Source of the DNA: Candidatus Schekmanbacteria bacterium RIFCSPLOWO2_02_FULL_38_14
GTDB lineage: Bacteria > Schekmanbacteria > GWA2-38-11
Direction of reading: 5' to 3'
NCBI GenBank assembly: GCA_001790855.1
Contig: MGDH01000010.1
Span: forward strand, 39,206-103,205
Length of the DNA: 64,000 nucleotides
Shown here: positions 1 to 64,000 of the stretch, piece after piece
Layout of the letters: every line of letters begins with the position of its first letter
How positions within the stretch are numbered: the first letter of the stretch is position 1
The notes under the pieces: generated by a model
Databases searched by the model: none
What the model was told of the DNA's origin: nothing
The model's input: only the letters and a program-made list of their open reading frames with translations
Made by a program: the position numbers and the translations under genes

Positions 1-781
1 TTGCCTGAAACCTGTCAAGGTATATATATATAACAGGTGTTATGTAGAGAGTAATTAGCTGTGAAAAGATGAGCCCGCCAACAACTGTGAGTCCGAGCGT
101 CTGCCGCGCCTCACCGCTTGCGCCAAAAGCAAGCGCTATCGGGAGCGTCCCCATAATGGCAGCCATTGTTGTCATCATTATTGGACGGAAACGCACAAGG
201 CAGCCCTTATAAATCGCTTCTGCAGGAGATTTCCCTTCCCTGCGTTCAGCCTCAAGAGCAAAGTCAATCATCATAATAGCATTTTTCTTCACTATCCCCA
301 TAAGCATTATAAGCCCTACAAAGGCATAGATATTCAAATCTTTTTTAAAAATAAGAAGTGTTATCAGCCCTCCGACACCTGCTGACGGAAGTCCTGAAAG
401 TATGGTCAGGGGATGTATGAAGCTCTCATAAAGAATCCCCAGCACAATGTATATCACAAGTATTGCCACAATCAAAAGAAGCCCCAGACCCTTTGCTGAA
501 GATTCAAATGCCTGCGCAGTTTCCTGAAAACTTGCTGTGATTGTTTGCGGGAGGGTTTGGTCTGCAAGTCTGTGCACGCTTTCAACAGCCTTGCTCAAAG
601 GAACTCCGGGCTTCAGGTTAAAGGAAAGAGTTACTGCAGGTATCTGGCCTAGATGATTAACTGTAAGTGGTCCCATGCCAATCCTGATGTCTACCACAGA
701 ATCAAGCTCGACGAGTTTGCCTGTAGATGAGCGTATATACAGCATTGAAAGCGCTGTGGGGTCCAACTGTTTTGCGCTCAT
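1..781 (-). pseudogene. RND efflux permease, C-terminal fragment, frameshifted
   Basis: The minus strand reads without interruption from an ATG at 781 to the window edge and gives the C-terminal third of an AcrB/MdtB-like inner-membrane proton/drug antiporter. Family landmarks are the periplasmic stretch ending in LYIRSSTGKLVELDSV, the transmembrane segment LGLLLIVAILVIYIVLGILYESF, the signature FVGLIMLMGIVKKNAIMMID and the terminal helix LITLYITPVIYIYLDRF. The frame is closed by TGA directly before the ATG. A plausible upstream continuation (GYKVALNERK) lies in the next frame, with the shift at an A4 run near 769-772, and that frame also stops near 832. So about 700 N-terminal residues are missing and the copy is probably dead. 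The end of the gene lies outside the window. The family assignment is strong; calling it a pseudogene rests on the frameshift. Confidence 0.75.
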
Positions 782-965
782 TCAGAGCCACCTTGTAGCC
801 TAACCTCACCGGACAATTAATGGCATATTTAAATCAAAATTTTTTTGGCGACTTAACAACTTATCCCTTCTTTGTCAAGGCAACCCATTCCATAATTTTT
901 ATTTTTATTTAACAGAAAAATTTCAGCTATTTTAATATGCCAAGTATCTCTTTCTCCTTAACTTT

Positions 966-2774
966 TTATCCTTTTATTACCTTCTTCCTCCTGCTTGGGT
1001 CCAGGGTTTTCTTCCTGATGCGGATTGAAAGGGGAGTAACTTCAACAAGCTCGTCCTCCTTGATAAATTCTATTGCCTGCTCAAGGCTCATTATGCGCGG
1101 CGGGATAAGGAGGAGGTTCTCATCAGAGCCTGCAGCCCTGATGTTTGTAAGTTTTTTTTCCTTTGTCACATTTACATCAAGGTCATTATCTCTTGAGTTC
1201 TCGCCAACAACCATTCCCTCGTACACATGAATCCCTTCTTTTATAAAAAGTATTCCTCTTGGCTGAAGGTGGAAAAGCGCGTAAGTTGTTGACCTTCCCT
1301 CCCTGTCTGCAACAAGGGCTCCTGAAAAACGTTTTGAAATCTGCCCCTGCCATGGCTCATAGCCATCAAAGATATGATTTAAGAGCCCTGTCCCTTTAGT
1401 ATCTGTGAGAAACTGCGAACGGAAACCTATAAGTCCCTGTGCCGGTATTCTGAACTCAAGACGAACCCTGCCATGCCCGTTATTCTGCATCTTTATCATT
1501 CTTCCCCTGCGCATCCCGACCTGCTGCGTAACCACCCCGACAAATTCCTCAGGAACATCTATTACAAGGTTTTCCATTGGCTCGTGTAAAATGCTGTCAA
1601 TCTTCTTTGTTACTGCCTCTGGCATTGAAACTGAAAGCTCATACCCTTCCCTCCTCATCATCTCAATAAGTATGGCAAGCTGCAGTTCTCCTCTGCCATA
1701 AACCTTAAAGGAATCCGTGTTGTCAAAATCAACCCTTATGGCTACATTATAAAGAAGCTCCTTTTCAAGCCTCTCTCTTAAGTTTCTTGAATTGCTGTAT
1801 TTTCCTTCCTTCCCTCCAAATGGAGAGGTATTAATAGAAAAGACCATAGAGATTGTAGGCTCATCAACCTTGATTCTTGGAAGGGGTTTTGGCTTTTCCG
1901 CATCTGTTATTGTATCGCCAATGTTTATCCCTTCAAGTCCTGCAAGGGCAACAATATCTCCCATTGAGGCATCATTTATCTCAACCCGTTCAAGTCCTTT
2001 AAACCCGGAAAGAGATGTTATTTTTGTTTTAACAACTCCTCCATTGTTGCCTGCCATTGCTACAAGGTCTCCGACCCTTATAGAGCCTGAAAATATTCTT
2101 CCTATTCCAAGCCTGCCAACATAGTCGTTATAATCAATATTTGTAACAAGCAGCTGAAGCAACCCCTTTTCATCACCTTCAGGGAGAGGGATTGTTTTTA
2201 AAATCTGCTCAAAAAGGACTTTCAAATCTTTTGAGTCTTCATCAAGAGAGAGCTTTGCTATTCCCAGTTTTGCGTTTGTGTAAACTATCGGGAATTCAAG
2301 CTGCTCTTCTGTGGCATCAAGGTCAATAAAAAGGTCATATATTTCATTAAGCACATCCTGAATCCTTGCGTCAGGCCTGTCTATTTTATTTATGACAAGG
2401 ATTGGAGGAAGGTTCTGCTCAAGGGCTTTTTTGAGGACAAACCTTGTCTGTGGGAGGGGTCCTTCTGATGCGTCAACAAGCAGGAGCACGCCATCAACCA
2501 TTTTGAGCGTACGTTCAACTTCCCCGCCAAAATCAGCATGGCCCGGAGTATCCACAATATTTATCTTCACGCCCATATATTCAACGGCTGTGTTCTTTGC
2601 CATTATAGTGATGCCGCGCTCTCTCTCAATGTCTATATTGTCCATCACCCGCTCCTGTACCTTTTCATTGGAGCGGAATATCCCTGACTGCCTGAGCATC
2701 CAGTCGACAAGGGTTGTTTTGCCGTGGTCAACATGGGCAATAATAGCTATGTTCCTTAAATCTTCACGTTTCAT
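966..2774 (-). CDS. typA: Ribosome-associated translational GTPase TypA/BipA
   Basis: A 602-residue EF-G-like GTPase of the usual TypA length (about 600-610). The G domain shows P-loop AHVDHGKTT near residue 15, switch [16 protein letters not shown] near 76 and NKIDRPDAR near 130. EF-Tu-like domain 2, EF-G-like domains III and V and the TypA-specific C-terminal domain ([27 protein letters not shown]) follow. In other bacteria TypA acts on the ribosome in 50S assembly and stress or cold adaptation. The gene stands alone, facing the RND remnant, and the ATG is preceded by an AG-rich leader. No truncation is seen. Confidence 0.97.
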
Positions 2775-2900
2775 ATTAATACCTTTCTGTCTCCTTTCAG
2801 TTAATCAGTTAGGATGTGTATAATACATCTTTACTGATTTATTGCAAATTTAATCCATTCTAACCACTTTATCAGGCAGGGCTGGCTCTAAACTGTAATA

Positions 2901-3242
2901 AAGAACCCCGCCTAAAGGCGGGGCTTTTGAATTTATTTTGTTCGTTTGTCATCCCGTGAAACTTGTCCTCGACTGCGATCGGGGAACTGGAATCCATGGT
3001 TCGACTCTTCGGCAAGGCTCAGAGCTCACCATGCATCCTGAGCTTGTCGAAGGACTGGATTCCTGCTTACGCCTGCCTGCCGGCAGGCAGGCAGAAATCG
3101 TTACGAGCCATTGGCGCTCACAGAGGCACATGAAAATAGTCAGGCGGGACGCCTGTCCGATGGAATTTTCGGATCAATGATATACAAGAAAAGCAACTTT
3201 TCCTCCCCGTCTAAAGACGGGGTATTCAAATTATATTTTAAT
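2901..3242. repeat. Two same-orientation hairpins flanking a repeat mosaic (possible IS200/IS605-derived MITE)
   Basis: The gap between typA and ygiQ begins with the hairpin CCCCGCCTAAAGGCGGGG (about 2906-2923), followed by a TTTTGAATTTATTTT tail. It ends with CCCCGTCTAAAGACGGGG (about 3205-3222), followed by TATTCAAATTATATTTT. Both hairpins have the same orientation and nearly the same tail, as IS200/IS605 left and right ends do. Between them lie a perfect 22-nt palindrome (3071-3092) and a REP-like CAGGCGGGACGCCTG (about 3142-3156). No coding sequence is credible here. The right hairpin may also act as the ygiQ terminator. Confidence 0.5.
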
Positions 3243-3246
3243 AAAA

Positions 3247-4968
3247 TTACCTCCTTCGCATTTTCTCAAGTATCATTCTCTGTTCCCTGCGTTCACCTGC
3301 CTTGCGAGGAACATAAACCGGATTGAGTGTGTTGCGGTCAATCCCTGTAACATACATGGCAGTAGAAAGTGTGCCCGGGGTTGGTGTAAAATCCTGAAAG
3401 AACCGCACAGAAAATCCCATTCTTTTTATCTTCTCTGCAAGAGCCTCCATATCCTTAAGAGTACACCCCGGATGGGCAGATATGAAGTAGGGAGAAAAAT
3501 ATATCTTCTTGCCCTGTTTTAAAGCTATCTCCCTGCATTTTTTCAGAAACTGGGAAAGAATCTCTGAGCCTTGTTTATGCATCAGCCGCAAAACCCCTGC
3601 CTCAGTATGCTCAGGCGCTATCTTCATCACTCCGGGAATATGTTTGTCCAGTAATCTTGCTAATAGCCTTGGTGTACGCAGAAGCAGTTCCATCTGAAGT
3701 CCTGACGATACAAAAACATGTTTTACTCCCTTGACTCTTGAAATCTTTTCCAGCAATCCTACAAAGGCATTCTCATCCATTCTGAGATAATTACAGACCC
3801 TTGGATAGAGGCAATCGTGCTTAATACAGGAAGATGAGTTTCTGCATGACGTTCCGTAAAGGTTTGCTGTGGGACCTCCAAGGTCGTTTATTGTTCCCTT
3901 AAAATCAGGCATCATGGTAATATTTTTTACTTCTTCAAGAACAGATTCATGGCTGCGGCTTATTATCAAAGGACCCTGATGTCGTGCTATGGCACAAAAG
4001 GAACAATTCCCGGAACACCCCCTTACTATGGTTACAGAATGTCGTATCATTCTGTAAGCCGGCACATCCCCTGACTCAGGATGCGGAGCGCGGGCAAAAG
4101 GGAGGCAGTAAAGGGAATCAAGCTCTGCTGCTTTAAGCGGTTCTGCGGGCTTGTTCTGCAGCACCCACATAGCCTGCTGGCTCTGGAGTACCGGAACCTG
4201 TGAAAGGGCTCTGGCATGCCTGTCCACATCAAGCTCTGCATCCATAAATTTTCTTACATCTTTCTGTATATCCTGCCATGAAGGCAATACAAGGGGCGGC
4301 TTCTCAAAACCCCTTTCCTTCATCTCCTTATCGCTTATCCTTTCACATGTTCCGGCTATGCCACTCAAGCCTCTGCCCTGTTCAAGCCTGCCTGCTATCT
4401 CAAGCACTGTCCGCTCGCCCATGCCGTATACAAGAAGGTCTGCCTTGGAATCGGTCAGGACAGAGGCGCGCAGTTTTTCCTGCTGAAAGTCATAGTGGAC
4501 AAATCTCCGCAGCGATGCCTCAAGCCCGCCAAGAACAACCGAAATATTTTTGTATGCAGCCCTTGCAAGAATTGAGTAAGAGATAGATGCCCTGTCAGGC
4601 TTGCGCCTTGAAGTCTTGCTTTGCTCCTTCCCAAAATATGGATTTCCCTGCGGTGAATAGTCATCAAAATCCCTGACCTTTGCATTTCCTGTGTAGTTAG
4701 AGACTATTGAATCCACATTCCCCGCTGTGATTCCAAAAAAGAGACGGGGCTTTCCAAATCTCCTGAAGTCATCAGGGTTGTGATAACGTGGCTGGCTGAG
4801 TATTGCCACGCGGTATCCATGTGCCTCAAGCCACCTTCCTATAAGTGCTACTCCAAATGATGGATGGTCAACATAGGCATCGCCGGTAATCAGAACCACA
4901 TCAACATAGTCCCAGCCCCTTTCAAGCATCTCTTTTTTCGTAGCCGGAAGAAATGCAGAACTGCTCAT
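3247..4968 (-). CDS. ygiQ: YgiQ family radical SAM protein (UPF0313)
   Basis: A 573-residue member of the YgiQ family, shorter than the roughly 740-residue E. coli protein but normal for many anaerobes. The N-terminus has the family block FLPATKKEMLERGWDYVDVV and LITGDAYVDHPSFGVALIGR. The radical SAM cluster is RGCSGNCSFCAIARHQG near residue 318 (CX3CX2C), followed by the YgiQ-specific cysteine-rich region C-X6-C-X4-C-X4-C (LYGTSCRN..CIKHDCLYPRVC). The C-terminus keeps the TPTPGTLSTAMYVTG block. The reaction is unknown for the family. It is monocistronic and ends just before the hairpin at 3205-3222. Confidence 0.93.
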   Translation of the reverse strand: MSSSAFLPATKKEMLERGWDYVDVVLITGDAYVDHPSFGVALIGRWLEAHGYRVAILSQPRYHNPDDFRRFGKPRLFFGITAGNVDSIVSNYTGNAKVRDFDDYSPQGNPYFGKEQSKTSRRKPDRASISYSILARAAYKNISVVLGGLEASLRRFVHYDFQQEKLRASVLTDSKADLLVYGMGERTVLEIAGRLEQGRGLSGIAGTCERISDKEMKERGFEKPPLVLPSWQDIQKDVRKFMDAELDVDRHARALSQVPVLQSQQAMWVLQNKPAEPLKAAELDSLYCLPFARAPHPESGDVPAYRMIRHSVTIVRGCSGNCSFCAIARHQGPLIISRSHESVLEEVKNITMMPDFKGTINDLGGPTANLYGTSCRNSSSCIKHDCLYPRVCNYLRMDENAFVGLLEKISRVKGVKHVFVSSGLQMELLLRTPRLLARLLDKHIPGVMKIAPEHTEAGVLRLMHKQGSEILSQFLKKCREIALKQGKKIYFSPYFISAHPGCTLKDMEALAEKIKRMGFSVRFFQDFTPTPGTLSTAMYVTGIDRNTLNPVYVPRKAGERREQRMILEKMRRR

Positions 4969-5125
4969 TAATAAACCTTTTTTGAAAATACTGTTTCCTG
5001 TTTTGCCAGAAAAGAAATCTTCTCTTTATGGTTTTCTTTTATCTTAATATCTTAAATTTAAGAATTGACAAGCATTTAAATCCCCGCGCCTTTATCTCCC
5101 ATTAAACTCTTTTTACTTTTCTTTC

Positions 5126-5154
5126 TTGACACTGCCAAAAAAGGCATATAAAGA
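5126..5154 (+). promoter_or_regulatory. Weak candidate sigma-70 promoter of comM/yifB
   Basis: TTGACA at 5126-5131 is followed by TATAAA at 5147 with a 15-nt spacer, or TAAAGA at 5149 with 17 nt. It lies about 60 bp upstream of the ATG at 5216, which has an AGAGGAGCGG ribosome site. The -35 is perfect but the -10 is ambiguous. Confidence 0.35.
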
Positions 5155-5215
5155 TTTATAAAAATCTTTTTTCAATTAAATCACACAAATAAAATCTATT
5201 TAAAAAGAGGAGCGG

Positions 5216-6745
5216 ATGCTTTCCCGGGTACTAAGCTGCGCCACAATCGGGATTGATGCATATATTGTCGAAGTTGAAGTAGACATTGCCCTCGGGCTTC
5301 CAACCTTCTCAACTGTCGGGCTTCCTGATGCTGCTGTAAAGGAGAGCAAGGACAGGGTAAAGGCAGCAATAGTCAATACCGGTTTTGAGTTTCCTGTAAG
5401 AAGAATAACAGTCAACCTCGCCCCTGCTGACATTAAGAAAGAGGGACCTATCTTTGACCTTCCAATTGCAATAGGAATAATTGCCGCACAGGGCTTAATT
5501 GATGAAGGTGTCCTTAAAGACTATGTAATCCTTGGTGAGCTCTCTCTTGACGGAACTATCAGGACAATCAAGGGCGCACTTCCAATGGCTGTTGCAGCGC
5601 GGGATTCCGGAAAAAAAGGGATTATCCTGCCAAAAGAAAACTGCGATGAGGCAGCAGTTGTAAATGGAGTAAAAGTATATCCTATTTCCTCACTTCCGGA
5701 AGCAGTAGAATTTTTAAATGGAAGGCTTGAACTCTTGCCTGTGAAGATAGATTTAGAAAAAATCTTTGAAAACAACTCGAGACACAGGACCGACTTTACT
5801 GATGTTAAGGGACAGGAGCACGCAAAAAGAGCCTTAGAGGTTGCAGCCGCAGGAGGGCACAACATCATAATGATAGGCTCTCCTGGCTCAGGAAAAACAA
5901 TGCTTGCAAAACGCCTGCCAACAATCCTTCCTGATATGACCTTTGAAGAAGCAATTGAGACAACAAAGATCCATTCTGTAGTGGGACTGCTTGAAAAAAG
6001 CCAGGCAATGGTTGGAACAAGACCATTCCGTTCCCCACACCACACGATTTCAGATGCAGGGCTGATAGGCGGAGGTGCAATTCCAATGCCCGGTGAAGTA
6101 AGCCTATCGCACAACGGGGTGCTGTTTCTTGATGAGTTGCCTGAATTTAAGAGAAATGTCCTTGAGGTAATGCGCCAGCCTTTAGAGGACGGCAGAGTTA
6201 CAATCTCAAGGGCATCTGCATCACTCACATTTCCGGCGCGCTTTATGCTTGCTGCTGCTATGAACCCCTGCCCCTGCGGTTTTAAATTTGATACAAAGAA
6301 AGAATGTACCTGCTCACCGGGGCAGATTCACAAATATCACGCTAAAATATCAGGACCGCTTCTTGACCGCATTGACATCCACATAGAGATACCGGCTTTA
6401 AAATATAAAGAGCTTTCCTCAGATTCAGCAGGCGAGCCGTCAAAAGTAATCCGTGGAAGAATTAACTCTGCAAGAAAGGTCCAGCAGGAGCGTTTCAAAG
6501 GGGACGGGATTTTCTGCAATGCCCACATGTCGCCTAAGCAGATAAAAAAATTCTGTGCCATTGATGAAGCAGGGCAAAAGCTCCTTGAAACAGCAATCAA
6601 CAGATTCGCCCTCTCAGCGCGCGCCTATGACCGCATCTTAAAGGTCTCGCGGACAATTGCGGACTTGGAAGAAACTCTCAATATTAAGCCTGAGCATCTC
6701 TCAGAGGCTATCCAGTACAGAAGTTTGGACAGGGGAACGGGATGA
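5216..6745 (+). CDS. comM: YifB/ComM-type Mg-chelatase-like AAA+ ATPase
   Basis: A 509-residue protein of normal ComM length. Residues 1-170 form the Lon-protease-like S5 domain (GLPTFSTVGLPDAAVKESKDRVKAA). The AAA+ Mg-chelatase domain follows, with Walker A GSPGSGKTML near 222, Walker B GVLFLDELPEF near 302 and the cysteine cluster NPCPCGF..CTCSPGQ. The Mg-chelatase C-terminal domain has SARAYDRILKVSRTIADL. ComM-type helicases promote branch migration during natural transformation. The ATG has an AGAGGAG ribosome site. A terminator is not obvious downstream. Confidence 0.93.
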   Translation: MLSRVLSCATIGIDAYIVEVEVDIALGLPTFSTVGLPDAAVKESKDRVKAAIVNTGFEFPVRRITVNLAPADIKKEGPIFDLPIAIGIIAAQGLIDEGVLKDYVILGELSLDGTIRTIKGALPMAVAARDSGKKGIILPKENCDEAAVVNGVKVYPISSLPEAVEFLNGRLELLPVKIDLEKIFENNSRHRTDFTDVKGQEHAKRALEVAAAGGHNIIMIGSPGSGKTMLAKRLPTILPDMTFEEAIETTKIHSVVGLLEKSQAMVGTRPFRSPHHTISDAGLIGGGAIPMPGEVSLSHNGVLFLDELPEFKRNVLEVMRQPLEDGRVTISRASASLTFPARFMLAAAMNPCPCGFKFDTKKECTCSPGQIHKYHAKISGPLLDRIDIHIEIPALKYKELSSDSAGEPSKVIRGRINSARKVQQERFKGDGIFCNAHMSPKQIKKFCAIDEAGQKLLETAINRFALSARAYDRILKVSRTIADLEETLNIKPEHLSEAIQYRSLDRGTG

Positions 6746-6893
6746 AAGCCATACAAACATATCTGTTAATGCTGGGTGCATTAAAAGGCTGTCATCTTAC
6801 AATTGTGCTTATTAACTTAAGATATTTTAATTCGAAATTAATTTAATTTTAATTTTTATAAGATAATATTTTTACAATAACTCCATCTCTATT

Positions 6894-8240
6894 ATGAACA
6901 GCGATAACAAGTTTAATAAATTAAAGATGTTATTTGTTCAGCCATCCCATCTGAAAGAGGATGGGACTGTGTGGAAAAGTAAATTGCCCTGGCTCCCAAG
7001 GCTTGCTTTGCCTCAACTTGCAGCAATTACTCCTGATGACTTTGAAACAACTATTGTAGATGAATATATTGAAGATATTGACTTTAACGCGGATGTTGAT
7101 TCTGTTGCTATAACAGCAACTACTGTGCAGGCTCCAAGGGCTTATCAGATCGCAAAAGAATTTATAAAGAGGGGCAAAAAAACTATAATGGGAGGTATAC
7201 ACGCCTCTCTGCTTCCGGAAGAATCTCAAAAGCACGTTGATAGTGTCGTCATTGGAGAAGCAGAAGGGGTATGGGAAGAGGTCTTAGCTGATCTAAAGCA
7301 TAGAAATTTAAAACCTGTATATCTCAGCAGAGGGCACATGGATATAACACACATTCCTTCTCCTAAACTATCTAAACTTCCACTTCATAAATATAAGGTA
7401 GACTTCAAGCTGGTACAAACGACAAGAGGATGCCCGCATAATTGCGGGTACTGTTCAGTAACTAAATTTTTTGGAAGCACTTACAGGCACAGATCAATAG
7501 AGGATGTTGTTAGAGAGCTTGAGGAAATTGCATCTGAAGATATATTTTTTGTGGATGATAACATTGCAGCAAATCCTGAGAGGGCAAAAGCATTGTTTAA
7601 AGCTATTACTCCATTAAAAAAAAGCTGGATATCCCAATGTTGTATGCATATTGCCTATAATGAAGAACTTTTGGAACTGGCAAGAGAAAGTGGCTGTGTA
7701 AACCTGATGATAGGCTTTGAAAGTCTGTCAGAGGGAAGTTTAAAATCTGTGAATAAATCCTTTAACAAGGTAGATGATTATTTTTATGTGGCAGAAAAGC
7801 TCCACAGCAAGGGAATCAGCGTAATGGGATTGATGGTATTTGGATTTGATTATGCTGATGAAACCATTTTTGAAAAAACAGTCAAATTTATGGATGATGC
7901 AAAGATTGATTTCCCCTGTTATTGGGTATTGACTCCTTACCCTAAAACTCCTCTTTACCAGCAATTAGAATCAGAAGGAAGAATTTTTGAGAGGGACTGG
8001 TCTAAATACGACTGTACCCACGTTGTATTTAAGCCTAAACTGATGACTTCAGAAGTTTTAGAAAATGGATATTATTATGCTTGCAAAAGCTCCTATTCAG
8101 TAAATAGCATTATAAAGAGGCTTACGCCATCATCATTAAGGATGGCAAAATCCTTGATAGACGGCTTTCCCGCAAGGGCAATGGTAACATATCTTTTCAG
8201 GCAGGGCGCATTAAAGGGCTATCATCCTATGATGGGTTAG
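6894..8240 (+). CDS. B12-binding-domain radical SAM protein
   Basis: A 448-residue class-B-like radical SAM enzyme. Residues 1-150 form a Rossmann-like B12-binding domain (KMLFVQPSH, SVAITATTVQAPRAYQIAKE, GGIHASLLPEE) without an obvious DXHXXG histidine motif, so any cobalamin is probably bound base-off without His. The cluster TRGCPHNCGYCSVTKFFG lies near residue 180, followed by FVDDNIAANPERAK, MIGFESLSE and VMGLMVFGFD, as in the BchE/HpnP/HpnR-like superfamily. The substrate is not predictable. No biosynthetic gene is adjacent. It converges on the DAHP synthase gene with a 21-bp gap. Confidence 0.85.
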   Translation: MNSDNKFNKLKMLFVQPSHLKEDGTVWKSKLPWLPRLALPQLAAITPDDFETTIVDEYIEDIDFNADVDSVAITATTVQAPRAYQIAKEFIKRGKKTIMGGIHASLLPEESQKHVDSVVIGEAEGVWEEVLADLKHRNLKPVYLSRGHMDITHIPSPKLSKLPLHKYKVDFKLVQTTRGCPHNCGYCSVTKFFGSTYRHRSIEDVVRELEEIASEDIFFVDDNIAANPERAKALFKAITPLKKSWISQCCMHIAYNEELLELARESGCVNLMIGFESLSEGSLKSVNKSFNKVDDYFYVAEKLHSKGISVMGLMVFGFDYADETIFEKTVKFMDDAKIDFPCYWVLTPYPKTPLYQQLESEGRIFERDWSKYDCTHVVFKPKLMTSEVLENGYYYACKSSYSVNSIIKRLTPSSLRMAKSLIDGFPARAMVTYLFRQGALKGYHPMMG

Positions 8241-8261
8241 TAAAAGGAAAGACAAACTGCA

Positions 8262-9314
8262 TTAAAGATGCGATGATACTGACCTGTATGTTTCTCTCAG
8301 CAGTTTCTCAGTATCTTCCCAGCCCATGCACTCATCAGTTACAGAAACTCCGTATTGAAGTTTTGATAAATCATTAGTAATTTTCTGGCTGCCATCAAAA
8401 AGATTGCTCTCAAGCATTACCCCGACAATGTTTTTGTTTCCAGCAATTCTCTGGGAAACAACATCATGGCAAATACTTATTTGGTTTTTGTGCTTTTTCC
8501 TGGAATTGCCGTGGGAGCAGTCAATTACCAGAGTCTGGCTGAGGTTTCTTTCTGCAAGAGAGATAATTGCATTTTCCACATTTTTAGGATCGCAATTGGG
8601 TGAATTGTTGCCTCCCCGCAAAACAAGATGTCCAAAAGGGTTCCCTTTGGTCCTGACAATAGAGACTTCGCCTCTTTCATTAACTCCAAGGAAACTGTGC
8701 GGCTGGCGGGCTGACTCAATTGCATCAATTGCAACTTTTATTTCACCACTGGTATTATTTTTAAAACCAACCGGCATTGAAAGACCGCTTGCTAATTCAC
8801 GGTGGGGCTGAGATTCGACTGTCCTTGCGCCAATTGAGACCCAGCTTAAAAGGTCGCTTATATAATTTATTGTAATAGTATCAAGTGTTTCAGCAGCAGA
8901 TGGCAATTCCATTTTTGCGAGAGCCAATAAAATCTCCCTTGCTTTCTCCAATCCGTATGCCATGTCGCAGGACTCATCCATACGGGGGTCATTGATAAAA
9001 CCTTTCCATCCAATCGTTGTTCTTGGTTTTTCAAAATAGGTCCGCATTACAACAAAGAGAGAATCTCTCATTTCTTCCTTAAGCTCTTTAAGCCTTTGGG
9101 CATATTCCATGGCTGACTTTGGGTCATGAATGGAACAGGGACCGACTATTACCAGTAATCGCTTATCCCTTCTCTCTAAAATATTATTTATGGTTTTGCG
9201 GGCAGCAAGCACAGTCTGCTTGGCTGTAATTCCAATGGAAAACTTCTTCCTCAGCAATTGAGGCGAAGGCAAATTTTGTATGCTTTTGACCCGCAGGTTC
9301 TGAATGCGCTCCAT
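8262..9314 (-). CDS. aroF: 3-deoxy-7-phosphoheptulonate synthase (class I DAHP synthase)
   Basis: At 350 residues it matches the AroF/AroG/AroH length and condenses PEP with erythrose-4-phosphate in the first shikimate step. Motifs are LVIVGPCSIHD near residue 55, RTYFEKPRTTIGWKGFINDP near 90, SWVSIGARTVESQPHRE, GFKNNTSG, LRGGN, VIDCSHGNS (metal-binding His) and GVMLESNLFDG. The N-terminal extension that sets aromatic feedback specificity is present, but which amino acid it senses cannot be read off. No other aro gene and no visible T-box or trp leader is nearby. AroF, AroG and AroH cannot be told apart by sequence inspection. Confidence 0.93.
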   Translation of the reverse strand: MERIQNLRVKSIQNLPSPQLLRKKFSIGITAKQTVLAARKTINNILERRDKRLLVIVGPCSIHDPKSAMEYAQRLKELKEEMRDSLFVVMRTYFEKPRTTIGWKGFINDPRMDESCDMAYGLEKAREILLALAKMELPSAAETLDTITINYISDLLSWVSIGARTVESQPHRELASGLSMPVGFKNNTSGEIKVAIDAIESARQPHSFLGVNERGEVSIVRTKGNPFGHLVLRGGNNSPNCDPKNVENAIISLAERNLSQTLVIDCSHGNSRKKHKNQISICHDVVSQRIAGNKNIVGVMLESNLFDGSQKITNDLSKLQYGVSVTDECMGWEDTEKLLRETYRSVSSHL

Positions 9315-9395
9315 TTACTGCTCCATATGATTTAAAATATTTAATAATAAATTTACATATTGATACCAGGATGTCAATAATCCACATAAAATCTT

Positions 9396-9647
9396 TTATC
9401 TGTCTTTTTTTAATCTATCAAGGTGAATGTTGCAAAACGGCCTTTCACGCCATTCCTCTTCTCTCCGCACCAGCCTTGACTGATTCCGTACTTCAATTGG
9501 TGAAACTATCCATACAGACTGAATGTCTGAATCACCGCCAAATCTTTCTCTCTCTTTTATCAGAAATTCCTTGAAAAGGGAACCGGCAATCAGGCATTTT
9601 ACCGGTTTTCCTGTAATCTGATAAGAAACCTCACCAAGAGAAATCAT
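9396..9647 (-). CDS. Small hypothetical protein, 83 aa
   Basis: The ORF starts with ATG at 9647 behind TTAAAGGAAAAAA, a plausible ribosome site. The product (begins MISLGEVSYQITGKPVKCLI) is charged, with no transmembrane segment or recognised domain. It lies 9 bp downstream of the short cysteine-containing ORF at 9657-9791 on the same strand, so the two may be one operon or two halves of a broken gene. Confidence 0.45.
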   Translation of the reverse strand: MISLGEVSYQITGKPVKCLIAGSLFKEFLIKERERFGGDSDIQSVWIVSPIEVRNQSRLVRREEEWRERPFCNIHLDRLKKDR

Positions 9648-9656
9648 TTTTTTCCT

Positions 9657-9791
9657 TTAATCAATACCAGTATCCGTTTTTAACATCCCATTAAAAATCA
9701 AATTAACCGGGCAGAACTTGCACTGGTCACCTCCCTTCCAGTAATGGCAATACATGTATGCCCATATATCAAGACGCTGAGGACCGAACAT
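9657..9791 (-). CDS. Short Cys-rich ORF, 44 aa
   Basis: The minus strand encodes 44 residues starting MFGPQRLDIWAYMYCHYW and containing C-X8-C-X2-C (YCHYWKGGDQCKFCPV). The ATG at 9791 has an AAGGAAAGGAAC-like stretch some distance upstream. The CKFCPV motif recalls Fe-S or zinc sites of radical SAM accessory regions, but I cannot assign it. It may be the N-terminal half of a gene continuing at 9647 after a stop or frameshift. Confidence 0.4.
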   Translation of the reverse strand: MFGPQRLDIWAYMYCHYWKGGDQCKFCPVNLIFNGMLKTDTGID

Positions 9792-10073
9792 TCCCGCTTT
9801 ATTTGTTCCTTTCCTTTATAAAATAAGCTCTATAAAAAAATCTTTCAATATAATTATGGTTTTTAATCTAAGATAGTTATAGATTTCTGCAATAGTATAT
9901 AATCTGCTTAATTTTCTGACTAAGCCCCTACTAAAACGGACATCTAAAAATCCCCTCTTCAGCAAACAATTATTGGAAAAGTAAAGTATTTGTAAATATT
10001 TTTTATACCTATTGACAAATTAAGTAAAAAAAGTAAAAAACTTGTAATCTAATTTCTTATAGGAGGACAATGT

Positions 10074-10955
10074 ATGGATTGGGAACCACAAGCGAAAGAA
10101 GTTGTTGATATGATACCGGTGCCGGAAATCATAAAAAATATGACTATCCTTTATGCTGAAAAGCTTGCAAGAGCAAAAAAACGTTCTAAGGTAACCATGG
10201 AAGATGTGGACAAGACAAGAGATGATTACTTTGAAATGTTAGGGGACAGCTTCAAGGAAAGAATCTGCTGCGTCCGGACAGAAGGGAAAAAAGATGATGA
10301 TGTTGACCCTGAACTTGAGCTCAACAAAGGTCCCGCACTCTACAGGGTTGAGTTATGCCACCAGAGGTTTTTTGGATGTCCGCGCCAGATAATCGATGTC
10401 AAGGAAGTAGGAAAAGCAGTAAAGGAAAAACTTGAGGCAATAAAACTTACAGAGATAATTGCTGATAAGACGGATGAACCCTTTATGCCACACAATTTTT
10501 TTACTGTTTCAATCTCCTCCTGCCCTAATAACTGCACTTCTGCTGAGACAAAGGATTTTGGAATGCACGGAGTAATTGAACCAGAAGTTGACCAGGAAAC
10601 ATGTAACAAGTGCGGGAAATGCATTGAAGTATGCCCTGATGATGCAATCCTGTTCAAGCACGACAAACTGAAAATTAACAGACGTGCCTGTGTAATCTGC
10701 GGCGCATGTATTGAAGCCTGCCCTGTAAGCGCTATAAAGAACAAAAGACAGGGAGTTAGAGTTCTTGTCGGTGGAAGGTTTGGAAGATGGCATACAGATG
10801 CCAAAGAGCTTTTCAAGAATGAACCCCTTGGAACTGCTATGAAGGCTTTGGAAGCATCAGTTAACCTTATTAAGACTGAAGCAGGTCCTCACGAGCATCT
10901 TTATCATCTTGTCAACAGGATTGGACTTAAGCCTATTCACGACAGAATAATGTAA
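10074..10955 (+). CDS. PCP_red / NIR-SIR-like / 2x[4Fe-4S] fusion protein
   Basis: A 293-residue three-part redox protein. Residues 1-60 are a helical domain resembling the C-terminal PCP_red domain of light-independent protochlorophyllide reductase (EVVDMIPVPEIIKNMTILYAEKLARAK..VTMEDV). Residues 90-170 resemble a half nitrite/sulfite-reductase repeat with ELCHQRFFGCPRQ and SISSCPNNCTSAETKDFGMHG, the CX3C half of a siroheme/4Fe-4S site. Residues 175-225 are a bacterial ferredoxin with two full clusters (CNKCGKCIEVCP and CVICGACIEACP). It is much shorter than a DsrA or CysI. AGGAGG precedes the ATG. It is probably an electron-transfer or siroheme protein; substrate unknown. Confidence 0.75.
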   Translation: MDWEPQAKEVVDMIPVPEIIKNMTILYAEKLARAKKRSKVTMEDVDKTRDDYFEMLGDSFKERICCVRTEGKKDDDVDPELELNKGPALYRVELCHQRFFGCPRQIIDVKEVGKAVKEKLEAIKLTEIIADKTDEPFMPHNFFTVSISSCPNNCTSAETKDFGMHGVIEPEVDQETCNKCGKCIEVCPDDAILFKHDKLKINRRACVICGACIEACPVSAIKNKRQGVRVLVGGRFGRWHTDAKELFKNEPLGTAMKALEASVNLIKTEAGPHEHLYHLVNRIGLKPIHDRIM

Positions 10956-10966
10956 CAGAAAAAAAA

Positions 10967-11000
10967 TACGGAATGTTAAAGCATTCCGTATTCTCTGCTC
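10967..11000 (+). terminator. Hairpin terminator after the ferredoxin fusion gene
   Basis: A 9-bp perfect stem, TACGGAATG / CATTCCGTA, at 10967-10990 is followed by TTCTCTGCTCTTT. It lies 12 bp after the stop codon. Confidence 0.6.
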
Positions 11001-11008
11001 TTTATTGA

Positions 11009-11047
11009 ATTACCCCGTAACTTTGCTGCGGGGTAATTTATTTTTAA
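11009..11047. terminator. Second hairpin between convergent genes
   Basis: ATTACCCCG / CGGGGTAAT form a 9-bp stem at 11009-11037, followed on the plus strand by TTATTTTTAA. It sits between two convergent genes and may end transcription from both sides. Confidence 0.55.
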
Positions 11048-11051
11048 CTTT

Positions 11052-11498
11052 TTAAGACGGGCTTACAATCTTATCGCAAATAAGTTTTTTCTCGCCAATG
11101 TTATAGAAAAGAACCACGATTTTGTTCTCACCTCTCTGGTCAACAACCCTGCCGAGACCAAATATTTTATGTTCTATAACATCATCAAGTTGGTAAATTC
11201 CCTGCTGGCTGTAGGGCTTTGGATTCTGTTTTGAAAGTTCTTCGTAATAGGCTTCTTCCATATACTGAGGAGCTTTCTTGTCGTCAATAGACCTTCTCCT
11301 TCTCCCCTTCTCGCTTGGGCTCTTTTCCTTTAAAAGCCTTCTGAGAAGACGGGCAGAATTTTTTCCGCATGGGTTACAGTGAATTTTAACTTTATCTGAG
11401 GATTTGGATCTTATTAAATGCTGAGTTTCAGCATCACATCTCTTGCAGTAAATTGTTATAGATCCATTCTCGACTAATTCTTCCTTTGTTACGGTCAT
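11052..11498 (-). CDS. Zinc-ribbon protein with CarD/UvrD-tail-like C-terminus
   Basis: A 148-residue soluble protein. The N-terminal 50 residues hold two CX2C pairs (YCKRCDAE and HCNPCGKN), a probable zinc ribbon. The middle is basic and flexible (RRLLKEKSPSEKGRRRRS). The last 45 residues (YQLDDVIEHKIFGLGRVVDQRGENKIVVLFYNIGEKKLI) resemble the SH3-like tail of UvrD/PcrA helicases and CarD/CdnL, which contact RNA polymerase. A nucleic-acid or transcription-associated role is inferred. No firm family name can be given. Confidence 0.6.
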   Translation of the reverse strand: MTVTKEELVENGSITIYCKRCDAETQHLIRSKSSDKVKIHCNPCGKNSARLLRRLLKEKSPSEKGRRRRSIDDKKAPQYMEEAYYEELSKQNPKPYSQQGIYQLDDVIEHKIFGLGRVVDQRGENKIVVLFYNIGEKKLICDKIVSPS

Positions 11499-11520
11499 AT
11501 ATAAGCTCCTCTTTATAGCT

Positions 11521-11577
11521 ATAAGTTATAAGTGGTAAGCTTTATATTTTACTAACGACTAATGACTTATAACTTAT
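11521..11577. repeat. AT-rich 13-bp inverted repeat
   Basis: ATAAGTTATAAGT at 11521-11533 is repeated in inverted form as ACTTATAACTTAT at 11565-11577, followed by a further ACTTATGACTT. It lies just upstream of the zinc-ribbon gene on the minus strand. A related TTATAACTTATAGC stretch occurs at 28750. Confidence 0.5.
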
Positions 11578-11635
11578 GACTTATGACTTTTTGGTGTTGC
11601 TAACATACTGAAAGAAATAAGTCAATTTGATTTTC

Positions 11636-12109
11636 TTAAGGCGATTTGGTTTTTCTGTTTTTTAAAATTTCTTCAATGCTTAAAAAACTGCTCTGAGAAA
11701 AAAATATCTGTATCCCCATTATAATCATGAGGATATCTTCAAAAAACTTTTTCCATCCTGCCTTGCCTGCCATAATGCCATTCTTAAAGCAACCACAGTC
11801 AATATCAAGCCCCCTAACTATTGCTGAAAATATAGCAATCGCAAAAATTACAAGCATAAAGGAAATCAGTAAGGCAGATGCGCGTGTAAAGGCACCAAGA
11901 ATTAAAAAAATCCCGCAGAAAAGTTCAAGCCATGGCATTATGATTGCCATGATATTTACAAAATAAAAGGGTAGTATCCTGTAGTTTCTTATTGAAGAAG
12001 CAAAATCAGCAGGAGAAACAATTTTATCAAAGCTTGCAATGAGAAATATCACTCCCAAGGCTAAGCGAAAGATTAAGGTTAGGTATTTATTGCTGATTAG
12101 TTTTAACAT
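11636..12109 (-). CDS. MauE/DoxX-family membrane protein
   Basis: A 157-residue integral membrane protein with four predicted helices (LTLIFRLALGVIFLIASFDKI; FVNIMAIIMPWLELFCGIFLILGAF; ALLISFMLVIFAIAIFSAI; FFEDILMIIMGIQIFF). The loop motif RGLDIDCGCFK carries the CXC pair typical of MauE/DoxX proteins, which are linked to thiol or quinone redox chemistry and disulfide handling. It lies downstream of a membrane-anchored rhodanese on the same strand, a pairing that suggests sulfur or thiol redox in the envelope. Confidence 0.8.
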   Translation of the reverse strand: MLKLISNKYLTLIFRLALGVIFLIASFDKIVSPADFASSIRNYRILPFYFVNIMAIIMPWLELFCGIFLILGAFTRASALLISFMLVIFAIAIFSAIVRGLDIDCGCFKNGIMAGKAGWKKFFEDILMIIMGIQIFFSQSSFLSIEEILKNRKTKSP

Positions 12110-12227
12110 ATTTTATATCAATTCTTCCGGAATCCGTATTCTGTTGTTTGTAGCCTGCACATCTTGCCCCTTAACACTACGAGTTCCAAGCTCATAACTC
12201 CGAACTAAGCAAGTCATTGACTTGCAC

Positions 12228-12737
12228 CTACTTATCAACCGGATACCCGGCGTTATTCCATTCCTTCCACCCGCCAAAAAAAATCATGACCTTTTTATAA
12301 CCAAGCTGTGCCAAGTCTATTGCAAGCCCTTCACTCGCATTACACTCAGCTCCATCACAATATGATACAAGCACAACCTTTTTTGGAATAGGAGATATGA
12401 TTTCAAATTTTTTCTTTATTGGAAACGTGTAGGGAAGGTTCATTGCAGTCTTTATGTGACCTTTCCTGTATTCTTCCTCAGCACGGGCATCAAGAAATAC
12501 AGCCTCTCCCTTATTATAAAGCTCATATGCCTCCTTTAATGTTATTTTTCTCAGATTCTCATTTTTATCATCCTGAGAAGAAATTGACTTGCTTTCTTTT
12601 ATTATCGAAGGAGCAATTAGAGGGATTCCATTATTTGATAGGCGATTATAAGAAATTCCTGCAATTGCGCTTAAAAGAATAATTACAAAAGACTCAGATA
12701 TTATTTTGCGGATGTTAATCTCAAAATCCATTTTCAT
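12228..12737 (-). CDS. Membrane-anchored rhodanese-domain protein
   Basis: A 169-residue protein with one N-terminal hydrophobic segment (SFVIILLSAIAGISY, about 15-30) that should place the rhodanese domain outside the cytoplasm. The domain shows EAVFLDARAEEEYRKGHIKTAMNLP and the catalytic loop SYCDGAECNASEG, with the usual active-site Cys of the CX4R-type loop followed by a second Cys four residues later. It overlaps the nitroreductase stop/start region by 4 bp, implying translational coupling. A sulfurtransferase role is inferred from the domain. Confidence 0.85.
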   Translation of the reverse strand: MKMDFEINIRKIISESFVIILLSAIAGISYNRLSNNGIPLIAPSIIKESKSISSQDDKNENLRKITLKEAYELYNKGEAVFLDARAEEEYRKGHIKTAMNLPYTFPIKKKFEIISPIPKKVVLVSYCDGAECNASEGLAIDLAQLGYKKVMIFFGGWKEWNNAGYPVDK

Positions 12738-13351
12738 TTAAAGGTAATGATTTCTTCAATTTTTTTGCGATCAGGCATTGGAGGCTGTTTTTCAGGCACT
12801 CCAAGCGGAACAAGGGCAACAAGCTCATCAGGTGCAGAAACACCAAGAATTTTTTCAAGCTCTGTCCGTGCAATCATTGGCCCGGTCATCCAGCATGTAC
12901 CATATCCGAGTGCCTTAGATGCAAGAAGAATATTTTCTATTGCAGCACTCACCCCTTGAAGTCCTCCTGTGCTTTTATATCCCCTTTCAAGGCTATGAGC
13001 CTTTAATATCCTTGTAGCAGGAGATTCATAGGGTTTCATTATACAGGCAATGGTTACAGGCGCATTTTCAAAAACAGTATAAAACCTGCTGTAGTTTAAA
13101 AGCCCCCTTCTATCCTCTTCACTGTTTATCTGTTCTGCAAGCCCTTGCATCTTATTTTTTACCGCTTCTGACATGCTGTTTATAACCGCAGAAGATTTTA
13201 TAACTATGAAATGCCAGTTCTGCTTGTTATTCCCCGAAGGGGCGTAAGAAGCTGCTTCTATTATTTTAAGTATATCAGAATCAGGAAGAGGTTCTTTTTT
13301 AAACTTTCTTACTGACCTTCTTGTCTTTATAATTTCCAAAAAATCTACCAC
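12734..13351 (-). CDS. Nitroreductase-family FMN oxidoreductase
   Basis: A 205-residue nitroreductase. The FMN-binding N-terminus is IIKTRRSVRKFKKEPLPDSDI and YAPSGNNKQNWHFIVI. The C-terminal half has GVSAAIENILLASKALGYGTCWMTGP and LGVPEKQPPMPDRK. Length and motifs are those of NfsB/FMN reductase-like enzymes; the physiological acceptor is unknown. It is first in a minus-strand run with the rhodanese (4-bp overlap) and the MauE-like protein. Confidence 0.9.
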   Translation of the reverse strand: MVDFLEIIKTRRSVRKFKKEPLPDSDILKIIEAASYAPSGNNKQNWHFIVIKSSAVINSMSEAVKNKMQGLAEQINSEEDRRGLLNYSRFYTVFENAPVTIACIMKPYESPATRILKAHSLERGYKSTGGLQGVSAAIENILLASKALGYGTCWMTGPMIARTELEKILGVSAPDELVALVPLGVPEKQPPMPDRKKIEEIITFK

Positions 13352-13526
13352 AAAATCGCCCTCAGTCTTTGGCTATCATCTGTCAATTAATGATTATACC
13401 CTTGAAATAAATAATTCAAGCCATAAAACAGCATTTTTTAATATTCTGTAAATTTTAAAAACCAAGACAATAAAACTTATCAAGTAAAACAAGCTAATAA
13501 GCGAAATAAGTTTGCCTGAGGTGAAT

Positions 13527-14129
13527 ATGAAAAAAAAGGCTTTATTGACGATTCTGTTTTTACTCTTTTATCCTTTTATTTCTCAGGCTTTTTCTCCGGC
13601 TTCTTCACAGGAAAGCTATGTAGTTGAAAAAGTGATAGATGGAGATACCATTGTTTTAAACAACGGAGAACATATCCGTCTGATTGGTGTTGATACCCCT
13701 GAGCTTCACCACCCCAGAAAACCTGTCCAGTATTTTGCAAAAGAGGCAAGGGAATTCATTGTAAAAGAATGCCTTGGCAAAAAAGTGAGGATCGGATTTG
13801 ACTGGCAGAGAAAAGATAAATACGACAGGACTCTCTGCTATGTTTATCTTCCTGATGGAACTTGTTTAAATAAAGAAATAATCAGGAATGGTTATGGTCA
13901 CGCCTACACAAGATTTCCCTTCAGGGAGTTAAACTCCTACAGGACCATTGAAAGCGACGCAAGAAAAAATGGGAAAGGGTTATGGAGTTCTAAAGGAGAT
14001 AGAACTGATTCAGAAATCAAAATCGCAAAACCAAAATCAATTCACAGGTCTTTCTCAAAGGAATATGTAAAGGGTTATTACAAAAAATATGGAACCTATG
14101 TCAGAGGATATTACAGAAAAACAAGATGA
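13527..14129 (+). CDS. Secreted thermonuclease (SNase) family protein
   Basis: The ATG at 13527 is chosen because TGAGGTGA lies just before it; an in-frame TTG at 13512 would extend into the ribosome site. The product (about 200 aa) begins with a signal peptide, MKKKALLTILFLLFYPFISQAFS. The SNase fold follows: KVIDGDTIVLNNGEHIRLIGVDTPE, KEAREFIVKECLGKKVRI, KDKYDRTLCYVYLPDG and NGYGHAYTRFPF. The catalytic Arg and Glu of micrococcal nuclease appear conserved (IRLIGVDTPE, DKYDRTL). The tail is basic and Tyr-rich. Confidence 0.9.
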   Translation: MKKKALLTILFLLFYPFISQAFSPASSQESYVVEKVIDGDTIVLNNGEHIRLIGVDTPELHHPRKPVQYFAKEAREFIVKECLGKKVRIGFDWQRKDKYDRTLCYVYLPDGTCLNKEIIRNGYGHAYTRFPFRELNSYRTIESDARKNGKGLWSSKGDRTDSEIKIAKPKSIHRSFSKEYVKGYYKKYGTYVRGYYRKTR

Positions 14130-14257
14130 TTTGCTAATCACCAATAACCCTTCAATTTTTTATTTTCAATTTGACAAATTATCAATTTTTTTCATATCTT
14201 ATTTCCAACATTAATTAACTTCCGATTCCCTGATTTTAACAAAGAAAGAATTTTAAA

Positions 14258-14863
14258 ATGAGCTTTAAAGAAAAAATCTCACTGATTTTAGCAATTACTC
14301 TATCTTTAATAACATTTTCTGTTTCATCTGAAGTTACTGATAAAGAGATATCTTCTCTTCTAAAATCTGCACAGGAATTCAAAGAAAAAAAACAGTTTGA
14401 TAAAGAAGTTGAATCTTATAAAAAAGCATCTGAGCTTGACCCGAAAAATGCAGGAATCTACGTCCTTCTTGGAAATGCATATTACTATGAGATGTCAAAA
14501 CTTCAGGAGGCAATGCAGGCTTTTAGCAAGGCAACATTCCTTGACCCAAAAAATATTGAAGCCCATATTGGAATAGGAAGGTATTTTGAGATTATCAATC
14601 AGTTCAAGGCAGCTTACGATGAATACAAGAAAGCCTCTGAAATAAACCCGCAGTCTCCACTTCCACATAAAAGAATGGGGTTTGTTTTAATTGATATGCA
14701 GAAATATGATGAAGCAATTAACGAGCTTAAAAAATCCCTTGAACTTGACCCAAAAGATTCTGATATCCATCTAATACTGTCCACAATCTATGCAAGTCAG
14801 GGTAATAACAATGAAGCTGAGAAAGAAATGGAAGCGTATAAGGGTTTGAAAGGAATAAAATAA
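14258..14863 (+). CDS. Exported TPR-repeat protein
   Basis: A 201-residue protein with a signal peptide (MSFKEKISLILAITLSLITFSVSS) followed by about four tetratricopeptide repeats, each ending in the typical LDPKN/INPQSP turn (ASELDPKNAGIYVLLGNAYY, ATFLDPKNIEAHIGIGRYF, ASEINPQSPLPHKRMGFVL, SLELDPKDSDIHLILSTIYA). It probably acts as a periplasmic protein-protein scaffold. It lies 41 bp before the Tat-exported DUF362 gene, so the two may be co-transcribed. Confidence 0.85.
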   Translation: MSFKEKISLILAITLSLITFSVSSEVTDKEISSLLKSAQEFKEKKQFDKEVESYKKASELDPKNAGIYVLLGNAYYYEMSKLQEAMQAFSKATFLDPKNIEAHIGIGRYFEIINQFKAAYDEYKKASEINPQSPLPHKRMGFVLIDMQKYDEAINELKKSLELDPKDSDIHLILSTIYASQGNNNEAEKEMEAYKGLKGIK

Positions 14864-14904
14864 CAAATTCGTATTTTAATCATAAATATAAGAAAGGATT
14901 TCTA

Positions 14905-15936
14905 ATGTCTGATTCAAAATCTTTTTCCCGTCGCATTTTTTTAAAAACCCTTTCAGCAAGTGCATTGACCTTATCATCTGTTGATGCCCTTGCAAAACTT
15001 GCTCACTCTGAAACCACTGTAATCCCTTTTGTCAGAGAAGCATGGAAAAATCAGTTTGTTAAAGATGGAAAAAACCTCCTTGTTATCGTTGAAGGAGAAG
15101 ACAAGGCAAAAATGCTTGAAGCAGGAATAGAAGCACTTGGAGGAATAGAGAAGTTCGTAAAAGGAAAAGATATAGTGATAAAGCCGAACTTTGTCTCACC
15201 ACAGCCTTACCCTGTAACAACTGACCCTGATTTTGCAATTGCAATTGCAAACTACTTCAAAAAAATAGGTGCAAAGAAAACAACAATCTGCGACTCTCCG
15301 GGCTCAGACCTCTATGGAGGGAAGGATAGAAAATTTGCTTTTCACAAGATGTTTGAAAAAGGTAAAAAAGCAGAAGTTGAAGTCATAGCAACAGACTGCA
15401 TGAAAACAGAAGCGTTTGCTGATCAGAAAAGAAACGCATGGGAAGCAAATCCTGTAATTCCAGTCAACAAAATTTTACTGAATGTTCCTATAATTATAAA
15501 TACGGCTGTCCTCAAAAAACACAGCGCAGCCTGCATGTCCTGCTCTTTAAAGAACAACTTTGGAGCAGTCCACCAGATGCTAAGAACAAATGCTCATATA
15601 AAATCCTCTCAGGGTGATGAGGGAAAAGCCTTTTATATGAAAACTATATCAGAATTTGCTGATGCTGTCAGACCTGATTTAAATATTGTTGACGCAAACT
15701 CAATCATGCTGAGAGAACACCTCATCTCCCTTGGCGGAGAAGTAAAAGCAGGGATAAGCAAACTGATTTTGGGAGGAGATATGGTTGTTATAGACGCCTA
15801 CTGTGCAAAGATTCTTGAAAAATATGATCCCACCTTTTCAACAGAGATGGTCTCAGCAACGCAGGAACACGCTGAAAAGCTTGGACTTGGTGTGAGAGAC
15901 TTGAGCAAGGTTAAGATAATTGAGATTACGGTTTAG
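14905..15936 (+). CDS. DUF362 protein with Tat signal
   Basis: A 343-residue protein. Residues 1-34 form a twin-arginine leader (SFSRRIFLKTLSASALTLSS), so it is probably exported folded, with cofactor. The body has DUF362 landmarks: KDIVIKPNFVSPQPYPVTTDPDFA, KTTICDSPGSD, LLNVPIIINTAVLKKHSAACMSCSLKN, LNIVDANSIM and GDMVVIDAYCAKI. It lacks the ferredoxin domain that many DUF362 proteins carry; the CMSC pair is the only close Cys cluster. The activity is unknown. Confidence 0.85.
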   Translation: MSDSKSFSRRIFLKTLSASALTLSSVDALAKLAHSETTVIPFVREAWKNQFVKDGKNLLVIVEGEDKAKMLEAGIEALGGIEKFVKGKDIVIKPNFVSPQPYPVTTDPDFAIAIANYFKKIGAKKTTICDSPGSDLYGGKDRKFAFHKMFEKGKKAEVEVIATDCMKTEAFADQKRNAWEANPVIPVNKILLNVPIIINTAVLKKHSAACMSCSLKNNFGAVHQMLRTNAHIKSSQGDEGKAFYMKTISEFADAVRPDLNIVDANSIMLREHLISLGGEVKAGISKLILGGDMVVIDAYCAKILEKYDPTFSTEMVSATQEHAEKLGLGVRDLSKVKIIEITV

Positions 15937-16046
15937 GTGTTCTTTTCAAATCTGTAAAGAATACAGGTAATATTGGTGCAAACATGACTTCTAATGCAAA
16001 AAAAGTTTATTATTTCAGAAATTAGCAAAAAAGAAAAAGCAGGTTG

Positions 16047-17303
16047 CTAAAACAGACTCATCTGTTCCTTTCCTTTTTTTTTCTCTTCTTCTCCATATTC
16101 AAAGATTTTTACTTTTCCGTATTCACCATCATAACCTGGCCTGATACTAACCCTTCCCTCTCTCATTCTCATTATTCCCTCAACTATTTTAGGAGAAGCT
16201 ATCTTCTTTAAATCATCCTGCTCAAGTTCTAAAAAAACATTAAATTCTGAACCTCCCAAACCAACAATCTTTTTGTATTCATTAACAACTGCTGCTGAAT
16301 TAACGCCAAATCCTAAACACTCAGCGATAATTTCTTGTAAAGGAATTAAACTTTTGTAGGGGATTGTTCTTTCAGGAGTAAAGCCTTCTTTCCTGTCAGC
16401 CAAAACCTCTACCCTATGCATTACACCAACTGTAATTTTTCCATTACAATTCGGACAAATGTAATTATGTTTTTTTGTTTCAGATGGAGAAAGAAGAACC
16501 TTACAGTTCCTGTGTCCATCATAGTAGTATTTTCCCTCTTCTGGGAAAAACTCAATTGTGTAGAGAAATTTTTTCTCATCCTTTTTTTTTAAAACCTTCA
16601 TTATCTCCCTGTAGCTAAACTCGCAGTCAAAAACATTTGCCTCTCTTCCAAGCTTTGAAGGTGAATGGGCATCTGAGTTTGAAATTAAGGAAATCTTATC
16701 AAGGCCTGAGATGCGCCAGTTCATTGCAGGGTCAGATGAGAGCCCTGTTTCAATAGCATAAATATGCTTTGACTCTTCTCCAAAACACTCTTCTATTGAA
16801 TCAAACCCCGAGTTAGCGCCAAATACTGAAAACCACGGAGTCCATGCATGGGCAGGAATTATCATGCACTCATCTGAAATATCCATTATCATCTTTACAA
16901 GTTCCTTTGCAGGAAACCCGAATATTGGTCTTCCATCTGATGAAAGCTTTCCGAGTTTTTCAAGCTTGGAATTAATTTTTGCTACCACTTCAAATGATGG
17001 AGCAAAGATAAGGTTATGGATTCTTCTCCCCCTTGCTTTTCCCTGAGAAAAAATATTGCTTACCTCTGCTGTAAGTATAAATCTAGCTTTCCCATTTTTT
17101 CCTTTTAACCTGAAAAATCCATTACCTTCAGGTTCGAGCTTGCTTTTTAAATAATAGAAATATGTAGGGTGGGTAAAATCTCCTGTTCCAAGAAGGTTTA
17201 TTCCTTTTATATCAGCCCACTTACAGAGATTTTCAACATCCATCTCCTTGCTTGTAGCACGGCTGTATTTGGAGTGAATATGAAAGTCAGCTATTATCTG
17301 CAT
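16047..17303 (-). CDS. Endonuclease Q-like PHP nuclease
   Basis: A 418-residue protein matching the archaeal/bacterial EndoQ layout. The N-terminal PHP domain has metal ligands in IADFHIHSKYSRATSKEMD, GTGDFTHP, PAHAWTPWFSVFG and SNSDAHSPSKLGREAN. The Zn-finger region CKVLLSPSETKKHNYICPNC reads on to NGKITVGVMHRVEVLADR, then a helical tail. EndoQ nicks 5' of deaminated bases (uracil, hypoxanthine, xanthine) and AP sites. The protein ends in QMSLF, which fits the bacterial beta-clamp consensus QL[SD]LF. It lies 8 bp after the UXS gene. An uncharacterised PHP/helicase-associated phosphoesterase is the alternative. Confidence 0.85.
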   Translation of the reverse strand: MQIIADFHIHSKYSRATSKEMDVENLCKWADIKGINLLGTGDFTHPTYFYYLKSKLEPEGNGFFRLKGKNGKARFILTAEVSNIFSQGKARGRRIHNLIFAPSFEVVAKINSKLEKLGKLSSDGRPIFGFPAKELVKMIMDISDECMIIPAHAWTPWFSVFGANSGFDSIEECFGEESKHIYAIETGLSSDPAMNWRISGLDKISLISNSDAHSPSKLGREANVFDCEFSYREIMKVLKKKDEKKFLYTIEFFPEEGKYYYDGHRNCKVLLSPSETKKHNYICPNCNGKITVGVMHRVEVLADRKEGFTPERTIPYKSLIPLQEIIAECLGFGVNSAAVVNEYKKIVGLGGSEFNVFLELEQDDLKKIASPKIVEGIMRMREGRVSIRPGYDGEYGKVKIFEYGEEEKKKGKEQMSLF

Positions 17304-17311
17304 AAAAAAAA

Positions 17312-18259
17312 TTATCTTTTATCAATCTCTAATTTCTTTTTGAAATATTCAAGGGTCATTCTTAACCCCTCTCTTCTTGGTACTTCTGGGTGCCAGCTCA
17401 ATATCTTTTTAGCTTTTGTTATATCAGGCTGTCTGATTTTAGGGTCATCAACAGGAAGATTTTTAAAAACTATCCTGCTCTTGCTTTCTGTAAGCTCAAC
17501 TATTTCTTTTGCAAATTCAAGTATTGTTACTTCCTCCTGATTCCCTATGTTAACAGGCTCAACATAATCAGAGTTGAGAAGTCTATAAATCCCTCTTATA
17601 AGATCTGAAACATAGCAGAAACTCCTTGTCTGGCTCCCGTCCCCAAAAACGGTTATATTCTCACCAGTCAGAGCCTGGCTCATAAATGTTGGAAGAGCCC
17701 TGCCATCATTTATTCTCATGCGTGGACCATAGGTATTAAAAATCCTCACTATCCTTGTTGAAACCCTGTGATAGCGGTGATATGCCATTGTCATAGCCTC
17801 TGCAAATCTTTTTGCCTCATCATACACTCCTCTGGGTCCAACAGGATTGACATTCCCCCAGTATTCTTCTCTCTGAGGATGTTCTAAAGGGTCTCCATAA
17901 ACCTCTGAAGTTGATGCAATGAGGAAGCGGGCTTTCTTCTCCTTTGCAAGGCCCAGCACCTTATGAGTCCCAAGGGAACCAACCTTTAAGGTCTGAATAG
18001 GGAATTCCATATAGTCTATAGGGCTTGCAGGGGATGCAAAATGGAGAATATTATCCAGATGCCCGGCTATATGGACATATCCAGTTACGTCATATTTGAT
18101 AAATTTGAAGTTTGGATTCTCAAAAAGATGGATTATGTTCTCAAGATTTCCGGTTATCAGGTTATCCATACAGATAACCTGATGCCCTTCAGCAAGCAGA
18201 AGGTCACAGAGATGGGAACCTAAAAAACCTGCGCCTCCGGTGATTAAAGTTCTTTCCAC
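17312..18259 (-). CDS. UDP-glucuronate decarboxylase-like NAD-dependent epimerase
   Basis: A 315-residue extended SDR. The Rossmann motif is [13 protein letters not shown] near residue 7. The UXS blocks [55 protein letters not shown] (catalytic YXXXK) and [10 protein letters not shown] follow, and the C-terminal block is [17 protein letters not shown] makes UDP-xylose from UDP-glucuronate for glycans; dTDP-glucose dehydratases are the nearest alternative, but ASPASP.DY and [11 protein letters not shown] favour UXS. No other sugar-nucleotide gene is adjacent. Confidence 0.9.
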
Positions 18260-18309
18260 TTGAATCTCCTTTCAGGTAAAAAAATAAAACAGAAAAACAA
18301 TCTGATTAC

Positions 18310-20199
18310 TCAGAATGAACTACTCCGATGCAAAGCGCCGAGGAACTCTGTTGAATAGTCTGTAATCAGTTTTTCTCTTTCCTGCCCTGTCGCATTAAAA
18401 TAAAAATTAATAAGCTCCTTTGCGATTGGAGCACATACTTCTCCGCCAAAACCCCCATTTTCAACAAGTATCGAAAGAACTATCTGCGGGTCTTCAGCTG
18501 GAGCAAAAGCTACAAACCATGCATGGTCCTTTAAATCTGCAGAAAATTCACCTTTGGCTTTTAAATATTTTGAAGTTTGAAGGCTTATAACCTGGGCAGT
18601 TCCTGTTTTTCCGGCAATAGTTATGCCATTAACTTTTGCCCTCCATCCTGTTCCGCTGTTAACAACATTTATCAATCCCTCTTTTACAATATCAAAAACC
18701 TCTTTTTTAACAGGAATCTCTTTCCTAAATGATTTAAGGTTATTTTTCTGCCTTGTAGGAGAATATATAACATCCGGATTAACTATAACTCCGTCATTAG
18801 CCACTGCCATTACCATTTTTGCCAGCTGTATCGGAGTAACAAGCAGATACCCCTGCCCGATAGCCATAAAAAGAGTCTCACTTTTAATCCATGGCTTCTT
18901 CAAGAACTTTAATTTCCACTCTGAATCAGGAACCAATCCTCTCTCTTCAAAAGGTAGTTCAACCCCTGTTTTCTCCCCTAACCCAAAATAGCGCGAATAC
19001 CGTGCGAGGGTATTCACATCAAGACGTTTACCAAGATTATAGAAAAATACATTACATGAGTTCATTATGCCACGATAAATATCAACACTTCCATGTCCTT
19101 CCTTTTTCCAGCAGAGAAAATTTTTATTTCCAAAATACATACTTCCATTGCATATAATACTGTAATCCTCATTTATAAGTCCTTCATTCATTGCAGCAAT
19201 GGCAGTTACAATTTTAAAAACCGACCCTGATGGATACTGGCTCTGAACCGCTCTGTTTTGCAATGGATGTCCTGTATCGTTGAATAAACTTCTCCACTCC
19301 TTTGCAGATAACCCTGCAGCAAAAAGATTTGGGTCAAAGGATGGATGACTTGCCATTATCAGAATGTCACCATTTTTAGGGTTCATAGCTACAATCGAAC
19401 CCTTCCTGTTTCCAAGAAGTCCTTCAGCATATATCTGAAGCGGCAAATCAACAGTAAGGCATATATCCTTTCCCCTTTCAGATTTTTTTGATAGTGAAAA
19501 AAGTTCCTCTTTTTCTCTTCCAAGACTATCTTTCACAACCTTCCGCCATCCGTATTCGCCTCGTATTGTCCTGTCAAAATATTTTTCGACTCCGGATTTC
19601 CCTACCAATGCTCCATATTTTAGATAGTTGAACTTGTCTATATTGCTCTGGCTCGCTTCACCTATATAACCAATCAAATGCGAAGCCACTGTTTCAAAAG
19701 GATAAAATCTTCTATGTTCAATCTTTATCTCAACACCCGTTAGTTCCTCTTTGTGTTCTTCCAAATATGCTAAAGTCCCTCTTTCAAGATTTTTCTTTAA
19801 AACTATTGGCTGGAAATAAAGTTGTTTTGGAAGAGATTTTACCTTTGCAGAAACTGTTTCAGAAGAAATATCCAGAAGAGTACAGATTTTCTTAATAAGT
19901 TTTTCCTTGTTTAGATTTTTTGGAATATTTTCAAGAACAAGTTCTGCAGTAAAGCTTGGGCGGTTAAAAGCAAGGAGGGTACCATTTCTGTCAAAAATAT
20001 TTCCGCGAATACCGGGTTCAGAAATAGTCCTTATTCTGTTGTTGTCTGCTTCCTTCTTAAAACTCTCACCCTCTGTTATCTGGAGGCCCCACATTCTTAT
20101 TATTATAACTAAAGCGCAAAAAAGCATGAGGATTTGAAAAAATTCCAGTCTTTTCCCAAACCCTTCTATATCATTGTTTTGAAAGCGCTTTATTGACAT
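18310..20199 (-). CDS. mrdA: Penicillin-binding protein 2 (transpeptidase)
   Basis: A 629-residue class B PBP. One N-terminal membrane helix (FFQILMLFCALVIIIRMWGLQI) is followed by the pedestal domain (RGNIFDRNGTLLAFNRPSF, IGYIGEAS) and the transpeptidase domain. Active-site motifs are SVFK (YPSGSVFKIV, near residue 328), SCN (MNSCNVFFYNLG) and KTG (AGKTGTAQ). It cross-links peptidoglycan during elongation, usually with RodA, which is not in this window. It lies 13 bp after the zinc-ribbon coiled-coil gene. Confidence 0.94.
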   Translation of the reverse strand: MSIKRFQNNDIEGFGKRLEFFQILMLFCALVIIIRMWGLQITEGESFKKEADNNRIRTISEPGIRGNIFDRNGTLLAFNRPSFTAELVLENIPKNLNKEKLIKKICTLLDISSETVSAKVKSLPKQLYFQPIVLKKNLERGTLAYLEEHKEELTGVEIKIEHRRFYPFETVASHLIGYIGEASQSNIDKFNYLKYGALVGKSGVEKYFDRTIRGEYGWRKVVKDSLGREKEELFSLSKKSERGKDICLTVDLPLQIYAEGLLGNRKGSIVAMNPKNGDILIMASHPSFDPNLFAAGLSAKEWRSLFNDTGHPLQNRAVQSQYPSGSVFKIVTAIAAMNEGLINEDYSIICNGSMYFGNKNFLCWKKEGHGSVDIYRGIMNSCNVFFYNLGKRLDVNTLARYSRYFGLGEKTGVELPFEERGLVPDSEWKLKFLKKPWIKSETLFMAIGQGYLLVTPIQLAKMVMAVANDGVIVNPDVIYSPTRQKNNLKSFRKEIPVKKEVFDIVKEGLINVVNSGTGWRAKVNGITIAGKTGTAQVISLQTSKYLKAKGEFSADLKDHAWFVAFAPAEDPQIVLSILVENGGFGGEVCAPIAKELINFYFNATGQEREKLITDYSTEFLGALHRSSSF

Positions 20200-20212
20200 A
20201 AAAGCAGACCCT

Positions 20213-20917
20213 TCATTCCTGGCAATAAAGGATTCTCTGGCAGTTAGAACAGAATATTATATTTTCACCTGACTTGAGTTCATTATATTTTTGAGGCAAA
20301 ACTTTAATAAAACATCCCTGGCAGGACATATTTTTAACTTCTGCCATTGCTAACTTATCTTTATGGTCTGATAATTTCTGGTAAACCTGCACAAGCTTTG
20401 TTTCAGTTTTTCCAATTATATTCTCACGCTCAAGTTGAGTTTTTCTTATTTCTTCTTCCAAGCTTTTAAGTTCTTTTTCCTTTTCCTTTACTATACCTTC
20501 CCATGCCACTTTTTCAGCATCAACTTTTTTCCTCGCCTCGTTTATTCCTTTCTTTATAAGTTCAACACTGTCAAGAAGCATTATTATTTCTTCCTCAAAT
20601 TTATCCTTATTTTTCTTTATAGAATCAATTTCACTTAAAATGGCAGAATATTCTTTGTTAGTTTTTACTTCATTGAGTTTAACCTGAGTTTTCTTTAAAT
20701 GCTCCATTTCATCATTAAGAGCCCCTTCCTTGATACGTATTGTCTTCTGCGTCTCCTTTTGTTCAGACTCTTTATTTTTATATTCCTCTTCAGCAGAGTC
20801 GAGACTCGCTTTTCTTTCTTCAATTTCTTTTGGAATATTATTTTTTAATCTCTCTAATTCCAAAATTTTAAAATCCAGATTCTGTAAGTTTATTAAAAGT
20901 TTCAGCTCTTCATTCAA
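20213..20917 (-). CDS. Coiled-coil zinc-ribbon protein (CdsZ-like)
   Basis: A 234-residue protein: a long heptad-rich coiled coil (about residues 1-185, Lys/Glu-rich) followed by a C4 zinc ribbon, MSCQGCFIKVLPQKYNELK and IIFCSNCQRILYC. This is the zf-RING_7/CdsZ architecture common in bacteria and often near nif3 genes. Its job is unsettled; nucleic-acid or RNA-polymerase contact has been proposed for relatives. A terminator hairpin and a tRNA lie just upstream. Confidence 0.85.
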   Translation of the reverse strand: MNEELKLLINLQNLDFKILELERLKNNIPKEIEERKASLDSAEEEYKNKESEQKETQKTIRIKEGALNDEMEHLKKTQVKLNEVKTNKEYSAILSEIDSIKKNKDKFEEEIIMLLDSVELIKKGINEARKKVDAEKVAWEGIVKEKEKELKSLEEEIRKTQLERENIIGKTETKLVQVYQKLSDHKDKLAMAEVKNMSCQGCFIKVLPQKYNELKSGENIIFCSNCQRILYCQE

Positions 20918-20937
20918 TTCCTTTCACTCCCTTCCAT

Positions 20938-20978
20938 AAATAAAAAAAGAGAGTGCGTTTCTGCACTCTCTTTTTCTC
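20938..20978. terminator. Strong bidirectional hairpin
   Basis: AAAGAGAGTGC and GCACTCTCTTT form an 11-bp stem with loop GTTTCT and T-rich or A-rich flanks on both sides. It sits between the tRNA/rpoD unit and the CdsZ-like gene, and probably ends the rpoD-tRNA transcript on the minus strand. Confidence 0.75.
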
Positions 20979-21058
20979 TCCCTTATTATTAAGGAAGACA
21001 CCATCATTCTTGATATTCTGCATCAATTCACAAACCCTGTTTTTTATATATTGTGCCT

Positions 21059-21131
21059 TGGGCCCACCTGGGTTCGAACCAGGGACCTACCGGTTATGAG
21101 CCGGTGGCTCTTCCAGCTGAGCTATGGGCCC
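21059..21131 (-). tRNA. tRNA with CAU anticodon (Ile2 or Met)
   Basis: The minus strand folds into a 73-nt cloverleaf: acceptor GGGCCCA/TGGGCCC, D arm GCTC..GAGC, anticodon stem ACCGG/CCGGT with loop CTCATAA, and T arm CCTGG TTCGAAC CCAGG. The anticodon is CAU. The G/C-rich acceptor looks more like Ile2 (CAU, lysidine-modified) than elongator Met, but inspection cannot settle this. It is not initiator Met, because the 1-72 pair is G-C and the three G-C anticodon-stem pairs are absent. CCA is not encoded. It lies 9 bp downstream of rpoD. Confidence 0.93.
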
Positions 21132-21140
21132 TGATTTATT

Positions 21141-22922
21141 TTAACCAATCTCAGGCCAACTCACAAAAGGTTTTAGCTTTTTAGAACGGCTTATATGCCT
21201 TAGCTTCCTTAAAGCCTTTGCTTCTATCTGCCTTATTCTTTCTCTTGTAACACTAAAATCCTTCCCTACTTCCTCAAGCGTATGCTCTGCATTTACATCT
21301 ATGCCAAAACGCATTCTCAACACCTTTTCTTCCCTTGGTGTTAAGGTTTTTAAAACCTCTCTGGTCTTTTCCCTTAAGTTTATCCCTATTACCGCATCAG
21401 CAGGAGATATAGCTTTTGTATCTTCTATAAAATCCCCCAAATGGCTGTCATCTTCCTCCCCAATCGGAGTTTCAAGAGATATTGGCTCTTTAGCAATTTT
21501 AAGAACTTTTCTGATTTTCTCCTCTGGAAGCTCCATTTTCTCAGCAATTTCTTCCGGAGTTGGCTCCCTTCCTATTTCCTGAACAAGATGCCTAGAAGTC
21601 CTGATAAGTTTATTTATAGTCTCTATCATATGAACCGGTATCCTGATAGTCTTTGCCTGATCTGCAATTGCTCTGGTAATAGCTTGTCTTATCCACCATG
21701 TTGCATATGTTGAAAACTTATAACCTCTCTTGTACTCAAATTTTTCAACTGCCTTCATAAGCCCGATATTCCCTTCCTGTATCAGGTCAAGGAACTGCAA
21801 ACCCCTGTTAGTATATTTTTTAGCAATACTGACAACTAGCCGCAGGTTTGCCTTTGCAAGCTCTGATTTAGCCAGCTTATCCTTTAATCTTCCCTCGTTT
21901 ATCAACATCACAGCAGTTTTAATCTGCCCGCCTGAAAGATTTGCTTCAAGCTCAACTTTTCTTATTTTACGCCTTGAGCTTTTAATTGCTTTTCCAAGTT
22001 CATTTGTCTCCCTGGCAAGCTTTTTATTGCCTGCAACATTGCTGCTTTTTCCTTTTTTCTTTGTCTGCTTTTGCGAATAACTATGGGATTGCAAAGAAAG
22101 TTTTTTTATCTTTATCTCAAACTCCCTTATCTCATCTTCAGCTTTTGATATTCTCTCAGCTATTACTTCCAGTTTTGATGCAATCCTGTCAATCTGCCTG
22201 CTGCTCATCTGTATATTTTTTATCAGATTAACGATTTCATCATGAATCAAGGAAAGCTTCCGTTTCCATTTTCCATGCTCTTCACTTCCAGAATTAAGTT
22301 TGTTAAATACCTTTAAGGTTTTTGAATATTCTTTATCCTTATTCCTAATTTTATCTATAATATCTAAAACCCTTTTTTCCTCTTTCTTCGCTTTCTCTGA
22401 ATACAGTTCATCAAAATCACTTATGCTGATTACATTACCTATCTTCAGTCTCCCTTTTTTGAGCCTGTCTCCCATTGAAACAACTTCTCTTATTGCCAAA
22501 GGAGTTGTGATGATGGAATTTATAATCTGATTCTCAAACCTTTCAATCTTTTTCGCTATTTCTACTTCTCCTTCTCTGCTAAGAAGAGATACAGAGCCCA
22601 TCTCCCTTAAATACATCCTGACGGGGTCGTCAGTCTTTCCATACATTTCAGACATTAAAATGAGTTTTTCATCTTCTATCTTGTCTTCTTCATCCGGCTC
22701 TTCCAAAGACTCTTCAGTAACTTCTTCTTCCTTCTTTTGAACAGGTTTAGAATCAATAATTTCAATATCCATTTCATCAAAAAGCATCATTATGTCATCA
22801 ATCTGCTCAGAATCAGTCAGGTCAGGAGGTAGCATTTCATTTACTTCATCAAATGTTAAAAATCCTTTTTTCTTCCCTTCTGAAATCAGTTGCCTTACTT
22901 CTATAAGATTTCTATTTTCCAT
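21141..22922 (-). CDS. rpoD: RNA polymerase primary sigma factor (sigma-70)
   Basis: A 593-residue RpoD. Region 1.1 is at the N-terminus ([25 protein letters not shown]). Region 1.2 is [12 protein letters not shown] charged, Lys-rich non-conserved insert spans about 170-330. Regions 2.1-2.4 run [29 protein letters not shown] to [14 protein letters not shown]. Region 3 follows, and the region 4.2 helix-turn-helix is [29 protein letters not shown]. It lies 20 bp after dnaG, in the classic macromolecular synthesis arrangement. Confidence 0.97.
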
Positions 22923-22942
22923 AGAAAAAATTCTCCTCTAAT

Positions 22943-24727
22943 CTAATTTTCTAAAAATTTTGTGCTTTTTAAAAAAGTGTACAATTTATATTTTTGCTCT
23001 AAAAGTTTGTCTAAAGTATTTTCATCTCCTTTCCCTTTAGCAAGCTTAAGTTCGTCCTCAATATTGTTAAGCGTTTTTTTTGCTTTTCTCTTTTGCATCT
23101 GTTTAATGCAGTCAGATATTGCCTTTTCTATATCCTGCCAATCTTCGCTCTTAAACAAAAAAGCTGATATCAGGTCATTAACTTCCTCATCAGCCATAAT
23201 ATTCATAATCCTGTTTGGCTCAAATTCTTTATTGCTTTTTATTGAGTTTGCTATCTCTATTGCAATTTTTTTAAGAAGCGGCACTTCAAAATCATCAGAA
23301 CTTATATTGTCAAAAACCCTTGTTGCAACCTCTTTTGAAGTCAGCATTAACTGAATAAGATGAACCTCAAGAGAATCAAGCTGAATCTTCCTTGTTTCTT
23401 CTTTTAAAGGTACAAATGTTATATCTTTTTTCCTGTCATATTTAATAGCCTCATAAAGAAACTCTTCTTTCACTCCAAGTTTACTTACTAAATAATTTGC
23501 ATAATCAGCAAGCCTGAGTATGCACATTACAGACTCAAGCACTTTAAGAACTTTGGTTAAAGCCTGTGACCTGTCTGAGGTTGTTGATAAATTATATCCT
23601 TCAACAGATCTGTCAATTATATATTCTCCTATATCCTTGCTGCTATTAATTAATGCTTTAAAATCTTCAGTCCCTTTTGAGTTTAAAAAACTATCAGGGT
23701 CATCTCCCTCAGGTAATACAACAACCTTTCCGCAAAGTCCTGTTTTCAAAACCCCTTCCCATGCTCTCAGGACCGCATTAATTCCTGCTCTGTCAGCATC
23801 ATAGATAAATATGATATTCCCTGTTAAGCTTTTAATAAGCCTCAATTGCTTTTCTGTTAAAGCAGTTCCAAGTGATGCCAAAGAATTCTTGAATCCAAAT
23901 CTGTGAGCTGTTACAACATCAACATATCCTTCCATAACTATACAGCAATTATCAGTTTTTATTCTCTCCTTGGCAATATGGAGTCCATATAGGCTTTCGC
24001 CCTTTTTATAAATCAATGTTTCAGGGCTATTTATATATTTTGGCAACGAATCATCCAGATTCCTTCCACCAAACCCAATTATCTCTCCATTTATATGAAA
24101 TATTGGAAAAATTATCCTTTTACGGAACCTGTCATAGCTGCCGCTTTTATTTTCTCTTTGAACTGCCAAACCTGATTCCAGGATTATTTCTTCAGAATAT
24201 CCCTTTCTCCCTAAGTATTTTACCAGAGAATCCCACTCTGATAATGCATATCCTATGTTAAAATCTTTAAAAGAACCCTCCTCAATACCTCTTTTTCTTA
24301 AATACTCCAGAGCAGCCTTCCCCTCGCTGGTTTCCTTTAATGTTTTTTTAAAAAATTCATTTGCCAGCGAATTTACTCCATAGAGAATCTCTTTTTTTCC
24401 AACAAACTTCTCACTTTTATCATCCCGTGTAAGTTTTATCTGTATCCCGTATCTTTTAGCAACAGACAATACCGCTTCAGGAAAAGATAAATTTTCATAT
24501 TTCATTAAAAATGAAAATACGTTGCCTCCCTGACCGCATCCAAAACAGTGGAACATCTGCTTTTCAGATGAAACAATAAAAGAAGGAGTTTTCTCATGGT
24601 GAAACGGACATAACCCTTTATAATTTTTACCAGACCTGTTTAAAGTTATATAGCCAGAGATAACTTCAAAAATATCACTGGTTGCTCTGATTTCTTCAAT
24701 TTTTTCTTCTGGAATAAATCCGCTCAC
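22943..24727 (-). CDS. dnaG: DNA primase
   Basis: A 594-residue primase. The N-terminal CHC2 zinc finger is GLCPFHHEKTPSFIV..QMFHCFGCGQGGNVFSF (residues 38-70). The catalytic core has GFGGRNLDDSLPKYINSPET near 220, and the TOPRIM domain has VMEGYVDVVTAHRFG, SLGTALTEKQ and FIYDADRAGINA. The C-terminal helical region for DnaB contact (from about 430) is weakly conserved, as usual. It is co-directional with rpoD; the NIF3-like gene lies upstream. Confidence 0.97.
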   Translation of the reverse strand: MSGFIPEEKIEEIRATSDIFEVISGYITLNRSGKNYKGLCPFHHEKTPSFIVSSEKQMFHCFGCGQGGNVFSFLMKYENLSFPEAVLSVAKRYGIQIKLTRDDKSEKFVGKKEILYGVNSLANEFFKKTLKETSEGKAALEYLRKRGIEEGSFKDFNIGYALSEWDSLVKYLGRKGYSEEIILESGLAVQRENKSGSYDRFRKRIIFPIFHINGEIIGFGGRNLDDSLPKYINSPETLIYKKGESLYGLHIAKERIKTDNCCIVMEGYVDVVTAHRFGFKNSLASLGTALTEKQLRLIKSLTGNIIFIYDADRAGINAVLRAWEGVLKTGLCGKVVVLPEGDDPDSFLNSKGTEDFKALINSSKDIGEYIIDRSVEGYNLSTTSDRSQALTKVLKVLESVMCILRLADYANYLVSKLGVKEEFLYEAIKYDRKKDITFVPLKEETRKIQLDSLEVHLIQLMLTSKEVATRVFDNISSDDFEVPLLKKIAIEIANSIKSNKEFEPNRIMNIMADEEVNDLISAFLFKSEDWQDIEKAISDCIKQMQKRKAKKTLNNIEDELKLAKGKGDENTLDKLLEQKYKLYTFLKSTKFLEN

Positions 24728-24781
24728 CGCAAAAACCCTTCATTTTAACAACGGCATCTCTCCTGTCCCGATACCTGTTTT

Positions 24782-25738
24782 CTACACTCTCGCAACCCTT
24801 GTAAAACCTGAACACTGAAAAACCTCCATCTTTTCTATCTTTAAAAGCTCGTCCAGCATCAGGTTCATTCCAAGAGAATCACTTGCTATATGCCCTGCTA
24901 TGATTACATTTATGTGATTTTTCTCAGCTTCTTTAAGATGGTCTTCGCTGATATGCATTCCAACAATCGTTCCGATTTCAGTATGGGAAAGCTTCTCAAA
25001 AGCCTCTTTAGACCCTCCTGTTCCTCCTGTCATATCTACAAAAATTTTACCTGTTCTTTTTTTCTCTGACCCAACAAGAATAGCTGGCACATTCTGGTTA
25101 AGCTTTGATGTTTTGTATTCCGGAATATCGTTTAAAAAATCCATAACCTCTTTGACATAATAAGGCTTTTTGTCATCAAACCCCTTCTGCAAAAAGCTGG
25201 TAACAGCATTATCAGAAGGGGTATGAACGCACATAATAGGTATATTCAACAACCTTGCAGCATCAACTGTTCTGTTATAGTTAGAAGGCATAACCTTTCT
25301 TGAAACTTCTTTAATCCTTGGCTCTAAAATCCCTTCAGCTACATTTATTGGTACTCCAAATTTATTCAGTATATCTGCCTGCATATGCATTACTTCATAA
25401 AAATTAGCCATTGCCCTTCCTTCGGGATGATGAGCTATTGTAAGGTCAATTTTTTCTCCTTTTTCTCTGAGCCTGTCAGCTAAGACTACCTCTCCTATTT
25501 CAATATCTATTCCAACAAGAATCCTTTTTACTTCAAGCTCAGGGGAGCCAAAAAGAATTCTGGTATCAGCAAACGGATTTGAAAGCCTTTCCTTGTCAAA
25601 ATACTCCTTCTTATCCTCCTTAAGCTCATCATACGCTTCTCTCTGAAGCCTGAAGAATTTTTCAATTGGTTCTCTCCCTCGCGGGTCAAAGTCAATCCCT
25701 TTCTGAATAACCGTTTTATAGATTTCACTTAATTTCAT
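24782..25738 (-). CDS. NIF3-like (DUF34) metal-binding protein
   Basis: A 318-residue protein with DUF34/NIF3 traits: VGIDIEIGEVVLADRLREKGEKIDLTIAHHPEGRA (the HH metal motif near residue 98) and VIIAGHIASDSLGMNLMLDEL (the C-terminal GH..SD metal block near 290). The middle region differs from E. coli YbgI, as in other bacterial NIF3-related proteins. The function is unsettled (GTP cyclohydrolase I-like and tRNA/NADH-repair links have been proposed). It sits between yqeY and dnaG, 54 bp upstream of dnaG. Confidence 0.85.
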   Translation of the reverse strand: MKLSEIYKTVIQKGIDFDPRGREPIEKFFRLQREAYDELKEDKKEYFDKERLSNPFADTRILFGSPELEVKRILVGIDIEIGEVVLADRLREKGEKIDLTIAHHPEGRAMANFYEVMHMQADILNKFGVPINVAEGILEPRIKEVSRKVMPSNYNRTVDAARLLNIPIMCVHTPSDNAVTSFLQKGFDDKKPYYVKEVMDFLNDIPEYKTSKLNQNVPAILVGSEKKRTGKIFVDMTGGTGGSKEAFEKLSHTEIGTIVGMHISEDHLKEAEKNHINVIIAGHIASDSLGMNLMLDELLKIEKMEVFQCSGFTRVARV

Positions 25739-25960
25739 AATAAATTCCTGTTATTTTCCAATCCGGGTATAAAAGTCTTATTTATTACAATAATGCTGAT
25801 GATGAATTTTACTGTTGAAAATACGCTTTTCAAGAAGGAAGGAATTTTTTTTAATACCCCATATCCTTCTCCTCTTCCTACCATATTCCCCTTAACCTGA
25901 TAACTATATAGGAGATGAGGAGATTGTTTGTATTAAATATCTTTTTATATATGAAAGCCT

Positions 25961-26413
25961 TCATCCTTGACTCTCTAAGGCTTGCTGAACTATTTTATTT
26001 ACTATCTTTCCGTCAGCCTTACCCTTAAGTCTTGGCATTAAAATTTTCATTACCTTCCCGATATCTTTCGCAGATGTTGCGCTTACTTCCAATATTGCCA
26101 GCTTTGCAATTTCTTTAAGTTTATCCTCTGATAACTGTTCCGGCAAATAATTTTCAACTACTTTAAGCTCCTCCTTTTCTTTCTGAACAAGATCTTCTCT
26201 TCCTCCTTTAGCAAATTCTTCTATTGATTCTTTCCTGAGTTTTGCAGCATGTGATAAAACATCAAGTCCTTCATCCTCTGATAACTCTCCCCGTTTATCA
26301 ATTTCTTTATTTTTTATTGATGAAAGCAGCATTCTGACAACAGAGAGTTTCGCTTTATCGCCTGATTTAAGCGATTCTTTAAGGTCAGAGGTTAATTTCT
26401 CTTTTATGCTCAC
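25961..26413 (-). CDS. yqeY: GatB/YqeY domain protein
   Basis: A 150-residue stand-alone YqeY: SIKEKLTSDLKESLKSGDKAKLSVVRMLLSSIKNKEIDKRGELSEDEG at the N-terminus and EVSATSAKDIGKVMKILMPRLKGKADGKIVNKIVQQAL at the C-terminus. The domain matches the tRNA-binding tail of GatB amidotransferase. YqeY commonly lies between rpsU and dnaG; here rpsU is absent and the NIF3-like gene is inserted. It is the first gene of the minus-strand cluster. Confidence 0.93.
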   Translation of the reverse strand: MSIKEKLTSDLKESLKSGDKAKLSVVRMLLSSIKNKEIDKRGELSEDEGLDVLSHAAKLRKESIEEFAKGGREDLVQKEKEELKVVENYLPEQLSEDKLKEIAKLAILEVSATSAKDIGKVMKILMPRLKGKADGKIVNKIVQQALESQG

Positions 26414-26430
26414 AGAACTTATTTGATAAA

Positions 26431-26455
26431 ATAAAAAAAGGGAGAACCCTTTTAT
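26431..26455. terminator. Small hairpin upstream of yqeY
   Basis: AAAAGGG/CCCTTTT form a 7-bp stem with a 4-nt loop, 20 bp before the yqeY start. It may be a leader hairpin or the end of a unit transcribed from the right. Weak. Confidence 0.3.
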
Positions 26456-26545
26456 GATTTAAAAACAGTAGATTACTTGTGAAATTTATCTAACTAAATA
26501 TATATCACTAATATTTTTTGTCAAGCCATTTTGCCTGAAAATTCC

Positions 26546-26735
26546 TTATTTTTCATTTTTTTTTGAAAATCTTTTCCTAATTGTATCCCCTATCCTTTCA
26601 AGAGTTTCTGATATATCACCTCTTTTAACCACAGTTTTAATTAAGAATACCCTCTCTTCCTCTATTGCTGATTCTAAAACTTTATTAAATCTTTTCAAAG
26701 AGTTAACCCTTGCTTTGTATAATCTGTAGCCGCAG
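26546..26735 (-). pseudogene. Fragment of a charged helical protein, no start codon
   Basis: The minus strand has an open stretch of about 60 codons ending at TAA (26546-26548). It reads RLYKARVNSLKRFNKVLESA, then IEEERVFLIKTVVKRGDISE and TLERIGDTIRKRFSKKNEK. Codon use resembles real genes here, but no ATG or ribosome site exists. The 5' side runs straight into the REP-like hairpin at 26726-26746, suggesting a gene truncated by repeat insertion. The family is not recognised. Confidence 0.35.
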
Positions 26736-26746
26736 GCTAGCCTGCG
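26726..26746 (+). repeat. GTAG-headed REP-like hairpin
   Basis: GTAG is followed by the stem CCGCAGGCTAGCCTGCG. The same sequence family occurs at 54102-54124. GTAG heads are typical of REP elements moved by RAYT (TnpA_REP) transposases. Confidence 0.7.
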
Positions 26747-26840
26747 TAATATTATGCCATCTAAAGGTTGTTATATTTTAGATACTTTAATTTTAAAGAT
26801 TTTTCAAGATGTTTTAATCCTATAGGTTATTCAATGATTG

Positions 26841-26901
26841 GTAGCCACAGGCTTCCTGCCTGTCGGCACCTGCCTACCGCAGGCAGGGACAGGTAGCCTG
26901 C
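26841..26901 (+). repeat. Compound REP-like palindromes
   Basis: GTAGCCACAGGCTTCCTGCC is followed by a second pair, GCACCTGCCTACCGCAGGCAGG, in shortened form and then ACAGGTAGCCTGC. Two or three nested hairpins share the GTAG head (one on each strand). Confidence 0.65.
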
Positions 26902-26919
26902 AAAAAGGAAGTGTCTTGC

Positions 26920-27064
26920 CTCCTTCAAATGGAACAACGATAGCATTATTGTTACAGTCCCTGATATGTTTGCAGGAAAGAAGGAAAAGATTGTTTCTGT
27001 CAGAGTAAAAACTACCTATGGCACAAGCCTTAACGAGAAATTTAAGGTCTTGAGAGCACAGTAG
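26920..27064 (+). pseudogene. 3' remnant of an IPT/TIG-domain protein gene
   Basis: The plus strand reads FKWNNDSIIVTVPDMFAGKK, then EKIVSVRVKTTYGTSLNEKFKVLRAQ and a TAG stop at 27062-27064. This is the end of an immunoglobulin-like IPT/TIG domain (W.ND.I.VTVP...V.V.T.YG.S....F.V). The rest of the gene is absent; repeats lie immediately upstream. The cytochrome protein at 41395-42099 contains a related domain. Confidence 0.55.
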
Positions 27065-27403
27065 AATAAAGGTCAATTTTAGAGAAGAGGTTTTTTAAAG
27101 TAGTAAAATAAAGATTGGAATAAATCCTCTGCTGTCCAATTTAATTAGCATCATTGACCCTAAAATACTCTCGGACAGGCGAGACGCCTGATTATTTTCA
27201 TGTCTCTCTGTAAACCAAAGGCTCGTAACGATTCCCACCTTCGCGGAAATGACAATGAATACTAATTATACATAGAAGCAGAGCTTCGAGGAATTCTTGG
27301 ATTAAAACTTTCAGTATTTGGATTTTGACATTGATTTGTCATTTGGATTCTGGTATTTGAGATTACAATAATTTTTTTCTAAAATAACCAAAACGAGGGA
27401 TAT
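27065..27403. other. Repeat-bearing intergenic region upstream of cysK
   Basis: It holds a REP-like CGGACAGGCGAGACGCCTG at 27172-27190 and a stretch with GGCTCGTAACGATT / GGAAATGACAATGAATAC resembling the mosaic at 3100-3150. Further on is a low-complexity run TTTGGATTTTGACATTGATT near 27317. No gene is seen. Confidence 0.5.
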
Positions 27404-28300
27404 ATGGGAATATTAGATGCAATCGGCAATACTCCAATGGTGGATTTGAGCAGGCTTGCAAAACCCGGCTCTAAAATCTATGCCAAGGATGAATCAAAAA
27501 ATCCGGGTGGAAGCATTAAGGACAGAATTGCAAAATTTATGATTGAGATTGCTGAAGAGACAGGAGAACTGAAACCCGGCGACAGAATAGTAGAAGCAAC
27601 AAGCGGCAACACTGGAATAAGCCTTTCAATGGTGGCAAAGGAAAAAGGCTACAAGATGATAGTCGTAATACCGCAAAACATGAGCACTGAGAGAATGGAA
27701 AAGATAAGCTCCTTAGGAGCAGAGATTGTCCTTGTTGGAGACAGCGACTTTGAAGGCGCTGTAAAAAAAGCCTATGAGATAAGCCGCGAGCCAAATACCT
27801 TTATTCCAAGGCAATTCAGCAATTACGCAAATATCATTGCCCACATTGTAACAACCGGAAGGGAAATTGTTGAACAGTTCAGGGAAAGGGAACCGGGAAA
27901 AGAAATAGATGCCTTTGTCGCAGGAACAGGAACAGGCGGAACCCTGATGGGAGTAAGGGCGCGACTACTGCGGGAATTTCCAGATATAAAAACCTTTGCC
28001 GTAGAGCCTGCTGAATCTGCTGTAATGAGCGGGAGAGAGCCCGGCATTCATAAAATTCAGGGAATAGGAGACGGGTTTATTCCTGACCTTGTTGATATGA
28101 GCTTTGTGAACGGAGTAAAAGCTATAAAATCTGATGATGCTATCAGCATGGCTAAAACTCTATTTAAAGAGCTTGGGCTAAATGTCGGGATAAGCAGCGG
28201 AGCTAATGTGATTGCGGCAATAGAGGTGGCTCAGGAGTTTAAATATGTAGTAACTGTCCTTCCTGATAATGCTGACAGGTATAAAAGCATGGGATTATAG
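27404..28300 (+). CDS. cysK: Cysteine synthase (O-acetylserine sulfhydrylase family)
   Basis: A 298-residue PLP enzyme. AIGNTPMVDLSRL opens the protein. The PLP lysine lies in ESKNPGGSIKDR near residue 40, the substrate loop is EATSGNTGISLSMVAKEKGY, and the phosphate cup is GTGTGGTLMGV. PAESAVMSGREPGIHKIQGIGDGFIP and GISSGAN complete the family pattern. It makes cysteine from O-acetylserine and sulfide; cystathionine beta-synthase-type activity is the alternative. The PPC/DUF296 gene starts 3 bp after its stop, so both are probably co-transcribed. Confidence 0.92.
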   Translation: MGILDAIGNTPMVDLSRLAKPGSKIYAKDESKNPGGSIKDRIAKFMIEIAEETGELKPGDRIVEATSGNTGISLSMVAKEKGYKMIVVIPQNMSTERMEKISSLGAEIVLVGDSDFEGAVKKAYEISREPNTFIPRQFSNYANIIAHIVTTGREIVEQFREREPGKEIDAFVAGTGTGGTLMGVRARLLREFPDIKTFAVEPAESAVMSGREPGIHKIQGIGDGFIPDLVDMSFVNGVKAIKSDDAISMAKTLFKELGLNVGISSGANVIAAIEVAQEFKYVVTVLPDNADRYKSMGL

Positions 28301-28302
28301 AT

Positions 28303-28743
28303 ATGGTAAATCCTTATTCAATAAAAAATCTTTTTATGGGCAAATTACTGCACGGAGGAGACCTCCTTGCTGAGCTTGAAAAAATTTGTTCAGATAAAAA
28401 GATAAAAACCGGAATCCTTACAGCTATTGGAGCTGTAAAAAATGCAACTGTTGGTTTTTATAATCAGACAGAAAAAAAATATCTGAAACATCAATTCGAT
28501 AAGCCTCTCGAGATACTAAGCCTCAACGGAAACATATCAATAAAGGATGATAAAACAATGGTACATGCCCATATTGTTTTATCTGACTCCGAAGGGAATT
28601 CCTTTGGAGGACATCTGATGCCCGGAACCACAATTTTTGCCTGCGAGTTTTGGATATTTGAGATTGAAGGAGAGCTATTGATTAGGGGATTTGACGAAGT
28701 AACAGGACTTCCCTTATGGAAAAACAAGAAAGTCCCTGCTTAA
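28303..28743 (+). CDS. PPC/DUF296 domain DNA-binding-type protein
   Basis: A 146-residue PPC (DUF296) domain protein: GKLLHGGDLLAELEKICSDKKIKTGILTAIGAVKNATVGFYNQ, the central EILSLNGNISIKDDKTMVHAHIVLSD and GNSFGGHLMPGTTIFACEFWI. In plants the domain sits in AT-hook proteins; bacterial stand-alone forms are trimeric and of unknown function. The histidines in MVHAHI and GGHL could bind metal. It follows cysK with a 3-bp gap. Confidence 0.85.
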   Translation: MVNPYSIKNLFMGKLLHGGDLLAELEKICSDKKIKTGILTAIGAVKNATVGFYNQTEKKYLKHQFDKPLEILSLNGNISIKDDKTMVHAHIVLSDSEGNSFGGHLMPGTTIFACEFWIFEIEGELLIRGFDEVTGLPLWKNKKVPA

Positions 28744-28766
28744 AGCTTACAGGTTATAACTTATAG

Positions 28767-29447
28767 CTATTTTAAACTTTGTCCTTTGTCATTTGAACTT
28801 ATTCCACGTAACGGGCATTGTTCACAATCAGGTCTTGAGCGGCAGAATCTATTGCCAACACAGACAATCAAAGCGTGATACTCATTATATATGTGGGTAT
28901 CCTCCGGAAGGTTTCTCATGAAAAATCGCTGAGTATCATCATAAGAACTATTTTCTGGAATAAACCCGTGACGGCTGAAAATCCTCTGAGTATATGCATC
29001 AACCACAAAAACAGGCTTCTCAAAAGCATAAAGAAGGATGCTGTCCGCTGTCTCATTCCCTATGCCAAAAATTCCGAGTAGTTTGTCCCTTAAGAGCATA
29101 TGTTCTTCCTTTGCCATACGAGACAGAGAACCATTGTACTCATCAGTTGCAAACTCTACAAATGCCTTAAGCTTTTTAGCCTTCTGGTTAAAATAGCCTG
29201 ATGGCTTTACAAACTCTGCAAGACTTTTCTCATTTATCTCTTTTATTCCTTTAAAAGAAAGAACCCTCTTTGCATATAGATTTGAAATGGCTTTTTCTAC
29301 ATTTTTCCACGCGGTATTCTGGGTTAAAATAGCTCCAACAATAACTTCAAACCTTGTCCTTGCGGGCCACCAGTTTCTTGGTCCGAACTCCTTTAAGAGA
29401 ATGTTGTATATCTCAAGGAGTTTATTGTGAGCAATAACACTTTTCAT
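28767..29447 (-). CDS. Endonuclease III-related HhH-GPD glycosylase
   Basis: A 226-residue base-excision glycosylase with helix-hairpin-helix and C-terminal 4Fe-4S cluster (CVGNRFCRSRPDCEQCPL, C-X6-C-X5-C-X2-C). The catalytic Asp is present in VFVVDAYTQRI. The Lys that gives E. coli Nth its lyase activity is replaced: the hairpin reads GIFGIGNETADSI where Nth has GVGRKTAN. It should therefore be a monofunctional glycosylase of the Nth-related group. It is convergent with the PPC gene. Confidence 0.88.
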   Translation of the reverse strand: MKSVIAHNKLLEIYNILLKEFGPRNWWPARTRFEVIVGAILTQNTAWKNVEKAISNLYAKRVLSFKGIKEINEKSLAEFVKPSGYFNQKAKKLKAFVEFATDEYNGSLSRMAKEEHMLLRDKLLGIFGIGNETADSILLYAFEKPVFVVDAYTQRIFSRHGFIPENSSYDDTQRFFMRNLPEDTHIYNEYHALIVCVGNRFCRSRPDCEQCPLRGISSNDKGQSLK

Positions 29448-29492
29448 TGTTTTATTTAATCTCAGAATTCCTCGAAGCTCAGTAGGTCAGGC

Positions 29493-29625
29493 GCCTGCCT
29501 GCCGGCAGGCAGGCAATCTCGTTCGGGATAAACTCCGCAATCTCAGTTTTCTCCCCCTTTAGAAAAGGGGGATAGAGGGGGATTTGAGATTGCCACGTCG
29601 CTGTCGCTCCTCGCAATGACAAAAT
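29493..29625. repeat. Palindrome plus C-run/G-run hairpin repeat
   Basis: A palindrome of CCTGCC/GGCAGG units (29493-29514, identical core to 3071-3092) is followed by CTCCCCCTTTAGAAAAGGGG (29551-29570), GATAGAGGGGGATTTGAGAT and CGTCGCTGTCGCTCCTCGCA. The C-run hairpin recurs at 31742 and 62011. Confidence 0.7.
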
Positions 29626-29659
29626 TGAATTCGTCAGCCTGTGAATATCTGTTCCTACA

Positions 29660-30136
29660 TTACAGCAACGCTCCCCAGCCCTTTGGAATCTCTTTTAGCC
29701 CGGAAAATTTTTTGAAAAGATTTTTTGAGATTAGCAGGATTTTTGATTCAGCCCGTGTGCAAACATCCCCTCTCTTATTTATCAACTCTCCCCTTACGTA
29801 AGCAATGCTATCTTCCTCTGAAACTATCTCTCCTTTAAGAAAAATTGCTTCTCCGATATAGAGGGGTTTTAAATAATCAATCTTTAATGTTAATGTTGCG
29901 CCAAGCCTCTTTCTCAGACCAATAAGAGTCCATATTGTGAGGTCATCAAGCAAAGTGCTCTGAAGTCCGCCATGAAAGACCTTTGAAAAGCCGCAATATT
30001 CTTCTGAAGGTGTACATTCAGAAACAACTCTTTTGTCATCCTCTATATAAAATTTTAATTTAAATCCTATAGGATTCCTCTGTCCGCATACAAAACATCC
30101 ATTATTCTCAAAATTATTTATAATCTCTCTTCTCAT
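29660..30136 (-). CDS. PaaI/hotdog-fold thioesterase
   Basis: A 158-residue single hotdog-domain protein. CFVCGQRNPIGFKLKFYIEDDKRVVSECTPSEEYCGFSKVFHGGLQSTLLDDL has the HGG motif and Asp of PaaI-type acyl-CoA thioesterases. The N-terminal CFVCGQRNP is typical of a subgroup that may bind metal. The substrate is unknown. It is monocistronic, with the AT-rich leader at 30137-30235 on the other side of the RR gene. Confidence 0.85.
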   Translation of the reverse strand: MRREIINNFENNGCFVCGQRNPIGFKLKFYIEDDKRVVSECTPSEEYCGFSKVFHGGLQSTLLDDLTIWTLIGLRKRLGATLTLKIDYLKPLYIGEAIFLKGEIVSEEDSIAYVRGELINKRGDVCTRAESKILLISKNLFKKFSGLKEIPKGWGALL

Positions 30137-30235
30137 GAAATCTCCTCTTGAAAAACTCTGACTTCGTATTTAAAAGAAATACTAAATCCTAATTTCTAAA
30201 TTCTAAACAAGCACAAATTTTCAAAATTCAAATGT

Positions 30236-31648
30236 TCAAAACTGTTTTAAGTTCATTTCTTTTATCTTCTTCCTCAAAGTATTCCTGTTTATTCCAAGAA
30301 GCTTTGCTGCTTTTGACTGGCTGTTGCCTGATTCCTTCAAAGCAAGCTTTATAAGGGCTTCATCTACTTCTCTTTGAATGTCTGAAAATATCCTTTCTCC
30401 CTTTTTTCCCCGGAGAATCTTGTAAAACTTTGCCTTGACAGAAAAATACAAAGAGATTTTCTCATCAACAGCTTCAGTTTCAATGATAAAAGGGAACTCC
30501 TTCTCAGACAGGATTTTTCCTCCTGACATAAGCATTGCTCTTAAAATTGAATTTTCAAGCTCCCTGACATTTCCGGGCCAGTTATATTCCATCAGTTTCT
30601 CAACTGCTTTTTCAGAAATTGACCTGACATTCAATGACATCTCATCAGAAAACTTTTTTATGAAATATTTCACAAGCTCCGGAATATCCTCTTTTCTCTC
30701 TCTGAGAGGGGGGAGTTTTATCGGGAAAACATTCAGCCGGTAGTAAAGGTCTTCCCTGAAATTCTTATCTCTAACAGCTTTTTCAATGTCAATATTTGTA
30801 GCTGCTATTATTCTGACATCAACCGCTATCGGAACCCCTTCGCCAACCCTGTCAATCTCCTTATCCTGAAGAACTCTCAGTATTTTTCCCTGAAGATTAA
30901 AATCCATTTCTCCAATCTCATCCAGAAACAGGGTCCCGTTCTGCGCCTGAACAAATTTACCTGACTGGGTATCGATTGCTCCTGTAAAAGCCCCTTTTCT
31001 GTGCCCGAAAAGCTCACTCTCAAGAAGGTCTCTTGGTATTGCAGCACAGTTGACTTTTATAAAAGGGCTTCCGGTTCTTCTGCTGTGATTATGAATCATT
31101 CTTGCCACAAGCTCTTTCCCTGTCCCGCTTTCACCCAAAAGCAAAACTGTTGCATCGCTGTTTGCCACTTTCCCTATAGCCTTGAATATTTCCTGCATTC
31201 TCTGGCTCTTCCCGATAATTGTCCACTTATGCTGTTGTTCTTCAAGTTCAGCCCTTAAGGCTTTTACCTCTCCCTGCAAGTCAATAAGCCTGTTTATCTT
31301 CTCCATCAGCAAATTTAATTCATCAAGGTCAAATGGTTTTGTAAGGTAATCATAGGCTCCCTTTTTCATTGCTTCTATTGCATTGTCCATAGTGTTCTGG
31401 GCAGTCATCATAACAACAAAAATATCAGGAGCTATTTTTTTTATCTCGCTTAAAACCTCAAAACCGCTCATTCCCGGCATTCTCACATCAAGCAGGACAA
31501 TATCGTATTTTGCATCCTTTACCAGATTGAGAGCCTTCTTCCCCTCCTTCGCAGTATCTGCAATATATCCCTTTTTTTCCAAAGACCTCTTTATTACTTT
31601 CAGCAGGCTCTCTTCGTCATCTACTATTAAGATTCTTTTCTTTTCCAT
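30236..31648 (-). CDS. NtrC-family sigma-54-dependent response regulator
   Basis: A 470-residue regulator. The receiver domain (1-120) has the phosphoacceptor Asp in DIVLLDVRMPG near residue 54. The AAA+ domain has Walker A GESGTGKE, the sigma-54 loop KGAFTGA, Walker B GTLFLDEIGEMD and GNVRELEN. The Fis-type helix-turn-helix is NSQSKAAKLLGINRNTLRKKI. The best partner is the NtrB-like kinase at 33188-34282 on the same strand, separated by the ParDE-like genes and repeats. Targets are not identifiable. Confidence 0.93.
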   Translation of the reverse strand: MEKKRILIVDDEESLLKVIKRSLEKKGYIADTAKEGKKALNLVKDAKYDIVLLDVRMPGMSGFEVLSEIKKIAPDIFVVMMTAQNTMDNAIEAMKKGAYDYLTKPFDLDELNLLMEKINRLIDLQGEVKALRAELEEQQHKWTIIGKSQRMQEIFKAIGKVANSDATVLLLGESGTGKELVARMIHNHSRRTGSPFIKVNCAAIPRDLLESELFGHRKGAFTGAIDTQSGKFVQAQNGTLFLDEIGEMDFNLQGKILRVLQDKEIDRVGEGVPIAVDVRIIAATNIDIEKAVRDKNFREDLYYRLNVFPIKLPPLRERKEDIPELVKYFIKKFSDEMSLNVRSISEKAVEKLMEYNWPGNVRELENSILRAMLMSGGKILSEKEFPFIIETEAVDEKISLYFSVKAKFYKILRGKKGERIFSDIQREVDEALIKLALKESGNSQSKAAKLLGINRNTLRKKIKEMNLKQF

Positions 31649-31733
31649 TGAGTTTCTGTTCCTTTTTAATTTAAATTATATCAAGAACTTTTTTACATTA
31701 CAACAAGATATAATGAATTGCCCCGCAACAATC

Positions 31734-31785
31734 CCTCTCTATCCCCCCTTTAGAAAAGGGGGGTTGGGGGGGGGATTTGAGATTG
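31734..31785. repeat. C-run/G-run hairpin repeat, copy 2
   Basis: TATCCCCCCTTTAGAAAAGG continues as GGGGTTGGGGGGGGGATTTG and AGATTGTCACGCTCCTG. It matches the 29551-29600 copy in sequence and flank. Confidence 0.7.
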
Positions 31786-32108
31786 TCACGCTCCTGTAAT
31801 TAAACCATACTTTTTCAGAAGCCTCGGGGAAAAATCATTGAAGCAAAGAGAAAAGAATTGAGACAGAAAGGAAAGAAAGCGTTATTAACCTTTTTAAAAC
31901 AGACCCGTGAAGGAAAGTATGTAAAAATAGAGAAAAGTTATCTGCACGATTATAGAGTTAAAGAATAACGACAGAACTCACCTGCCCAAAACAAAAAGCA
32001 GATAAAATATTGATAAATCATAAAACATTTATAGGAATTAAGCCTACGAAAAAAGCACCGCTGTTTTGGGTCAGGTGGAGCAACTGGTTATGCCTACTTT
32101 GAATAATA
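31786..32108 (+). other. Gene-poor stretch with one open fragment
   Basis: A start-less plus-strand frame at 31804-31968 reads FQKPRGKIIEAKRKELRQKG, KKALLTFLKQTREGKYVKIE and KSYLHDYRVKE before TAA. It is basic and looks like a protein C-terminus, but I recognise no family. The rest, to 32108, shows no gene. It is probably remnant DNA inside the split kinase/regulator locus. Confidence 0.3.
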
Positions 32109-32405
32109 TTAGTAAATATAACGTTCAATGTCTAATGACCCATGAAATACACCCAATATATCAATATCTCCAGAGTGTTTTACAAGATAGGCAATTCTAT
32201 AATGACCATAAAGTAAAATTCGGATATTACGTTCTGGCTTATGTTTGTATTTATAACCCATTTCTGGAAATTCCAATAGTAACTGAGCTTTGTTGTAAAT
32301 AGCCTCTACAGTACGAATTGCTGCATTAGGATTATCTTGAAAAACATAATCATGGATATCTTTTAGCCACTGCTCTGACTCTGCTGTCCAATTTATTTTT
32401 GCCAT
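32109..32405 (-). CDS. RelE/ParE-family toxin
   Basis: A 98-residue ParE-type toxin: INWTAESEQWLKDIHDYVFQDNPNAAIRTVEAIYNKAQLLLEFPEMGYKY and IRILLYGHYRIAYLVKHSGDIDILGVFHGSLDIERYI. The fold pattern (two N-terminal helices, then a sheet ending in LGVFHG) fits ParE gyrase poisons better than RelE ribonucleases, though this is inference. It overlaps the upstream antitoxin by 13 bp. Confidence 0.85.
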   Translation of the reverse strand: MAKINWTAESEQWLKDIHDYVFQDNPNAAIRTVEAIYNKAQLLLEFPEMGYKYKHKPERNIRILLYGHYRIAYLVKHSGDIDILGVFHGSLDIERYIY

Positions 32406-32578
32406 GTTTTAATTCTATGTTTCATTTCCTCATTGTTTATAGTTCTATTAGAATCAGAGTCGGCAAGACCTCTTTCAACCATCCGATTAAATGCTAATTC
32501 ACGAAGAATTTCATCATACGAACTATCATCTGGCTGTTCCTGAATAATTCTGTTCATTTGTTCTTTTACTAAAGCCAT
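32393..32578 (-). CDS. Antitoxin of the ParE-like module
   Basis: A 61-residue protein when started at the ATG at 32578, which has GGAGGTCAAATT in front; the longer in-frame start at 32596 would use the ribosome site as codons. The product, MALVKEQMNRIIQEQPDDSS..RELAFNRMVERGLADSDSNRTI, is acidic and helical. It matches small antitoxins found beside ParE/RelE toxins, ending EEMKHRIKTWQK. It precedes the toxin with a 13-bp overlap, as expected for translational coupling. Confidence 0.75.
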   Translation of the reverse strand: MALVKEQMNRIIQEQPDDSSYDEILRELAFNRMVERGLADSDSNRTINNEEMKHRIKTWQK

Positions 32579-32634
32579 AATTTGACCTCCTTCCAATTTT
32601 TACTTTTTAAAAGGCATAACATGTATTGGACAGA

Positions 32635-32790
32635 CTGTATAAACCGGTGGAAGCAGACTGTCCCTTTCCGCCTAAACAGGGGGAGCATCCGACGGCCGTT
32701 TGCTCCAACCCCTTGTACCATCGCATCTTGCCTCCGTCATCCGTTTTCGGAGCCTCGTCTTATGCACCCGATAATTCACACTATTTAAAG
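32635..32790 (-). ncRNA. GC-rich, structured non-coding block upstream of the toxin-antitoxin genes
   Basis: This stretch is far richer in G+C than its AT-rich surroundings and has no plausible ORF. On the minus strand it can fold: GGCTCCG..CGGAGGC closed by GCAT..ATGC, and GGAGCA..TGCTCC around GGCCGT. It could be a structured RNA, a mobile-intron or retroelement remnant, or the toxin-antitoxin leader. I do not recognise a known RNA family. Confidence 0.3.
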
Positions 32791-32920
32791 CAGTTTGAAT
32801 TTCTGACACATCCAACTCTTTTTTCTACTGTAAACTGTAACACCCCCCTTTCTTTTGTCAAGCAGTTTTCAGTTTTCAGCATTCAGAGATATTGCAATAT
32901 CTTATCCTTGAGAATTAAAT

Positions 32921-32950
32921 GTAGGGACAACCACAAGGGTTTGTCCCTAC
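32921..32950 (+). repeat. GTAG-headed REP-like hairpin
   Basis: GTAGGGACAA and TTGTCCCTAC form a 10-bp stem around CCACAAGGGT. A second ATGGTTGTCC follows. No gene is seen from 32950 to 33187. Confidence 0.65.
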
Positions 32951-33187
32951 ATGGTTGTCCTGTCATTGGCAAAGCAAGGCTCTGCTGCTACATCAGATTG
33001 GACAGTGATAAACCGTTCGGCTGAGCTCACGACGAAACCCTGTCCCAAGTTTTCTAATTATTATTTGCGACAATTGAAACGCAATAAAATGCGCCATTTG
33101 AAATGCAAGGTAACAAGGATTATGAGGTTTTTAAATCCCTCTCATGGGAAGAATATAATAAAGAAAAAATTTTTTGGAGGATAAAAA

Positions 33188-34282
33188 TTAAGGAAGAGGC
33201 AGATAAATCTTAAAAATGGCTCCCTTTCCTTCTTCGCTCTCAACCCTTATAAACCCGTTATGCTCTTCAATAATTTTAAGGGACAAAGCTAACCCCAACC
33301 CGACTCCGCCGGGTTTTGATGTGCAGAAGGGAGTAAAAAGATTTTTTCTGATTTCCGGAGATATGCCTCTGCCACTATCCTGAATCTCAACAAGAATGTA
33401 CTGCTTTCTCGCGGTGTCTTTGGAGACAGGATGATATTCCTGGGAAAATTTAGTCCTTATATCAATATTCCCTTTTTCACCAAGCTCTTCAAGACTGTTT
33501 TTTATTATATTGTGAAATACCTGAAAAAGAGAATCCTTTGAAGCAAGGATATCAGGAAGGCTTGGGTCATAGGTTCTGCTGAATATTATCTTATCAGGAT
33601 TAATTTTTGTTTTTTCCAAAAGTATTACCTGATCAAGTATGCTGTGGATATTGCACTGTTCAAAGAAATTTTTTTTTCGCGTTGTTAACTCCATAAGACT
33701 GTTAGTAAGTCTTGAAAGCCTTTCAACCTCCTGAATTATAATATTTATGTATTCTTTCTGCTCTTTATTGTCCTCAATTTCTTCAAGAAGCAGCTGCGCC
33801 GCGCCCCTTATACCTCCAAGAGGATTTCTTATTTCGTGCACTATCCCTGCAGCCAGAACCCCTGAAATCTGCATTTTCTCAAGATTAAGAGTCCTTTCTT
33901 CAAGTCTTTTAATCATTGTCAAATTTTTTATTATTACAACTGTCCCTTCAGTTTCTCCCTTGTTGGAAATCAGCGGCGAAGTGGTAATGCTGACAGGTAT
34001 TTTACTCCTGTCTTTTTTAATGTAGTCTGTCTCGTAGTCAGAAAAAGTAATTTCTAAAGACATTGTTTTTTTTACAAGCTCAATTAGATTAATATTTTCA
34101 GAAAAAAATTCAAAAAGTGACTTGCCCTGAACCCTGTTAAATGAAATCCCGCTTAGTTCTTCCATTGATGAATTAAAAACATTGATACAGAAATTCCTGT
34201 CAACGACCATCATCCCGTCCGGAAGGGCATGAATGATTTCTTTCAGGGTTTTTCCTGCTCCTGAATTAAAACTCTTTTTCAT
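33188..34282 (-). CDS. NtrB-like soluble PAS histidine kinase
   Basis: A 364-residue cytoplasmic kinase without membrane segments. An N-terminal PAS domain (LPDGMMVVDRNFCINVFNSSMEELSG; PLISNKGETEGTVVIIKNLT) is followed by an H-box AAGIVHEIRNPLGGIRGAAQLL (phospho-His near residue 151), N-box HNIIKNSLEEL, G1 IQDSGRGISPEIRKNLFTPF and G2 GVGLGLALSLKIIEEHNG. Layout and the RNPLGGIRGAAQLL block are those of NtrB. The expected partner is the NtrC-like regulator at 30236-31648. It starts 4 bp after the upstream TIM-barrel gene. Confidence 0.93.
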   Translation of the reverse strand: MKKSFNSGAGKTLKEIIHALPDGMMVVDRNFCINVFNSSMEELSGISFNRVQGKSLFEFFSENINLIELVKKTMSLEITFSDYETDYIKKDRSKIPVSITTSPLISNKGETEGTVVIIKNLTMIKRLEERTLNLEKMQISGVLAAGIVHEIRNPLGGIRGAAQLLLEEIEDNKEQKEYINIIIQEVERLSRLTNSLMELTTRKKNFFEQCNIHSILDQVILLEKTKINPDKIIFSRTYDPSLPDILASKDSLFQVFHNIIKNSLEELGEKGNIDIRTKFSQEYHPVSKDTARKQYILVEIQDSGRGISPEIRKNLFTPFCTSKPGGVGLGLALSLKIIEEHNGFIRVESEEGKGAIFKIYLPLP

Positions 34283-34286
34283 CTAA

Positions 34287-35207
34287 TTATTCAATCCCAA
34301 CATTCTTTAAATACACAATTCCTTCCTTAAGGCTTTCATCTGTTACCTCGGGCTCTACTTCAATTATTTTTATGGTTTCAGGTTTTAAATATTTCTTTAT
34401 CATTTCGAAGTCAACCTTACCATTTCCCGGTGCTTTATGGTCCCTATAGCCTTCACAGTCATGAAGATGAATACCAAGCAATTTCTCTCCATAGCCCTTT
34501 AGCCAGTCTTCATGCTTTTTTAAACCTAAATTCTGCCATGTTTCCGCATGCCCAACATCATGCCAGTAACAGATGTTTGAACCATTAAACTTTCTAAAAA
34601 TCATTTCCATCTCCTCAAAATCAGGAATCTGGTGGAAATAATACCTGTTCTCAATTCCAAGCATCACATTTTCTTTTTCTGCAGTTTTATTAAGTTTTTC
34701 AAGACTGAAAAGTACAGCATCAAAAAACCTCGCTTTTGCTTTATTACGCTCGCTTTTTATCTCATCTAAAAACTTTAAAAACCTCTCAGAGTTTATTTCC
34801 CCATCATCATAAAACTCAAAAAACTCTCTCTTATAAGAATCCATTCCTGTATTCCCAAGATGAAGCACAACTGCCCTTGCTTCAAGGTCATTTGCGTGCT
34901 CTATGGTTCTGATTGTATATTCTACAGCCTTTTTTCTCTCATCCTCTTCAGGTGAAGACAACAGAAAGGCATCTCCGCTTCCTGTTTCCAGAATATCAGA
35001 CACGGGAAAAAAATTATGAACAGATAAAATCTTTAATTTGCCATTTTTCAAAAAAGGCTTCATCTGCTTGTAAGTCTCTTCATCTATCCTATATTCAAGT
35101 TCAAGAGCACCTATTCCAAGCTCATATATCTTACTTAGAAGTTCCTCTCCATTTTTTATTTTACCTGACTGCCATACAGTAGAAATACCTAACACATTAC
35201 ACTCCAA
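34287..35207 (-). CDS. Sugar phosphate isomerase/epimerase-like TIM barrel
   Basis: A 306-residue AP_endonuc_2 (xylose isomerase-like) barrel. Metal-ligand type motifs are VLHLGNTGMD, MLGIENRYYFHQIPDFEEM, CYWHDVGHAETW, LLGIHLHDCEGYRDHKAPGNGKVDF and EVEP near the end. The family covers sugar isomerases, epimerases, dehydratases and nucleases; the substrate is unknown. It is translationally close to the NtrB-like kinase (4-bp gap), so the two are probably co-transcribed. Confidence 0.8.
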   Translation of the reverse strand: MECNVLGISTVWQSGKIKNGEELLSKIYELGIGALELEYRIDEETYKQMKPFLKNGKLKILSVHNFFPVSDILETGSGDAFLLSSPEEDERKKAVEYTIRTIEHANDLEARAVVLHLGNTGMDSYKREFFEFYDDGEINSERFLKFLDEIKSERNKAKARFFDAVLFSLEKLNKTAEKENVMLGIENRYYFHQIPDFEEMEMIFRKFNGSNICYWHDVGHAETWQNLGLKKHEDWLKGYGEKLLGIHLHDCEGYRDHKAPGNGKVDFEMIKKYLKPETIKIIEVEPEVTDESLKEGIVYLKNVGIE

Positions 35208-35319
35208 TTAAAACCTTAAACTAAAATTTTAAACCCTCCAATCCTTGACACCTTAAGCCTTATATTAATTATGAGCATAATTTACAGGATATTGTCAAAA
35301 GGATATCTATTATATTTAG

Positions 35320-35496
35320 TCACAAGTCAACCAGCAGACAAATCAGGTTAACAACACCCTGATAAAAAGAGGTAACGAGTGGCACAAGCCTGACAGGATG
35401 ATACTTAACAGAGACCACATTCTGTTTGTGGAACCTGTTAGCAAGGATTCGCAGGTGGCAGGAATTGCCCTTTGGCAGAAAAGAAGCAAAAAATAA
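35320..35496 (+). pseudogene. Start-less ORF remnant
   Basis: An open frame of 58 codons between TAG (35317-35319) and TAA (35494-35496) includes RMILNRDHILFVEPVSKDSQ and ends VAGIALWQKRSKK. The only Met is internal (35398) without a clear ribosome site. The family is not recognised; it may be a degraded gene end. Confidence 0.25.
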
Positions 35497-35508
35497 AAGG
35501 AGAAAATA

Positions 35509-35595
35509 ATGAAAGTGAAAACAAAAGCGATTTTTAAAAAACTGATAGGAAGTGGACTGGTTGGATTGGGGTTATGGAAGAGAAGAAAAATTTAG
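35509..35595 (+). CDS. Tiny ORF with hydrophobic core, 28 aa
   Basis: The ATG at 35509 has AAAGGAGAAAATA in front, a good ribosome site. The product is basic, hydrophobic, then basic again: MKVKTKAIFKKL, IGSGLVGLGLW, KRRKI. This resembles sortable C-terminal anchors (GlyGly/PEP-CTERM-like) or a small membrane peptide, but without a sorting motif. It may be real or chance. Confidence 0.3.
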   Translation: MKVKTKAIFKKLIGSGLVGLGLWKRRKI

Positions 35596-35609
35596 TATAA
35601 GGTGAGGAG

Positions 35610-36755
35610 TTATAAGTTTCTTCGTCTTTTCTCACACAGAGGACATATATTCTCTGTTCCAACAAATTCGCCTTTGCAGCGATGGCATACTCTCTTCTTT
35701 AATCTAACAAGCTCAACCATTTTGTCTTCAGTCAGCTTTTTCATGCTTAGCCTTGGCTGTACTCCGATTGCCTTTACAAGACAAACATCCTGACAAAGCC
35801 TGCAGTTTGTGCATCTCTGCTCATTAAAATAAATCTTAATAAAGGCTTCATCAGAAATCCTGCTTATAGCTCCTGTTGGGCAGAGAACGTCGCAAACATT
35901 ACAACCCATGCAGTTTTCTCTGATAAAGGCTGTTGCAAAAGGAATAAAGGTATCAGGAGATAAAACTTTCTCTTCCTGATTAGAATCCTTTAAGAGACTC
36001 ACCAAATGCGGCCTTTTATGATTCTGGAATTTCCTGGTCTGCGCACCAGGTATTTCTTCCTTATTTTCAGATTTATACAGATTAGCCAGAGTATTAGTTG
36101 TCTCTAACATTACTTTGCTTTTTATTCTTTTAAAGAATTTTCTCCTGTCCAGATTCTCTTCTCTTTTAACCTTGCCCTCACCCTTCTTAAATTCAGAGAA
36201 CTCACCAAGGACCTGAATGCTATCTCCTTCTAACCCTAATGAATGAATAATAAAGATAGCTAATTGCCTTATCTCATGAAAAAGCGCCTTTCCCTTTTCA
36301 ATGCTACATCCTTTACAATCCGGAACCTTTATCTCTATTCTGCCTGACCTCTTTAAAACCAGATGGATGAGGATGTTTTCCGTAAGCCTTCCAACGCATT
36401 TTAAGGAAATTAAATCAACATTTTCCTCAATCCCTTTTTCACACGTAAACCTCACAACCCTTTCAGGATTATTCTTAAGAAAATCCTCTGCAATGGATAT
36501 TATTGAAAAATCGTTCTTGGTTTCAGAGTCAAAAACACCGTTCGGGCAGGCTGAAATGCAGCAACCGCATTCAATGCATTTATCATCTATAGAAATATTA
36601 TTTTCTATACTGATTGAGCCAGCCGGACAGAATTCAACGCATCTTCTGCATTTTGACTTGGGAGACCTTACAGTCGGGCAGAGTTCAGGAATGATAATTA
36701 TGTCCTTTCTCGTAAAACTCTCCAGCGCCTTATTAATTATTTTTGATTCAAGCAT
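35610..36755 (-). CDS. Polyferredoxin with MvhD-like middle domain
   Basis: A 381-residue cytoplasmic-type protein with two ferredoxin modules. The N-terminal one is CRRCVEFCPAGSI and CIECGCCISACPNGVF (residues 37-75). The C-terminal one is CMGCNVCDVLCPTGAI and CTNCRLCQDVCLVKAI (about 280-335), and a zinc-ribbon CHRCKGEF..CPLCEKR ends the protein. Residues 95-165 (VRFTCEKGIEENVDLISLKCVGRL..EIKVPDCKGCSIEKGK) resemble the MvhD/hydrogenase delta subunit 2Fe-2S region. It lies last in the molybdoenzyme operon and probably links it to cytoplasmic or membrane donors. Confidence 0.8.
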   Translation of the reverse strand: MLESKIINKALESFTRKDIIIIPELCPTVRSPKSKCRRCVEFCPAGSISIENNISIDDKCIECGCCISACPNGVFDSETKNDFSIISIAEDFLKNNPERVVRFTCEKGIEENVDLISLKCVGRLTENILIHLVLKRSGRIEIKVPDCKGCSIEKGKALFHEIRQLAIFIIHSLGLEGDSIQVLGEFSEFKKGEGKVKREENLDRRKFFKRIKSKVMLETTNTLANLYKSENKEEIPGAQTRKFQNHKRPHLVSLLKDSNQEEKVLSPDTFIPFATAFIRENCMGCNVCDVLCPTGAISRISDEAFIKIYFNEQRCTNCRLCQDVCLVKAIGVQPRLSMKKLTEDKMVELVRLKKRVCHRCKGEFVGTENICPLCEKRRRNL

Positions 36756-36768
36756 AATATATCTAAAT

Positions 36769-36792
36769 AAACAGGCGAGACGCCTGTTCTAC
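36769..36792 (-). repeat. GTAG-headed REP-like hairpin
   Basis: On the minus strand it reads GTAGAACAGGCGTCTCGCCTG followed by TTT. It lies between the TorD and polyferredoxin genes. Confidence 0.7.
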
Positions 36793-36803
36793 TCTCTTTA
36801 TGA

Positions 36804-37487
36804 TCATCCTTTTATAAATGCACAATTTAATGTATTGCTATCAGAAAGGACAAAGTCAAGGGTGATTTTCGCAATGGCGAGATAAAAATTATTTTTTGTT
36901 TTTTCAAAAATTTTTTCACATAAATCTGGAAGCCAGCACAGAATGTGCTCTTTTAAGAACTTCTTTTCCATTTTCTGAAGGGAGGTTATAAGTTTAGGAT
37001 TATTTTCCTTATAAGCTTTTTCTTCTTCCTTGCAGAGAGTAGCCATAAAAGCAAGCTCTGTTCCGATATGGTCTGGAAGTTCATGGTATTCATTGGGAAT
37101 CTGAAATCCAAGTCTGGTATAAATTTTTTTAACATCAACCCCAGACTTTCCGCTCATACAACCATGGCGATACACTGATTCATAAGGGGTAACAAATTTC
37201 GAAAGAGGAACCTTAAACAAATCATGGTATTCCTGAACAAGGCTTCTAAAATCTTCGTTGTTTATATTTTCTAACTCAGAAATAAGTTGTTTTGTTCCAT
37301 TAGAAATAAAAGATGAATTTACCGAAAAGGCTGCAATCTCTCTTAAAGTTCCAAGGGTATCTGCAGTGGGAGTAGTCAAAAATAAAGAGGAAAGGAAAAA
37401 GTAAAAATTACTTCTCTCCCACGCTAAATTAATAAAATTTTCATTTCCCTTTTCCAACATAATTTTAAAAGTAGAAACCAACCCCAA
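36804..37487 (-). CDS. TorD/DmsD-family molybdoenzyme maturation chaperone
   Basis: A 227-residue all-helical TorD-like protein. Family features are the N-terminal AWERSNFYFFLSSLFLTTPTADTL, YHDLFKVPLSKFVTPYESVYRHG near residue 90, DHIGTELAFMATLCKEEEKAY and FLKEHILCWLPDLCEKIFEKTKNNFYLAIAKITLDFV. Such proteins bind the Tat leader and insert the molybdopterin cofactor before export. Its partner is clearly the Tat-leader catalytic subunit at 38134-41382. The C-terminal codons have a degraded copy near 46313-46357. Confidence 0.9.
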   Translation of the reverse strand: MGLVSTFKIMLEKGNENFINLAWERSNFYFFLSSLFLTTPTADTLGTLREIAAFSVNSSFISNGTKQLISELENINNEDFRSLVQEYHDLFKVPLSKFVTPYESVYRHGCMSGKSGVDVKKIYTRLGFQIPNEYHELPDHIGTELAFMATLCKEEEKAYKENNPKLITSLQKMEKKFLKEHILCWLPDLCEKIFEKTKNNFYLAIAKITLDFVLSDSNTLNCAFIKG

Positions 37488-37505
37488 ACAATAATCTCTT
37501 TACCT

Positions 37506-37532
37506 GAACTCCATGTAGGAGTTGGTTTCTAC
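37506..37532 (-). repeat. GTAG-headed REP-like hairpin
   Basis: On the minus strand GTAGAAACCAACTCCTACAT is followed by GGAGTTC; the stem is AACTCC/GGAGTT. It lies in the gap between the 4Fe-4S subunit and TorD genes. Confidence 0.55.
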
Positions 37533-37547
37533 TGAGTATTTCTAATA

Positions 37548-38105
37548 TTACCACGCTGTAATCCAACCCCACTCAAATGTTACTGATGGATTTGTATAGC
37601 TTCTTGAAGAAAACTTCTCAGGAACAGTTCCTGTATTGCCAACGTCTTCACCAAAGCTAAGGGCTTTCCCAATGCAGGTATTAACGCATGCAGGCTTTAA
37701 ACCTGTAAGAGCACTTCCTGCACTGTTTAAAACCCTATGAGCGCAAAGCGAGCATTTCTCCATCTTCTTTGTGCTCCCATTAAACCTTGGAGCCCCATAG
37801 GGACACACCGTTGCGCAATACTTGCATCCAATACATTTACTATCATCAATAAGCACAACTCCGAAATTTGCATCCTTGCTTATTGCTTCAACAGGGCAAG
37901 ATTTCAGGCACGCAGGCTCTTCACAATGAAAGCATGACATTGTCACAAAAAGCCTTTTTGGCTCTGTTTCTGTCCCTCCCTGCTTTTCAATAACTGCTCT
38001 ATATCTTGTTCCTTTTACAGTATTTAACTCAGCATTGCAAGCTACAGCACAAGCTCTGCATCCAGCACATTTAGCAAGATTTATTGTAAAACCTAACTGG
38101 CTCAT
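37548..38105 (-). CDS. 4Fe-4S electron-transfer subunit (DmsB/TtrB/NrfC type)
   Basis: A 185-residue four-cluster ferredoxin. Cluster motifs in order are CAGCRACAVAC near residue 14, CFHCEEPACLKSC near 59, CIGCKYCATVCPYG near 91 and CSLCAHRVLN..CVNTC near 118. This is the canonical electron-transfer partner of molybdopterin oxidoreductases. No Tat leader of its own is seen, so it is presumably co-exported with the catalytic subunit. It lies 28 bp after that gene. Confidence 0.93.
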   Translation of the reverse strand: MSQLGFTINLAKCAGCRACAVACNAELNTVKGTRYRAVIEKQGGTETEPKRLFVTMSCFHCEEPACLKSCPVEAISKDANFGVVLIDDSKCIGCKYCATVCPYGAPRFNGSTKKMEKCSLCAHRVLNSAGSALTGLKPACVNTCIGKALSFGEDVGNTGTVPEKFSSRSYTNPSVTFEWGWITAW

Positions 38106-38133
38106 TCTTTAAGCCTCCTTTCAAATTTTTATT

Positions 38134-41100
38134 TTAACTTAAAACCTTTTCAACCTTAACTTTACTTATATAGAAACATGCCTGACCAGAAATCGGGTCT
38201 GTAAGGCATAGTTCAGGGAAATCGGGGTCTCCTCGCTGGACCAAATTGCCATTAGGACCTACACCGATTTTTGAGTCATAGGCTGAATCTACGCTATCAA
38301 CTTTATAAGGTTTTGAACCAAACCATTCTCTTCCAAAATGGTGGTCAATAACAACTGATTTTTGGCGAAGCCCATTTATTACTCTGACCTTGCCCTGTGT
38401 ACTCTGTCCATTGGATGAAGTTACTTTGACTATGTCACCTGTTCTTACTCCAAGACTTCCTGCATCTGTGGAGCTAAGATATATAAACCCTTCAGGCTGG
38501 AGTTCAAGGAGCCATTCATTGCTTGTTGACCTTGACTGAACTTGCCATGCTCTCTTATATGTGTTCAGAGTGTAGTCATATCCAGTAACTTCTTCAATTA
38601 AGGTTCCTTTAAGCCCAATATTCGGTTCTTCCCATTTCGGGATTCCTGAGTATTCTTCACCTGTCAACGCATTCTTTGCATGGGCAACCTTTTCTGAAAA
38701 GATGCTGATAAGGTCACCATATTTGTTTTTTATCCAGTCTGGTGCACTTGAATCTTCAATCTGAGCCGGATTCTCCCATCTACCAGCCATCTTCATATAT
38801 TCAGTACTACTATCTCCAGGTCCGCTGGTTTGACCTTCACTTCCTAAACCCGAAGAGAAATCCCCTGCTTTAAAGGCTTCATCCCAGAACGAATAGGCTG
38901 TATCAAGATGCTTACCTGTGCCTATTCCATCAGTCCCAAAATTTGGAAGGTCTAAAAGCTTTGCCATCTGAATCAACTGTTCATCATATGGCATAGGACC
39001 ATTCCATGCATCAAGAAGAGCTGAAATATCACTGAAAGAGCTTCCAGTTAATTCTGCATCAGCAGGGATATAAATCCACGCAGTTCTATCTCCTATTGTA
39101 ATCTGTTTATATGAGCCGATTACAGGTCTTCTAATTGTGCCAGCCTTTGTTTTTAATGTTGGATAACTTGTAAATGGAGTTGAATACCTCTCAAGATAGG
39201 TGCTGTCAGGAAGGATATAATCTGAAAGCGCTGCAGTCTCATCCATAAAGATTGTGCAGGAGACTACAAGAGGAATAACATAGCTTGAACCATCCTTCTT
39301 CGTCAGAGCATCCCTTACTCCCTGGCTATTTGGTTGAGTATAAGCAGGGTTAAAGCAATAAAGCATCAGTGCCTTATATTTGTAAGGATAACTTACTGCC
39401 ATGCTCGGGATTGCTTCCTGGCTTATTACACTTGCGAGATAATACCACTGCCTTGTTGGTGTGGGTTCAGTTCCCTCATATTTTGAACCTGCTCTGTCAA
39501 CCCTTACACCACTTGTAAGACCGCTTGAAACAGCTCTTGAAGGCTCTTTTCCTCCAAACCTTGGACCTGTGCAATAACCCCCAACTTTATCTACTCTGCC
39601 AATGATGGTATTGAGAATGTTTATAGCTCTTGAAGTCTGATATCCATTTGGATGCCCCCAGGCACCTCTATAAGCTTCTAAACAAGTCTTTTTGCTGCTA
39701 TCGGATAAATCGCTTGCCAAAGTCTGAATAGTAGTTCCACTCACATCACAAAGGCTTGCCCATTCTGAAAGTTCCTTACTCATCACCTCATCTTTTAACA
39801 GCTTAAAAGCTGTGGAATAATTAAGACTATTTTTTGTTCCAGAGGATTCAAGTTTTGCAGTATCAGCAGAAGTATATGGCACAATTGAACCATCGCTTTT
39901 TTCCACAGTAAAGGCAATTGATGCAATAGCTCCGCTACTTGCTGAAGCAGCCTTTGTGTTGAAGCTTCCCCTTGTGCAACCGCTTGCAGAGGTTCCAAGC
40001 GTTTTATTTGTATCATCCTTTGCCGGATAATAGATTACCTCATCACCAATTTTTATAAAACCCTTTGAAGGAAAGGTACTTGTGTCCGCAACAGGAATAA
40101 CTTTGTCAGAGGATGTTATAGCTGAAGAAAGGGTTGTTACTCCTTCTGTTAAACCTGCAGCAGAAGCAGTCAGAAATTCCTCGCCTTTACCACTCGCAGT
40201 TTCTACCAGAAATGTTGCATCAGTATAGTTTTTATATCCTGCTGTGCTTGCCGCTGATTCATTTGGAATGGAAAGATAAGCACTCAAGTGCTTGTTGTTT
40301 TCTATTATCCATCTTATCATTCCCATGACAAGAGCAAGGTCTGTGCCGGGTTTTATTGGAACCCACTGGTCAGCTTTTGAGGCAGTATGCGTGAAAAATG
40401 GGTCAACCACAACGATTTTGCCACCATTTGCCTTCATTGCCATCAGTTTTCTTGCCCAGAAAGGAGTCCCCACATTTGCCTCAAGTGGATTTGTTCCTAA
40501 GAGAATTAGATATTCCACATTGTCAAGGTCAACCCTCATGTACTTATAAGAAGCTTTTTTAGGACCGGTAAATGTTGTTTTAGTTGGCACAGCATAATTG
40601 GTATTGCACAAAGAGCTATGCTCAATATGATTTACTGTCCCAAAGGATTCATTAAATCTTTTTGTTATCTGGGAAATCTGGTCCCTTCCTCTTATCCAGA
40701 CATATTGATTTGCCTTAAAGCCGAAGTTTGAAGCATCGCCTGATTTTGCTTCATTTGCATAGTCAGTATCAGAAGATGTCAGTTTTTCTGAAACACGCTT
40801 TGATGAATCAGGAGTGCCTCTTATAGCAGACAATCCTATAAAAGAGCCTTCAGGAAGAGTCCCCCCATTGATTATCTCATTAAATGCCTGCTTCCATGAG
40901 ATAGCCTGCCATTTTTCTTCACCCCTTGCACCTGTCCTTTTCAAAGGAGTTTTAACCCTGTAAGGGTCATAAAGGGTCTTTATTCCTGCATTGCCACGAC
41001 CACAAGGCGTACCTGAATTTTTATCAGGTTCTGAAATATCTGTTAGAGCTGCCTCTGTGCCTGCTGTTGAATAATCATTTGTATGCGGACAGAAGGGATT

Positions 41101-41382
41101 CCCTTCGATCTTCTGTACGATGCCACTGCTGTCAATTTTAACCTGAATGCCGCATCCTGCATTGCACATCATGCAGGCAGTACGGATTACTTTTACACCT
41201 GTATCGCCTACATTTGGGTCAGGGTCATTTAAGGCATAGAGGTTTTTCAACTCAAAACCTGAAAGAGCTGCTGTTGTGCCTGCAACAACACTGCTTACCT
41301 TAAGAAATGTTCTTCTGGAAACCTTAGCCTTGTTTCCAAAACCTGTATTTTTTATTTTTTTAAACGAGTTTTTTGTGTTCAT
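38134..41382 (-). CDS. Tat-exported molybdopterin oxidoreductase catalytic subunit (Ttr/Arr/Psr branch)
   Basis: A 1082-residue bis-PGD enzyme. Tat leader: KVSRRTFLKVSSVVAG (residues 20-35). The 4Fe-4S site is ACMMCNAGC near 69 with the fourth Cys in GTPCGRGNAG near 127. EHSSLCNTNYA supplies the probable Mo-ligand Cys near residue 258. LILLGTNPLEANVGTPFW, PIKPGTDLALVMGMIRWI and the C-terminal HHFGREWFG..LTDPISGQACFY fit the tetrathionate, arsenate and polysulfide reductase branch. Residues about 410-500 are a foreign-looking insert (TTLSSAITSSDKVIPVADTS, FIKIGDEVIYYPA, SGCTRGSFNTKAA). The substrate is inferred to be an S, As or Se compound, not proven. Confidence 0.9.
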   Translation of the reverse strand: MNTKNSFKKIKNTGFGNKAKVSRRTFLKVSSVVAGTTAALSGFELKNLYALNDPDPNVGDTGVKVIRTACMMCNAGCGIQVKIDSSGIVQKIEGNPFCPHTNDYSTAGTEAALTDISEPDKNSGTPCGRGNAGIKTLYDPYRVKTPLKRTGARGEEKWQAISWKQAFNEIINGGTLPEGSFIGLSAIRGTPDSSKRVSEKLTSSDTDYANEAKSGDASNFGFKANQYVWIRGRDQISQITKRFNESFGTVNHIEHSSLCNTNYAVPTKTTFTGPKKASYKYMRVDLDNVEYLILLGTNPLEANVGTPFWARKLMAMKANGGKIVVVDPFFTHTASKADQWVPIKPGTDLALVMGMIRWIIENNKHLSAYLSIPNESAASTAGYKNYTDATFLVETASGKGEEFLTASAAGLTEGVTTLSSAITSSDKVIPVADTSTFPSKGFIKIGDEVIYYPAKDDTNKTLGTSASGCTRGSFNTKAASASSGAIASIAFTVEKSDGSIVPYTSADTAKLESSGTKNSLNYSTAFKLLKDEVMSKELSEWASLCDVSGTTIQTLASDLSDSSKKTCLEAYRGAWGHPNGYQTSRAINILNTIIGRVDKVGGYCTGPRFGGKEPSRAVSSGLTSGVRVDRAGSKYEGTEPTPTRQWYYLASVISQEAIPSMAVSYPYKYKALMLYCFNPAYTQPNSQGVRDALTKKDGSSYVIPLVVSCTIFMDETAALSDYILPDSTYLERYSTPFTSYPTLKTKAGTIRRPVIGSYKQITIGDRTAWIYIPADAELTGSSFSDISALLDAWNGPMPYDEQLIQMAKLLDLPNFGTDGIGTGKHLDTAYSFWDEAFKAGDFSSGLGSEGQTSGPGDSSTEYMKMAGRWENPAQIEDSSAPDWIKNKYGDLISIFSEKVAHAKNALTGEEYSGIPKWEEPNIGLKGTLIEEVTGYDYTLNTYKRAWQVQSRSTSNEWLLELQPEGFIYLSSTDAGSLGVRTGDIVKVTSSNGQSTQGKVRVINGLRQKSVVIDHHFGREWFGSKPYKVDSVDSAYDSKIGVGPNGNLVQRGDPDFPELCLTDPISGQACFYISKVKVEKVLS

Positions 41383-41394
41383 TCTCCCCTCCTT

Positions 41395-42099
41395 TTATTC
41401 TTTATAAAATTCTTTACCTATACTTCCTGGAGCATGGCATGGATAGCATATTGCAACATCAACATTTTTTCTTAAACTCCCGGCAGAACGTTCCACAATA
41501 TCTGTATTCTTGTGGCAGTACAGGCATTTCGCATCATTAGTTTTCCCGGGAATAATGGAAAGTTTTAGTATTTTAAGGACATGGAATGTATCAATTGAAG
41601 AATTCAAGCTTGTTTCTTTCAGAATACCCTTATGACATGAAGCATTTGTGCAATCTGTTCTATATTGGCTTGAATTCTTGTCATGGATGGGGATGGGATT
41701 GCCGGTAAAAGGCACAGGCTCCTCGCAGTCATTTATGCATTTCTGAACCTTTAATCCCTTTAACTTCTTTGCTTTTTTCCCATTAGTATTTTCAACTATT
41801 ATGGTTCTGTAACCAATCTTTGCATCAAGGGCTACTTCAACCTGCACCTTTATTTCTCTACTTTTCACTGTTGTTGAGAGTACAGTAATCCCTTGACCCA
41901 AATTTACCTCTGCATTCTGTTTAAACCCACTACCCTTTATGGTAATTGTTTTTGTATCGTTTTGCTTTATAAGCTTTGGCACTATTGCTGTTACTTTAAT
42001 TTTTGATATTGCAGCAAAAGCACTTATAGGTATTATAAATACCCCAATCATTATGAATAAAATCAAAAACCGAAATTTTCTCATATACCCCCCTTTCAA
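41395..42099 (-). CDS. Exported cytochrome c-type protein with IPT-like domain
   Basis: A 234-residue secreted protein. The signal peptide is RKFRFLILFIMIGVFIIPISAFA. Residues 30-120 form an IPT/TIG-like fold (KVTAIVPKLIKQNDTKTITIKGSGF, GQGITVLSTTVKSREIKV). The C-terminal part holds heme-binding motifs CTNASCH (CX4CH), CLYCH and CYPCH, so up to three c-type hemes. It lies 12 bp before the molybdoenzyme gene and is the first gene after the sigma-54 promoter. It is the likely periplasmic electron carrier for the enzyme. Confidence 0.85.
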   Translation of the reverse strand: MKGGYMRKFRFLILFIMIGVFIIPISAFAAISKIKVTAIVPKLIKQNDTKTITIKGSGFKQNAEVNLGQGITVLSTTVKSREIKVQVEVALDAKIGYRTIIVENTNGKKAKKLKGLKVQKCINDCEEPVPFTGNPIPIHDKNSSQYRTDCTNASCHKGILKETSLNSSIDTFHVLKILKLSIIPGKTNDAKCLYCHKNTDIVERSAGSLRKNVDVAICYPCHAPGSIGKEFYKE

Positions 42100-42192
42100 A
42101 GGAACAAAACTTAACGTATTGAAATTTTTAACTAATTATATCAATTCTCTCTCACCACCTCCTATTGACTATAAGCAGAACACAAAAAACTA

Positions 42193-42208
42193 AGCAAATT
42201 CCATGCCA
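42193..42208 (-). promoter_or_regulatory. Sigma-54 (-24/-12) promoter of the molybdoenzyme operon
   Basis: On the minus strand TGGCATGGAATTTGCT has the GG and GC dinucleotides 10 nt apart and matches TGGCAYG-N4-TTGCW fully. Predicted transcription start is near 42182, about 83 nt before the cytochrome gene ATG. A sigma-54 activator gene lies directly upstream. Confidence 0.88.
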
Positions 42209-42248
42209 GAAGATTTAGCAGAATTTGACTGAGGGGTTTAAGTATCTG

Positions 42249-42273
42249 AAAAGATAATAAATATTTATCTTTT
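42249..42273. promoter_or_regulatory. Inverted repeat, candidate enhancer (UAS) for the response regulator
   Basis: AAAAGATAA and TTATCTTTT form a perfect 9-bp inverted repeat with a 7-nt spacer, centred about 80 bp upstream of the predicted start. This is the usual distance for a sigma-54 activator dimer. It could instead be a weak terminator of the regulator gene. Confidence 0.45.
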
Positions 42274-42414
42274 AAAATAAAATTAAGAACCTGTTTTGAT
42301 TGAATGAAAGTTGCTTGTTTTGCAGAATTTCAGGCAGTGGTTTAAAAAAAATCTAGTGAAGTCTTATATAACTATTTGTTTTTATTATTTAATTTTATTC
42401 AACGAATTCCCGTT

Positions 42415-43815
42415 TTAAGTTTCCGTATTTCCGTCACCAACATCATTCTCAAGCCCGTATTTATTTACTTTATCGCAGAATGTCGACCTCTTCATTTTTA
42501 AAAGCTGCGCGCCAATAGTTTTATTCCCTTTGCTCTCATTTAAAGCCCATGCTATCAATTCTTTTTCTGCCTGTTCCATTATTTCATTAAATACCCTGTT
42601 ATCAGGATGAAGTTTTGTAACATCAACAAAAGAACCTGTATACTGAAAATAATCTATTCTTTTCTTTACCATATCTGCTGTTAGCATATCTCCTTTCATT
42701 ACTGTAACCATCTGCTCAACTATATTTTCAAGCTCTCTCACATTTCCGGGCCAATAGTAAGAAATTAACTCCTGCATAGCTTCAGGCTCTATTTTTGGAA
42801 TCTCTTTTGCCTCGCGTTTGCAGAATTTTTTCAGGAAATAATCAAACAATAGCGCAATATCCTCACTCCTCTCCCTTAAAGGCGGCAATTCTATGTTCAC
42901 AACATTAATCCTGTAATAAAGGTCCTTGCGGAACTCTCCATTTCTGACTTTTTCTAATAAGTTCTCTTTTGTTGCTGCTATTACTCGTATATCAACCTTG
43001 ATAGGATTTGTTCCTCCTACTCTTTCAAATTCTCTCTCCTGCAAAACCCTTAATAGCTTAACCTGTATTGAAAGAGGCAGGTCATCAATGTCATCAAAAA
43101 AAATTGTTCCTCCATTAGCGAGCTCAAACCTGCCAGGTTTTCTGCCTATTGCACCAGTAAATGAACCTTTTTCATGGCCAAAAAGCTCAGATTCAAGAAG
43201 GTTCTCATTAAACACAGCACAGTTAACCTTTATCAAAGGGTTATTTCTTCTTTTGCTGTTATAATGAATTGCATTGGCAACCAGTTCTTTTCCTGTTCCG
43301 CTTTCACCCTGAACCAGAACAGTGCTCTGGGTATTTGCAATACATGAAATTAACTCATAGATTTCTCTCATTATTTTGCTTTTCCCGACAATATTGCAGC
43401 ATTCGTATTTTTCAAACAGCTTTTCCTTAAGCTCAAGGTTTTCAGATTTTAACCTTTGAAATTCTTCAATCCGCTTAAACATCAGCAAAAGTTCATCAAG
43501 CTCAAAGGGTTTGGTAATGTAATCATAAGCCCCCTGCTTCATAGCCTCTACGGCTGTCTCCACAGTTGCATAAGCGGTCATCATTATTACAACAGCCTCA
43601 GAATCGATTTTCTTTATCTCTTTTAAAAATTCTATTCCATCCATCTCTGGCATTTTTAAGTCAGTTATTACTATATCAGGGTTTTCTTTCTTAAACCTGT
43701 CAAATCCTTCTATTGCATTTTCACAGGAAATGACTTCATATCCATTCTTTGACAGAAAATCAGTAACAGTAACTCTTTTTATAGGTTCATCATCTGCAAC
43801 CAAAATCTTTTTCAT
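42415..43815 (-). CDS. Sigma-54-dependent response regulator of the XSR-type system
   Basis: A 466-residue regulator: receiver domain with phospho-Asp in DIVITDLKMPEMD near residue 54, AAA+ domain with GESGTGKE, the sigma-54 loop as GSFTGA (variant of GAFTGA), GTIFFDDIDDLP and GNVRELEN, and a Fis-type HTH (NKTIGAQLLKMKRSTFCDKVNKYGL). The Walker B reads FDD rather than the usual LDE. It lies 15 bp after its kinase and just upstream of the sigma-54 promoter at 42193-42208, which it probably activates. Confidence 0.93.
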   Translation of the reverse strand: MKKILVADDEPIKRVTVTDFLSKNGYEVISCENAIEGFDRFKKENPDIVITDLKMPEMDGIEFLKEIKKIDSEAVVIMMTAYATVETAVEAMKQGAYDYITKPFELDELLLMFKRIEEFQRLKSENLELKEKLFEKYECCNIVGKSKIMREIYELISCIANTQSTVLVQGESGTGKELVANAIHYNSKRRNNPLIKVNCAVFNENLLESELFGHEKGSFTGAIGRKPGRFELANGGTIFFDDIDDLPLSIQVKLLRVLQEREFERVGGTNPIKVDIRVIAATKENLLEKVRNGEFRKDLYYRINVVNIELPPLRERSEDIALLFDYFLKKFCKREAKEIPKIEPEAMQELISYYWPGNVRELENIVEQMVTVMKGDMLTADMVKKRIDYFQYTGSFVDVTKLHPDNRVFNEIMEQAEKELIAWALNESKGNKTIGAQLLKMKRSTFCDKVNKYGLENDVGDGNTET

Positions 43816-43830
43816 ATAAGTCCCTTAATA

Positions 43831-45303
43831 TTATCTAATCAAAGGCAGTGATACCTTAAATGTGCTGCCGACTCCTTCTTTGCTTTCAGCCTCTATTTTC
43901 CCTTTATGCTTTTCTACAATCCCCAGACTTACTGAAAGCCCAAGCCCTGTTCCTTTACCCTGTTCCTTTGTTGTAAAAAACGGGTCGAAAATTTTATTCA
44001 AATTATTTTTAGATATCCCACTTCCATTATCTGAAACCTTAATGTTAACAAAACCATTTTCTCTCTCAGTAGATACTTTGACTACTCCACTGCCATCTAC
44101 TGCATCAAGACTATTCATAATCAGGTTTATTAAAACTTGCTGGAGTTGATATTTATTGCCAAATACTTTTGTAATCTCCTTACAAAACTCTTTTTTGAAA
44201 ACTATCTTCTTTTTCTCAATTCTGTAATTCACAAGGGAAAGAGAACTTTCTGCTATTTCATTGACATCAACCTCTTCCATCTCATAGGTCCTGTCCTTTG
44301 AAAAATCAAGAAGCTCGCGAACAATAAGCTCTATTCTCTTCAGCCCGTCCATTATCAGCTTTATGTACTTGCTGGTTTGTTCCCTGTTATCTGGTTCTTT
44401 TAAAATCATCTGGAAACAATCCTTAATTCCGTCAAGTGGATTGTTTATCTCATGAGCAACTCCTGCTGCAAGCCTGCCAATTGAGGCAAGCTTTTCTGAT
44501 TGAATAATCTGGGACTGTGCCTTTTCCAGGTCTTTTTTAGCCTGTCGTAACCTGTCAATCATTTTATTGAACTTCTCACCCAGCAGTCCTATTTCATCCC
44601 TGTTTTTTATTTCAATCTCAGGATGAGATAAATCAGAAGATATTTTGTCCATGGCATCTGAAAGCTTTGAAATCGGCTCTGTTAATCTTTTGGCAAGAAC
44701 CCAAGTAATTATAACAGAAACAAATATGAATCCAAGTGCAACAAGTATTATTTCAATGTAGAGTTTTATTAAAAATGGCTTCATAAATTCCATTGAAAAT
44801 CCAACCCTCAATGTTCCCCATTTCTTTGTTGAAATAGCAAGCGGAGTTGCCACATCAAGGATTTTAATTTTTTTTATTGGGTCATAATAATATTGCTTCA
44901 ATGTCTTTTTTGCTGAAGTCGCTTTTAAACTTACAGAGTCATTGTATATCCTGCCATATTTTTTATAATCATTATGAGCAATAATTCTGTTATCCTTATC
45001 AAGAATCATAGCATAGACTACATGAAGCTTTTTATTTTTCATTATCTGCAAAATATAATTGTCAAGCAAGCCTCCTTCTTCAATCAACCCCAATTCCTGA
45101 TATAAAAGTGTATTTGTGCAGGAAACCCCAAGGGCTTCTACCAGAGTAATGCCATTCTGTTCAGCTTTATCAATTAAAAGCCTTTCTTCCTGATTTTTCT
45201 CTACATATCCCACAACAATCATCAGCACTATTATTAGAGTAGTTGTATAAGCAATATACCTTCTTTTAAGACTCCATCTTATCTCTTTTAAACCTCTTTT
45301 CAT
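43831..45303 (-). CDS. Membrane sensor histidine kinase
   Basis: A kinase of about 490 residues. The ATG at 45303 overlaps the TGA of the upstream gene as ATGA, with AGAGG before it; a start at 45324 would overlap by 25 bp. Two membrane helices (YIAYTTTLIIVLMIVVGYVE and IEIILVALGFIFVSVIITWVLA) flank a periplasmic domain of about 135 residues. HAMP, then H-box AAGVAHEINNPLDGIKDCF, N-box LINLIMNSLDAV, and G boxes SDNGSGI and GKGTGLGLSVS follow. Together with the periplasmic protein at 45300-46259 it should sense a ligand outside the membrane. Confidence 0.93.
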   Translation of the reverse strand: MKRGLKEIRWSLKRRYIAYTTTLIIVLMIVVGYVEKNQEERLLIDKAEQNGITLVEALGVSCTNTLLYQELGLIEEGGLLDNYILQIMKNKKLHVVYAMILDKDNRIIAHNDYKKYGRIYNDSVSLKATSAKKTLKQYYYDPIKKIKILDVATPLAISTKKWGTLRVGFSMEFMKPFLIKLYIEIILVALGFIFVSVIITWVLAKRLTEPISKLSDAMDKISSDLSHPEIEIKNRDEIGLLGEKFNKMIDRLRQAKKDLEKAQSQIIQSEKLASIGRLAAGVAHEINNPLDGIKDCFQMILKEPDNREQTSKYIKLIMDGLKRIELIVRELLDFSKDRTYEMEEVDVNEIAESSLSLVNYRIEKKKIVFKKEFCKEITKVFGNKYQLQQVLINLIMNSLDAVDGSGVVKVSTERENGFVNIKVSDNGSGISKNNLNKIFDPFFTTKEQGKGTGLGLSVSLGIVEKHKGKIEAESKEGVGSTFKVSLPLIR

Positions 45304-46259
45304 CCTTTTGGTCCTCTGTGGCATGTTTTTCCGCAGACTTTTGGGATATCCAGGATAAGTTCTTTAATACGTTCATAGTCATCATCATGAGCCTCTATAA
45401 AACCATATCTGAATTCCTCATCCCAGTTCTTCATAATTTCCCAATCCAAAGGATTTTTCGGATTAAGCTTCAGGAGGACTTTTTTAACAGCTTCAACCAT
45501 TTTAGGGTCAGCATCCTTCCTTACTGTAATAGGGACACTTGGAATCGGGTCAGATTGAGCTAAAAATCTTAAACCTCTTGGTTTGTATTTTAAGGCAACA
45601 ACATCTTTTACTGCGCCAGCATCATACTCACCTTTAAGAACTGCCTGCGCCACAGCATCATGGTGCCTTAAATTTATATAGGATTTCAAATCTTCAAGCT
45701 TTATTCCATGATTAAAGAGCAAATAGCGCGGGATTAAATTCCCAGATGTTGATTTGATTGAAGCAAAGGCAAAACTTTTTCCTTTAAGGTCATTCAACGA
45801 ATATATATTGTTGTCCTCTTTTGTTATAATTATGCTTCTATAGAAAATATCTCCACTGCTTGTTCTTGGACGCAGGATACTCTTGGCATTGAATTTCAGG
45901 TTGCAATCAATAAAAGTCACTCCACCAAGGGATGCAATATCAGTCACTCCGTAATGAAGGTCATCCTCTGTCTCATTGTATGTTGAACCGAGCTTAAGCT
46001 CAAATTTATATGGTGTGCTTGCAGTCAAATAATCCATAATTGGCTGGTAATTTTCATACATTACCATTGGATTATATCTGGAAATCACTCCAAACTTTAT
46101 AACCTCTTTTTTGGGTTCCTCATTTTTAGGCAGTGAAACTACCTTTTTGTTTGCATCAATATCCACCTTTTCGCGCTTACATGAACTTGGAGCTAATAGA
46201 ATCGTTAATGGCAGGAATAAAAGAAAAACAAATATTAAAAACCTTCTCTTTGCTCTCAT
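45300..46259 (-). CDS. PhnD-like periplasmic oxyanion-binding lipoprotein
   Basis: A 319-residue periplasmic binding protein. The leader FLIFVFLLFLPLTILLAPSSC ends in a lipobox-like APSSC, so it is probably a lipoprotein. The body matches the PhnD (phosphonate/phosphite) family: FGVISRYNPMVMYENYQPIMDYL, LHYGVTDIASLGGVTFID, DLKGKSFAFASIKSTSGNLIPRYLL and LKGEYDAGAVKDVVALKY. No ABC transporter genes are near. AioX, ArxX and ArrX, which sense arsenic oxyanions for a kinase, have this form. The C-terminus carries CGKTCHRG (CX3CH). Confidence 0.88.
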   Translation of the reverse strand: MRAKRRFLIFVFLLFLPLTILLAPSSCKREKVDIDANKKVVSLPKNEEPKKEVIKFGVISRYNPMVMYENYQPIMDYLTASTPYKFELKLGSTYNETEDDLHYGVTDIASLGGVTFIDCNLKFNAKSILRPRTSSGDIFYRSIIITKEDNNIYSLNDLKGKSFAFASIKSTSGNLIPRYLLFNHGIKLEDLKSYINLRHHDAVAQAVLKGEYDAGAVKDVVALKYKPRGLRFLAQSDPIPSVPITVRKDADPKMVEAVKKVLLKLNPKNPLDWEIMKNWDEEFRYGFIEAHDDDYERIKELILDIPKVCGKTCHRGPKG

Positions 46260-46308
46260 AGCTGTCCTTTGAACTTTACACTTTGAAATTCTAATTTCTA
46301 TTATGAAA

Positions 46309-46360
46309 TTTTATTCAATTTATTGCTGCAAGGAATGACAAAGTCAAGGGGGATTTTTTA
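46309..46360 (-). pseudogene. Degraded copy of a torD 3' end
   Basis: The minus strand reads KIPLDFVIPCSNKLNKIS then stop, matching KITLDFVLSDSNTLN at the end of the TorD gene (36804). At DNA level 31 of 37 bases agree between 46321-46357 and 36832-36868. Only the last 17 codons are present. Confidence 0.4.
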
Positions 46361-46386
46361 AATTCCTTTAAGTATGCAAGAATATC

Positions 46387-46414
46387 TTGACAATAAATTC
46401 TTTCGCTATATATT
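46387..46414 (+). promoter_or_regulatory. Sigma-70 promoter candidate for the gene at 46558
   Basis: TTGACA at 46387-46392, 16-nt spacer, TATATT at 46409-46414. It lies about 140 bp upstream of the ATG. Confidence 0.5.
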
Positions 46415-46557
46415 TTTTTTAATTGCAGAATAAAGCTTGAAAGTAAATGTTAGAGTTTAAAAGATTCACAATAACTACATGAGTGATATTGTAACTTCAA
46501 ATCTCGAATGGTATACATCGGTTGATCTTTTCCCATTCACTGACTTCTATATTACCC

Positions 46558-47187
46558 ATGAATACAACTATACTTTTTGACAAACAAAATCTTAAGTACG
46601 CAAAAATTGCCACATGGGATTTAGGCAACCAAGTGCTTTATAATTTATGCTTAAAATATCCAAACCATAAGAACAAGTCTGAAGTATTGGCGAAAATATG
46701 GTTAATAGGTAGATCTTACGCTGCTTCTATAGAGCGACGTAAAAATAAAAATCATAAAGGTGAAGATAATGAAATGTTTTATGAGAAAATAGTTGCACCA
46801 GCAATGATTAAATCAAGATTAGATCATTATCTATCCAGATTGGATATATATAAAGAGATTTCCGACTTCAATATTGAATTAATTTTAGAAACCCATAAAT
46901 ATTTAGTAGATTTATTTGTGAGCATTACAGAACTAAACAAGAGGTCTCTTGCTTCAAAATATTTACACTTTCACCGTCCAAATCTTTTTTATTTATTCGA
47001 TTCAAGAGCTGCAAATTCATTGAGAAAACTGGTACCTAAATTGGCAAATGATAAATATTTAAATTATGATTCAACATATACATCATTTTATCTAAAAGCA
47101 TATTCACTTAATAGGTTCATCAAGAATAAGTATGATATTGCTCTTTCACCACGTGAATTAGATAAGATTTTATTGTGGATTTATTAA
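46558..47187 (+). CDS. Hypothetical protein, about 209 aa
   Basis: The ATG at 46558 (MNTTILFDKQNLKYAKIATW) is preferred to a TTG at 46522; neither has a strong ribosome site. The product is soluble and basic, rich in Lys, Tyr and Asn, with no signal peptide. It contains LIGRSYAASIERRKNK near residue 50 and KYLHFHRPNLFYLFDSRAAN near 145. The latter recalls proteins that judge a small catalytic or DNA-binding fold, but I cannot name a family. Base composition is more AT-rich than the neighbours and it abuts brnTA, so recent acquisition is likely. Confidence 0.7.
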   Translation: MNTTILFDKQNLKYAKIATWDLGNQVLYNLCLKYPNHKNKSEVLAKIWLIGRSYAASIERRKNKNHKGEDNEMFYEKIVAPAMIKSRLDHYLSRLDIYKEISDFNIELILETHKYLVDLFVSITELNKRSLASKYLHFHRPNLFYLFDSRAANSLRKLVPKLANDKYLNYDSTYTSFYLKAYSLNRFIKNKYDIALSPRELDKILLWIY

Positions 47188-47206
47188 CAAAAACGATGAA
47201 AAGGTA

Positions 47207-47235
47207 TTGTCAAACTCAATTATAACAGTTATAAT
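47207..47235 (+). promoter_or_regulatory. brnTA promoter with overlapping palindromic operator
   Basis: TTGTCA (47207-47212), 17-nt spacer, TATAAT (47230-47235). The perfect palindrome ATTATAAC-A-GTTATAAT at 47219-47235 covers the -10. BrnA-type antitoxins repress their own promoter, so this is the expected operator. Confidence 0.8.
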
Positions 47236-47258
47236 AAGACAATAGAAACTGACAAGAT

Positions 47259-47555
47259 ATGCTTTTATTTGAATGGGATCTGAACAAGGCAAGAAAAAAT
47301 ATAAAAACTCACGGCGTATCTTTTGATGAGGCAAGCACAGCTTTCAAAGACACCTTATCATTAACTATTTACGACCCTCTGCATTCTGATAAAGAAGACA
47401 GGTTTATTTTAATTGGGAATTCCTGTGAAAATCGCCTTCTGGTAGTTGTTCACACAGAAAGAGGAGATAAAATCAGGATAATAAGCGCAAGAAAAACAAC
47501 AAGAAATGAAAGGAAACAATATGAAGAGAATGCGAAAAGATCCAGACATGCTTGA
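47259..47555 (+). CDS. brnT: BrnT-family ribonuclease toxin
   Basis: A 98-residue BrnT toxin: FEWDLNKARKNIKTHGVSFDEASTAFKDTLSLTIYDP, EDRFILIGNSCENRLLVVVHTERGDKIRIISARKTTRNERKQYEE. This is the RelE-like fold seen in BrnT, with the conserved WD..KA..N..KHGV start (here KTHGV) and the IISAR..T..ER..Y end. As in other brn loci, the toxin gene comes first. It starts 24 bp after the -10. Confidence 0.93.
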   Translation: MLLFEWDLNKARKNIKTHGVSFDEASTAFKDTLSLTIYDPLHSDKEDRFILIGNSCENRLLVVVHTERGDKIRIISARKTTRNERKQYEENAKRSRHA

Positions 47556-47730
47556 AGAATATGATTTCAGCAAGGGCATTCGGGGAAAATATGCTGAAAG
47601 GTACAAAGAAGGAACAAATGTTATAGTTATTGAACCCGATGTTGCAAAATTTTTCCCTGACCATGACTCAGTAAATCAAGCACTGCGATCCTTAACTGAA
47701 ATTATTAAAAAGCAGAAGAAGATTGCATAA
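47521..47730 (+). CDS. brnA: BrnA-family antitoxin
   Basis: A 69-residue antitoxin started at the ATG at 47521, which has AAAGGAAACAAT in front. It overlaps brnT by 35 bp. The N-terminal DMLEEYDFSKGIRGKYAERYKEGTNVIVIEPDVAKFFPD is the BrnA pattern (YDFS.G.RGKY...), and the C-terminal DSVNQALRSLTEII is the ribbon-helix-helix DNA-binding part. It neutralises BrnT and should bind the operator at 47219-47235. Confidence 0.92.
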   Translation: MKRMRKDPDMLEEYDFSKGIRGKYAERYKEGTNVIVIEPDVAKFFPDHDSVNQALRSLTEIIKKQKKIA

Positions 47731-47829
47731 TAATTAAACCCAGTGGACGGGCTATTGCCGCCTCTGACACCAGCCATTAGGCTTTTTAAAAACCGCAATT
47801 GCTAATTAACTTTTAACTCAACCAAAAAA

Positions 47830-48681
47830 TCAACCCGCATATTCTTTTAGAAGGTTTTTGAATTCAAGTTCAGTAAAAAGCTTTACAATTTCATCCCTGT
47901 TTGGCTCTTTGATTTTAAAGGATTCAATATCAGTTTCAATCGGAACATCTTTTTTAATAGTAGCAAGCCTCTTGCTCAAAATAGCCTGCTCTTTATAAGT
48001 CTCAAGTTTTTCCCTGAGGTTAGCCTGTTTGATATTTTTTAAATTATTTAAAAGATTTTCAAGGCTCGAAAACTCCTGAATCAGTTTCATTCCTGTTTTT
48101 GGTCCTATGCCCGGAACTCCGGGGATATTGTCTGATGAATCTCCCATTAACCCGAGAACATCCGCTACTTTCTCAGGCAAAACACCAAATTTTTCCTCTA
48201 CCTCTTTTATTCCTGTCCTTTTCCCGGTCATTGAATCAAAAAGCTCCAGATTGTCCTCAACAAGCTGCATAAGGTCTTTATCGCCGGTTACAATTGTCAC
48301 TCTAAAGCCCGTGTTTACTGCCTTTAAAGAAACCGTTCCGAGAACATCATCTGCCTCAAACCCTGCCATTTCAAGAAGGGGAATATTCAGCAGTTCAACT
48401 ATTTTCTTAATATAAGGTATCTGAGGTACTAAATTCTCAGGCATCGGCGGGCGCTGTGCCTTGTAGTCTTTAAATTCCTGATGCCTGAAGGTCTCCTCTT
48501 TTCTGTCAAAGGCTATGGCAAAGTACTCAGGGCTATTATCCTTAATAAATTTCCTTATCATATTGGTAAATGAAAGGATTGCATTTGTCGGAATCCCCTT
48601 TGAATTTGAAAGGTGAGGTGTCGCATGGAATGCCCTGTAGATATAAGAAGAACCGTCAACTAAAAATAAGTGTTTTGACAT
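47830..48681 (-). CDS. Stand-alone 5'-3' exonuclease (PolA N-terminal type)
   Basis: A 283-residue FEN-like nuclease equal to the N-terminal domain of DNA polymerase I: FLVDGSSYIYRAFHA near residue 7, FDRKEETFRHQEFKDYKAQRPPMPE, EMAGFEADDVLGT, VTIVTGDKDLMQLV, GLMGDSSDNIPGVPGIGPKTG (H3TH). All metal-binding Asp positions are visible. It ends at LFTELEFKNLLKEYAG, where PolA would continue into its 3'-5' exonuclease-like domain, and the downstream DNA holds no polymerase. It may be a natural stand-alone enzyme or a truncated polA. Confidence 0.9.
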   Translation of the reverse strand: MSKHLFLVDGSSYIYRAFHATPHLSNSKGIPTNAILSFTNMIRKFIKDNSPEYFAIAFDRKEETFRHQEFKDYKAQRPPMPENLVPQIPYIKKIVELLNIPLLEMAGFEADDVLGTVSLKAVNTGFRVTIVTGDKDLMQLVEDNLELFDSMTGKRTGIKEVEEKFGVLPEKVADVLGLMGDSSDNIPGVPGIGPKTGMKLIQEFSSLENLLNNLKNIKQANLREKLETYKEQAILSKRLATIKKDVPIETDIESFKIKEPNRDEIVKLFTELEFKNLLKEYAG

Positions 48682-48747
48682 AAATAATTAAATCCTAAAC
48701 CCTGATATCTAAATTCTAAATAAAATTCAAATTATAAAAATTAAAAA

Positions 48748-48782
48748 AAACAGGGGTTCAAAATTTTGAATCCCTGTTTTAA
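48748..48782 (-). terminator. Rho-independent terminator of the surface-protein gene
   Basis: Read on the minus strand, ACAGGG and CCCTGT bracket TTCAAAATTTTGAA in one long stem, followed by a run of eight T. It lies 32 bp after the stop of 48814-50085. Confidence 0.85.
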
Positions 48783-48813
48783 ATACTAAATTTGATTTTT
48801 GATTTTTTTTAAC

Positions 48814-50085
48814 CTACATCCCCATATTCTTTTCTTTCATCTTATCCTTACCCATATCCATAAAATCACCATCGCCGCCTGTATCTTCCCCTTCATCCGG
48901 CATAATATATTCATATTCTTTAAATTTTATATCCTCAACAACTGAGTTCTTGCCCTCCTCAACAGAAACACTATACAGCTTGCTTGCAATCCAGGAATAC
49001 TGGCTGAAAGAACTTATCTGGTATTCCCCTTTAGGGACAGAAAGCATTGAGTAGTTCCCATCTGCATCTGTGACTGTATACCCGTAAAAGGTATCATTAT
49101 AAATATCAACCATAGCGCCAGAAACAGGGTTTTCTTTCGGGTTTATCGGGTTTATTACCCTACCGCTTACACTACCTGTTTTCAGAGGACTGAGTTTAAA
49201 ATCAATTTCCTGAGCATCATTGCCCAGAACCTCAATATATTGCTCCTTAGGTCTCTCAAATCCGCTTTTGGCTTCAAGGTCAATATAAATCGAGTAGTTC
49301 CCTTTAGGAAGGTTTTCAAAGGAGTATTTTCCCTCGCTGTCTGTAATAGCGGGGGTTATGCTTTCATACATATAATAGTTAGGGAAGAAAAGCCCTGCAA
49401 AACTCTGTGTCGCCTTTTCTTCCTCTTTTGTAGGTTTCTTTTTCCCTTTGCCTCTGTGCTTTTTGTCAATCCTTGCTTTCTCTTTTTTAATTTTTGAAGG
49501 ATTGATTCTCTGCATAGCAAGCCCGTTATCCTTCTTAACTATTGACATATCTTTCATCCCGCCTGACATTTTCCCGTCTTTCATCATTTCAGGGAAATAA
49601 TAGGTAGGGAAAGCTGACACTGTAATTCCTGCAATAGGGTCTTCTGTTGATGAGTTAGTTTTAGTTACAGTTCCGCTTATAGTTCCTGTATCAACCAGAG
49701 TAAGAACCACATCCTGCTCTGTTATGCTGTTTTCAGTTACTTCAACATTCTCTGCCTTTCCTTCATTATACCACTTGGCATTTGCAGTCAGGGTACCGCT
49801 TCCGGGAATAACATTTGTTATGCTGAATTTTCCCTGCTCATCACTTACAGCATAGTAAAAACCATACCACATATTGCCGTCACCGGCTGTGTAATAAATA
49901 TTTGCGCCTGAGACAGGGCTTCCTGAATCATCCGCCACAACCCCTTCAATGTCGCCTGATGGACCAATATAATAGGGATTAGACGAACCTTTTACAATGC
50001 CTGAAGACATTATAAAAAGACCAGTAATGATAAAGATAAATAACCACTTTATACTATTTGGTTTAAACATTTTTATTTCCCTCAT
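48814..50085 (-). CDS. Secreted carboxypeptidase-regulatory-like (Ig-like) repeat protein
   Basis: A 423-residue exported protein. The signal peptide is IKWLFIFIITGLFIMSSGIVKGSS. Three or more CarboxypepD_reg/SpaA-like beta-sandwich repeats follow: GDIEGVVADDSGSPVSGANIYY, GTISGTVTKTNSSTEDPIAGITVSA and GSVSGRVINPINPKENPVSGAMVDIY, each with a DSEGKYSFENLPKGNYSI-type second half. Between repeats 2 and 3 is a basic linker (KIKKEKARIDKKHRGKGKKKPTKEEEK). The C-terminus is Asp/Met/Lys-rich (GDFMDMGKDKMKEKNMGM). It probably acts at the cell surface. A start at 50070 (MFKPNS) is equally possible. Confidence 0.8.
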   Translation of the reverse strand: MREIKMFKPNSIKWLFIFIITGLFIMSSGIVKGSSNPYYIGPSGDIEGVVADDSGSPVSGANIYYTAGDGNMWYGFYYAVSDEQGKFSITNVIPGSGTLTANAKWYNEGKAENVEVTENSITEQDVVLTLVDTGTISGTVTKTNSSTEDPIAGITVSAFPTYYFPEMMKDGKMSGGMKDMSIVKKDNGLAMQRINPSKIKKEKARIDKKHRGKGKKKPTKEEEKATQSFAGLFFPNYYMYESITPAITDSEGKYSFENLPKGNYSIYIDLEAKSGFERPKEQYIEVLGNDAQEIDFKLSPLKTGSVSGRVINPINPKENPVSGAMVDIYNDTFYGYTVTDADGNYSMLSVPKGEYQISSFSQYSWIASKLYSVSVEEGKNSVVEDIKFKEYEYIMPDEGEDTGGDGDFMDMGKDKMKEKNMGM

Positions 50086-50155
50086 GATAATATTTTAGTA
50101 TAATTAATATAGTTCACAATAGATTGAAAAGCAACAATTAAATTCAGGAATTTAA

Positions 50156-50647
50156 ATGAAAAAATACAGTAAAATTCCATATCTGGCTCTTTTTTTACTG
50201 CTTTGTTTTTATTCCTGTAACAGCAAACCATTAGCCCCAATAAAACCCCCTGATTCTATTGGAAATCTTAAACTTGGAAAATATAAAACAGGAAAAGAGG
50301 CGCTTAAAGAGATATTTATGCTTCATGGAAGGAAGATGGGTTTGATTAACGGATATGTGGCAAATTATGAAGAAAAAGATGGAAAAGCTACAGTCTATTA
50401 CTCTGTTGCAAAACACGAAAAGCTTGCCAAAAGGCTCATTGACTGGATGGTAAAAAGGATTGGTAACAGCCACGAGATTTTTAAAGGGCTTAAAAAAGAA
50501 CAGACAGGTTCTCAGACATTTTATTCAGTTTACGGTATGAGCCAAAAACATTTTTTTCTCTGTAAAGATGACAAAGTCATCTGGATTGCAGCAGACCTGC
50601 AGGTGGCTAACCTGGTAATAGAAGATTTTGTAAAAAAAATAATTTAA
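50156..50647 (+). CDS. Putative lipoprotein of unknown function
   Basis: A 163-residue protein. The leader is KKYSKIPYLALFLLLCFYSCNSKP, with Cys after FYS as a likely lipidation site. The body (from IGNLKLGKYKTGKEALKEIF to DKVIWIAADLQVANLVIEDFVKKI) has alternating strands and helices and no recognised domain. It converges on putA with a 4-bp overlap of stop codons. Confidence 0.6.
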   Translation: MKKYSKIPYLALFLLLCFYSCNSKPLAPIKPPDSIGNLKLGKYKTGKEALKEIFMLHGRKMGLINGYVANYEEKDGKATVYYSVAKHEKLAKRLIDWMVKRIGNSHEIFKGLKKEQTGSQTFYSVYGMSQKHFFLCKDDKVIWIAADLQVANLVIEDFVKKII

Positions 50648-53634
50648 TACTCCTCCTCAGCGGCAAAACCGTGGCGCAGAGTGTTTTCTGTGATTGTGAC
50701 AGGAATCATGAACTGAACAAGGTAATCTGGTCCGCCTGCTTTTGAACCAATACCTGACATTTTAAACCCACCAAATGGCTGACGGCATACAACAGCACCT
50801 GTTATTTTTCTGTTGATATAGAAGTTTCCTGCCTGAAATCTTTCCCGCGCAATCCTTATATGTTCAGGGCTTCTTGAATATAACCCGCCTGTAAGCGCAT
50901 ATTTTGTGTTGTTGGCAATATCAATGGCTTTATTAAAATTTTCTGCTTTTATCACTGAAAGAACCGGACCAAATATTTCCTCCTGTGCAATTGCTGAATC
51001 AGGGTTTACATCTGCAAAAATTGTCGGACCTATAAAATATCCCTTTTGAGGCAAATTATCTTTTCCTGTTTCAAGAACAAGTTGACCATCTTTTTTACCA
51101 GCTTCAACATACCTGCTTACCTTGTTAAAAGCCTCCTCATCAATCAAGGGACCAATTGTTACTGCCGGCTGAACAGGGTTTCCAATTTTTACGCCTTTAG
51201 CGCTTTCAGCAAGCTTTCTCAGAAAATCTTCATATATGCCCTTAAGAACAATTGCCCTTGAACAGGCTGAGCATTTCTGCCCCTGATAACCAAAAGCAGA
51301 AGACAAGGTTCCCTTAACAGCGTCATCAATATCAGCATCATCATCAACAATAATTGCGTTTTTCCCTCCCATTTCTGCAATAACCCTTTTGATTCCTTCC
51401 TGCCCTTCCTTTATCTCAGATGCAATCCTGTTAATATATGTTCCAACCTCATGTGAGCCTGTAAATGCAATGAAACTTGTCTTTGGGTTCCTGACAAGAT
51501 ATTCCCCAACCTCTTCTCCAATGCCCGGAAGATAGTTCACCACTCCTGGCGGCAGCCCTGCCTCAATTAATATTTCCATAAACTTAAAAGCAGTAACAGA
51601 GGACTGCTCTGCAGGTTTCATAACCACTGTATTTCCAGCAACAACTGCTGCAGATGTCATTCCTGTTAAAATTGCCAGAGGAAAATTCCACGGAGCAATT
51701 ACAACTCCAACTCCCCTTGGCTTGTACATATATTCGTTTGTTTCTCCTGGTATATGCTGCAGAATCCTTGGCTTCTCAAGGCGATTCATCTCTGAGGCGT
51801 AGTATTCAAGATAATCAATTGCCTCAGCAACATCAGCATCAGCTTCCTCCCAGTTCTTTCCAACTTCATAGACCTGAAGCGCTACAAGCTCAAACCTCCT
51901 CTGCCTCATAACTTTTGCTGCGGCAATAAGATATTCAGAACGCTTGTTAGCTGGAACATACTGCCACGATTTAAAAGCCTTTAATGCAGAATCAACAGCA
52001 AGCTCTGCATGTTCTCTGGAGGCTTTTGAAACTTCCCCTATTGCTTCATCAGGGTCAGAAGGGTTTAAGGAAAGAATTTTATCGTTTGTATAAATTTTCT
52101 TCCCATCAATCACGAGAGGGTATTCTCCGGATAAATCTTTTCTTGCAGAAGCAAGAGCCTTCTCCATATAGTTCCTGTTTTCTTCTTTTGAAAAATCTGT
52201 AAAAGGTTCATGCTCCTTTGAACCTTCTGGAGAAATCATTGTTCCAAAATTACTTGGTTTCTGGTTAAGGGGATTTTGAAATAAAGTTTCTTCATTTAGC
52301 CTATGAGCAAAGCTCTGCATCAGGAATGATACATTTGAGCTGTTTTCAAGAAGCCTTCTTACAAGATAACCCATTCCCGGTATAAGCTCACCAAATGGTA
52401 TGTAGACCCTTACAGGAAAGTCCATCGAAACAATGGCTTTCTTTATTGTATCACCCATCCCATAGAGTAGTTGAAATTCAATCCTGTCATCAGGAATATT
52501 TAGAAACGTTGTCATCGCAATTGCGTGGGCAATATTTCTGAAATTATGGCTTGCTATTGCGGTCCTGACAACATCGCTGTTCCTTAAAAGAGTTTCAGCA
52601 ATTCTTTCAAAGTTTGCATCTGTTTCCCGTTTCTGGGTAAAAACAGGAATCTCCCATCCTTTCTGTCTTGCAGAAATTACTTCATAATCCCAGTAGGCAC
52701 CTCTTACAAGGCGTATTGTAAAACCTTTTCTTCTTTTCTGTTTTGCCCAGCTTAGAATATCATCAACCATTCTGCCTGAATCTTTCAGATAAGCCTGAAC
52801 CACCAAACCTGCACCTTCAAAGTCTGAAAACTCATCTTCTTCAAAAATCTCTTTAAAAATCCTTATAGTTAAATCCCTGTAGCAGTACTGCTCCATATCT
52901 ATGTTTACAAATGTATTAAACTCCCTTGCTATCCTAAGTATTTTTCTCAAACGCTCTTTTACCTCTTTGCCTGTACCTTCAGGGTCAACAGGATTGAACT
53001 GAGAATACAGGGAGGAAAGTTTGATTGATACATTTATTGGATAAGACTTATCTGTATCTGTCCTGACAACTTCTCTCTGAAAAAACTCAGACAATTCTCT
53101 AATCAGCTCAATGTAGCGCTTCATATAAATTTCAGCCTGAAGTTCGCTTGTAGTGGCTTCACCGAGTATATCAATTGTAAAATCCATATTCTCTTTTTTA
53201 AGGTTCTTAACCACATCAAAAGCCTGTTCAACAGTGGAGCCCGGAATAAACTGTTTTGCCATCTTTGTAACACCCAGATTAACAATCGAATAAAGTGCTC
53301 TTGAAGTCAGAAAGGGCAGTTTTGTTGCAGAAACACCAATCCTTAAAGGAATTGGCAGGCGGTGTTCAGGGTCAGGAAAATATTCTCTGAGGTATTTTAT
53401 TACCTGTTTTGGAGTCTTGAGCGCAGGAAAGACATCAATGAACCTTAAAATTTTCGTTTTCAGAAAATTGTCCTTCATACACCATTCAAGGACCTGAGAT
53501 TCCCACCATCTTGAGTTAATGAAAGTTTCTGTCTCCTCCTGAACCCTTCTGAAAAGTCTTTTCCCTGTTGACTGTATTAATTTTTCAAGTTCATTATTAA
53601 TTTCAGAAGATTTATTATTCAAGCTTATCCCCAT
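50644..53634 (-). CDS. putA: Bifunctional proline dehydrogenase / glutamate-semialdehyde dehydrogenase
   Basis: A 996-residue PutA without the N-terminal ribbon-helix-helix of enterobacterial PutA. The ProDH barrel (residues 80-440) has LSSLYSQFNPVDPEG, GLVVQAYLKDS, RLVRGAYWDYE and PFGELIPGMGYLVRRLLENSS. The P5CDH part (500-980) has APWNFPLAILTGM, AGNTVVMKPAEQS, FTGSHEVGTYI, VIAEMGGKNAIIVDDDADID and the catalytic Cys in FGYQGQKCSACSR. It oxidises proline to glutamate and feeds electrons to quinone. Its start overlaps the ArsR gene by 20 bp. Confidence 0.96.
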   Translation of the reverse strand: MGISLNNKSSEINNELEKLIQSTGKRLFRRVQEETETFINSRWWESQVLEWCMKDNFLKTKILRFIDVFPALKTPKQVIKYLREYFPDPEHRLPIPLRIGVSATKLPFLTSRALYSIVNLGVTKMAKQFIPGSTVEQAFDVVKNLKKENMDFTIDILGEATTSELQAEIYMKRYIELIRELSEFFQREVVRTDTDKSYPINVSIKLSSLYSQFNPVDPEGTGKEVKERLRKILRIAREFNTFVNIDMEQYCYRDLTIRIFKEIFEEDEFSDFEGAGLVVQAYLKDSGRMVDDILSWAKQKRRKGFTIRLVRGAYWDYEVISARQKGWEIPVFTQKRETDANFERIAETLLRNSDVVRTAIASHNFRNIAHAIAMTTFLNIPDDRIEFQLLYGMGDTIKKAIVSMDFPVRVYIPFGELIPGMGYLVRRLLENSSNVSFLMQSFAHRLNEETLFQNPLNQKPSNFGTMISPEGSKEHEPFTDFSKEENRNYMEKALASARKDLSGEYPLVIDGKKIYTNDKILSLNPSDPDEAIGEVSKASREHAELAVDSALKAFKSWQYVPANKRSEYLIAAAKVMRQRRFELVALQVYEVGKNWEEADADVAEAIDYLEYYASEMNRLEKPRILQHIPGETNEYMYKPRGVGVVIAPWNFPLAILTGMTSAAVVAGNTVVMKPAEQSSVTAFKFMEILIEAGLPPGVVNYLPGIGEEVGEYLVRNPKTSFIAFTGSHEVGTYINRIASEIKEGQEGIKRVIAEMGGKNAIIVDDDADIDDAVKGTLSSAFGYQGQKCSACSRAIVLKGIYEDFLRKLAESAKGVKIGNPVQPAVTIGPLIDEEAFNKVSRYVEAGKKDGQLVLETGKDNLPQKGYFIGPTIFADVNPDSAIAQEEIFGPVLSVIKAENFNKAIDIANNTKYALTGGLYSRSPEHIRIARERFQAGNFYINRKITGAVVCRQPFGGFKMSGIGSKAGGPDYLVQFMIPVTITENTLRHGFAAEEEY

Positions 53635-53995
53635 TACTATTTAAAACCTTTCCATCCTTTCTTTTTTCAATCTGCTCCCTCAACCCCTCAAAATCTTCTT
53701 TAAAAATATTTTGAAAATCTCCCCCAATCATATCAAGAAACTGCAGCAGGTTTATCCTCAACTCCTTTGTCTTTTCTGAAAGGGAATAGAAAATCCTTGC
53801 ACCATCCCTCCTCTGTTTAATTAATCCGCTTTTAATAAGAATCCCGATATGGCGTGAAATGGTATACTGGGGTTTCTTAAGGGCGTTTGAAATCTCCCCC
53901 GCAAATATCTCCTGATTGGACAAAAGAACAAGGTTAAAAATCCGGAGTCTGTTTTCCTCAGAAAGAGCTTTAAAAATTTCAATTATCTTTTTCAT
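53615..53995 (-). CDS. ArsR-family transcriptional regulator
   Basis: A 126-residue winged-helix regulator when started at the ATG at 53995 (MKKIIEIFKALSEENRLRIF). Longer in-frame versions would use the operator as codons. The HTH is GEISNALKKPQYTISRHIGILIKSGLIKQRRDGARIFYSL, a typical ArsR core. No CXC metal motif is seen, so it may sense something other than a metal; the C-terminal extension is helical and acidic. It overlaps putA by 20 bp and probably controls it and itself. Confidence 0.88.
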   Translation of the reverse strand: MKKIIEIFKALSEENRLRIFNLVLLSNQEIFAGEISNALKKPQYTISRHIGILIKSGLIKQRRDGARIFYSLSEKTKELRINLLQFLDMIGGDFQNIFKEDFEGLREQIEKRKDGKVLNSNGDKLE

Positions 53996-53999
53996 AAAC

Positions 54000-54040
54000 T
54001 TGCAATATTGTACATATGCACATTTGCGCAATATTATAAA
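54000..54040 (-). promoter_or_regulatory. Operator-like repeats in front of the arsR-putA unit
   Basis: GCAATATT occurs twice (54002 and 54028) as a direct repeat; AATATT is itself palindromic. Between them GTACATATGCAC is a near-perfect palindrome. The site ends 5-7 bp before the regulator ATG, as expected for an autoregulated ArsR operator. Confidence 0.6.
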
Positions 54041-54101
54041 CAAACAATGTTTTCAAGTCAATGGAATAGTTACAGACTGTGTCACAACTTATGTTTTAAT
54101 G

Positions 54102-54179
54102 GTAGCCGCAGGCTTTAGCCTGCGCTAAACTTATTGATATTAAAAAATTTTTATTCGCAAACCTAAAGGTTGCGGCTAC
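54102..54179. repeat. Inverted pair of GTAG REP-like hairpins (BIME-like)
   Basis: GTAGCCGCAGGCTTTAGCCT (54102) and, inverted, CTAAAGGTTGCGGCTAC (54163-54179) form a head-to-tail pair as in BIMEs. A GTCACA inverted repeat flanks them (54080 and 54184). Confidence 0.7.
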
Positions 54180-54284
54180 ATTATGTCACAGTTTGTAAAA
54201 ACTGGTGCTGTGACAAGCCCTTTTCACAATATATAAGTTTCCTGCTTAGTTAAATTATTCTAATCTGGTAACTTATCCATTTAT

Positions 54285-54358
<74 letters not shown>

Positions 54359-54577
54359 CAGGAAACCAACTCTTTTTCAATGTCCCTGCGCATTATACCA
54401 CCCTTCAAAAATAATTTGTCTAAAATACAAAGTAATTATAGCCTCACTTTGGCTAAAATACAATCATATTTGTTTTGTTGAGAGAAAGAAATGGTAAAGA
54501 GATTTCTTGGAATCAAGGGAATATGGCAAGTAGAATCAGATTAAAAAGAGAACCAGTATAATTAATTATAGCTAGAA
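54359..54577. other. Intergenic, no gene seen
   Basis: AT-rich. A short frame at 54491 (MVKRFLGIKGIWQVESD) has a weak ribosome site and was not accepted. No repeat family member is visible. Confidence 0.5.
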
Positions 54578-54721
54578 TTAGACTTTAGAGATATTATTTT
54601 CCTTAAAATATTCAGTAAAAGCTGCCTTCATAATTTTAGCAACTGAGACTTTCTTTTCAAGAGCTTCCTCTTGTATTTTCTTGTATTGTTGAGTATTTAC
54701 GTAAGCTAAAACTTTTTTCAT
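54578..54721 (-). CDS. Small ribbon-helix-helix-like protein, 47 aa
   Basis: The ATG at 54721 follows AAGGGAGCCTGGAG, a good ribosome site. The product begins MKKVLAYVNTQQYKKIQEEA and ends KENNISKV. A first beta-strand (KVLAYVNTQQYKKI) and two helices (EEALEKKVSVAKIMKAAFTEYF) fit CopG/Arc-type repressors or the antitoxin half of a module. No toxin gene is adjacent; an orphan antitoxin or a regulator of the nuclease 190 bp downstream in other coordinates is possible. Confidence 0.65.
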   Translation of the reverse strand: MKKVLAYVNTQQYKKIQEEALEKKVSVAKIMKAAFTEYFKENNISKV

Positions 54722-54913
54722 CTCCAGGCTCCCTTAAATAATTATGCTTATTTTCAAATAGTTAATCTAACTTATAAACTTTATTACAATAATGTCAAGA
54801 AGTATTATCCTGATTCATATGCAATTTTCACATGGATTAAGAACCTGGCTATCGTACCTGTCAAGCCGGCTGGGGGGGGGTAAAGAGAAGATTTCCTTAA
54901 ATTTTTCTAAAAA

Positions 54914-55606
54914 TCATTCAAAAACGCCTGTTCTTCCTTTGTGATACGAACAGACCTCACACTCTGGATTATAGCCCGGATATGGGCTGTTTAAAAGCTT
55001 GACCATATCCTCTAATTTTTTTTCCATCGAACTAACATCAATCTTAACCAAATCAATATGGCTGTCAAACTTTACTTCAATTGAAGGGTCATTTTTATCC
55101 TTAACAAAATAATGAAAAAGATAGGCTCGGTCTGAAACCCTGTGTCCGTGTTTCATAAACATGAAGCCATAGGCGGCAAGCTGATCTATGTAATATTTCT
55201 GTTTATCTTCAGCAGGGGCATTGCCTGAAGATTTATAATCTGCCGGAATTAACCGTCCATCATACTCAACCAGAACATCATCAATTTTCCCTGTAAGAAC
55301 ATACCCAGCATCAATACTTACAACCTTTAAAGCATTTGAACTTGTCCGCCATACATTAAGGGTGTTTAAATCGGTGAACGGTTTAATGTTCTCTTGAAGT
55401 AGTGCGCTTGTTTCCGGAGGGAACATCTCCTGCTCGCGGTATTTGTCATAACGCGCTTTTAAAATGCTATCCATAGCGCTATTCAAAAGCAAAGGAAGCA
55501 TCGGAGCCTTTTTATAATGATTATCTACCCAAAAACAAGACTTGCAACTTGTGTATCCATATAAACCGCTCGGGCTTAATTTCCATAAACCTTCATTTGT
55601 TTTCAT
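54914..55606 (-). CDS. PD-(D/E)XK nuclease with Cas4/AddB-like Fe-S cysteines
   Basis: A 230-residue RecB-family nuclease. The catalytic core is GYVLTGKIDDVLVEYDGRLIPADYKSSG near residues 100-128 (Asp of motif II and D-X-K of motif III), followed by the QLAAYGFMF helix. Cys pairs lie at both ends (YTSCKSCFW near 20 and CEVCSYHKG near 217), as in Cas4 and AddB where they hold a 4Fe-4S cluster. There are no cas genes or CRISPR array in this window. It probably works in DNA repair or mobile-element biology; function unknown. Confidence 0.8.
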   Translation of the reverse strand: MKTNEGLWKLSPSGLYGYTSCKSCFWVDNHYKKAPMLPLLLNSAMDSILKARYDKYREQEMFPPETSALLQENIKPFTDLNTLNVWRTSSNALKVVSIDAGYVLTGKIDDVLVEYDGRLIPADYKSSGNAPAEDKQKYYIDQLAAYGFMFMKHGHRVSDRAYLFHYFVKDKNDPSIEVKFDSHIDLVKIDVSSMEKKLEDMVKLLNSPYPGYNPECEVCSYHKGRTGVFE

Positions 55607-55772
55607 AGCGGATTCTCTCTCAATTCTTTCAAAAAATGCTCTTTTGCTTGGATTAAAAAATATAACCGGTACATTTTTCTTAAAATCAAAACCTCAGGTA
55701 GTTCAGGTTTTTATCCGGCGGTGCGGGATTAAAGAGAACTGTTGTTCATGCTCACTAATTAGGTAACTCTTT

Positions 55773-55781
55773 TGATATAAT
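55773..55781 (+). promoter_or_regulatory. Extended -10 promoter
   Basis: TGATATAAT at 55773-55781 is an extended -10 element (TGN-TATAAT) about 22 bp before the ATG at 55803. No good -35 is needed or seen. Confidence 0.5.
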
Positions 55782-55802
55782 ATATAACCAAAGAAGGCAT
55801 AA

Positions 55803-55919
55803 ATGCAAATTAAAGATCAAGTTATTATTAAACGTTGGAAACCTATTTTAGAAGAGTACGAAAAGACAAGAGCAAAGGTTACCCCGCGTTCTTTCAAATT
55901 CATAAAAGACCTTAATTAG
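55803..55919 (+). pseudogene. 38-aa N-terminal fragment, possibly of a transposase/integrase
   Basis: MQIKDQVIIKRWKPILEEYE is followed by KTRAKVTPRSFKFIKDLN and a stop. A promoter and ribosome-site-like AGAAGG precede it. It ends 12 bp before the MITE at 55931, so a longer gene was probably cut. The KRWKPILEEYEK pattern recalls the start of IS481/IS3-type integrase proteins; this is a guess. Confidence 0.35.
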
Positions 55920-55930
55920 AAAAAGGGAAC

Positions 55931-56104
55931 GGCAGGCTGTCCCAAAATTAAATCTTCAAAAATAGTTTACCACTGTAGATAGTAAATTGATATCTTTTGC
56001 GAAATAAAATAACACTCATAAAACAAAATTACTCGTTATTGAGTATGTTATTGCCAGTTCAGGAAACGAGTTTTCAAAAAATGCGCATTTTGGGACAGCC
56101 TGCC
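55931..56104. mobile_element. MITE with 18-bp perfect terminal inverted repeats
   Basis: GGCAGGCTGTCCCAAAAT at 55931-55948 and its exact reverse complement at 56087-56104 bound a 174-bp AT-rich, non-coding core. The flanks extend the pairing imperfectly. No ORF for a transposase lies inside, so it is a non-autonomous element. The GGCTGTCCCAAAA end resembles those of some IS1182/ISL3-like elements, which is inference. Target duplications are not evident. Confidence 0.8.
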
Positions 56105-56119
56105 GGTCTCTTTTTTTTA

Positions 56120-56278
56120 TTAGAAAAGTAACTTCCCACTCCACTTCCGGCAATCCTCCCCATACTCGTAATCCTTGCACATAAAGCCTGGATGGGGAAA
56201 GAAGATTTTGGGATTGATGCTTTTAAGAATCTTTTATTAGCAGAAGAATTCTGCAACGGTTGGTTTCACTTTTTGTAA
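56120..56278 (+). pseudogene. 3' remnant of a membrane-protein gene
   Basis: After a stop near 56127 the plus strand is open as PTPLPAILPILVILAHKAWM, GKEDFGIDAFKNLLLAEEFC and NGWFHFL, then TAA (56276-56278). The hydrophobic first part suggests the last membrane helix of an integral protein. No start codon exists; the MITE lies directly upstream. Confidence 0.4.
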
Positions 56279-56481
56279 AAGAGGGAACAATGTTTGAAAA
56301 AGATACCATATCTATCTTGAAACAGGGTTGACAATTGGTTCTGTTCCATAATAAATTATAATTAGAGCAATAATTCTGTTTAAAGCTTTCTCAGAAACAC
56401 ATCATAAAAATTATAAAAGTTCAGGACTTTAAAAATAAACTTTTTAAAAGGCTAACTTCTAAAATATTTTAGGAGAAAAAG

Positions 56482-57516
56482 ATGGATATTAATTTTAACA
56501 TAATAGTTATTCCATCAATCATAGCATTAACAACTATTCTGGTATTGCTGATAATCAGAGCCATTTCATTTAAAATCCTTAACAGGTGGGCAGAAAAAAC
56601 AGAGACAAGGATTGATGACATAATAGTAAACATATTAAAAACCCCGTCTATATACTGGTCAGTCGCCATCGGCATTTATATTGGTATCGCAGTCTCCGAG
56701 TTTCCTAAAAAGTATGTAATTCATCTGAACAAAACCATCCATGTATTGATAATTTTTTCCATAACCATCACCATTGCAAACATATTATCAAAAATATTCA
56801 GAAATTATGTTCAGAAATTAAATCTCCAGATTCCTACAACTGGGCTTGCAAACGGGATTTTAAAAGGGACGGTTATTGTGATAGGTGTATTGATTATTCT
56901 CAATGTTCTTGGCATTTCAATAACACCTCTGCTTACTGCGCTCGGTGTCGGAGGTTTGGCTGTTGCCCTTGCGCTTCAGGATACGATGGCAAACCTTTTT
57001 GCCGGCATTCACATACTGGTTGAAAAGTCTATAAGAATCGGTGACTTTATAAAACTTGAAACAGGTCAGGAAGGCTACGTTGAGGACATTACATGGAGAA
57101 CAACCAGGATAAAAATGCTTCCTAACAACATTGTTGTAATTCCAAACAGCAAACTTGCGCAAAGTACAATGACAAACTATTTCCTGCCGGAAAAAATGAT
57201 GTCTCTGCCAATTAAGGTAAGCGTAAGCTACTCTTCAGACCCTGAGAAGATTGAAAGGGTGCTTGCTGATGAAGCAAAAAAAGCAGTTGGAGAGGTTCAG
57301 GGACTGCTTGGGGACCCGGAACCCTTTGTGAGATTTATCCCGGGATTTGGCGAAAGCTCCCTTGATTTTACTCTCATATGCCATGTCAGGGAGTTTGTTG
57401 ACCAGTATACTGTCCAACACGAACTAAGAAAAAGGATTTTTAAAAGATTCAAAGAGGAAGGCATAGAAATACCATTCCCGCACCGCACAGTTTATCTTAA
57501 GGAAAAAAAAGAATAA
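56482..57516 (+). CDS. MscS-family small-conductance mechanosensitive channel
   Basis: A 344-residue channel. Three N-terminal membrane helices (about 8-25, 60-75, 90-110) and the pore-lining TM3 near residues 140-170 (TPLLTALGVGGLAVALALQDTMANLFAGIHILVE) are followed by the MscS beta domain (RIGDFIKLETGQEGYVEDITWRTTRIKMLPNNIVVIPNSKLAQSTMTNYF) and an alpha/beta C-terminal domain ending GIEIPFPHRTVYL. It is closer to YnaI/YbdG-type long MscS proteins than to E. coli MscS in its N-terminus. It should release solutes under osmotic downshock. Confidence 0.93.
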   Translation: MDINFNIIVIPSIIALTTILVLLIIRAISFKILNRWAEKTETRIDDIIVNILKTPSIYWSVAIGIYIGIAVSEFPKKYVIHLNKTIHVLIIFSITITIANILSKIFRNYVQKLNLQIPTTGLANGILKGTVIVIGVLIILNVLGISITPLLTALGVGGLAVALALQDTMANLFAGIHILVEKSIRIGDFIKLETGQEGYVEDITWRTTRIKMLPNNIVVIPNSKLAQSTMTNYFLPEKMMSLPIKVSVSYSSDPEKIERVLADEAKKAVGEVQGLLGDPEPFVRFIPGFGESSLDFTLICHVREFVDQYTVQHELRKRIFKRFKEEGIEIPFPHRTVYLKEKKE

Positions 57517-57537
57517 GCGGAAAATAATGCTTTGCTC

Positions 57538-58863
57538 TTACTTTGTCTTTTCCAGAACCTCGTGGGCATTAGACTGGTGGAATTTCAAAAACTTTTCAGC
57601 AATCTCAGGCCTCTCTTTTTTCACCCTGTCCATCTTGGACATAAAAGCATCCTTCATCACTGCAGGCGCAGTATTTTCACTCACATAACCATCATAAATC
57701 TCATTATCAGTAAGGCCGAACAGATAATCAATCTCATCATCATTTAAAAAACCGATGCCGTATCCCTTCAGGGCTTTTTCAATCTCACCGGGCCAGCAAT
57801 ACTCAAATGTTTTCTTCCAGTAGTCTGTATATTCCTTATATCCGCAGTTGGTCTTGAGATGCTGCGCAGAAACTTTTCCAGCCTTATAGCCATACATCAT
57901 TGCTCCCTGACAGTAGGTTTCAATAAATGATGGCGCATCGCCGACAGCTATTATATTTCCCTCAGCAGGTTCCTGAATACAGGTATAAAAATTAAGTGTT
58001 GCTGCTGCTGTATGGACAACCTTTGCACTCCTGAACCAGTGGCTGAATTTCCCGTTTTTCAGAAAATTATCAATCCCGATTTTGTTTGATGATTTAATAA
58101 CAGGCGTTGCATACATCAGGTCAATAATTGGCTTATCGCCGGGTTTTGCATCTGCAAGGTGCTTATCAAGCATATATATTGCACCATTACCATCCGGTGT
58201 ATGCCCTCTTCCAACAAAAATTATAAATGCAGGAGGAAATGGAGATTCCACGCCTTCCAGAAAATAAGAAGCTACACGGAAGGTTATGAAAAATTTTCTT
58301 TTTCTAAAGGCTTCAAGCCCAAGAACAATCTGCGAATTCACTCCGTCTGCTGCAACAGCAACACGGCATTTCACATCCTTTACAGCCCTTGAACGGTTTC
58401 CGCGGAAGGATACCCTGACCTCATCTTTTTTTATATTCTCAGCCTTCAGCCCAAATGTCTCTGTCAGAACATCAACGCCAAGTTTTTCTGCATCTTCTAA
58501 AAGCCCCCGCAAAAGCACTTCCTTATTATAGGCAATAGAAACTCCATTGGGGTTGCTCATTATAAGTTTTTTTCCGCCCGGAGTAATTCTTATTGACTGT
58601 TCCAGTTTAGCCCATTGCCCTGTGTATTTAACCTTCAAGCCGAGTTTTTCATAATGGATATTGTTATCTACAATACTGCAGTTATCTCCGTGGGTACTTA
58701 CCTCATTTATAAGCATCGTACAGCATGACCTGTCAATCCTGGGGATATCCCTTTTCATATCCATAAGAAGAACACTCAATCCTTCTTCAGCAGCAGTTTT
58801 TGCTGTCATCAATCCTGCGGGCCCTGCCCCGATTACCACCATGTCATATTTGTTCTTAAGCAT
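57538..58863 (-). CDS. Geranylgeranyl-reductase/FixC-like FAD oxidoreductase
   Basis: A 441-residue flavoprotein. The FAD Rossmann motif is VVIGAGPAGLMTAKTAAEEGLSVLLMDMK (residues 11-40). CRVAVAADGVNSQI and GNIIAVGDAPSFIETYCQGAMMYGYKAG complete the GR2/GGR family signature. The family includes lipid-saturating GGRs and the ETF:quinone-like FixC; there is no C-terminal ferredoxin here, but a ferredoxin gene lies 33 bp upstream, which favours a FixC-like redox role in this operon. It is last in the minus-strand Por/Nuo-like cluster. Confidence 0.85.
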   Translation of the reverse strand: MLKNKYDMVVIGAGPAGLMTAKTAAEEGLSVLLMDMKRDIPRIDRSCCTMLINEVSTHGDNCSIVDNNIHYEKLGLKVKYTGQWAKLEQSIRITPGGKKLIMSNPNGVSIAYNKEVLLRGLLEDAEKLGVDVLTETFGLKAENIKKDEVRVSFRGNRSRAVKDVKCRVAVAADGVNSQIVLGLEAFRKRKFFITFRVASYFLEGVESPFPPAFIIFVGRGHTPDGNGAIYMLDKHLADAKPGDKPIIDLMYATPVIKSSNKIGIDNFLKNGKFSHWFRSAKVVHTAAATLNFYTCIQEPAEGNIIAVGDAPSFIETYCQGAMMYGYKAGKVSAQHLKTNCGYKEYTDYWKKTFEYCWPGEIEKALKGYGIGFLNDDEIDYLFGLTDNEIYDGYVSENTAPAVMKDAFMSKMDRVKKERPEIAEKFLKFHQSNAHEVLEKTK

Positions 58864-58896
58864 AACTAAAACCTTTTAGCTGTTAGCTGAAAGCTG

Positions 58897-59130
58897 TCAG
58901 CTGTCAGCTTCTTCTGTAAACGGATTGCTCTCAAAATTAAGGGAAATAACATCAGGGAAACGGCAGTCAGAATATATTGCAGTAACACCGCAAACTGCCC
59001 TGCAGGTCCCGCATTCGATACACGAAAGCTGGTCAATATAAGATTTATTGTCAATAAACCTTATTGCAACCCTCGGGCATTGATTGACACAACCACCGCA
59101 CCCCGCACATATATCTCTATCTACTTTCAT
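58897..59130 (-). CDS. Two-cluster ferredoxin-like protein
   Basis: A 77-residue protein. The first cluster is CAGCGGCVNQCPRVAI near residue 8; the second is CIECGTCRAVCGVTAI near 37, where the last motif lacks the usual Pro after Cys. The tail (from DVISLNFESNPF) runs into a repeat of AGCTGACAGCT units at 58880-58906, so the C-terminus may be recent. It probably shuttles electrons between the Nuo-like subunits and the flavoprotein next to it. Confidence 0.85.
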   Translation of the reverse strand: MKVDRDICAGCGGCVNQCPRVAIRFIDNKSYIDQLSCIECGTCRAVCGVTAIYSDCRFPDVISLNFESNPFTEEADS

Positions 59131-59149
59131 AAGTTAAATTCCAAAAATA

Positions 59150-59935
59150 TTAGGGTTTAGATTTTTTCACTTCCTCTTTCTTGCACATCAGGCATGTTTC
59201 AAAAAATTCATCCTGCACCTTTACTTTCTCTCTTATAAACTCTACCTGCTTTGAAGGAATAAAACTCTCCCCGCATACCTTGCATTTTTTATAGTCAAAC
59301 CCGACTTTCCAGTTATCAATAATCATTGCCGGTCCATTAATCTCTTCTCCCTCAGGTATTTGAGCCTTTTCACCCTCTTCAATCTCGTGCATCTTCACAG
59401 CACCTGTCGGGCACACATAAAAACAGGTCCCGCAGCCAATACAGTCTTTTGACTTTTTGAAAAATGGAGAGGCGACAACCCGTTCATATCCTCTCTTCAC
59501 ATAATCAATTGCTGAAACACCTACAATCTCCCTGCATGCCCTGATACACAAGCCGCAGAGAATACACGGTTCATTCTTGCTTTTGAATCTTTCTATCTTT
59601 TTTACTTTCAAGCGCTCTGCAAGCTCAAGGAGTTTGCTGTTTTCTGATGCATCTATCAGAAGAAGCCTTAAAACCAGCTCCCTTACTTTTTTAACCCTAT
59701 CTGTATCTGTTCTTACAACAAGTCCGTCTTCAACAATATACTGGCATGATGAAACAATCCTTGAATTACTGTTCTCGCCAATTTCCACAGCGCACAGCCT
59801 GCACCCGCCATAGGGCTTCATGGAATCATGATGGCACAAAGTCGGAATATAAATCATCTCCTGCCTTGCAACATCAAGGATTGTAGCACCCTCTTTGGCT
59901 TCTGTTTTTATTCCATTAATTTTTATACTCAGCAT
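59150..59935 (-). CDS. NuoG/HoxU-like 2Fe-2S/4Fe-4S protein
   Basis: A 261-residue protein when started at MLSIKI (59935); a start at 59944 is also possible. The plant-type 2Fe-2S domain has IPTLCHHDSMKPYGGCRLCAVEI. The His/Cys region (about 80-120) is degenerate. Two 4Fe-4S clusters follow: CILCGLCIRACREIVG and CIGCGTCFYVCPTGA. The end holds CKVCGES..CLMCKK, a likely zinc ribbon. It equals the N-terminal part of NuoG/HydA without the catalytic part. It lies between NuoF and the small ferredoxin on the same strand. Confidence 0.88.
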   Translation of the reverse strand: MLSIKINGIKTEAKEGATILDVARQEMIYIPTLCHHDSMKPYGGCRLCAVEIGENSNSRIVSSCQYIVEDGLVVRTDTDRVKKVRELVLRLLLIDASENSKLLELAERLKVKKIERFKSKNEPCILCGLCIRACREIVGVSAIDYVKRGYERVVASPFFKKSKDCIGCGTCFYVCPTGAVKMHEIEEGEKAQIPEGEEINGPAMIIDNWKVGFDYKKCKVCGESFIPSKQVEFIREKVKVQDEFFETCLMCKKEEVKKSKP

Positions 59936-59970
59936 TTTTCCCATCTGTTTTCTGTATTTTGATATTTGTA

Positions 59971-60066
59971 ATAACAGACCTTTAGGTCTGTTATTAACAG
60001 GTCTGAAGACCTGTTTCTACATTTTCTCTTTGCATATTCGAGAGACAGCCGAGACGGCTGTCCTAC
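59971..60066 (-). repeat. Three tandem REP-like hairpins
   Basis: AACAGACCTTTAGGTCTGTT (59973-59992), AACAGGTCTGAAGACCTGTT with TCTAC (59996-60020) and GAGACAGCCGAGACGGCTGT with CCTAC (60042-60066). On the minus strand two of them carry the GTAG head. They lie between nuoF and the 2Fe-2S gene. Confidence 0.75.
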
Positions 60067-60085
60067 TTCTTACTTCTTAATTCTT

Positions 60086-61996
60086 TTACTTTGTCACCAC
60101 TGCATCAACCGGGCAAATCTCCTTGCATGCAGAACACTTGGTGCATTTCTTAACATCAATAACATGAGCCTTTTTCTTTTCTCCTGTTATTGCATCAACA
60201 GGGCATGCTTCAATGCATTTCCCGCATGCAATACAGGTAGAGGGTTCAATACGGTATTTTATAAGTTTCTTGCATACACCAGCCGGACATTTCTTCTCAT
60301 TTATATGCGCCTCATATTCATCTCTGAAATATCGCAGAGTTGTCAGCACAGGATTTGGCGCGGTGGCTCCTAAGTTACAGAAAGAGCCATCCTTGATAGA
60401 CTGTGCCATCTCTTCCAGAAGTTCTATATCTTCTGCCCTTCCATTTCCCCTTGTAATATCCTCAACAATCTCCCTCATCTTTCTTACCCCAACTCTGCAC
60501 GGAACACACTTGCCGCAGGATTCATCTTCTAAATAGCTCAGAAAATATTTTGCAATATCCACCATGCAGGTATCCTCATCCATCACAACCATTCCGCCTG
60601 AACCCATGATAGAGCCTGCTTTTTTAAGCTCATCATAATCAATTGGTAAATTCAGCATATTTGCAGGTATGCATCCACCTGAAGGACCTCCTGTCTGAAC
60701 TGCTTTGACCTTTTTATCTTTTGGGATGCCACCTCCAATATCAAATATGATTTCAGAGAGCGTAATGCCCATAGGCACTTCAACAAGCCCGACATTTTTA
60801 ATCTTGCCCACAAGTGAAAACACCTTTGTTCCCTTGCTGTCTTTGGTTCCCATTGATGAGAACCATTCTGCGCCCTTTGCAATTATTGCCGGGATATTTG
60901 CAAGTGTCTCAACATTGTTGATGACTGTTGGCATATCCCAGAGCCCTGCAATTGCCGGGTAGGGAGGTCTCTGTCTCGGCTCACCCCAGCTACCTTCAAT
61001 TGATCTTATAAGCGCTGTCTCTTCACCGCAAACAAAAGCTCCGGCTCCCTGAGTAATCTTAATATCAAAGTCAAAACCTGTTTTCATAATTCCTTTACCA
61101 AGAAGCCCTGCATCTCTTGCCATCTTTAAAGCAGTCTCAAGTTTCTCTATTGCAATCGGGTATTCAGACCTGACATAGATATATCCCTGTGTTGCTCCAA
61201 TTGCATAAGCTGCAATAATCATACCCTCTATTATAGAGTGTGGGTCCCCTTCAAGGATTGAACGGTCCATATATGCCCCCGGGTCACCCTCATCTGCGTT
61301 ACAGATTACATATTTTGTTTTCCCCTGAGCCTTTCTTGCAACAGCCCATTTTCTTCCTGTCGGGAATCCTGCGCCGCCCCTCCCCCTTATTCCTGATTTT
61401 TCAACATCTGATATTACCTTCTCAGGCTTTTTCTCCTTTAAAACCTTTGCAAGCGAAAAGTATCCGTCTCTGGCTATATATTCAGAAATATTATTCGGGT
61501 CGATTATGCCACAGTTTCGCATGGCAATCTTCACCTGCTTCTTATAAAATGGAGTAGTATTTATCAATGGGACTGATAAAGCCTGCTGAGATTTGCCATC
61601 CGATAAAAGCCTTTTAGTAAAACCGGAAATAGGAAATTTATCCTCATCAGTTCTACCAATTGCCTTTGATGAAACCTTGCCTGAAATAGTGTCTTTTAAG
61701 ATATTTGAAACTTCCTGAGGTTTTACCTTTCCATATGTTATCCGTGGGAATTTCGGCATAGAGATATCAACAATTGGTTCTGCATGGCACAGACCAATGC
61801 ATCCTGTCATTGTTATCCTGGGCTTTAAATTCTCTTTTGCAACCTCAGCAAGAATAGCTTCATACACGCCCTTTGCGCCTGTAGCACAACCGCATGTTGA
61901 CATACCAACACTTATCTTCATCTCTTCAGGGTAAAGAGATTTAAGTCCTTCTTCTTTTATTTTTTCAAGGTCACTTATGCTGTTTATTTTTCTCAT
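60086..61996 (-). CDS. NuoF-like NADH dehydrogenase subunit (HydB/HndC type)
   Basis: About 636 residues from the ATG at 61996; a TTG at 62011 would start inside the flanking repeat. Domains in order: thioredoxin-like 2Fe-2S domain (STCGCATGAKGV, TGCIGLCHAEP), FMN/NADH domain (GRGGAGFPTGRKW near 205, CNADEGDPGAYMDRSILEGDPH), SLBB domain (QTGGPSGGCIP), 4Fe-4S site ESCGKCVPCRVGVRKM, and a C-terminal ferredoxin (CIACGKCIEACPVDAI and CTKCSACKEICPVDAV). This layout is that of HydB/HndC/FdsB-type diaphorases, not respiratory NuoF. It oxidises or reduces NAD(P). Confidence 0.93.
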   Translation of the reverse strand: MRKINSISDLEKIKEEGLKSLYPEEMKISVGMSTCGCATGAKGVYEAILAEVAKENLKPRITMTGCIGLCHAEPIVDISMPKFPRITYGKVKPQEVSNILKDTISGKVSSKAIGRTDEDKFPISGFTKRLLSDGKSQQALSVPLINTTPFYKKQVKIAMRNCGIIDPNNISEYIARDGYFSLAKVLKEKKPEKVISDVEKSGIRGRGGAGFPTGRKWAVARKAQGKTKYVICNADEGDPGAYMDRSILEGDPHSIIEGMIIAAYAIGATQGYIYVRSEYPIAIEKLETALKMARDAGLLGKGIMKTGFDFDIKITQGAGAFVCGEETALIRSIEGSWGEPRQRPPYPAIAGLWDMPTVINNVETLANIPAIIAKGAEWFSSMGTKDSKGTKVFSLVGKIKNVGLVEVPMGITLSEIIFDIGGGIPKDKKVKAVQTGGPSGGCIPANMLNLPIDYDELKKAGSIMGSGGMVVMDEDTCMVDIAKYFLSYLEDESCGKCVPCRVGVRKMREIVEDITRGNGRAEDIELLEEMAQSIKDGSFCNLGATAPNPVLTTLRYFRDEYEAHINEKKCPAGVCKKLIKYRIEPSTCIACGKCIEACPVDAITGEKKKAHVIDVKKCTKCSACKEICPVDAVVTK

Positions 61997-62002
61997 TTTC
62001 TT

Positions 62003-62056
62003 CGGTTCCAAATCCCCCCATCCCCCCTTTACTAAAGGGGGGGGTGAGGAGGGATT
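62003..62056. repeat. C-run/G-run hairpin repeat, copy 3
   Basis: AAATCCCCCCATCCCCCCTT followed by TACTAAAGGGGGGGGTGAGG and AGGGATTT. It fills most of the gap between the nuoE stop and the nuoF start. Confidence 0.7.
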
Positions 62057-62081
62057 TATTTTATTCCAATTTGTTTTGGCC

Positions 62082-62561
62082 TCAAGTATCTTTGTTATCT
62101 CTATATTTCTTCAATACCTCTGGAATTTTTTCCTGAGTTAAATCACCGTATATGTCTTCATTTATCCTCACAACAGGTGCAAGGCTGCAGCATCCGAGGC
62201 ATCTTACTTTGCTAACAGTAAACTCCATGTCTTCGGTCGTACCTTCCTGAGAACTCAGATTAAGCTCGTTACCTATGCGACTAAGTACATTCTCTCCATT
62301 TTTTACATGGCATGCCGTACCCATACACACACTTATTTTATTTCTCCCTGTCGGGCTCAGGCTGAATGCCTTGTAGAAAGTTGCAACAGTAAAAAGCTTT
62401 GAAACAGGAAGTTCCAGTTTTTTGCTTAAAAAATATAATGATTCTTCCGGCAGGTAGTTATATCTTTTCTGTATCTCATGCATAATCGGGATAAGAGAAT
62501 CCTCACTCCTCCCATAATTTTCTACAATTGAATCTATTGCTTTTTCATCTCTCTCTGTCAT
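62082..62561 (-). CDS. NuoE-like 2Fe-2S subunit
   Basis: A 159-residue thioredoxin-like ferredoxin. Helical N-terminus (IDSIVENYGRSEDSLIPIMHEIQKRYNYLPEESLYFLSKKL), TVATFYKAFSLSPTGRNKISVCMGTACHVKNGENVL, and VSKVRCLGCCSLAPVVRINEDIYGDL. The four Cys ligands (CMGTAC and CLGCC) are present, as in NuoE/HydC/HoxE. It is coupled to the upstream PorB-like gene by a 4-bp overlap and precedes nuoF. Confidence 0.95.
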   Translation of the reverse strand: MTERDEKAIDSIVENYGRSEDSLIPIMHEIQKRYNYLPEESLYFLSKKLELPVSKLFTVATFYKAFSLSPTGRNKISVCMGTACHVKNGENVLSRIGNELNLSSQEGTTEDMEFTVSKVRCLGCCSLAPVVRINEDIYGDLTQEKIPEVLKKYRDNKDT

Positions 62562-63505
62562 TGCTTACTCTTTTCTAAAGAAAGAATTCTGGTATATTCT
62601 CTGTCCACTGATTTCCTGATAATCGAAACTGTATCTCCCCTAAAATTCCTGTAGCGGTCCTGAGATTTGATGTACTGCTCTACCTTTTCTGAATTTTCAA
62701 CTTTCATTGTAAGGCTGAATTCTCCCTCTGATAATTCCCATAAGGGAAAGAATCTTGAATCTATGGCAAGCTTGGCAAGCTTTACAGTATCCTGAGCAGG
62801 GAAAATCCATCCTGTCGGACACGGGGAATGGATTAGAACCAGAGCTGTCCCTTTTTTTTCCATTCCCTTTTTGATTTTATTAATCAGGTCAAACGGATAA
62901 GCAACTGATGCAGAAGCCGCATAAGAGATATTGCTTTCAGTTAATGGTTTTAACAGGCTTTTATCTTCCATTATAAAATCGAGCTCTTTTTCTCCCGGAA
63001 TATGGTGTTCATATTCAATTCCGAATGCTGGCGGTATTGAATTCTTTATAAAACGGTCCATGTAGGGTTCGTTATCATAAAGAGCTATCAGGATATTTAA
63101 CTTCCTCTCCAGCAAATTAGAAAAAGCTGTGTAATTCTCCTCAAGGATTTTTTTGTCCAGAGCAATGGCAGGTTTTCTGACCCACTCTCTGGTAGTCTTT
63201 CCCTCTGATATTAATTTTTTATTCCCTCTGCCAATTCCTGAAACAATTGATTGTACAAGGTCATCAAAGGTCATTTCATCCCATCCAAAGCTCAGGGCAT
63301 CAGGTCTTTCAAAAACTATCCCTTTTGAGTCATCTGATTTAAAAACAGCCTCCCTGCCAAGTGCTTTTGAGGCAAACCTTACAGCCATTGCCTTTCCGCA
63401 TCCGGAGCAGGAACGCCTTCCTGTTACAAATGACTCTTCCTTTGGCAGGAGCTTTGGAACATAAATGTTGAATTTATCCATAATTTTTGAAAGTTCAAAC
63501 ATCAA
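62558..63505 (-). CDS. Degenerate PorB-like (2-oxoacid:ferredoxin oxidoreductase beta) subunit
   Basis: A 315-residue PorB/VorB-type protein. It keeps GRRSCSGCGKAMAVRFASKALG at the N-terminus, GWDEMTFDDLVQSIVSGIGRGNK, LIALYDNEPYMDR, SYAASASVAYPFDLINKIKKG and LIHSPCPTGWIFP near the end. The TPP/Mg motif GDG is changed: that position reads KPAIALDKKI, and the following NTG is missing after YDNEPYM. It may therefore bind no TPP and act as an electron-transfer or structural subunit. The alpha and gamma subunits are not next to it. Confidence 0.82.
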   Translation of the reverse strand: MMFELSKIMDKFNIYVPKLLPKEESFVTGRRSCSGCGKAMAVRFASKALGREAVFKSDDSKGIVFERPDALSFGWDEMTFDDLVQSIVSGIGRGNKKLISEGKTTREWVRKPAIALDKKILEENYTAFSNLLERKLNILIALYDNEPYMDRFIKNSIPPAFGIEYEHHIPGEKELDFIMEDKSLLKPLTESNISYAASASVAYPFDLINKIKKGMEKKGTALVLIHSPCPTGWIFPAQDTVKLAKLAIDSRFFPLWELSEGEFSLTMKVENSEKVEQYIKSQDRYRNFRGDTVSIIRKSVDREYTRILSLEKSKQ

Positions 63506-63588
63506 AATCCAAATGTCAAATTAATTTCAAATAACCAAATACCATTTTTTATTTTGTCATTTGAACTTTGGATTTTGTCATTTTATAT

Positions 63589-63876
63589 CTAATACCTTGG
63601 GTGCCTTGCAGGGAGCTCCTTCTTTTGCATACTTATACAGCCTGTTACACACTGAGATTTACAGACACCACAACCCTTGCACAGGTCCTCATCTGCCTCA
63701 AAGTATCCCTCATCCACCATCTTAATCGCGCTGTCAGGGCAGAAAAGGTAACATACTCCACATTTAATACACTTGTCCCTATCTACCACAGGCTTCTCTT
63801 TTTTCCAGTCCCTGTTGCTTTTGAAATCTGTGATAAATGGAATGTTAGAATCTTTTTCTTCAGCCATATCCTTCAT
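63589..63876 (-). CDS. PorD-like ferredoxin (delta subunit type)
   Basis: A 95-residue ferredoxin. Two cluster motifs: CIKCGVCYLFCPDSAI and CKGCGVCKSQCVTGCI (the second without Pro after the last Cys). The N-terminal part (NIPFITDFKSNRDWKKEKPVVDRDKC) matches the leading segment of PorD/VorD delta subunits. It lies 84 bp before the PorB-like gene and no gene is found upstream to the window edge, so the operon start may be here or beyond. Confidence 0.87.
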   Translation of the reverse strand: MKDMAEEKDSNIPFITDFKSNRDWKKEKPVVDRDKCIKCGVCYLFCPDSAIKMVDEGYFEADEDLCKGCGVCKSQCVTGCISMQKKELPARHPRY

Positions 63877-64000
63877 TTTTTTTCTTTTAACTTAATATTT
63901 TAATAAAACAGAGCCGTAATATAATCATGTTAGAAATAAAATCAAGAATTTTATTAGAAATCTGCCGTTATTATAAAAAAAAAATTTTTTTAAATAATTT

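Follow-up and report, generated by a model that had tools for sequence, protein, structure and literature searches.

We propose that a run of minus-strand genes in the genome described here is a three-component oxyanion switch that controls an anaerobic respiratory molybdoenzyme, a reading that we hold with reasonable confidence. Judged from sequence, the three-gene sensor (X, S, and R; together, XSR) probably detects an extracellular oxyanion and switches on the adjoining operon for the enzyme, MoA. The genes lie in a 64-kb window, by which we mean the whole stretch of DNA that was analyzed, from a 2.68-Mb genome whose phylum is represented by 4 genomes in our collection. The genes and their order, the promoter match, the phylogeny, and the pocket residues of the sensor are direct observations on the sequence.

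The sensory half begins with X (45300..46259, minus strand, as are all the features below), a PhnD-like periplasmic sensor lipoprotein of 319 amino acids (PF12974; Pfam, 1.7e-61). Its lipobox (APSSC) is noncanonical, and that of the orthologue in G002, a genome of the same order, reads LISAC. S (43831..45324) is a membrane histidine kinase with Pfam sCache_3_2, HAMP, HisKA, and HATPase domains, and R (42415..43815) is an NtrC-type response regulator with Pfam REC, sigma-54 activation, and HTH_8 domains. The longest open reading frame for S overlaps X by 25 bp, and S likely starts at an internal ATG at 45303. Given that start, the ATGA overlap of X and S that the preliminary description had reported is real, and its 15-bp gap between S and R was confirmed. 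The XSR/sigma-54 arrangement is thus complete: the three genes are adjacent, R has the sigma-54 activation domain, there is an RpoN promoter, and rpoN is encoded as a single copy in the genome.

The operon opens with a gene for a periplasmic triheme cytochrome c with a TIG domain (41395..42099; likely ATG start, 42084), in which three heme motifs, one CX4CH and two CXXCH, can be read directly. It continues with MoA, a Tat-exported molybdopterin catalytic subunit of 1,082 amino acids (38134..41382), recognized through its domains, NCBIfam profiles, and trees; a four-cluster [4Fe-4S] electron-transfer subunit of the DmsB/TtrB type (Fer4; 37548..38105); a TorD/NarJ-type chaperone (Nitrate_red_del, PF02613, 1.1e-28; 36804..37487); and a polyferredoxin (Fer4; 35610..36755) with zinc-ribbon-like cysteines at its C terminus, which is probably a maturation or electron-transfer accessory. 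For these genes, as for X, S, and R, the coordinates, strand, and domains given in the preliminary description were all confirmed. The operon includes no gene for an NrfD-type quinol subunit or NrfD/PsrC anchor, and no sulfur-, selenium-, or arsenic-specific genes, ars included, adjoin it. Elsewhere, the genome encodes an ACR3 arsenite pump, a widespread gene.

The same set of genes recurs in other genomes. In G002, X-S-R is followed by cytochrome-MoA-FeS-TorD in identical order, with identities of 58% for X, 46% for S, and 58% for R; the G003 orthologue of X is 56 to 59% identical, and its X-S-R cluster reaches the end of a contig, where the paired enzyme is not seen. In a Myxococcales MAG, X-S-R precedes a collagen-like/cytochrome gene, which is followed by MoA (43%), FeS, and TorD. 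The order in G232 is X-S-R-cytochrome-MoA-FeS-TorD-polyferredoxin, and in G291, X-S-R comes after the operon (cytochrome-MoA-FeS-TorD-X-S-R). The polyferredoxin gene adjoins TorD in G027, G032, G312, and G232 and is also present in the ArrA-like operons of G107 and G263. The closest named relatives of MoA come from planctomycete MAGs (73 to 75% identity), and the G002 enzyme is equally close (75%). Likewise, the cytochrome c is 58 to 60% identical to its counterparts at the planctomycete loci, and the FeS subunit shows 77 to 82% identity in relatives. As far as sequence can indicate, transfer between phyla is the likely cause of the closeness of the planctomycete and window enzymes. A planctomycete host, which these nearest named enzymes had first suggested, was rejected, given that the phylum of the window genome comprises only 4 genomes in the collection.

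MoA has an SRRTFLK Tat signal and Fe4S4/Molybdopterin/Molydop_binding domains, with C70, C73, C77, and C127 as 4Fe-4S ligands and Cys259 as the Mo ligand; the Tat motif and these ligands are conserved. NCBIfam scores for it (TtrA, 313 bits; PhsA, 219 bits; ArrA, 106 bits) are all far under cutoff, which is 1,750 bits for strict TtrA (NF011567). For the ArrA profile (NF041714), the references that we call ArrA-like score 1,060 to 1,300 bits and are named from those scores, themselves below the 1,600-bit cutoff. In two trees, both from quick searches without bootstraps and with plasmid-borne TtrA, ArrA-like, PhsA, FdnG, and DmsA sequences as references, MoA falls inside a superclade with TtrA (SH-aLRT, 100), apart from the other references. 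Within this superclade, it branches with the Myxococcales and G032 enzymes. Approximately unbiased (AU) tests rejected a single clade of the MoA group with strict TtrA (P = 1.1e-5), with ArrA (P = 2.6e-5), and with PhsA (P = 2e-4). The view that the enzyme is not an ArrA or ArxA, which the preliminary description had taken from sequence alone, is therefore borne out by the trees and the AU test. A formate dehydrogenase or DMSO reductase type was also rejected, with FdnG and DmsA outside the MoA superclade in the tree, and the formate dehydrogenase/nitrate reductase placement that had earlier been named as contrary to the proposal is absent, with NarG judged by score alone (29 bits).

Enzymes of the TtrA superclade are known to act on tetrathionate, selenate, or arsenate (PMC7331816, PMC10100899). 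MoA resembles TtrA, SrdA, and the archaeal alternative arsenate reductase in being a Cys-ligated periplasmic catalytic subunit with an FeS partner; however, it sits on a separate branch, has a cytochrome c partner and no NrfD/PsrC anchor, and contains an insert of about 65 residues (about 417 to 481, IGDEVIYY...GCTRG; 39940..40134). Comparison with relatives showed that this insert is common to the window clade, the Myxococcales enzyme, and G291 and is absent in TtrA and other relatives; it has no Pfam match. An AlphaFold model of MoA built from 5 sequences has a pLDDT of 33, too low to be usable. An unnamed novel lineage sister to the TtrA/SrdA family, mentioned in PMC10100899, may be the lineage of MoA.

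The pocket of AioX is formed by Tyr88, Cys106, Tyr131, Ser161, Ser163, His192, and Asp210, and PhnD is without Cys106 (PMC5908839). X retains equivalents of six of the seven (Tyr88, Tyr131, Ser161, Ser163, His192, and Asp210), while the Cys106 position is Gly in X, in its G002 and G003 counterparts, and in other close relatives. Cys106 is kept in ArrX, in sensors near ArrA-like genes (G076 and G377), and in a second sensor encoded elsewhere in the window genome, which matches ArrX (6e-58) and AioX (1e-36) in the PDB and adjoins a NarX/NarL-type pair and a Qrc/Phs-like complex. A sensor tree separates a Cys clade that includes ArrX (100/99) from a Gly set that includes X (85/83), and X matches PtxB (5e-18) and ArrX (1e-14) in the PDB. 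An AlphaFold model of X from the single sequence is likewise unusable (pLDDT, 38).

In overall design, the locus resembles AioXSR, ArxXSR, and ArrXSR, which likewise place a PhnD-like sensor, a kinase, and a regulator beside a periplasmic molybdoenzyme (PMC5908839). Unlike those systems, X has Gly for Cys106, belongs to another clade, carries a CX3CH tail, and has a better score against PtxB than against ArrX, and the window enzyme is neither Arx nor Arr. Given the missing Cys106 and the tree position, the arsenic reading of X is unsupported, as is its kinship with AioX, ArxX, and ArrX, on which the preliminary description relied. That comparison set proved too narrow as well: PhnD-like sensors also include TtrS, which detects tetrathionate, and ThsS, which detects thiosulfate (PMC5408782), and the highest-scoring profile for MoA is that of TtrA. 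As at the window locus, a PhnD-like sensing domain in TtrSR and ThsSR controls a TtrA- or PhsA-type reductase. These systems differ in that sensing domain and kinase are parts of one fusion protein and the TtrS pocket motifs are unlike those of X; moreover, plasmid TtrR is a short regulator (194 amino acids) that, unlike R, is not of the NtrC type.

The strongest competing explanation, though an unlikely one, is that this is a true arsenic XSR system, with X as a sensor of arsenate or arsenite. MoA would then be a member of the TtrA superclade that serves as an alternative arsenate reductase or as an arsenite oxidase. The archaeal arsenate reductase does belong to that superclade (PMC7331816). 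ArrTSR of Melioribacter roseus, like the window genes, places a PhnD-like protein, a kinase, and a regulator immediately before a molybdoenzyme of the TtrA clade; by its description, that locus differs in adjoining ars genes and in encoding TtrABC with a membrane subunit (PMC5492636). Cys-type, ArrX-like sensors also adjoin the relatives of MoA in the Myxococcales MAG, G232, and G291, so that a single enzyme lineage has sensors of two types as partners. Either these types recognize different ligands, or the Cys is dispensable for the one that they recognize. Against the arsenic reading, Cys106 is missing from X, the sensor tree places X apart from the AioX/ArrX clade, MoA is separated from ArrA/ArxA by the AU test, and the operon has no ars neighbors.

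We give still less credence to the idea that phosphate, phosphite, or a phosphonate is what X detects, as a stand-in for general nutrient or redox status, and that the enzyme acts on a substrate with no relation to that ion. Among proteins of solved structure, those nearest to X are PtxB proteins, which bind phosphite. XSR loci of the Gly type in G346 and G322 lie beside Pit phosphate-transporter and DUF47 genes (named by eye from sequence), from which it follows that the ligand of X could be phosphate. However, the adjacency of XSR and molybdoenzyme is retained in G002, and characterized XSR sensors bind the substrate of their own enzyme (PMC5908839).

In the switch that we favor, R would act on a promoter; in the Aio system, the regulator works at one of the RpoN type (PMC5908839). 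Between R and the cytochrome gene, at 42208-42193, lies TGGCATGGAATTTGCT, a perfect -24/-12 site with a predicted +1 at 42182, and so the sigma-54 promoter sequence noted earlier is confirmed. It is the sole perfect match to TGGCAYG-N4-TTGCW in the window; the whole genome has 7 such matches, versus 0 for the reversed pattern. By a simple weighted score with a maximum of 22.5, the site reaches 22.5, and the best sites of random 300-bp stretches of the window all score <21. Upstream of the corresponding operons, the best scores are 21.0 in G002, where a TatA-like open reading frame lies between the site and the cytochrome gene, and 21.5 in the Myxococcales MAG; G232 and G291 have weaker matches, that of G232 far upstream. 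At the four planctomycete loci, no site scores above 16, and their genomes contain no convincing X-type sensor (best E value, 1e-9, versus 3.5e-55 in the Myxococcales genome). The operons of G027 and G312, which are without XSR, still have sigma-54-like sites (21.5 and 21.0); an adjacent XSR is therefore not required for a site, and these operons may be served by another activator. That XSR and the operon are mere neighbors, with R acting elsewhere and the enzyme under a vegetative promoter, is very improbable: the planctomycetes do have the enzyme without XSR, and G003 shows XSR with no enzyme in view, but a perfect sigma-54 site stands between R and the cytochrome gene, and site and XSR are found together in three lineages.

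An inverted repeat, AAAAGATAA-N7-TTATCTTTT (42249..42273), sits 40 bp upstream of the -24 element and is a possible, weak candidate for a regulator site; it is not significant, with 34 of 300 shuffles doing as well. The inverted repeat at the Myxococcales promoter is significant (1 of 300 shuffles). No regulator motif or site common to the window and G002 was found.

The proposed oxyanion switch would work as follows. X, anchored outside the inner membrane, would bind a small tetrahedral oxyanion between the two lobes that form its pocket, and it would signal to the Cache-HAMP kinase S. S would then phosphorylate R, which would activate RNA polymerase-sigma54 at 42208-42193. The MoA-FeS dimer would be exported by Tat to the periplasm, would mature with the help of TorD and the polyferredoxin, and would exchange electrons with the coencoded triheme cytochrome c. 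This cytochrome probably serves as the redox partner of MoA, because the operon encodes no NrfD-type quinol subunit. Most likely, MoA reduces the same ion that X senses; as a first guess, we would place sulfur oxyanions (polythionate or thiosulfate) ahead of selenium or arsenic oxyanions. Ligand binding, phosphotransfer, promoter use, the direction of catalysis, and the substrate are thus predictions from sequence. Of the oxyanion-responsive XSR system driving a sigma-54 molybdoenzyme operon that was initially described, the gene set and the promoter fit, the kinship with the Aio, Arx, and Arr sensors does not, and induction by an oxyanion is what we infer.

X may also do more than bind an oxyanion. 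Its CX3CH tail (CGKTCH, residues 309 to 314; 45318..45335) is conserved in relatives, as CGGTCH in G002, CGESCH in G003, and CGKGCH in the C-terminal half of a tandem sensor in G263, and is absent in the other sensors examined. The rest of the C terminus varies, and the motif therefore looks selected; heme attachment, metal binding, and a disulfide are all candidate roles. It is a long shot that the conserved CGxxCH tail binds heme or metal and that the locus represents a new three-component class, one that joins oxyanion binding to a redox signal and drives a soluble cytochrome-linked reductase, a new family of the TtrA superclade with a substrate of its own.

A PhnD-like three-component sensing system next to an enzyme of the TtrA clade has already been reported from Melioribacter roseus (PMC5492636). 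The new elements here are a group of sensors without the Cys, together with their tail; a branch of cytochrome-linked enzymes; and the correspondence between the presence of the promoter and that of the sensor. XSR/sigma-54 control, on this evidence, is not tied to arsenic. Since members of one enzyme lineage adjoin sensors of two clades, one of which has the arsenic-linked Cys and the other of which does not, the determinant of ligand choice becomes directly testable, and the sensors are candidate oxyanion biosensors. More broadly, the locus points to a candidate branch of respiratory oxyanion enzymes that is common to the Planctomycetota, the Myxococcota, and a rare phylum.

The window's PhnD-like sensor gene and a 5'-3' exonuclease gene are separated by a 221-aa open reading frame with no family match and a gene for a BrnT toxin, on the plus strand (window 46522-47555); in genome G003 (locus L086) the sensor gene lies directly beside the exonuclease gene. 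Downstream of the operon, a separate NtrC-like regulator gene and an NtrB-like PAS kinase gene (window 30236-34282) flank a ParE-type toxin gene.

In the orthologous operon of the same-order genome G002, a small TatA-like open reading frame (L028, approximately 11100-11260) separates the sigma-54 site from the cytochrome gene. At the similarly arranged locus of a Myxococcales MAG, a perfect 20-bp palindrome, GTGTTACCGTACGGTAACAC, precedes the -24 element by 84 bp (L025:8730-8872); only 1 in 300 shuffled sequences did as well, and the palindrome is likely a regulator site.

On enterobacterial plasmids, a TtrA-superclade molybdoenzyme operon sits within an ars island, as exemplified by Citrobacter arsenatis (L039:5019-10414), where its sole annotation is molybdopterin-dependent oxidoreductase.

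The host genome encodes a second PhnD-like sensor system, on contig C18 (L026:9456-18938). Its ArrX-type sensor, with the Cys present, is accompanied by a HisKA_3 kinase, a NarL-type regulator, and genes for a multihaem cytochrome, a QrcB/PhsA-like Mo-binding subunit lacking Cys at the Mo-ligand column, an FeS protein, NrfD, and another multihaem cytochrome.

Both sensor types occur as tandem PhnD-like domains in a single 574-aa polypeptide of G263 (L087:9404-11128), Cys-type domain N-terminal and Gly-type domain C-terminal, followed by genes for a kinase and then an NtrC regulator, with an ArrA-like operon approximately 6 kb downstream of the latter. In two further genomes, G346 (L091) and G322 (L092), Gly-type sensor-kinase-regulator clusters adjoin genes resembling those for a Pit phosphate transporter, DUF47, and CYTH proteins, and this gene neighborhood hints that Gly-type sensors, to which the window's sensor belongs, may detect phosphate.

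Follow-up and report, generated by a model that had tools for sequence, protein, structure and literature searches.

A phage-type beta-barrel module within the catalytic subunit of a TtrA-like molybdoenzyme

Phage-type domains are familiar in bacterial surface proteins; in the literature that we searched, we found no precedent for one that lies within a bis-MGD respiratory catalytic subunit and is fixed in an enzyme clade across distant lineages. The nearest solved relatives of the enzyme described here, the thiosulfate/polysulfide reductase catalytic subunit 2vpw and ArrA 6cz7 (E 3e-70 and 7e-58, respectively, for an enzyme family profile searched against the PDB), have a short loop and no module at the insertion site. 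Among named families, TtrA (NF011567) is the best match to the enzyme outside the module. On the phage side, the paper on JBD30 describes domain VI of the tail hub as a small beta-barrel of six strands that makes contact with domain VII and lends stability to the baseplate (PMC11445458), and oligosaccharide-binding insertion domains are present in phage tails (PMC7296036; PMC11445458).

The DNA analysed here, referred to as the window, is a stretch of 64,000 nucleotides from contig MGDH01000010.1 of Candidatus Schekmanbacteria bacterium RIFCSPLOWO2_02_FULL_38_14. Loci and genomes compared with it carry L and G numbers.

The catalytic subunit and its operon

The enzyme and its neighbours are encoded in the window as follows:

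35610..36755, minus strand: polyferredoxin of the operon, 381 residues (four Fer4 stretches)
36804..37487, minus strand: TorD/DmsD-type chaperone (PF02613, 1e-28; TorD model, 8e-19)
37548..38105, minus strand: ferredoxin-type electron-transfer subunit, DmsB/TtrB-like (Fer4_11, 3.6e-25; TIGR02951 DmsB, 137.6 bits, below the cut-off)
38134..41382, minus strand: catalytic subunit, a Tat-exported, distantly TtrA-like bis-MGD molybdoenzyme of 1,082 residues (Pfam and NF011567)
41395..42099, minus strand: TIG-domain di-haem c-type cytochrome, directly upstream (TIG and Qn_am_d_aIII in Pfam; two CxxCH)
42415..43815, minus strand: NtrC-type response regulator (Sigma54_activat, 1.7e-71)
43831..45324, minus strand: histidine kinase with HAMP and a Cache-type sensor (Pfam)
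45300..46259, minus strand: PhnD-like periplasmic binding protein (Phosphonate-bd, 1.7e-61)

The catalytic subunit has a twin-arginine (RR) motif at its N terminus and exceeds the Pfam cut-offs for PF00384 Molybdopterin (93.2 bits against 24, E 2e-26), PF01568 Molydop_binding (48 against 26.8, E 1.5e-12) and PF04879 Molybdop_Fe4S4 (25.7 against 22.7, E 1e-5). C70, C73, C77 and C127, for the N-terminal [4Fe-4S] cluster, and C259 are invariant in the enzyme alignment, and C259, at the metal-ligand position, aligns with the Cys of the ArrA motif HSSVC. By both its domains and its cysteines, the protein is a bis-MGD enzyme of the DMSO reductase family. All named reductase families lie far under their cut-offs. 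We rejected identity with TtrA on its score (313.2 bits, against a curated NF011567 cut-off of 1750) and the lack of an NrfD-type anchor in the operon, and identity with ArrA on its score (NF041714, 105.7 bits against 1600); in the genome search the TtrA model reached 175 bits, with none of the five genomes over the NF011567 cut-off.

Homologues of the polyferredoxin adjoin the enzyme in L007, L120 and L138, and homologues of the NtrC-type regulator in L143, L007, L120 and L139. The PhnD-like protein, the kinase and the regulator precede the operon in both the window and L143, as do the kinase and regulator in L007; the trio (window 42415-46259) is possibly a sensor system for the enzyme's electron acceptor. 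A cytochrome homologue is encoded upstream of the enzyme in L003-L006 and L009, and in the Myxococcales locus L007 a haem protein (6946-7983) bears c7-type haem sites on a collagen-like (GxxGxx) lipoprotein stalk, not a TIG domain; of the seven operons with the module, six thus pair the haem protein with a TIG domain and one with a collagen-like stalk. No NrfD homologue was found between 33 and 48 kb of the window, nor beside the enzyme in the other module carriers, L138 or L120; an NrfD anchor was found in L139 and L142 and lies beside the outgroup enzymes L021, L022 and L024. L138 (genome G617), a relative without the module, has an upstream cytochrome with four CxxCH motifs (5391-6347) and no NrfD nearby, which makes it a helpful case to compare when docking is considered. 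Since this module-less relative also has a multi-haem cytochrome, the cytochrome partner predates the module or is independent of it, and a strict link between the two is ruled out.

Elsewhere in the window, 47259-47555 encodes a BrnT-type ribonuclease toxin of a type II toxin–antitoxin pair (Pfam, 1.2e-29), and a 293-residue open reading frame at 10074-10955 has two ferredoxin-like Cys clusters and by eye resembles a sulfite-reductase-type protein.

Boundaries, sequence kinship and fold of the insert

The insert is the following feature:

39919..40143, minus strand: inserted phage-type beta-barrel module, residues 414-488 of the catalytic subunit, 75 residues (PHROG, viral profile, AF2 and fold matches)

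Homology to 2vpw is interrupted from residue 364 to residue 521 of the enzyme, an interval that 2vpw covers with its residues 273-281. Alignment to relatives limits the foreign part to residues 414-488 and places the insertion point in the loop between the conserved stretches ...A-x-x-GL and [FYW]xV....

The initial annotation had read residues of about 410-500 (39880-40150, an interval that encloses the module) as a foreign beta-type module in a bis-PGD enzyme and had proposed a profile search of the segment alone. That search bears the reading out, as does the predicted fold described below: a 106-residue segment matched the phage structural families phrog_2885 (baseplate wedge, E 4.6e-9) and phrog_4406 (virion structural, E 2e-8), with further matches to phrog_7578, phrog_11439 (tail fibre) and others, and to no Pfam family. 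A tblastn search with the module matched 210 phage records (best E 2e-6), chiefly of Synechococcus and Prochlorococcus phages, where the matched genes mostly encode baseplate wedge or virion structural proteins; in a scan of IMG/VR, module relatives were encoded in 246 stretches. The best sequence matches, at about 40-45% identity, are the cyanophage baseplate wedge (gp7-type, phrog_2885) and phrog_4406. In the cyanophages, the module is part of very large virion proteins and lies close to their N terminus (at residue 69 of 1456 in L033), and the literature that we consulted gives no role for it in these wedge and structural proteins.

A viral-only profile, made from 31 viral copies and no enzyme sequence, gave 71.3 bits on the window enzyme, 62-70 bits on the module-bearing orthologues and at best 7.4 bits on 2000 shuffles of the module, and no score at all on the relatives judged to lack it; it is not wholly independent because the viral copies had been gathered by searching with the enzyme module, whereas the PHROG models are independent. 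Seven residues are invariant across the aligned viral and enzyme copies (G441, K444, I445, G446, E448, Y452 and R471), in a shared pattern G-x-x-K-I-G-x-E-x-x-x-Y ... R-G-x-x-x-T; the conserved residues look structural rather than like a binding site. Rcc01698_C (PF23666), the C-terminal part of the RcGTA megatron, was rejected as a family name: it matched 7 of 37 module relatives weakly (best E 0.004), and with a gathering threshold of 27 bits it gave no match to the window module at E ≤ 1.

Modelled alone, the module is predicted to be a compact all-beta domain (AF2 pLDDT 96.4). The top three Foldseek matches in the PDB are phage tail or virion chains (probability 1.0, TM 0.72-0.75, E 0.02-0.06), from the JBD30 baseplate (8rk3_b, TM 0.75), Vibrio phage VP1 and the portal-tail of Ralstonia phage GP4, and among the predicted viral structures of BFVD there were 52 matches below 1e-3, with TM values up to 0.92. 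From its length (727 versus 735 residues), 8rk3_b is most likely the hub protein gp53, and sequence position suggests that the matched part is domain VI. Residues 488-556 of gp53 carry the module's E...RG..T...H..GA pattern, at 519-553. The profile-profile match between gp53 and the module family is marginal and direct sequence likeness very weak, and the hub link consists of the fold match (E 0.02) together with this weak similarity. The planctomycete copy in L151 matches phrog_1101, the gp53 family, in the part that corresponds. We call the module hub-barrel-like because of the JBD30 fold match, the gp53 pattern and the phrog_1101 link through L151. Direct sequence matches to solved structures, to a short tail fibre at E 0.003 and 0.45 with two profiles, were set aside as chance-like. 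The likeness to fibre repeats that had first been proposed therefore stands in part: the sequence kinship with phage tails is real, but the closest proteins are baseplate wedge, adaptor, nozzle and hub proteins, and the module is closer to a mobile tail-hub or adaptor barrel than to a classical fibre repeat. A full-length AF2 prediction of the enzyme (six sequences) had a pLDDT of 33.5, too low for use; we infer a surface position for the module because loop length at the insertion site varies among relatives.

Distribution and conservation of the module

Seven carriers are known, the window enzyme and six orthologues. Five orthologues come from planctomycete-type genomes (L003-L006 and L009, 74-75% identity) and one from a Myxococcales MAG (L007, 46%), all with the module at the same site; no sampled member of the clade lacks it, and a search of 284 Myxococcota and 294 planctomycete-phylum genomes returned no further close orthologues. 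Seven relatives, with 34-40% identity across the matched part, have no module: L016 of G328 and six in the class of G006, in five of which the best matches to the window protein stop at residues 411-413. The contig of G002 carries only the C-terminal part of a relative, which is assigned to neither group. Four outgroups, namely TtrA-like enzymes of Pseudomonas and Azospirillum, one archaeal and one from Citrobacter, have a short loop. In a tree calculated with the module columns removed, the carriers form one clade (support 99), with the module-less L016 as their sister (support 100) and L132 next. Because the carriers lie in one clade, a single gain explains the distribution; on these sequences the module was gained once and is an old trait of one enzyme clade, neither recent nor one-off. 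A recent phage origin of the enzyme's copy was rejected on the age of the trait and a base composition like that of the gene.

The explanation that we favour, with moderate confidence, is an old and retained phage-type contact domain that arose by a single insertion into a TtrA-like reductase. A self-contained beta-barrel of phage type would have entered a length-tolerant loop of a Cys-ligated enzyme in one event of domain shuffling, in the ancestor shared by the planctomycete-type and Myxococcales copies and within the branch of sampled NrfD-less operons.

Module and remainder of the protein are similarly conserved (67-77% versus 74-76% identity; 42% versus 46% for L007). In pairs whose dS is usable, the module has a dN/dS of 0.05-0.25, and its rate of amino-acid-changing substitution falls at the 59th-99th percentile of equal-sized windows of the gene. 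The module thus evolves under purifying selection; constraint on it is somewhat relaxed, which would be expected if the domain is exposed. A neutral insertion, in which the barrel sits in a permissive surface loop, has no specific task and persists on account of its good folding, would account for the variable loop length, for the module's tendency to evolve somewhat faster than the enzyme does on average and for conserved residues that look like fold residues. We nevertheless regard it as unlikely, if still worth weighing: the module is intact in all seven known clade members across distant lineages, at 42-77% identity and close to the rest of the protein, its dN/dS is well below 1, and it has been lost in no sampled member.

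Other hosts, possible role and known systems

Among viral hosts, the module occurs in SU10-type head-tail adaptors, nozzle-like proteins (phrog_3287), tail proteins (phrog_376) and baseplate wedges, and prophage-like tail proteins also carry it (L148). Lipobox-bearing proteins of about 1045 residues have module-like repeats near the C terminus, both in the window's own genome, G000 (contigs C16, loci L002/L116, and C37, L115), and in G003 of the same order (C3, L117). In a planctomycete hydrolase-like family (L119, L151 and L153, from G590, G633 and G634), which constitutes a second enzyme-like host, the module is inserted after a ...TPVPDPRL motif; the body of L119 matched no Pfam or PDB family. 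The enzyme's copy may have come from a phage or from a cellular source.

These lipoproteins and the hydrolase-like family, like the oligosaccharide-binding insertion domains of phage tails (PMC7296036; PMC11445458), lend some weight to the idea that the module binds a glycan or the envelope and tethers the enzyme to the cell surface or S-layer. We consider this doubtful, as the best solved match is apparently the hub's structural barrel and not a named oligosaccharide-binding domain, the alignment has no prominent conserved cluster of surface aromatic or acidic residues, and the Tat signal predicts a periplasmic location, not one outside. That the segment is an ordinary feature of the reductase family with a superficial phage likeness, as its conserved position in all close orthologues might suggest, is very improbable: it is absent from seven relatives and four outgroups, and its PHROG, fold and viral-profile matches are strong, so that this reading, which the initial annotation had named as the one that would overturn its proposal, is already refuted. 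An assembly chimera or misread frame deserves practically no credence and is likewise refuted, for although the named copies come from MAG contigs, seven independent assemblies have the same junctions with the frame open throughout, and the GC content of the module resembles that of the gene (42.7% versus 41.4%).

If the module is an old, retained contact domain, as we favour, the barrel would be exposed and without redox chemistry, offering a rigid surface that would brace the enzyme or let it dock to a periplasmic partner; the di-haem cytochrome encoded next to the enzyme would be the candidate for docking. We infer a contact role like that of the hub barrel, with the cytochrome as partner, and docking of the enzyme through the module is plausible. 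A bolder proposal, which we put forward as rather improbable, is that a tail-hub barrel was exapted as a docking domain: in place of the missing membrane anchor, it would bind the adjacently encoded di-haem cytochrome on its TIG or collagen-like stalk. If true, a part of virion assembly now wires the electron-transfer chain of a soluble respiratory reductase. The carrier and module-less clades make a clean pair of enzymes for measuring the effect of gaining one domain, and the finding draws attention to a mobile barrel, with two enzyme hosts, for which Pfam offers no well-fitting model.

Compared with known systems, the TtrA-like enzymes L021 and L024 share about 28-30% identity and the same Cys positions with the catalytic subunit, but L021 has an NrfD partner and no module, the opposite of the window enzyme on both counts. 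By sequence and fold, the insert is a phage tail or virion module, of a type that elsewhere occurs mostly in phage tails, yet its host here is an exported oxidoreductase of a respiratory operon rather than a virion protein. The JBD30 hub gp53 shares with it the small beta-barrel and the sequence pattern, and differs in being a virion protein of a phage.
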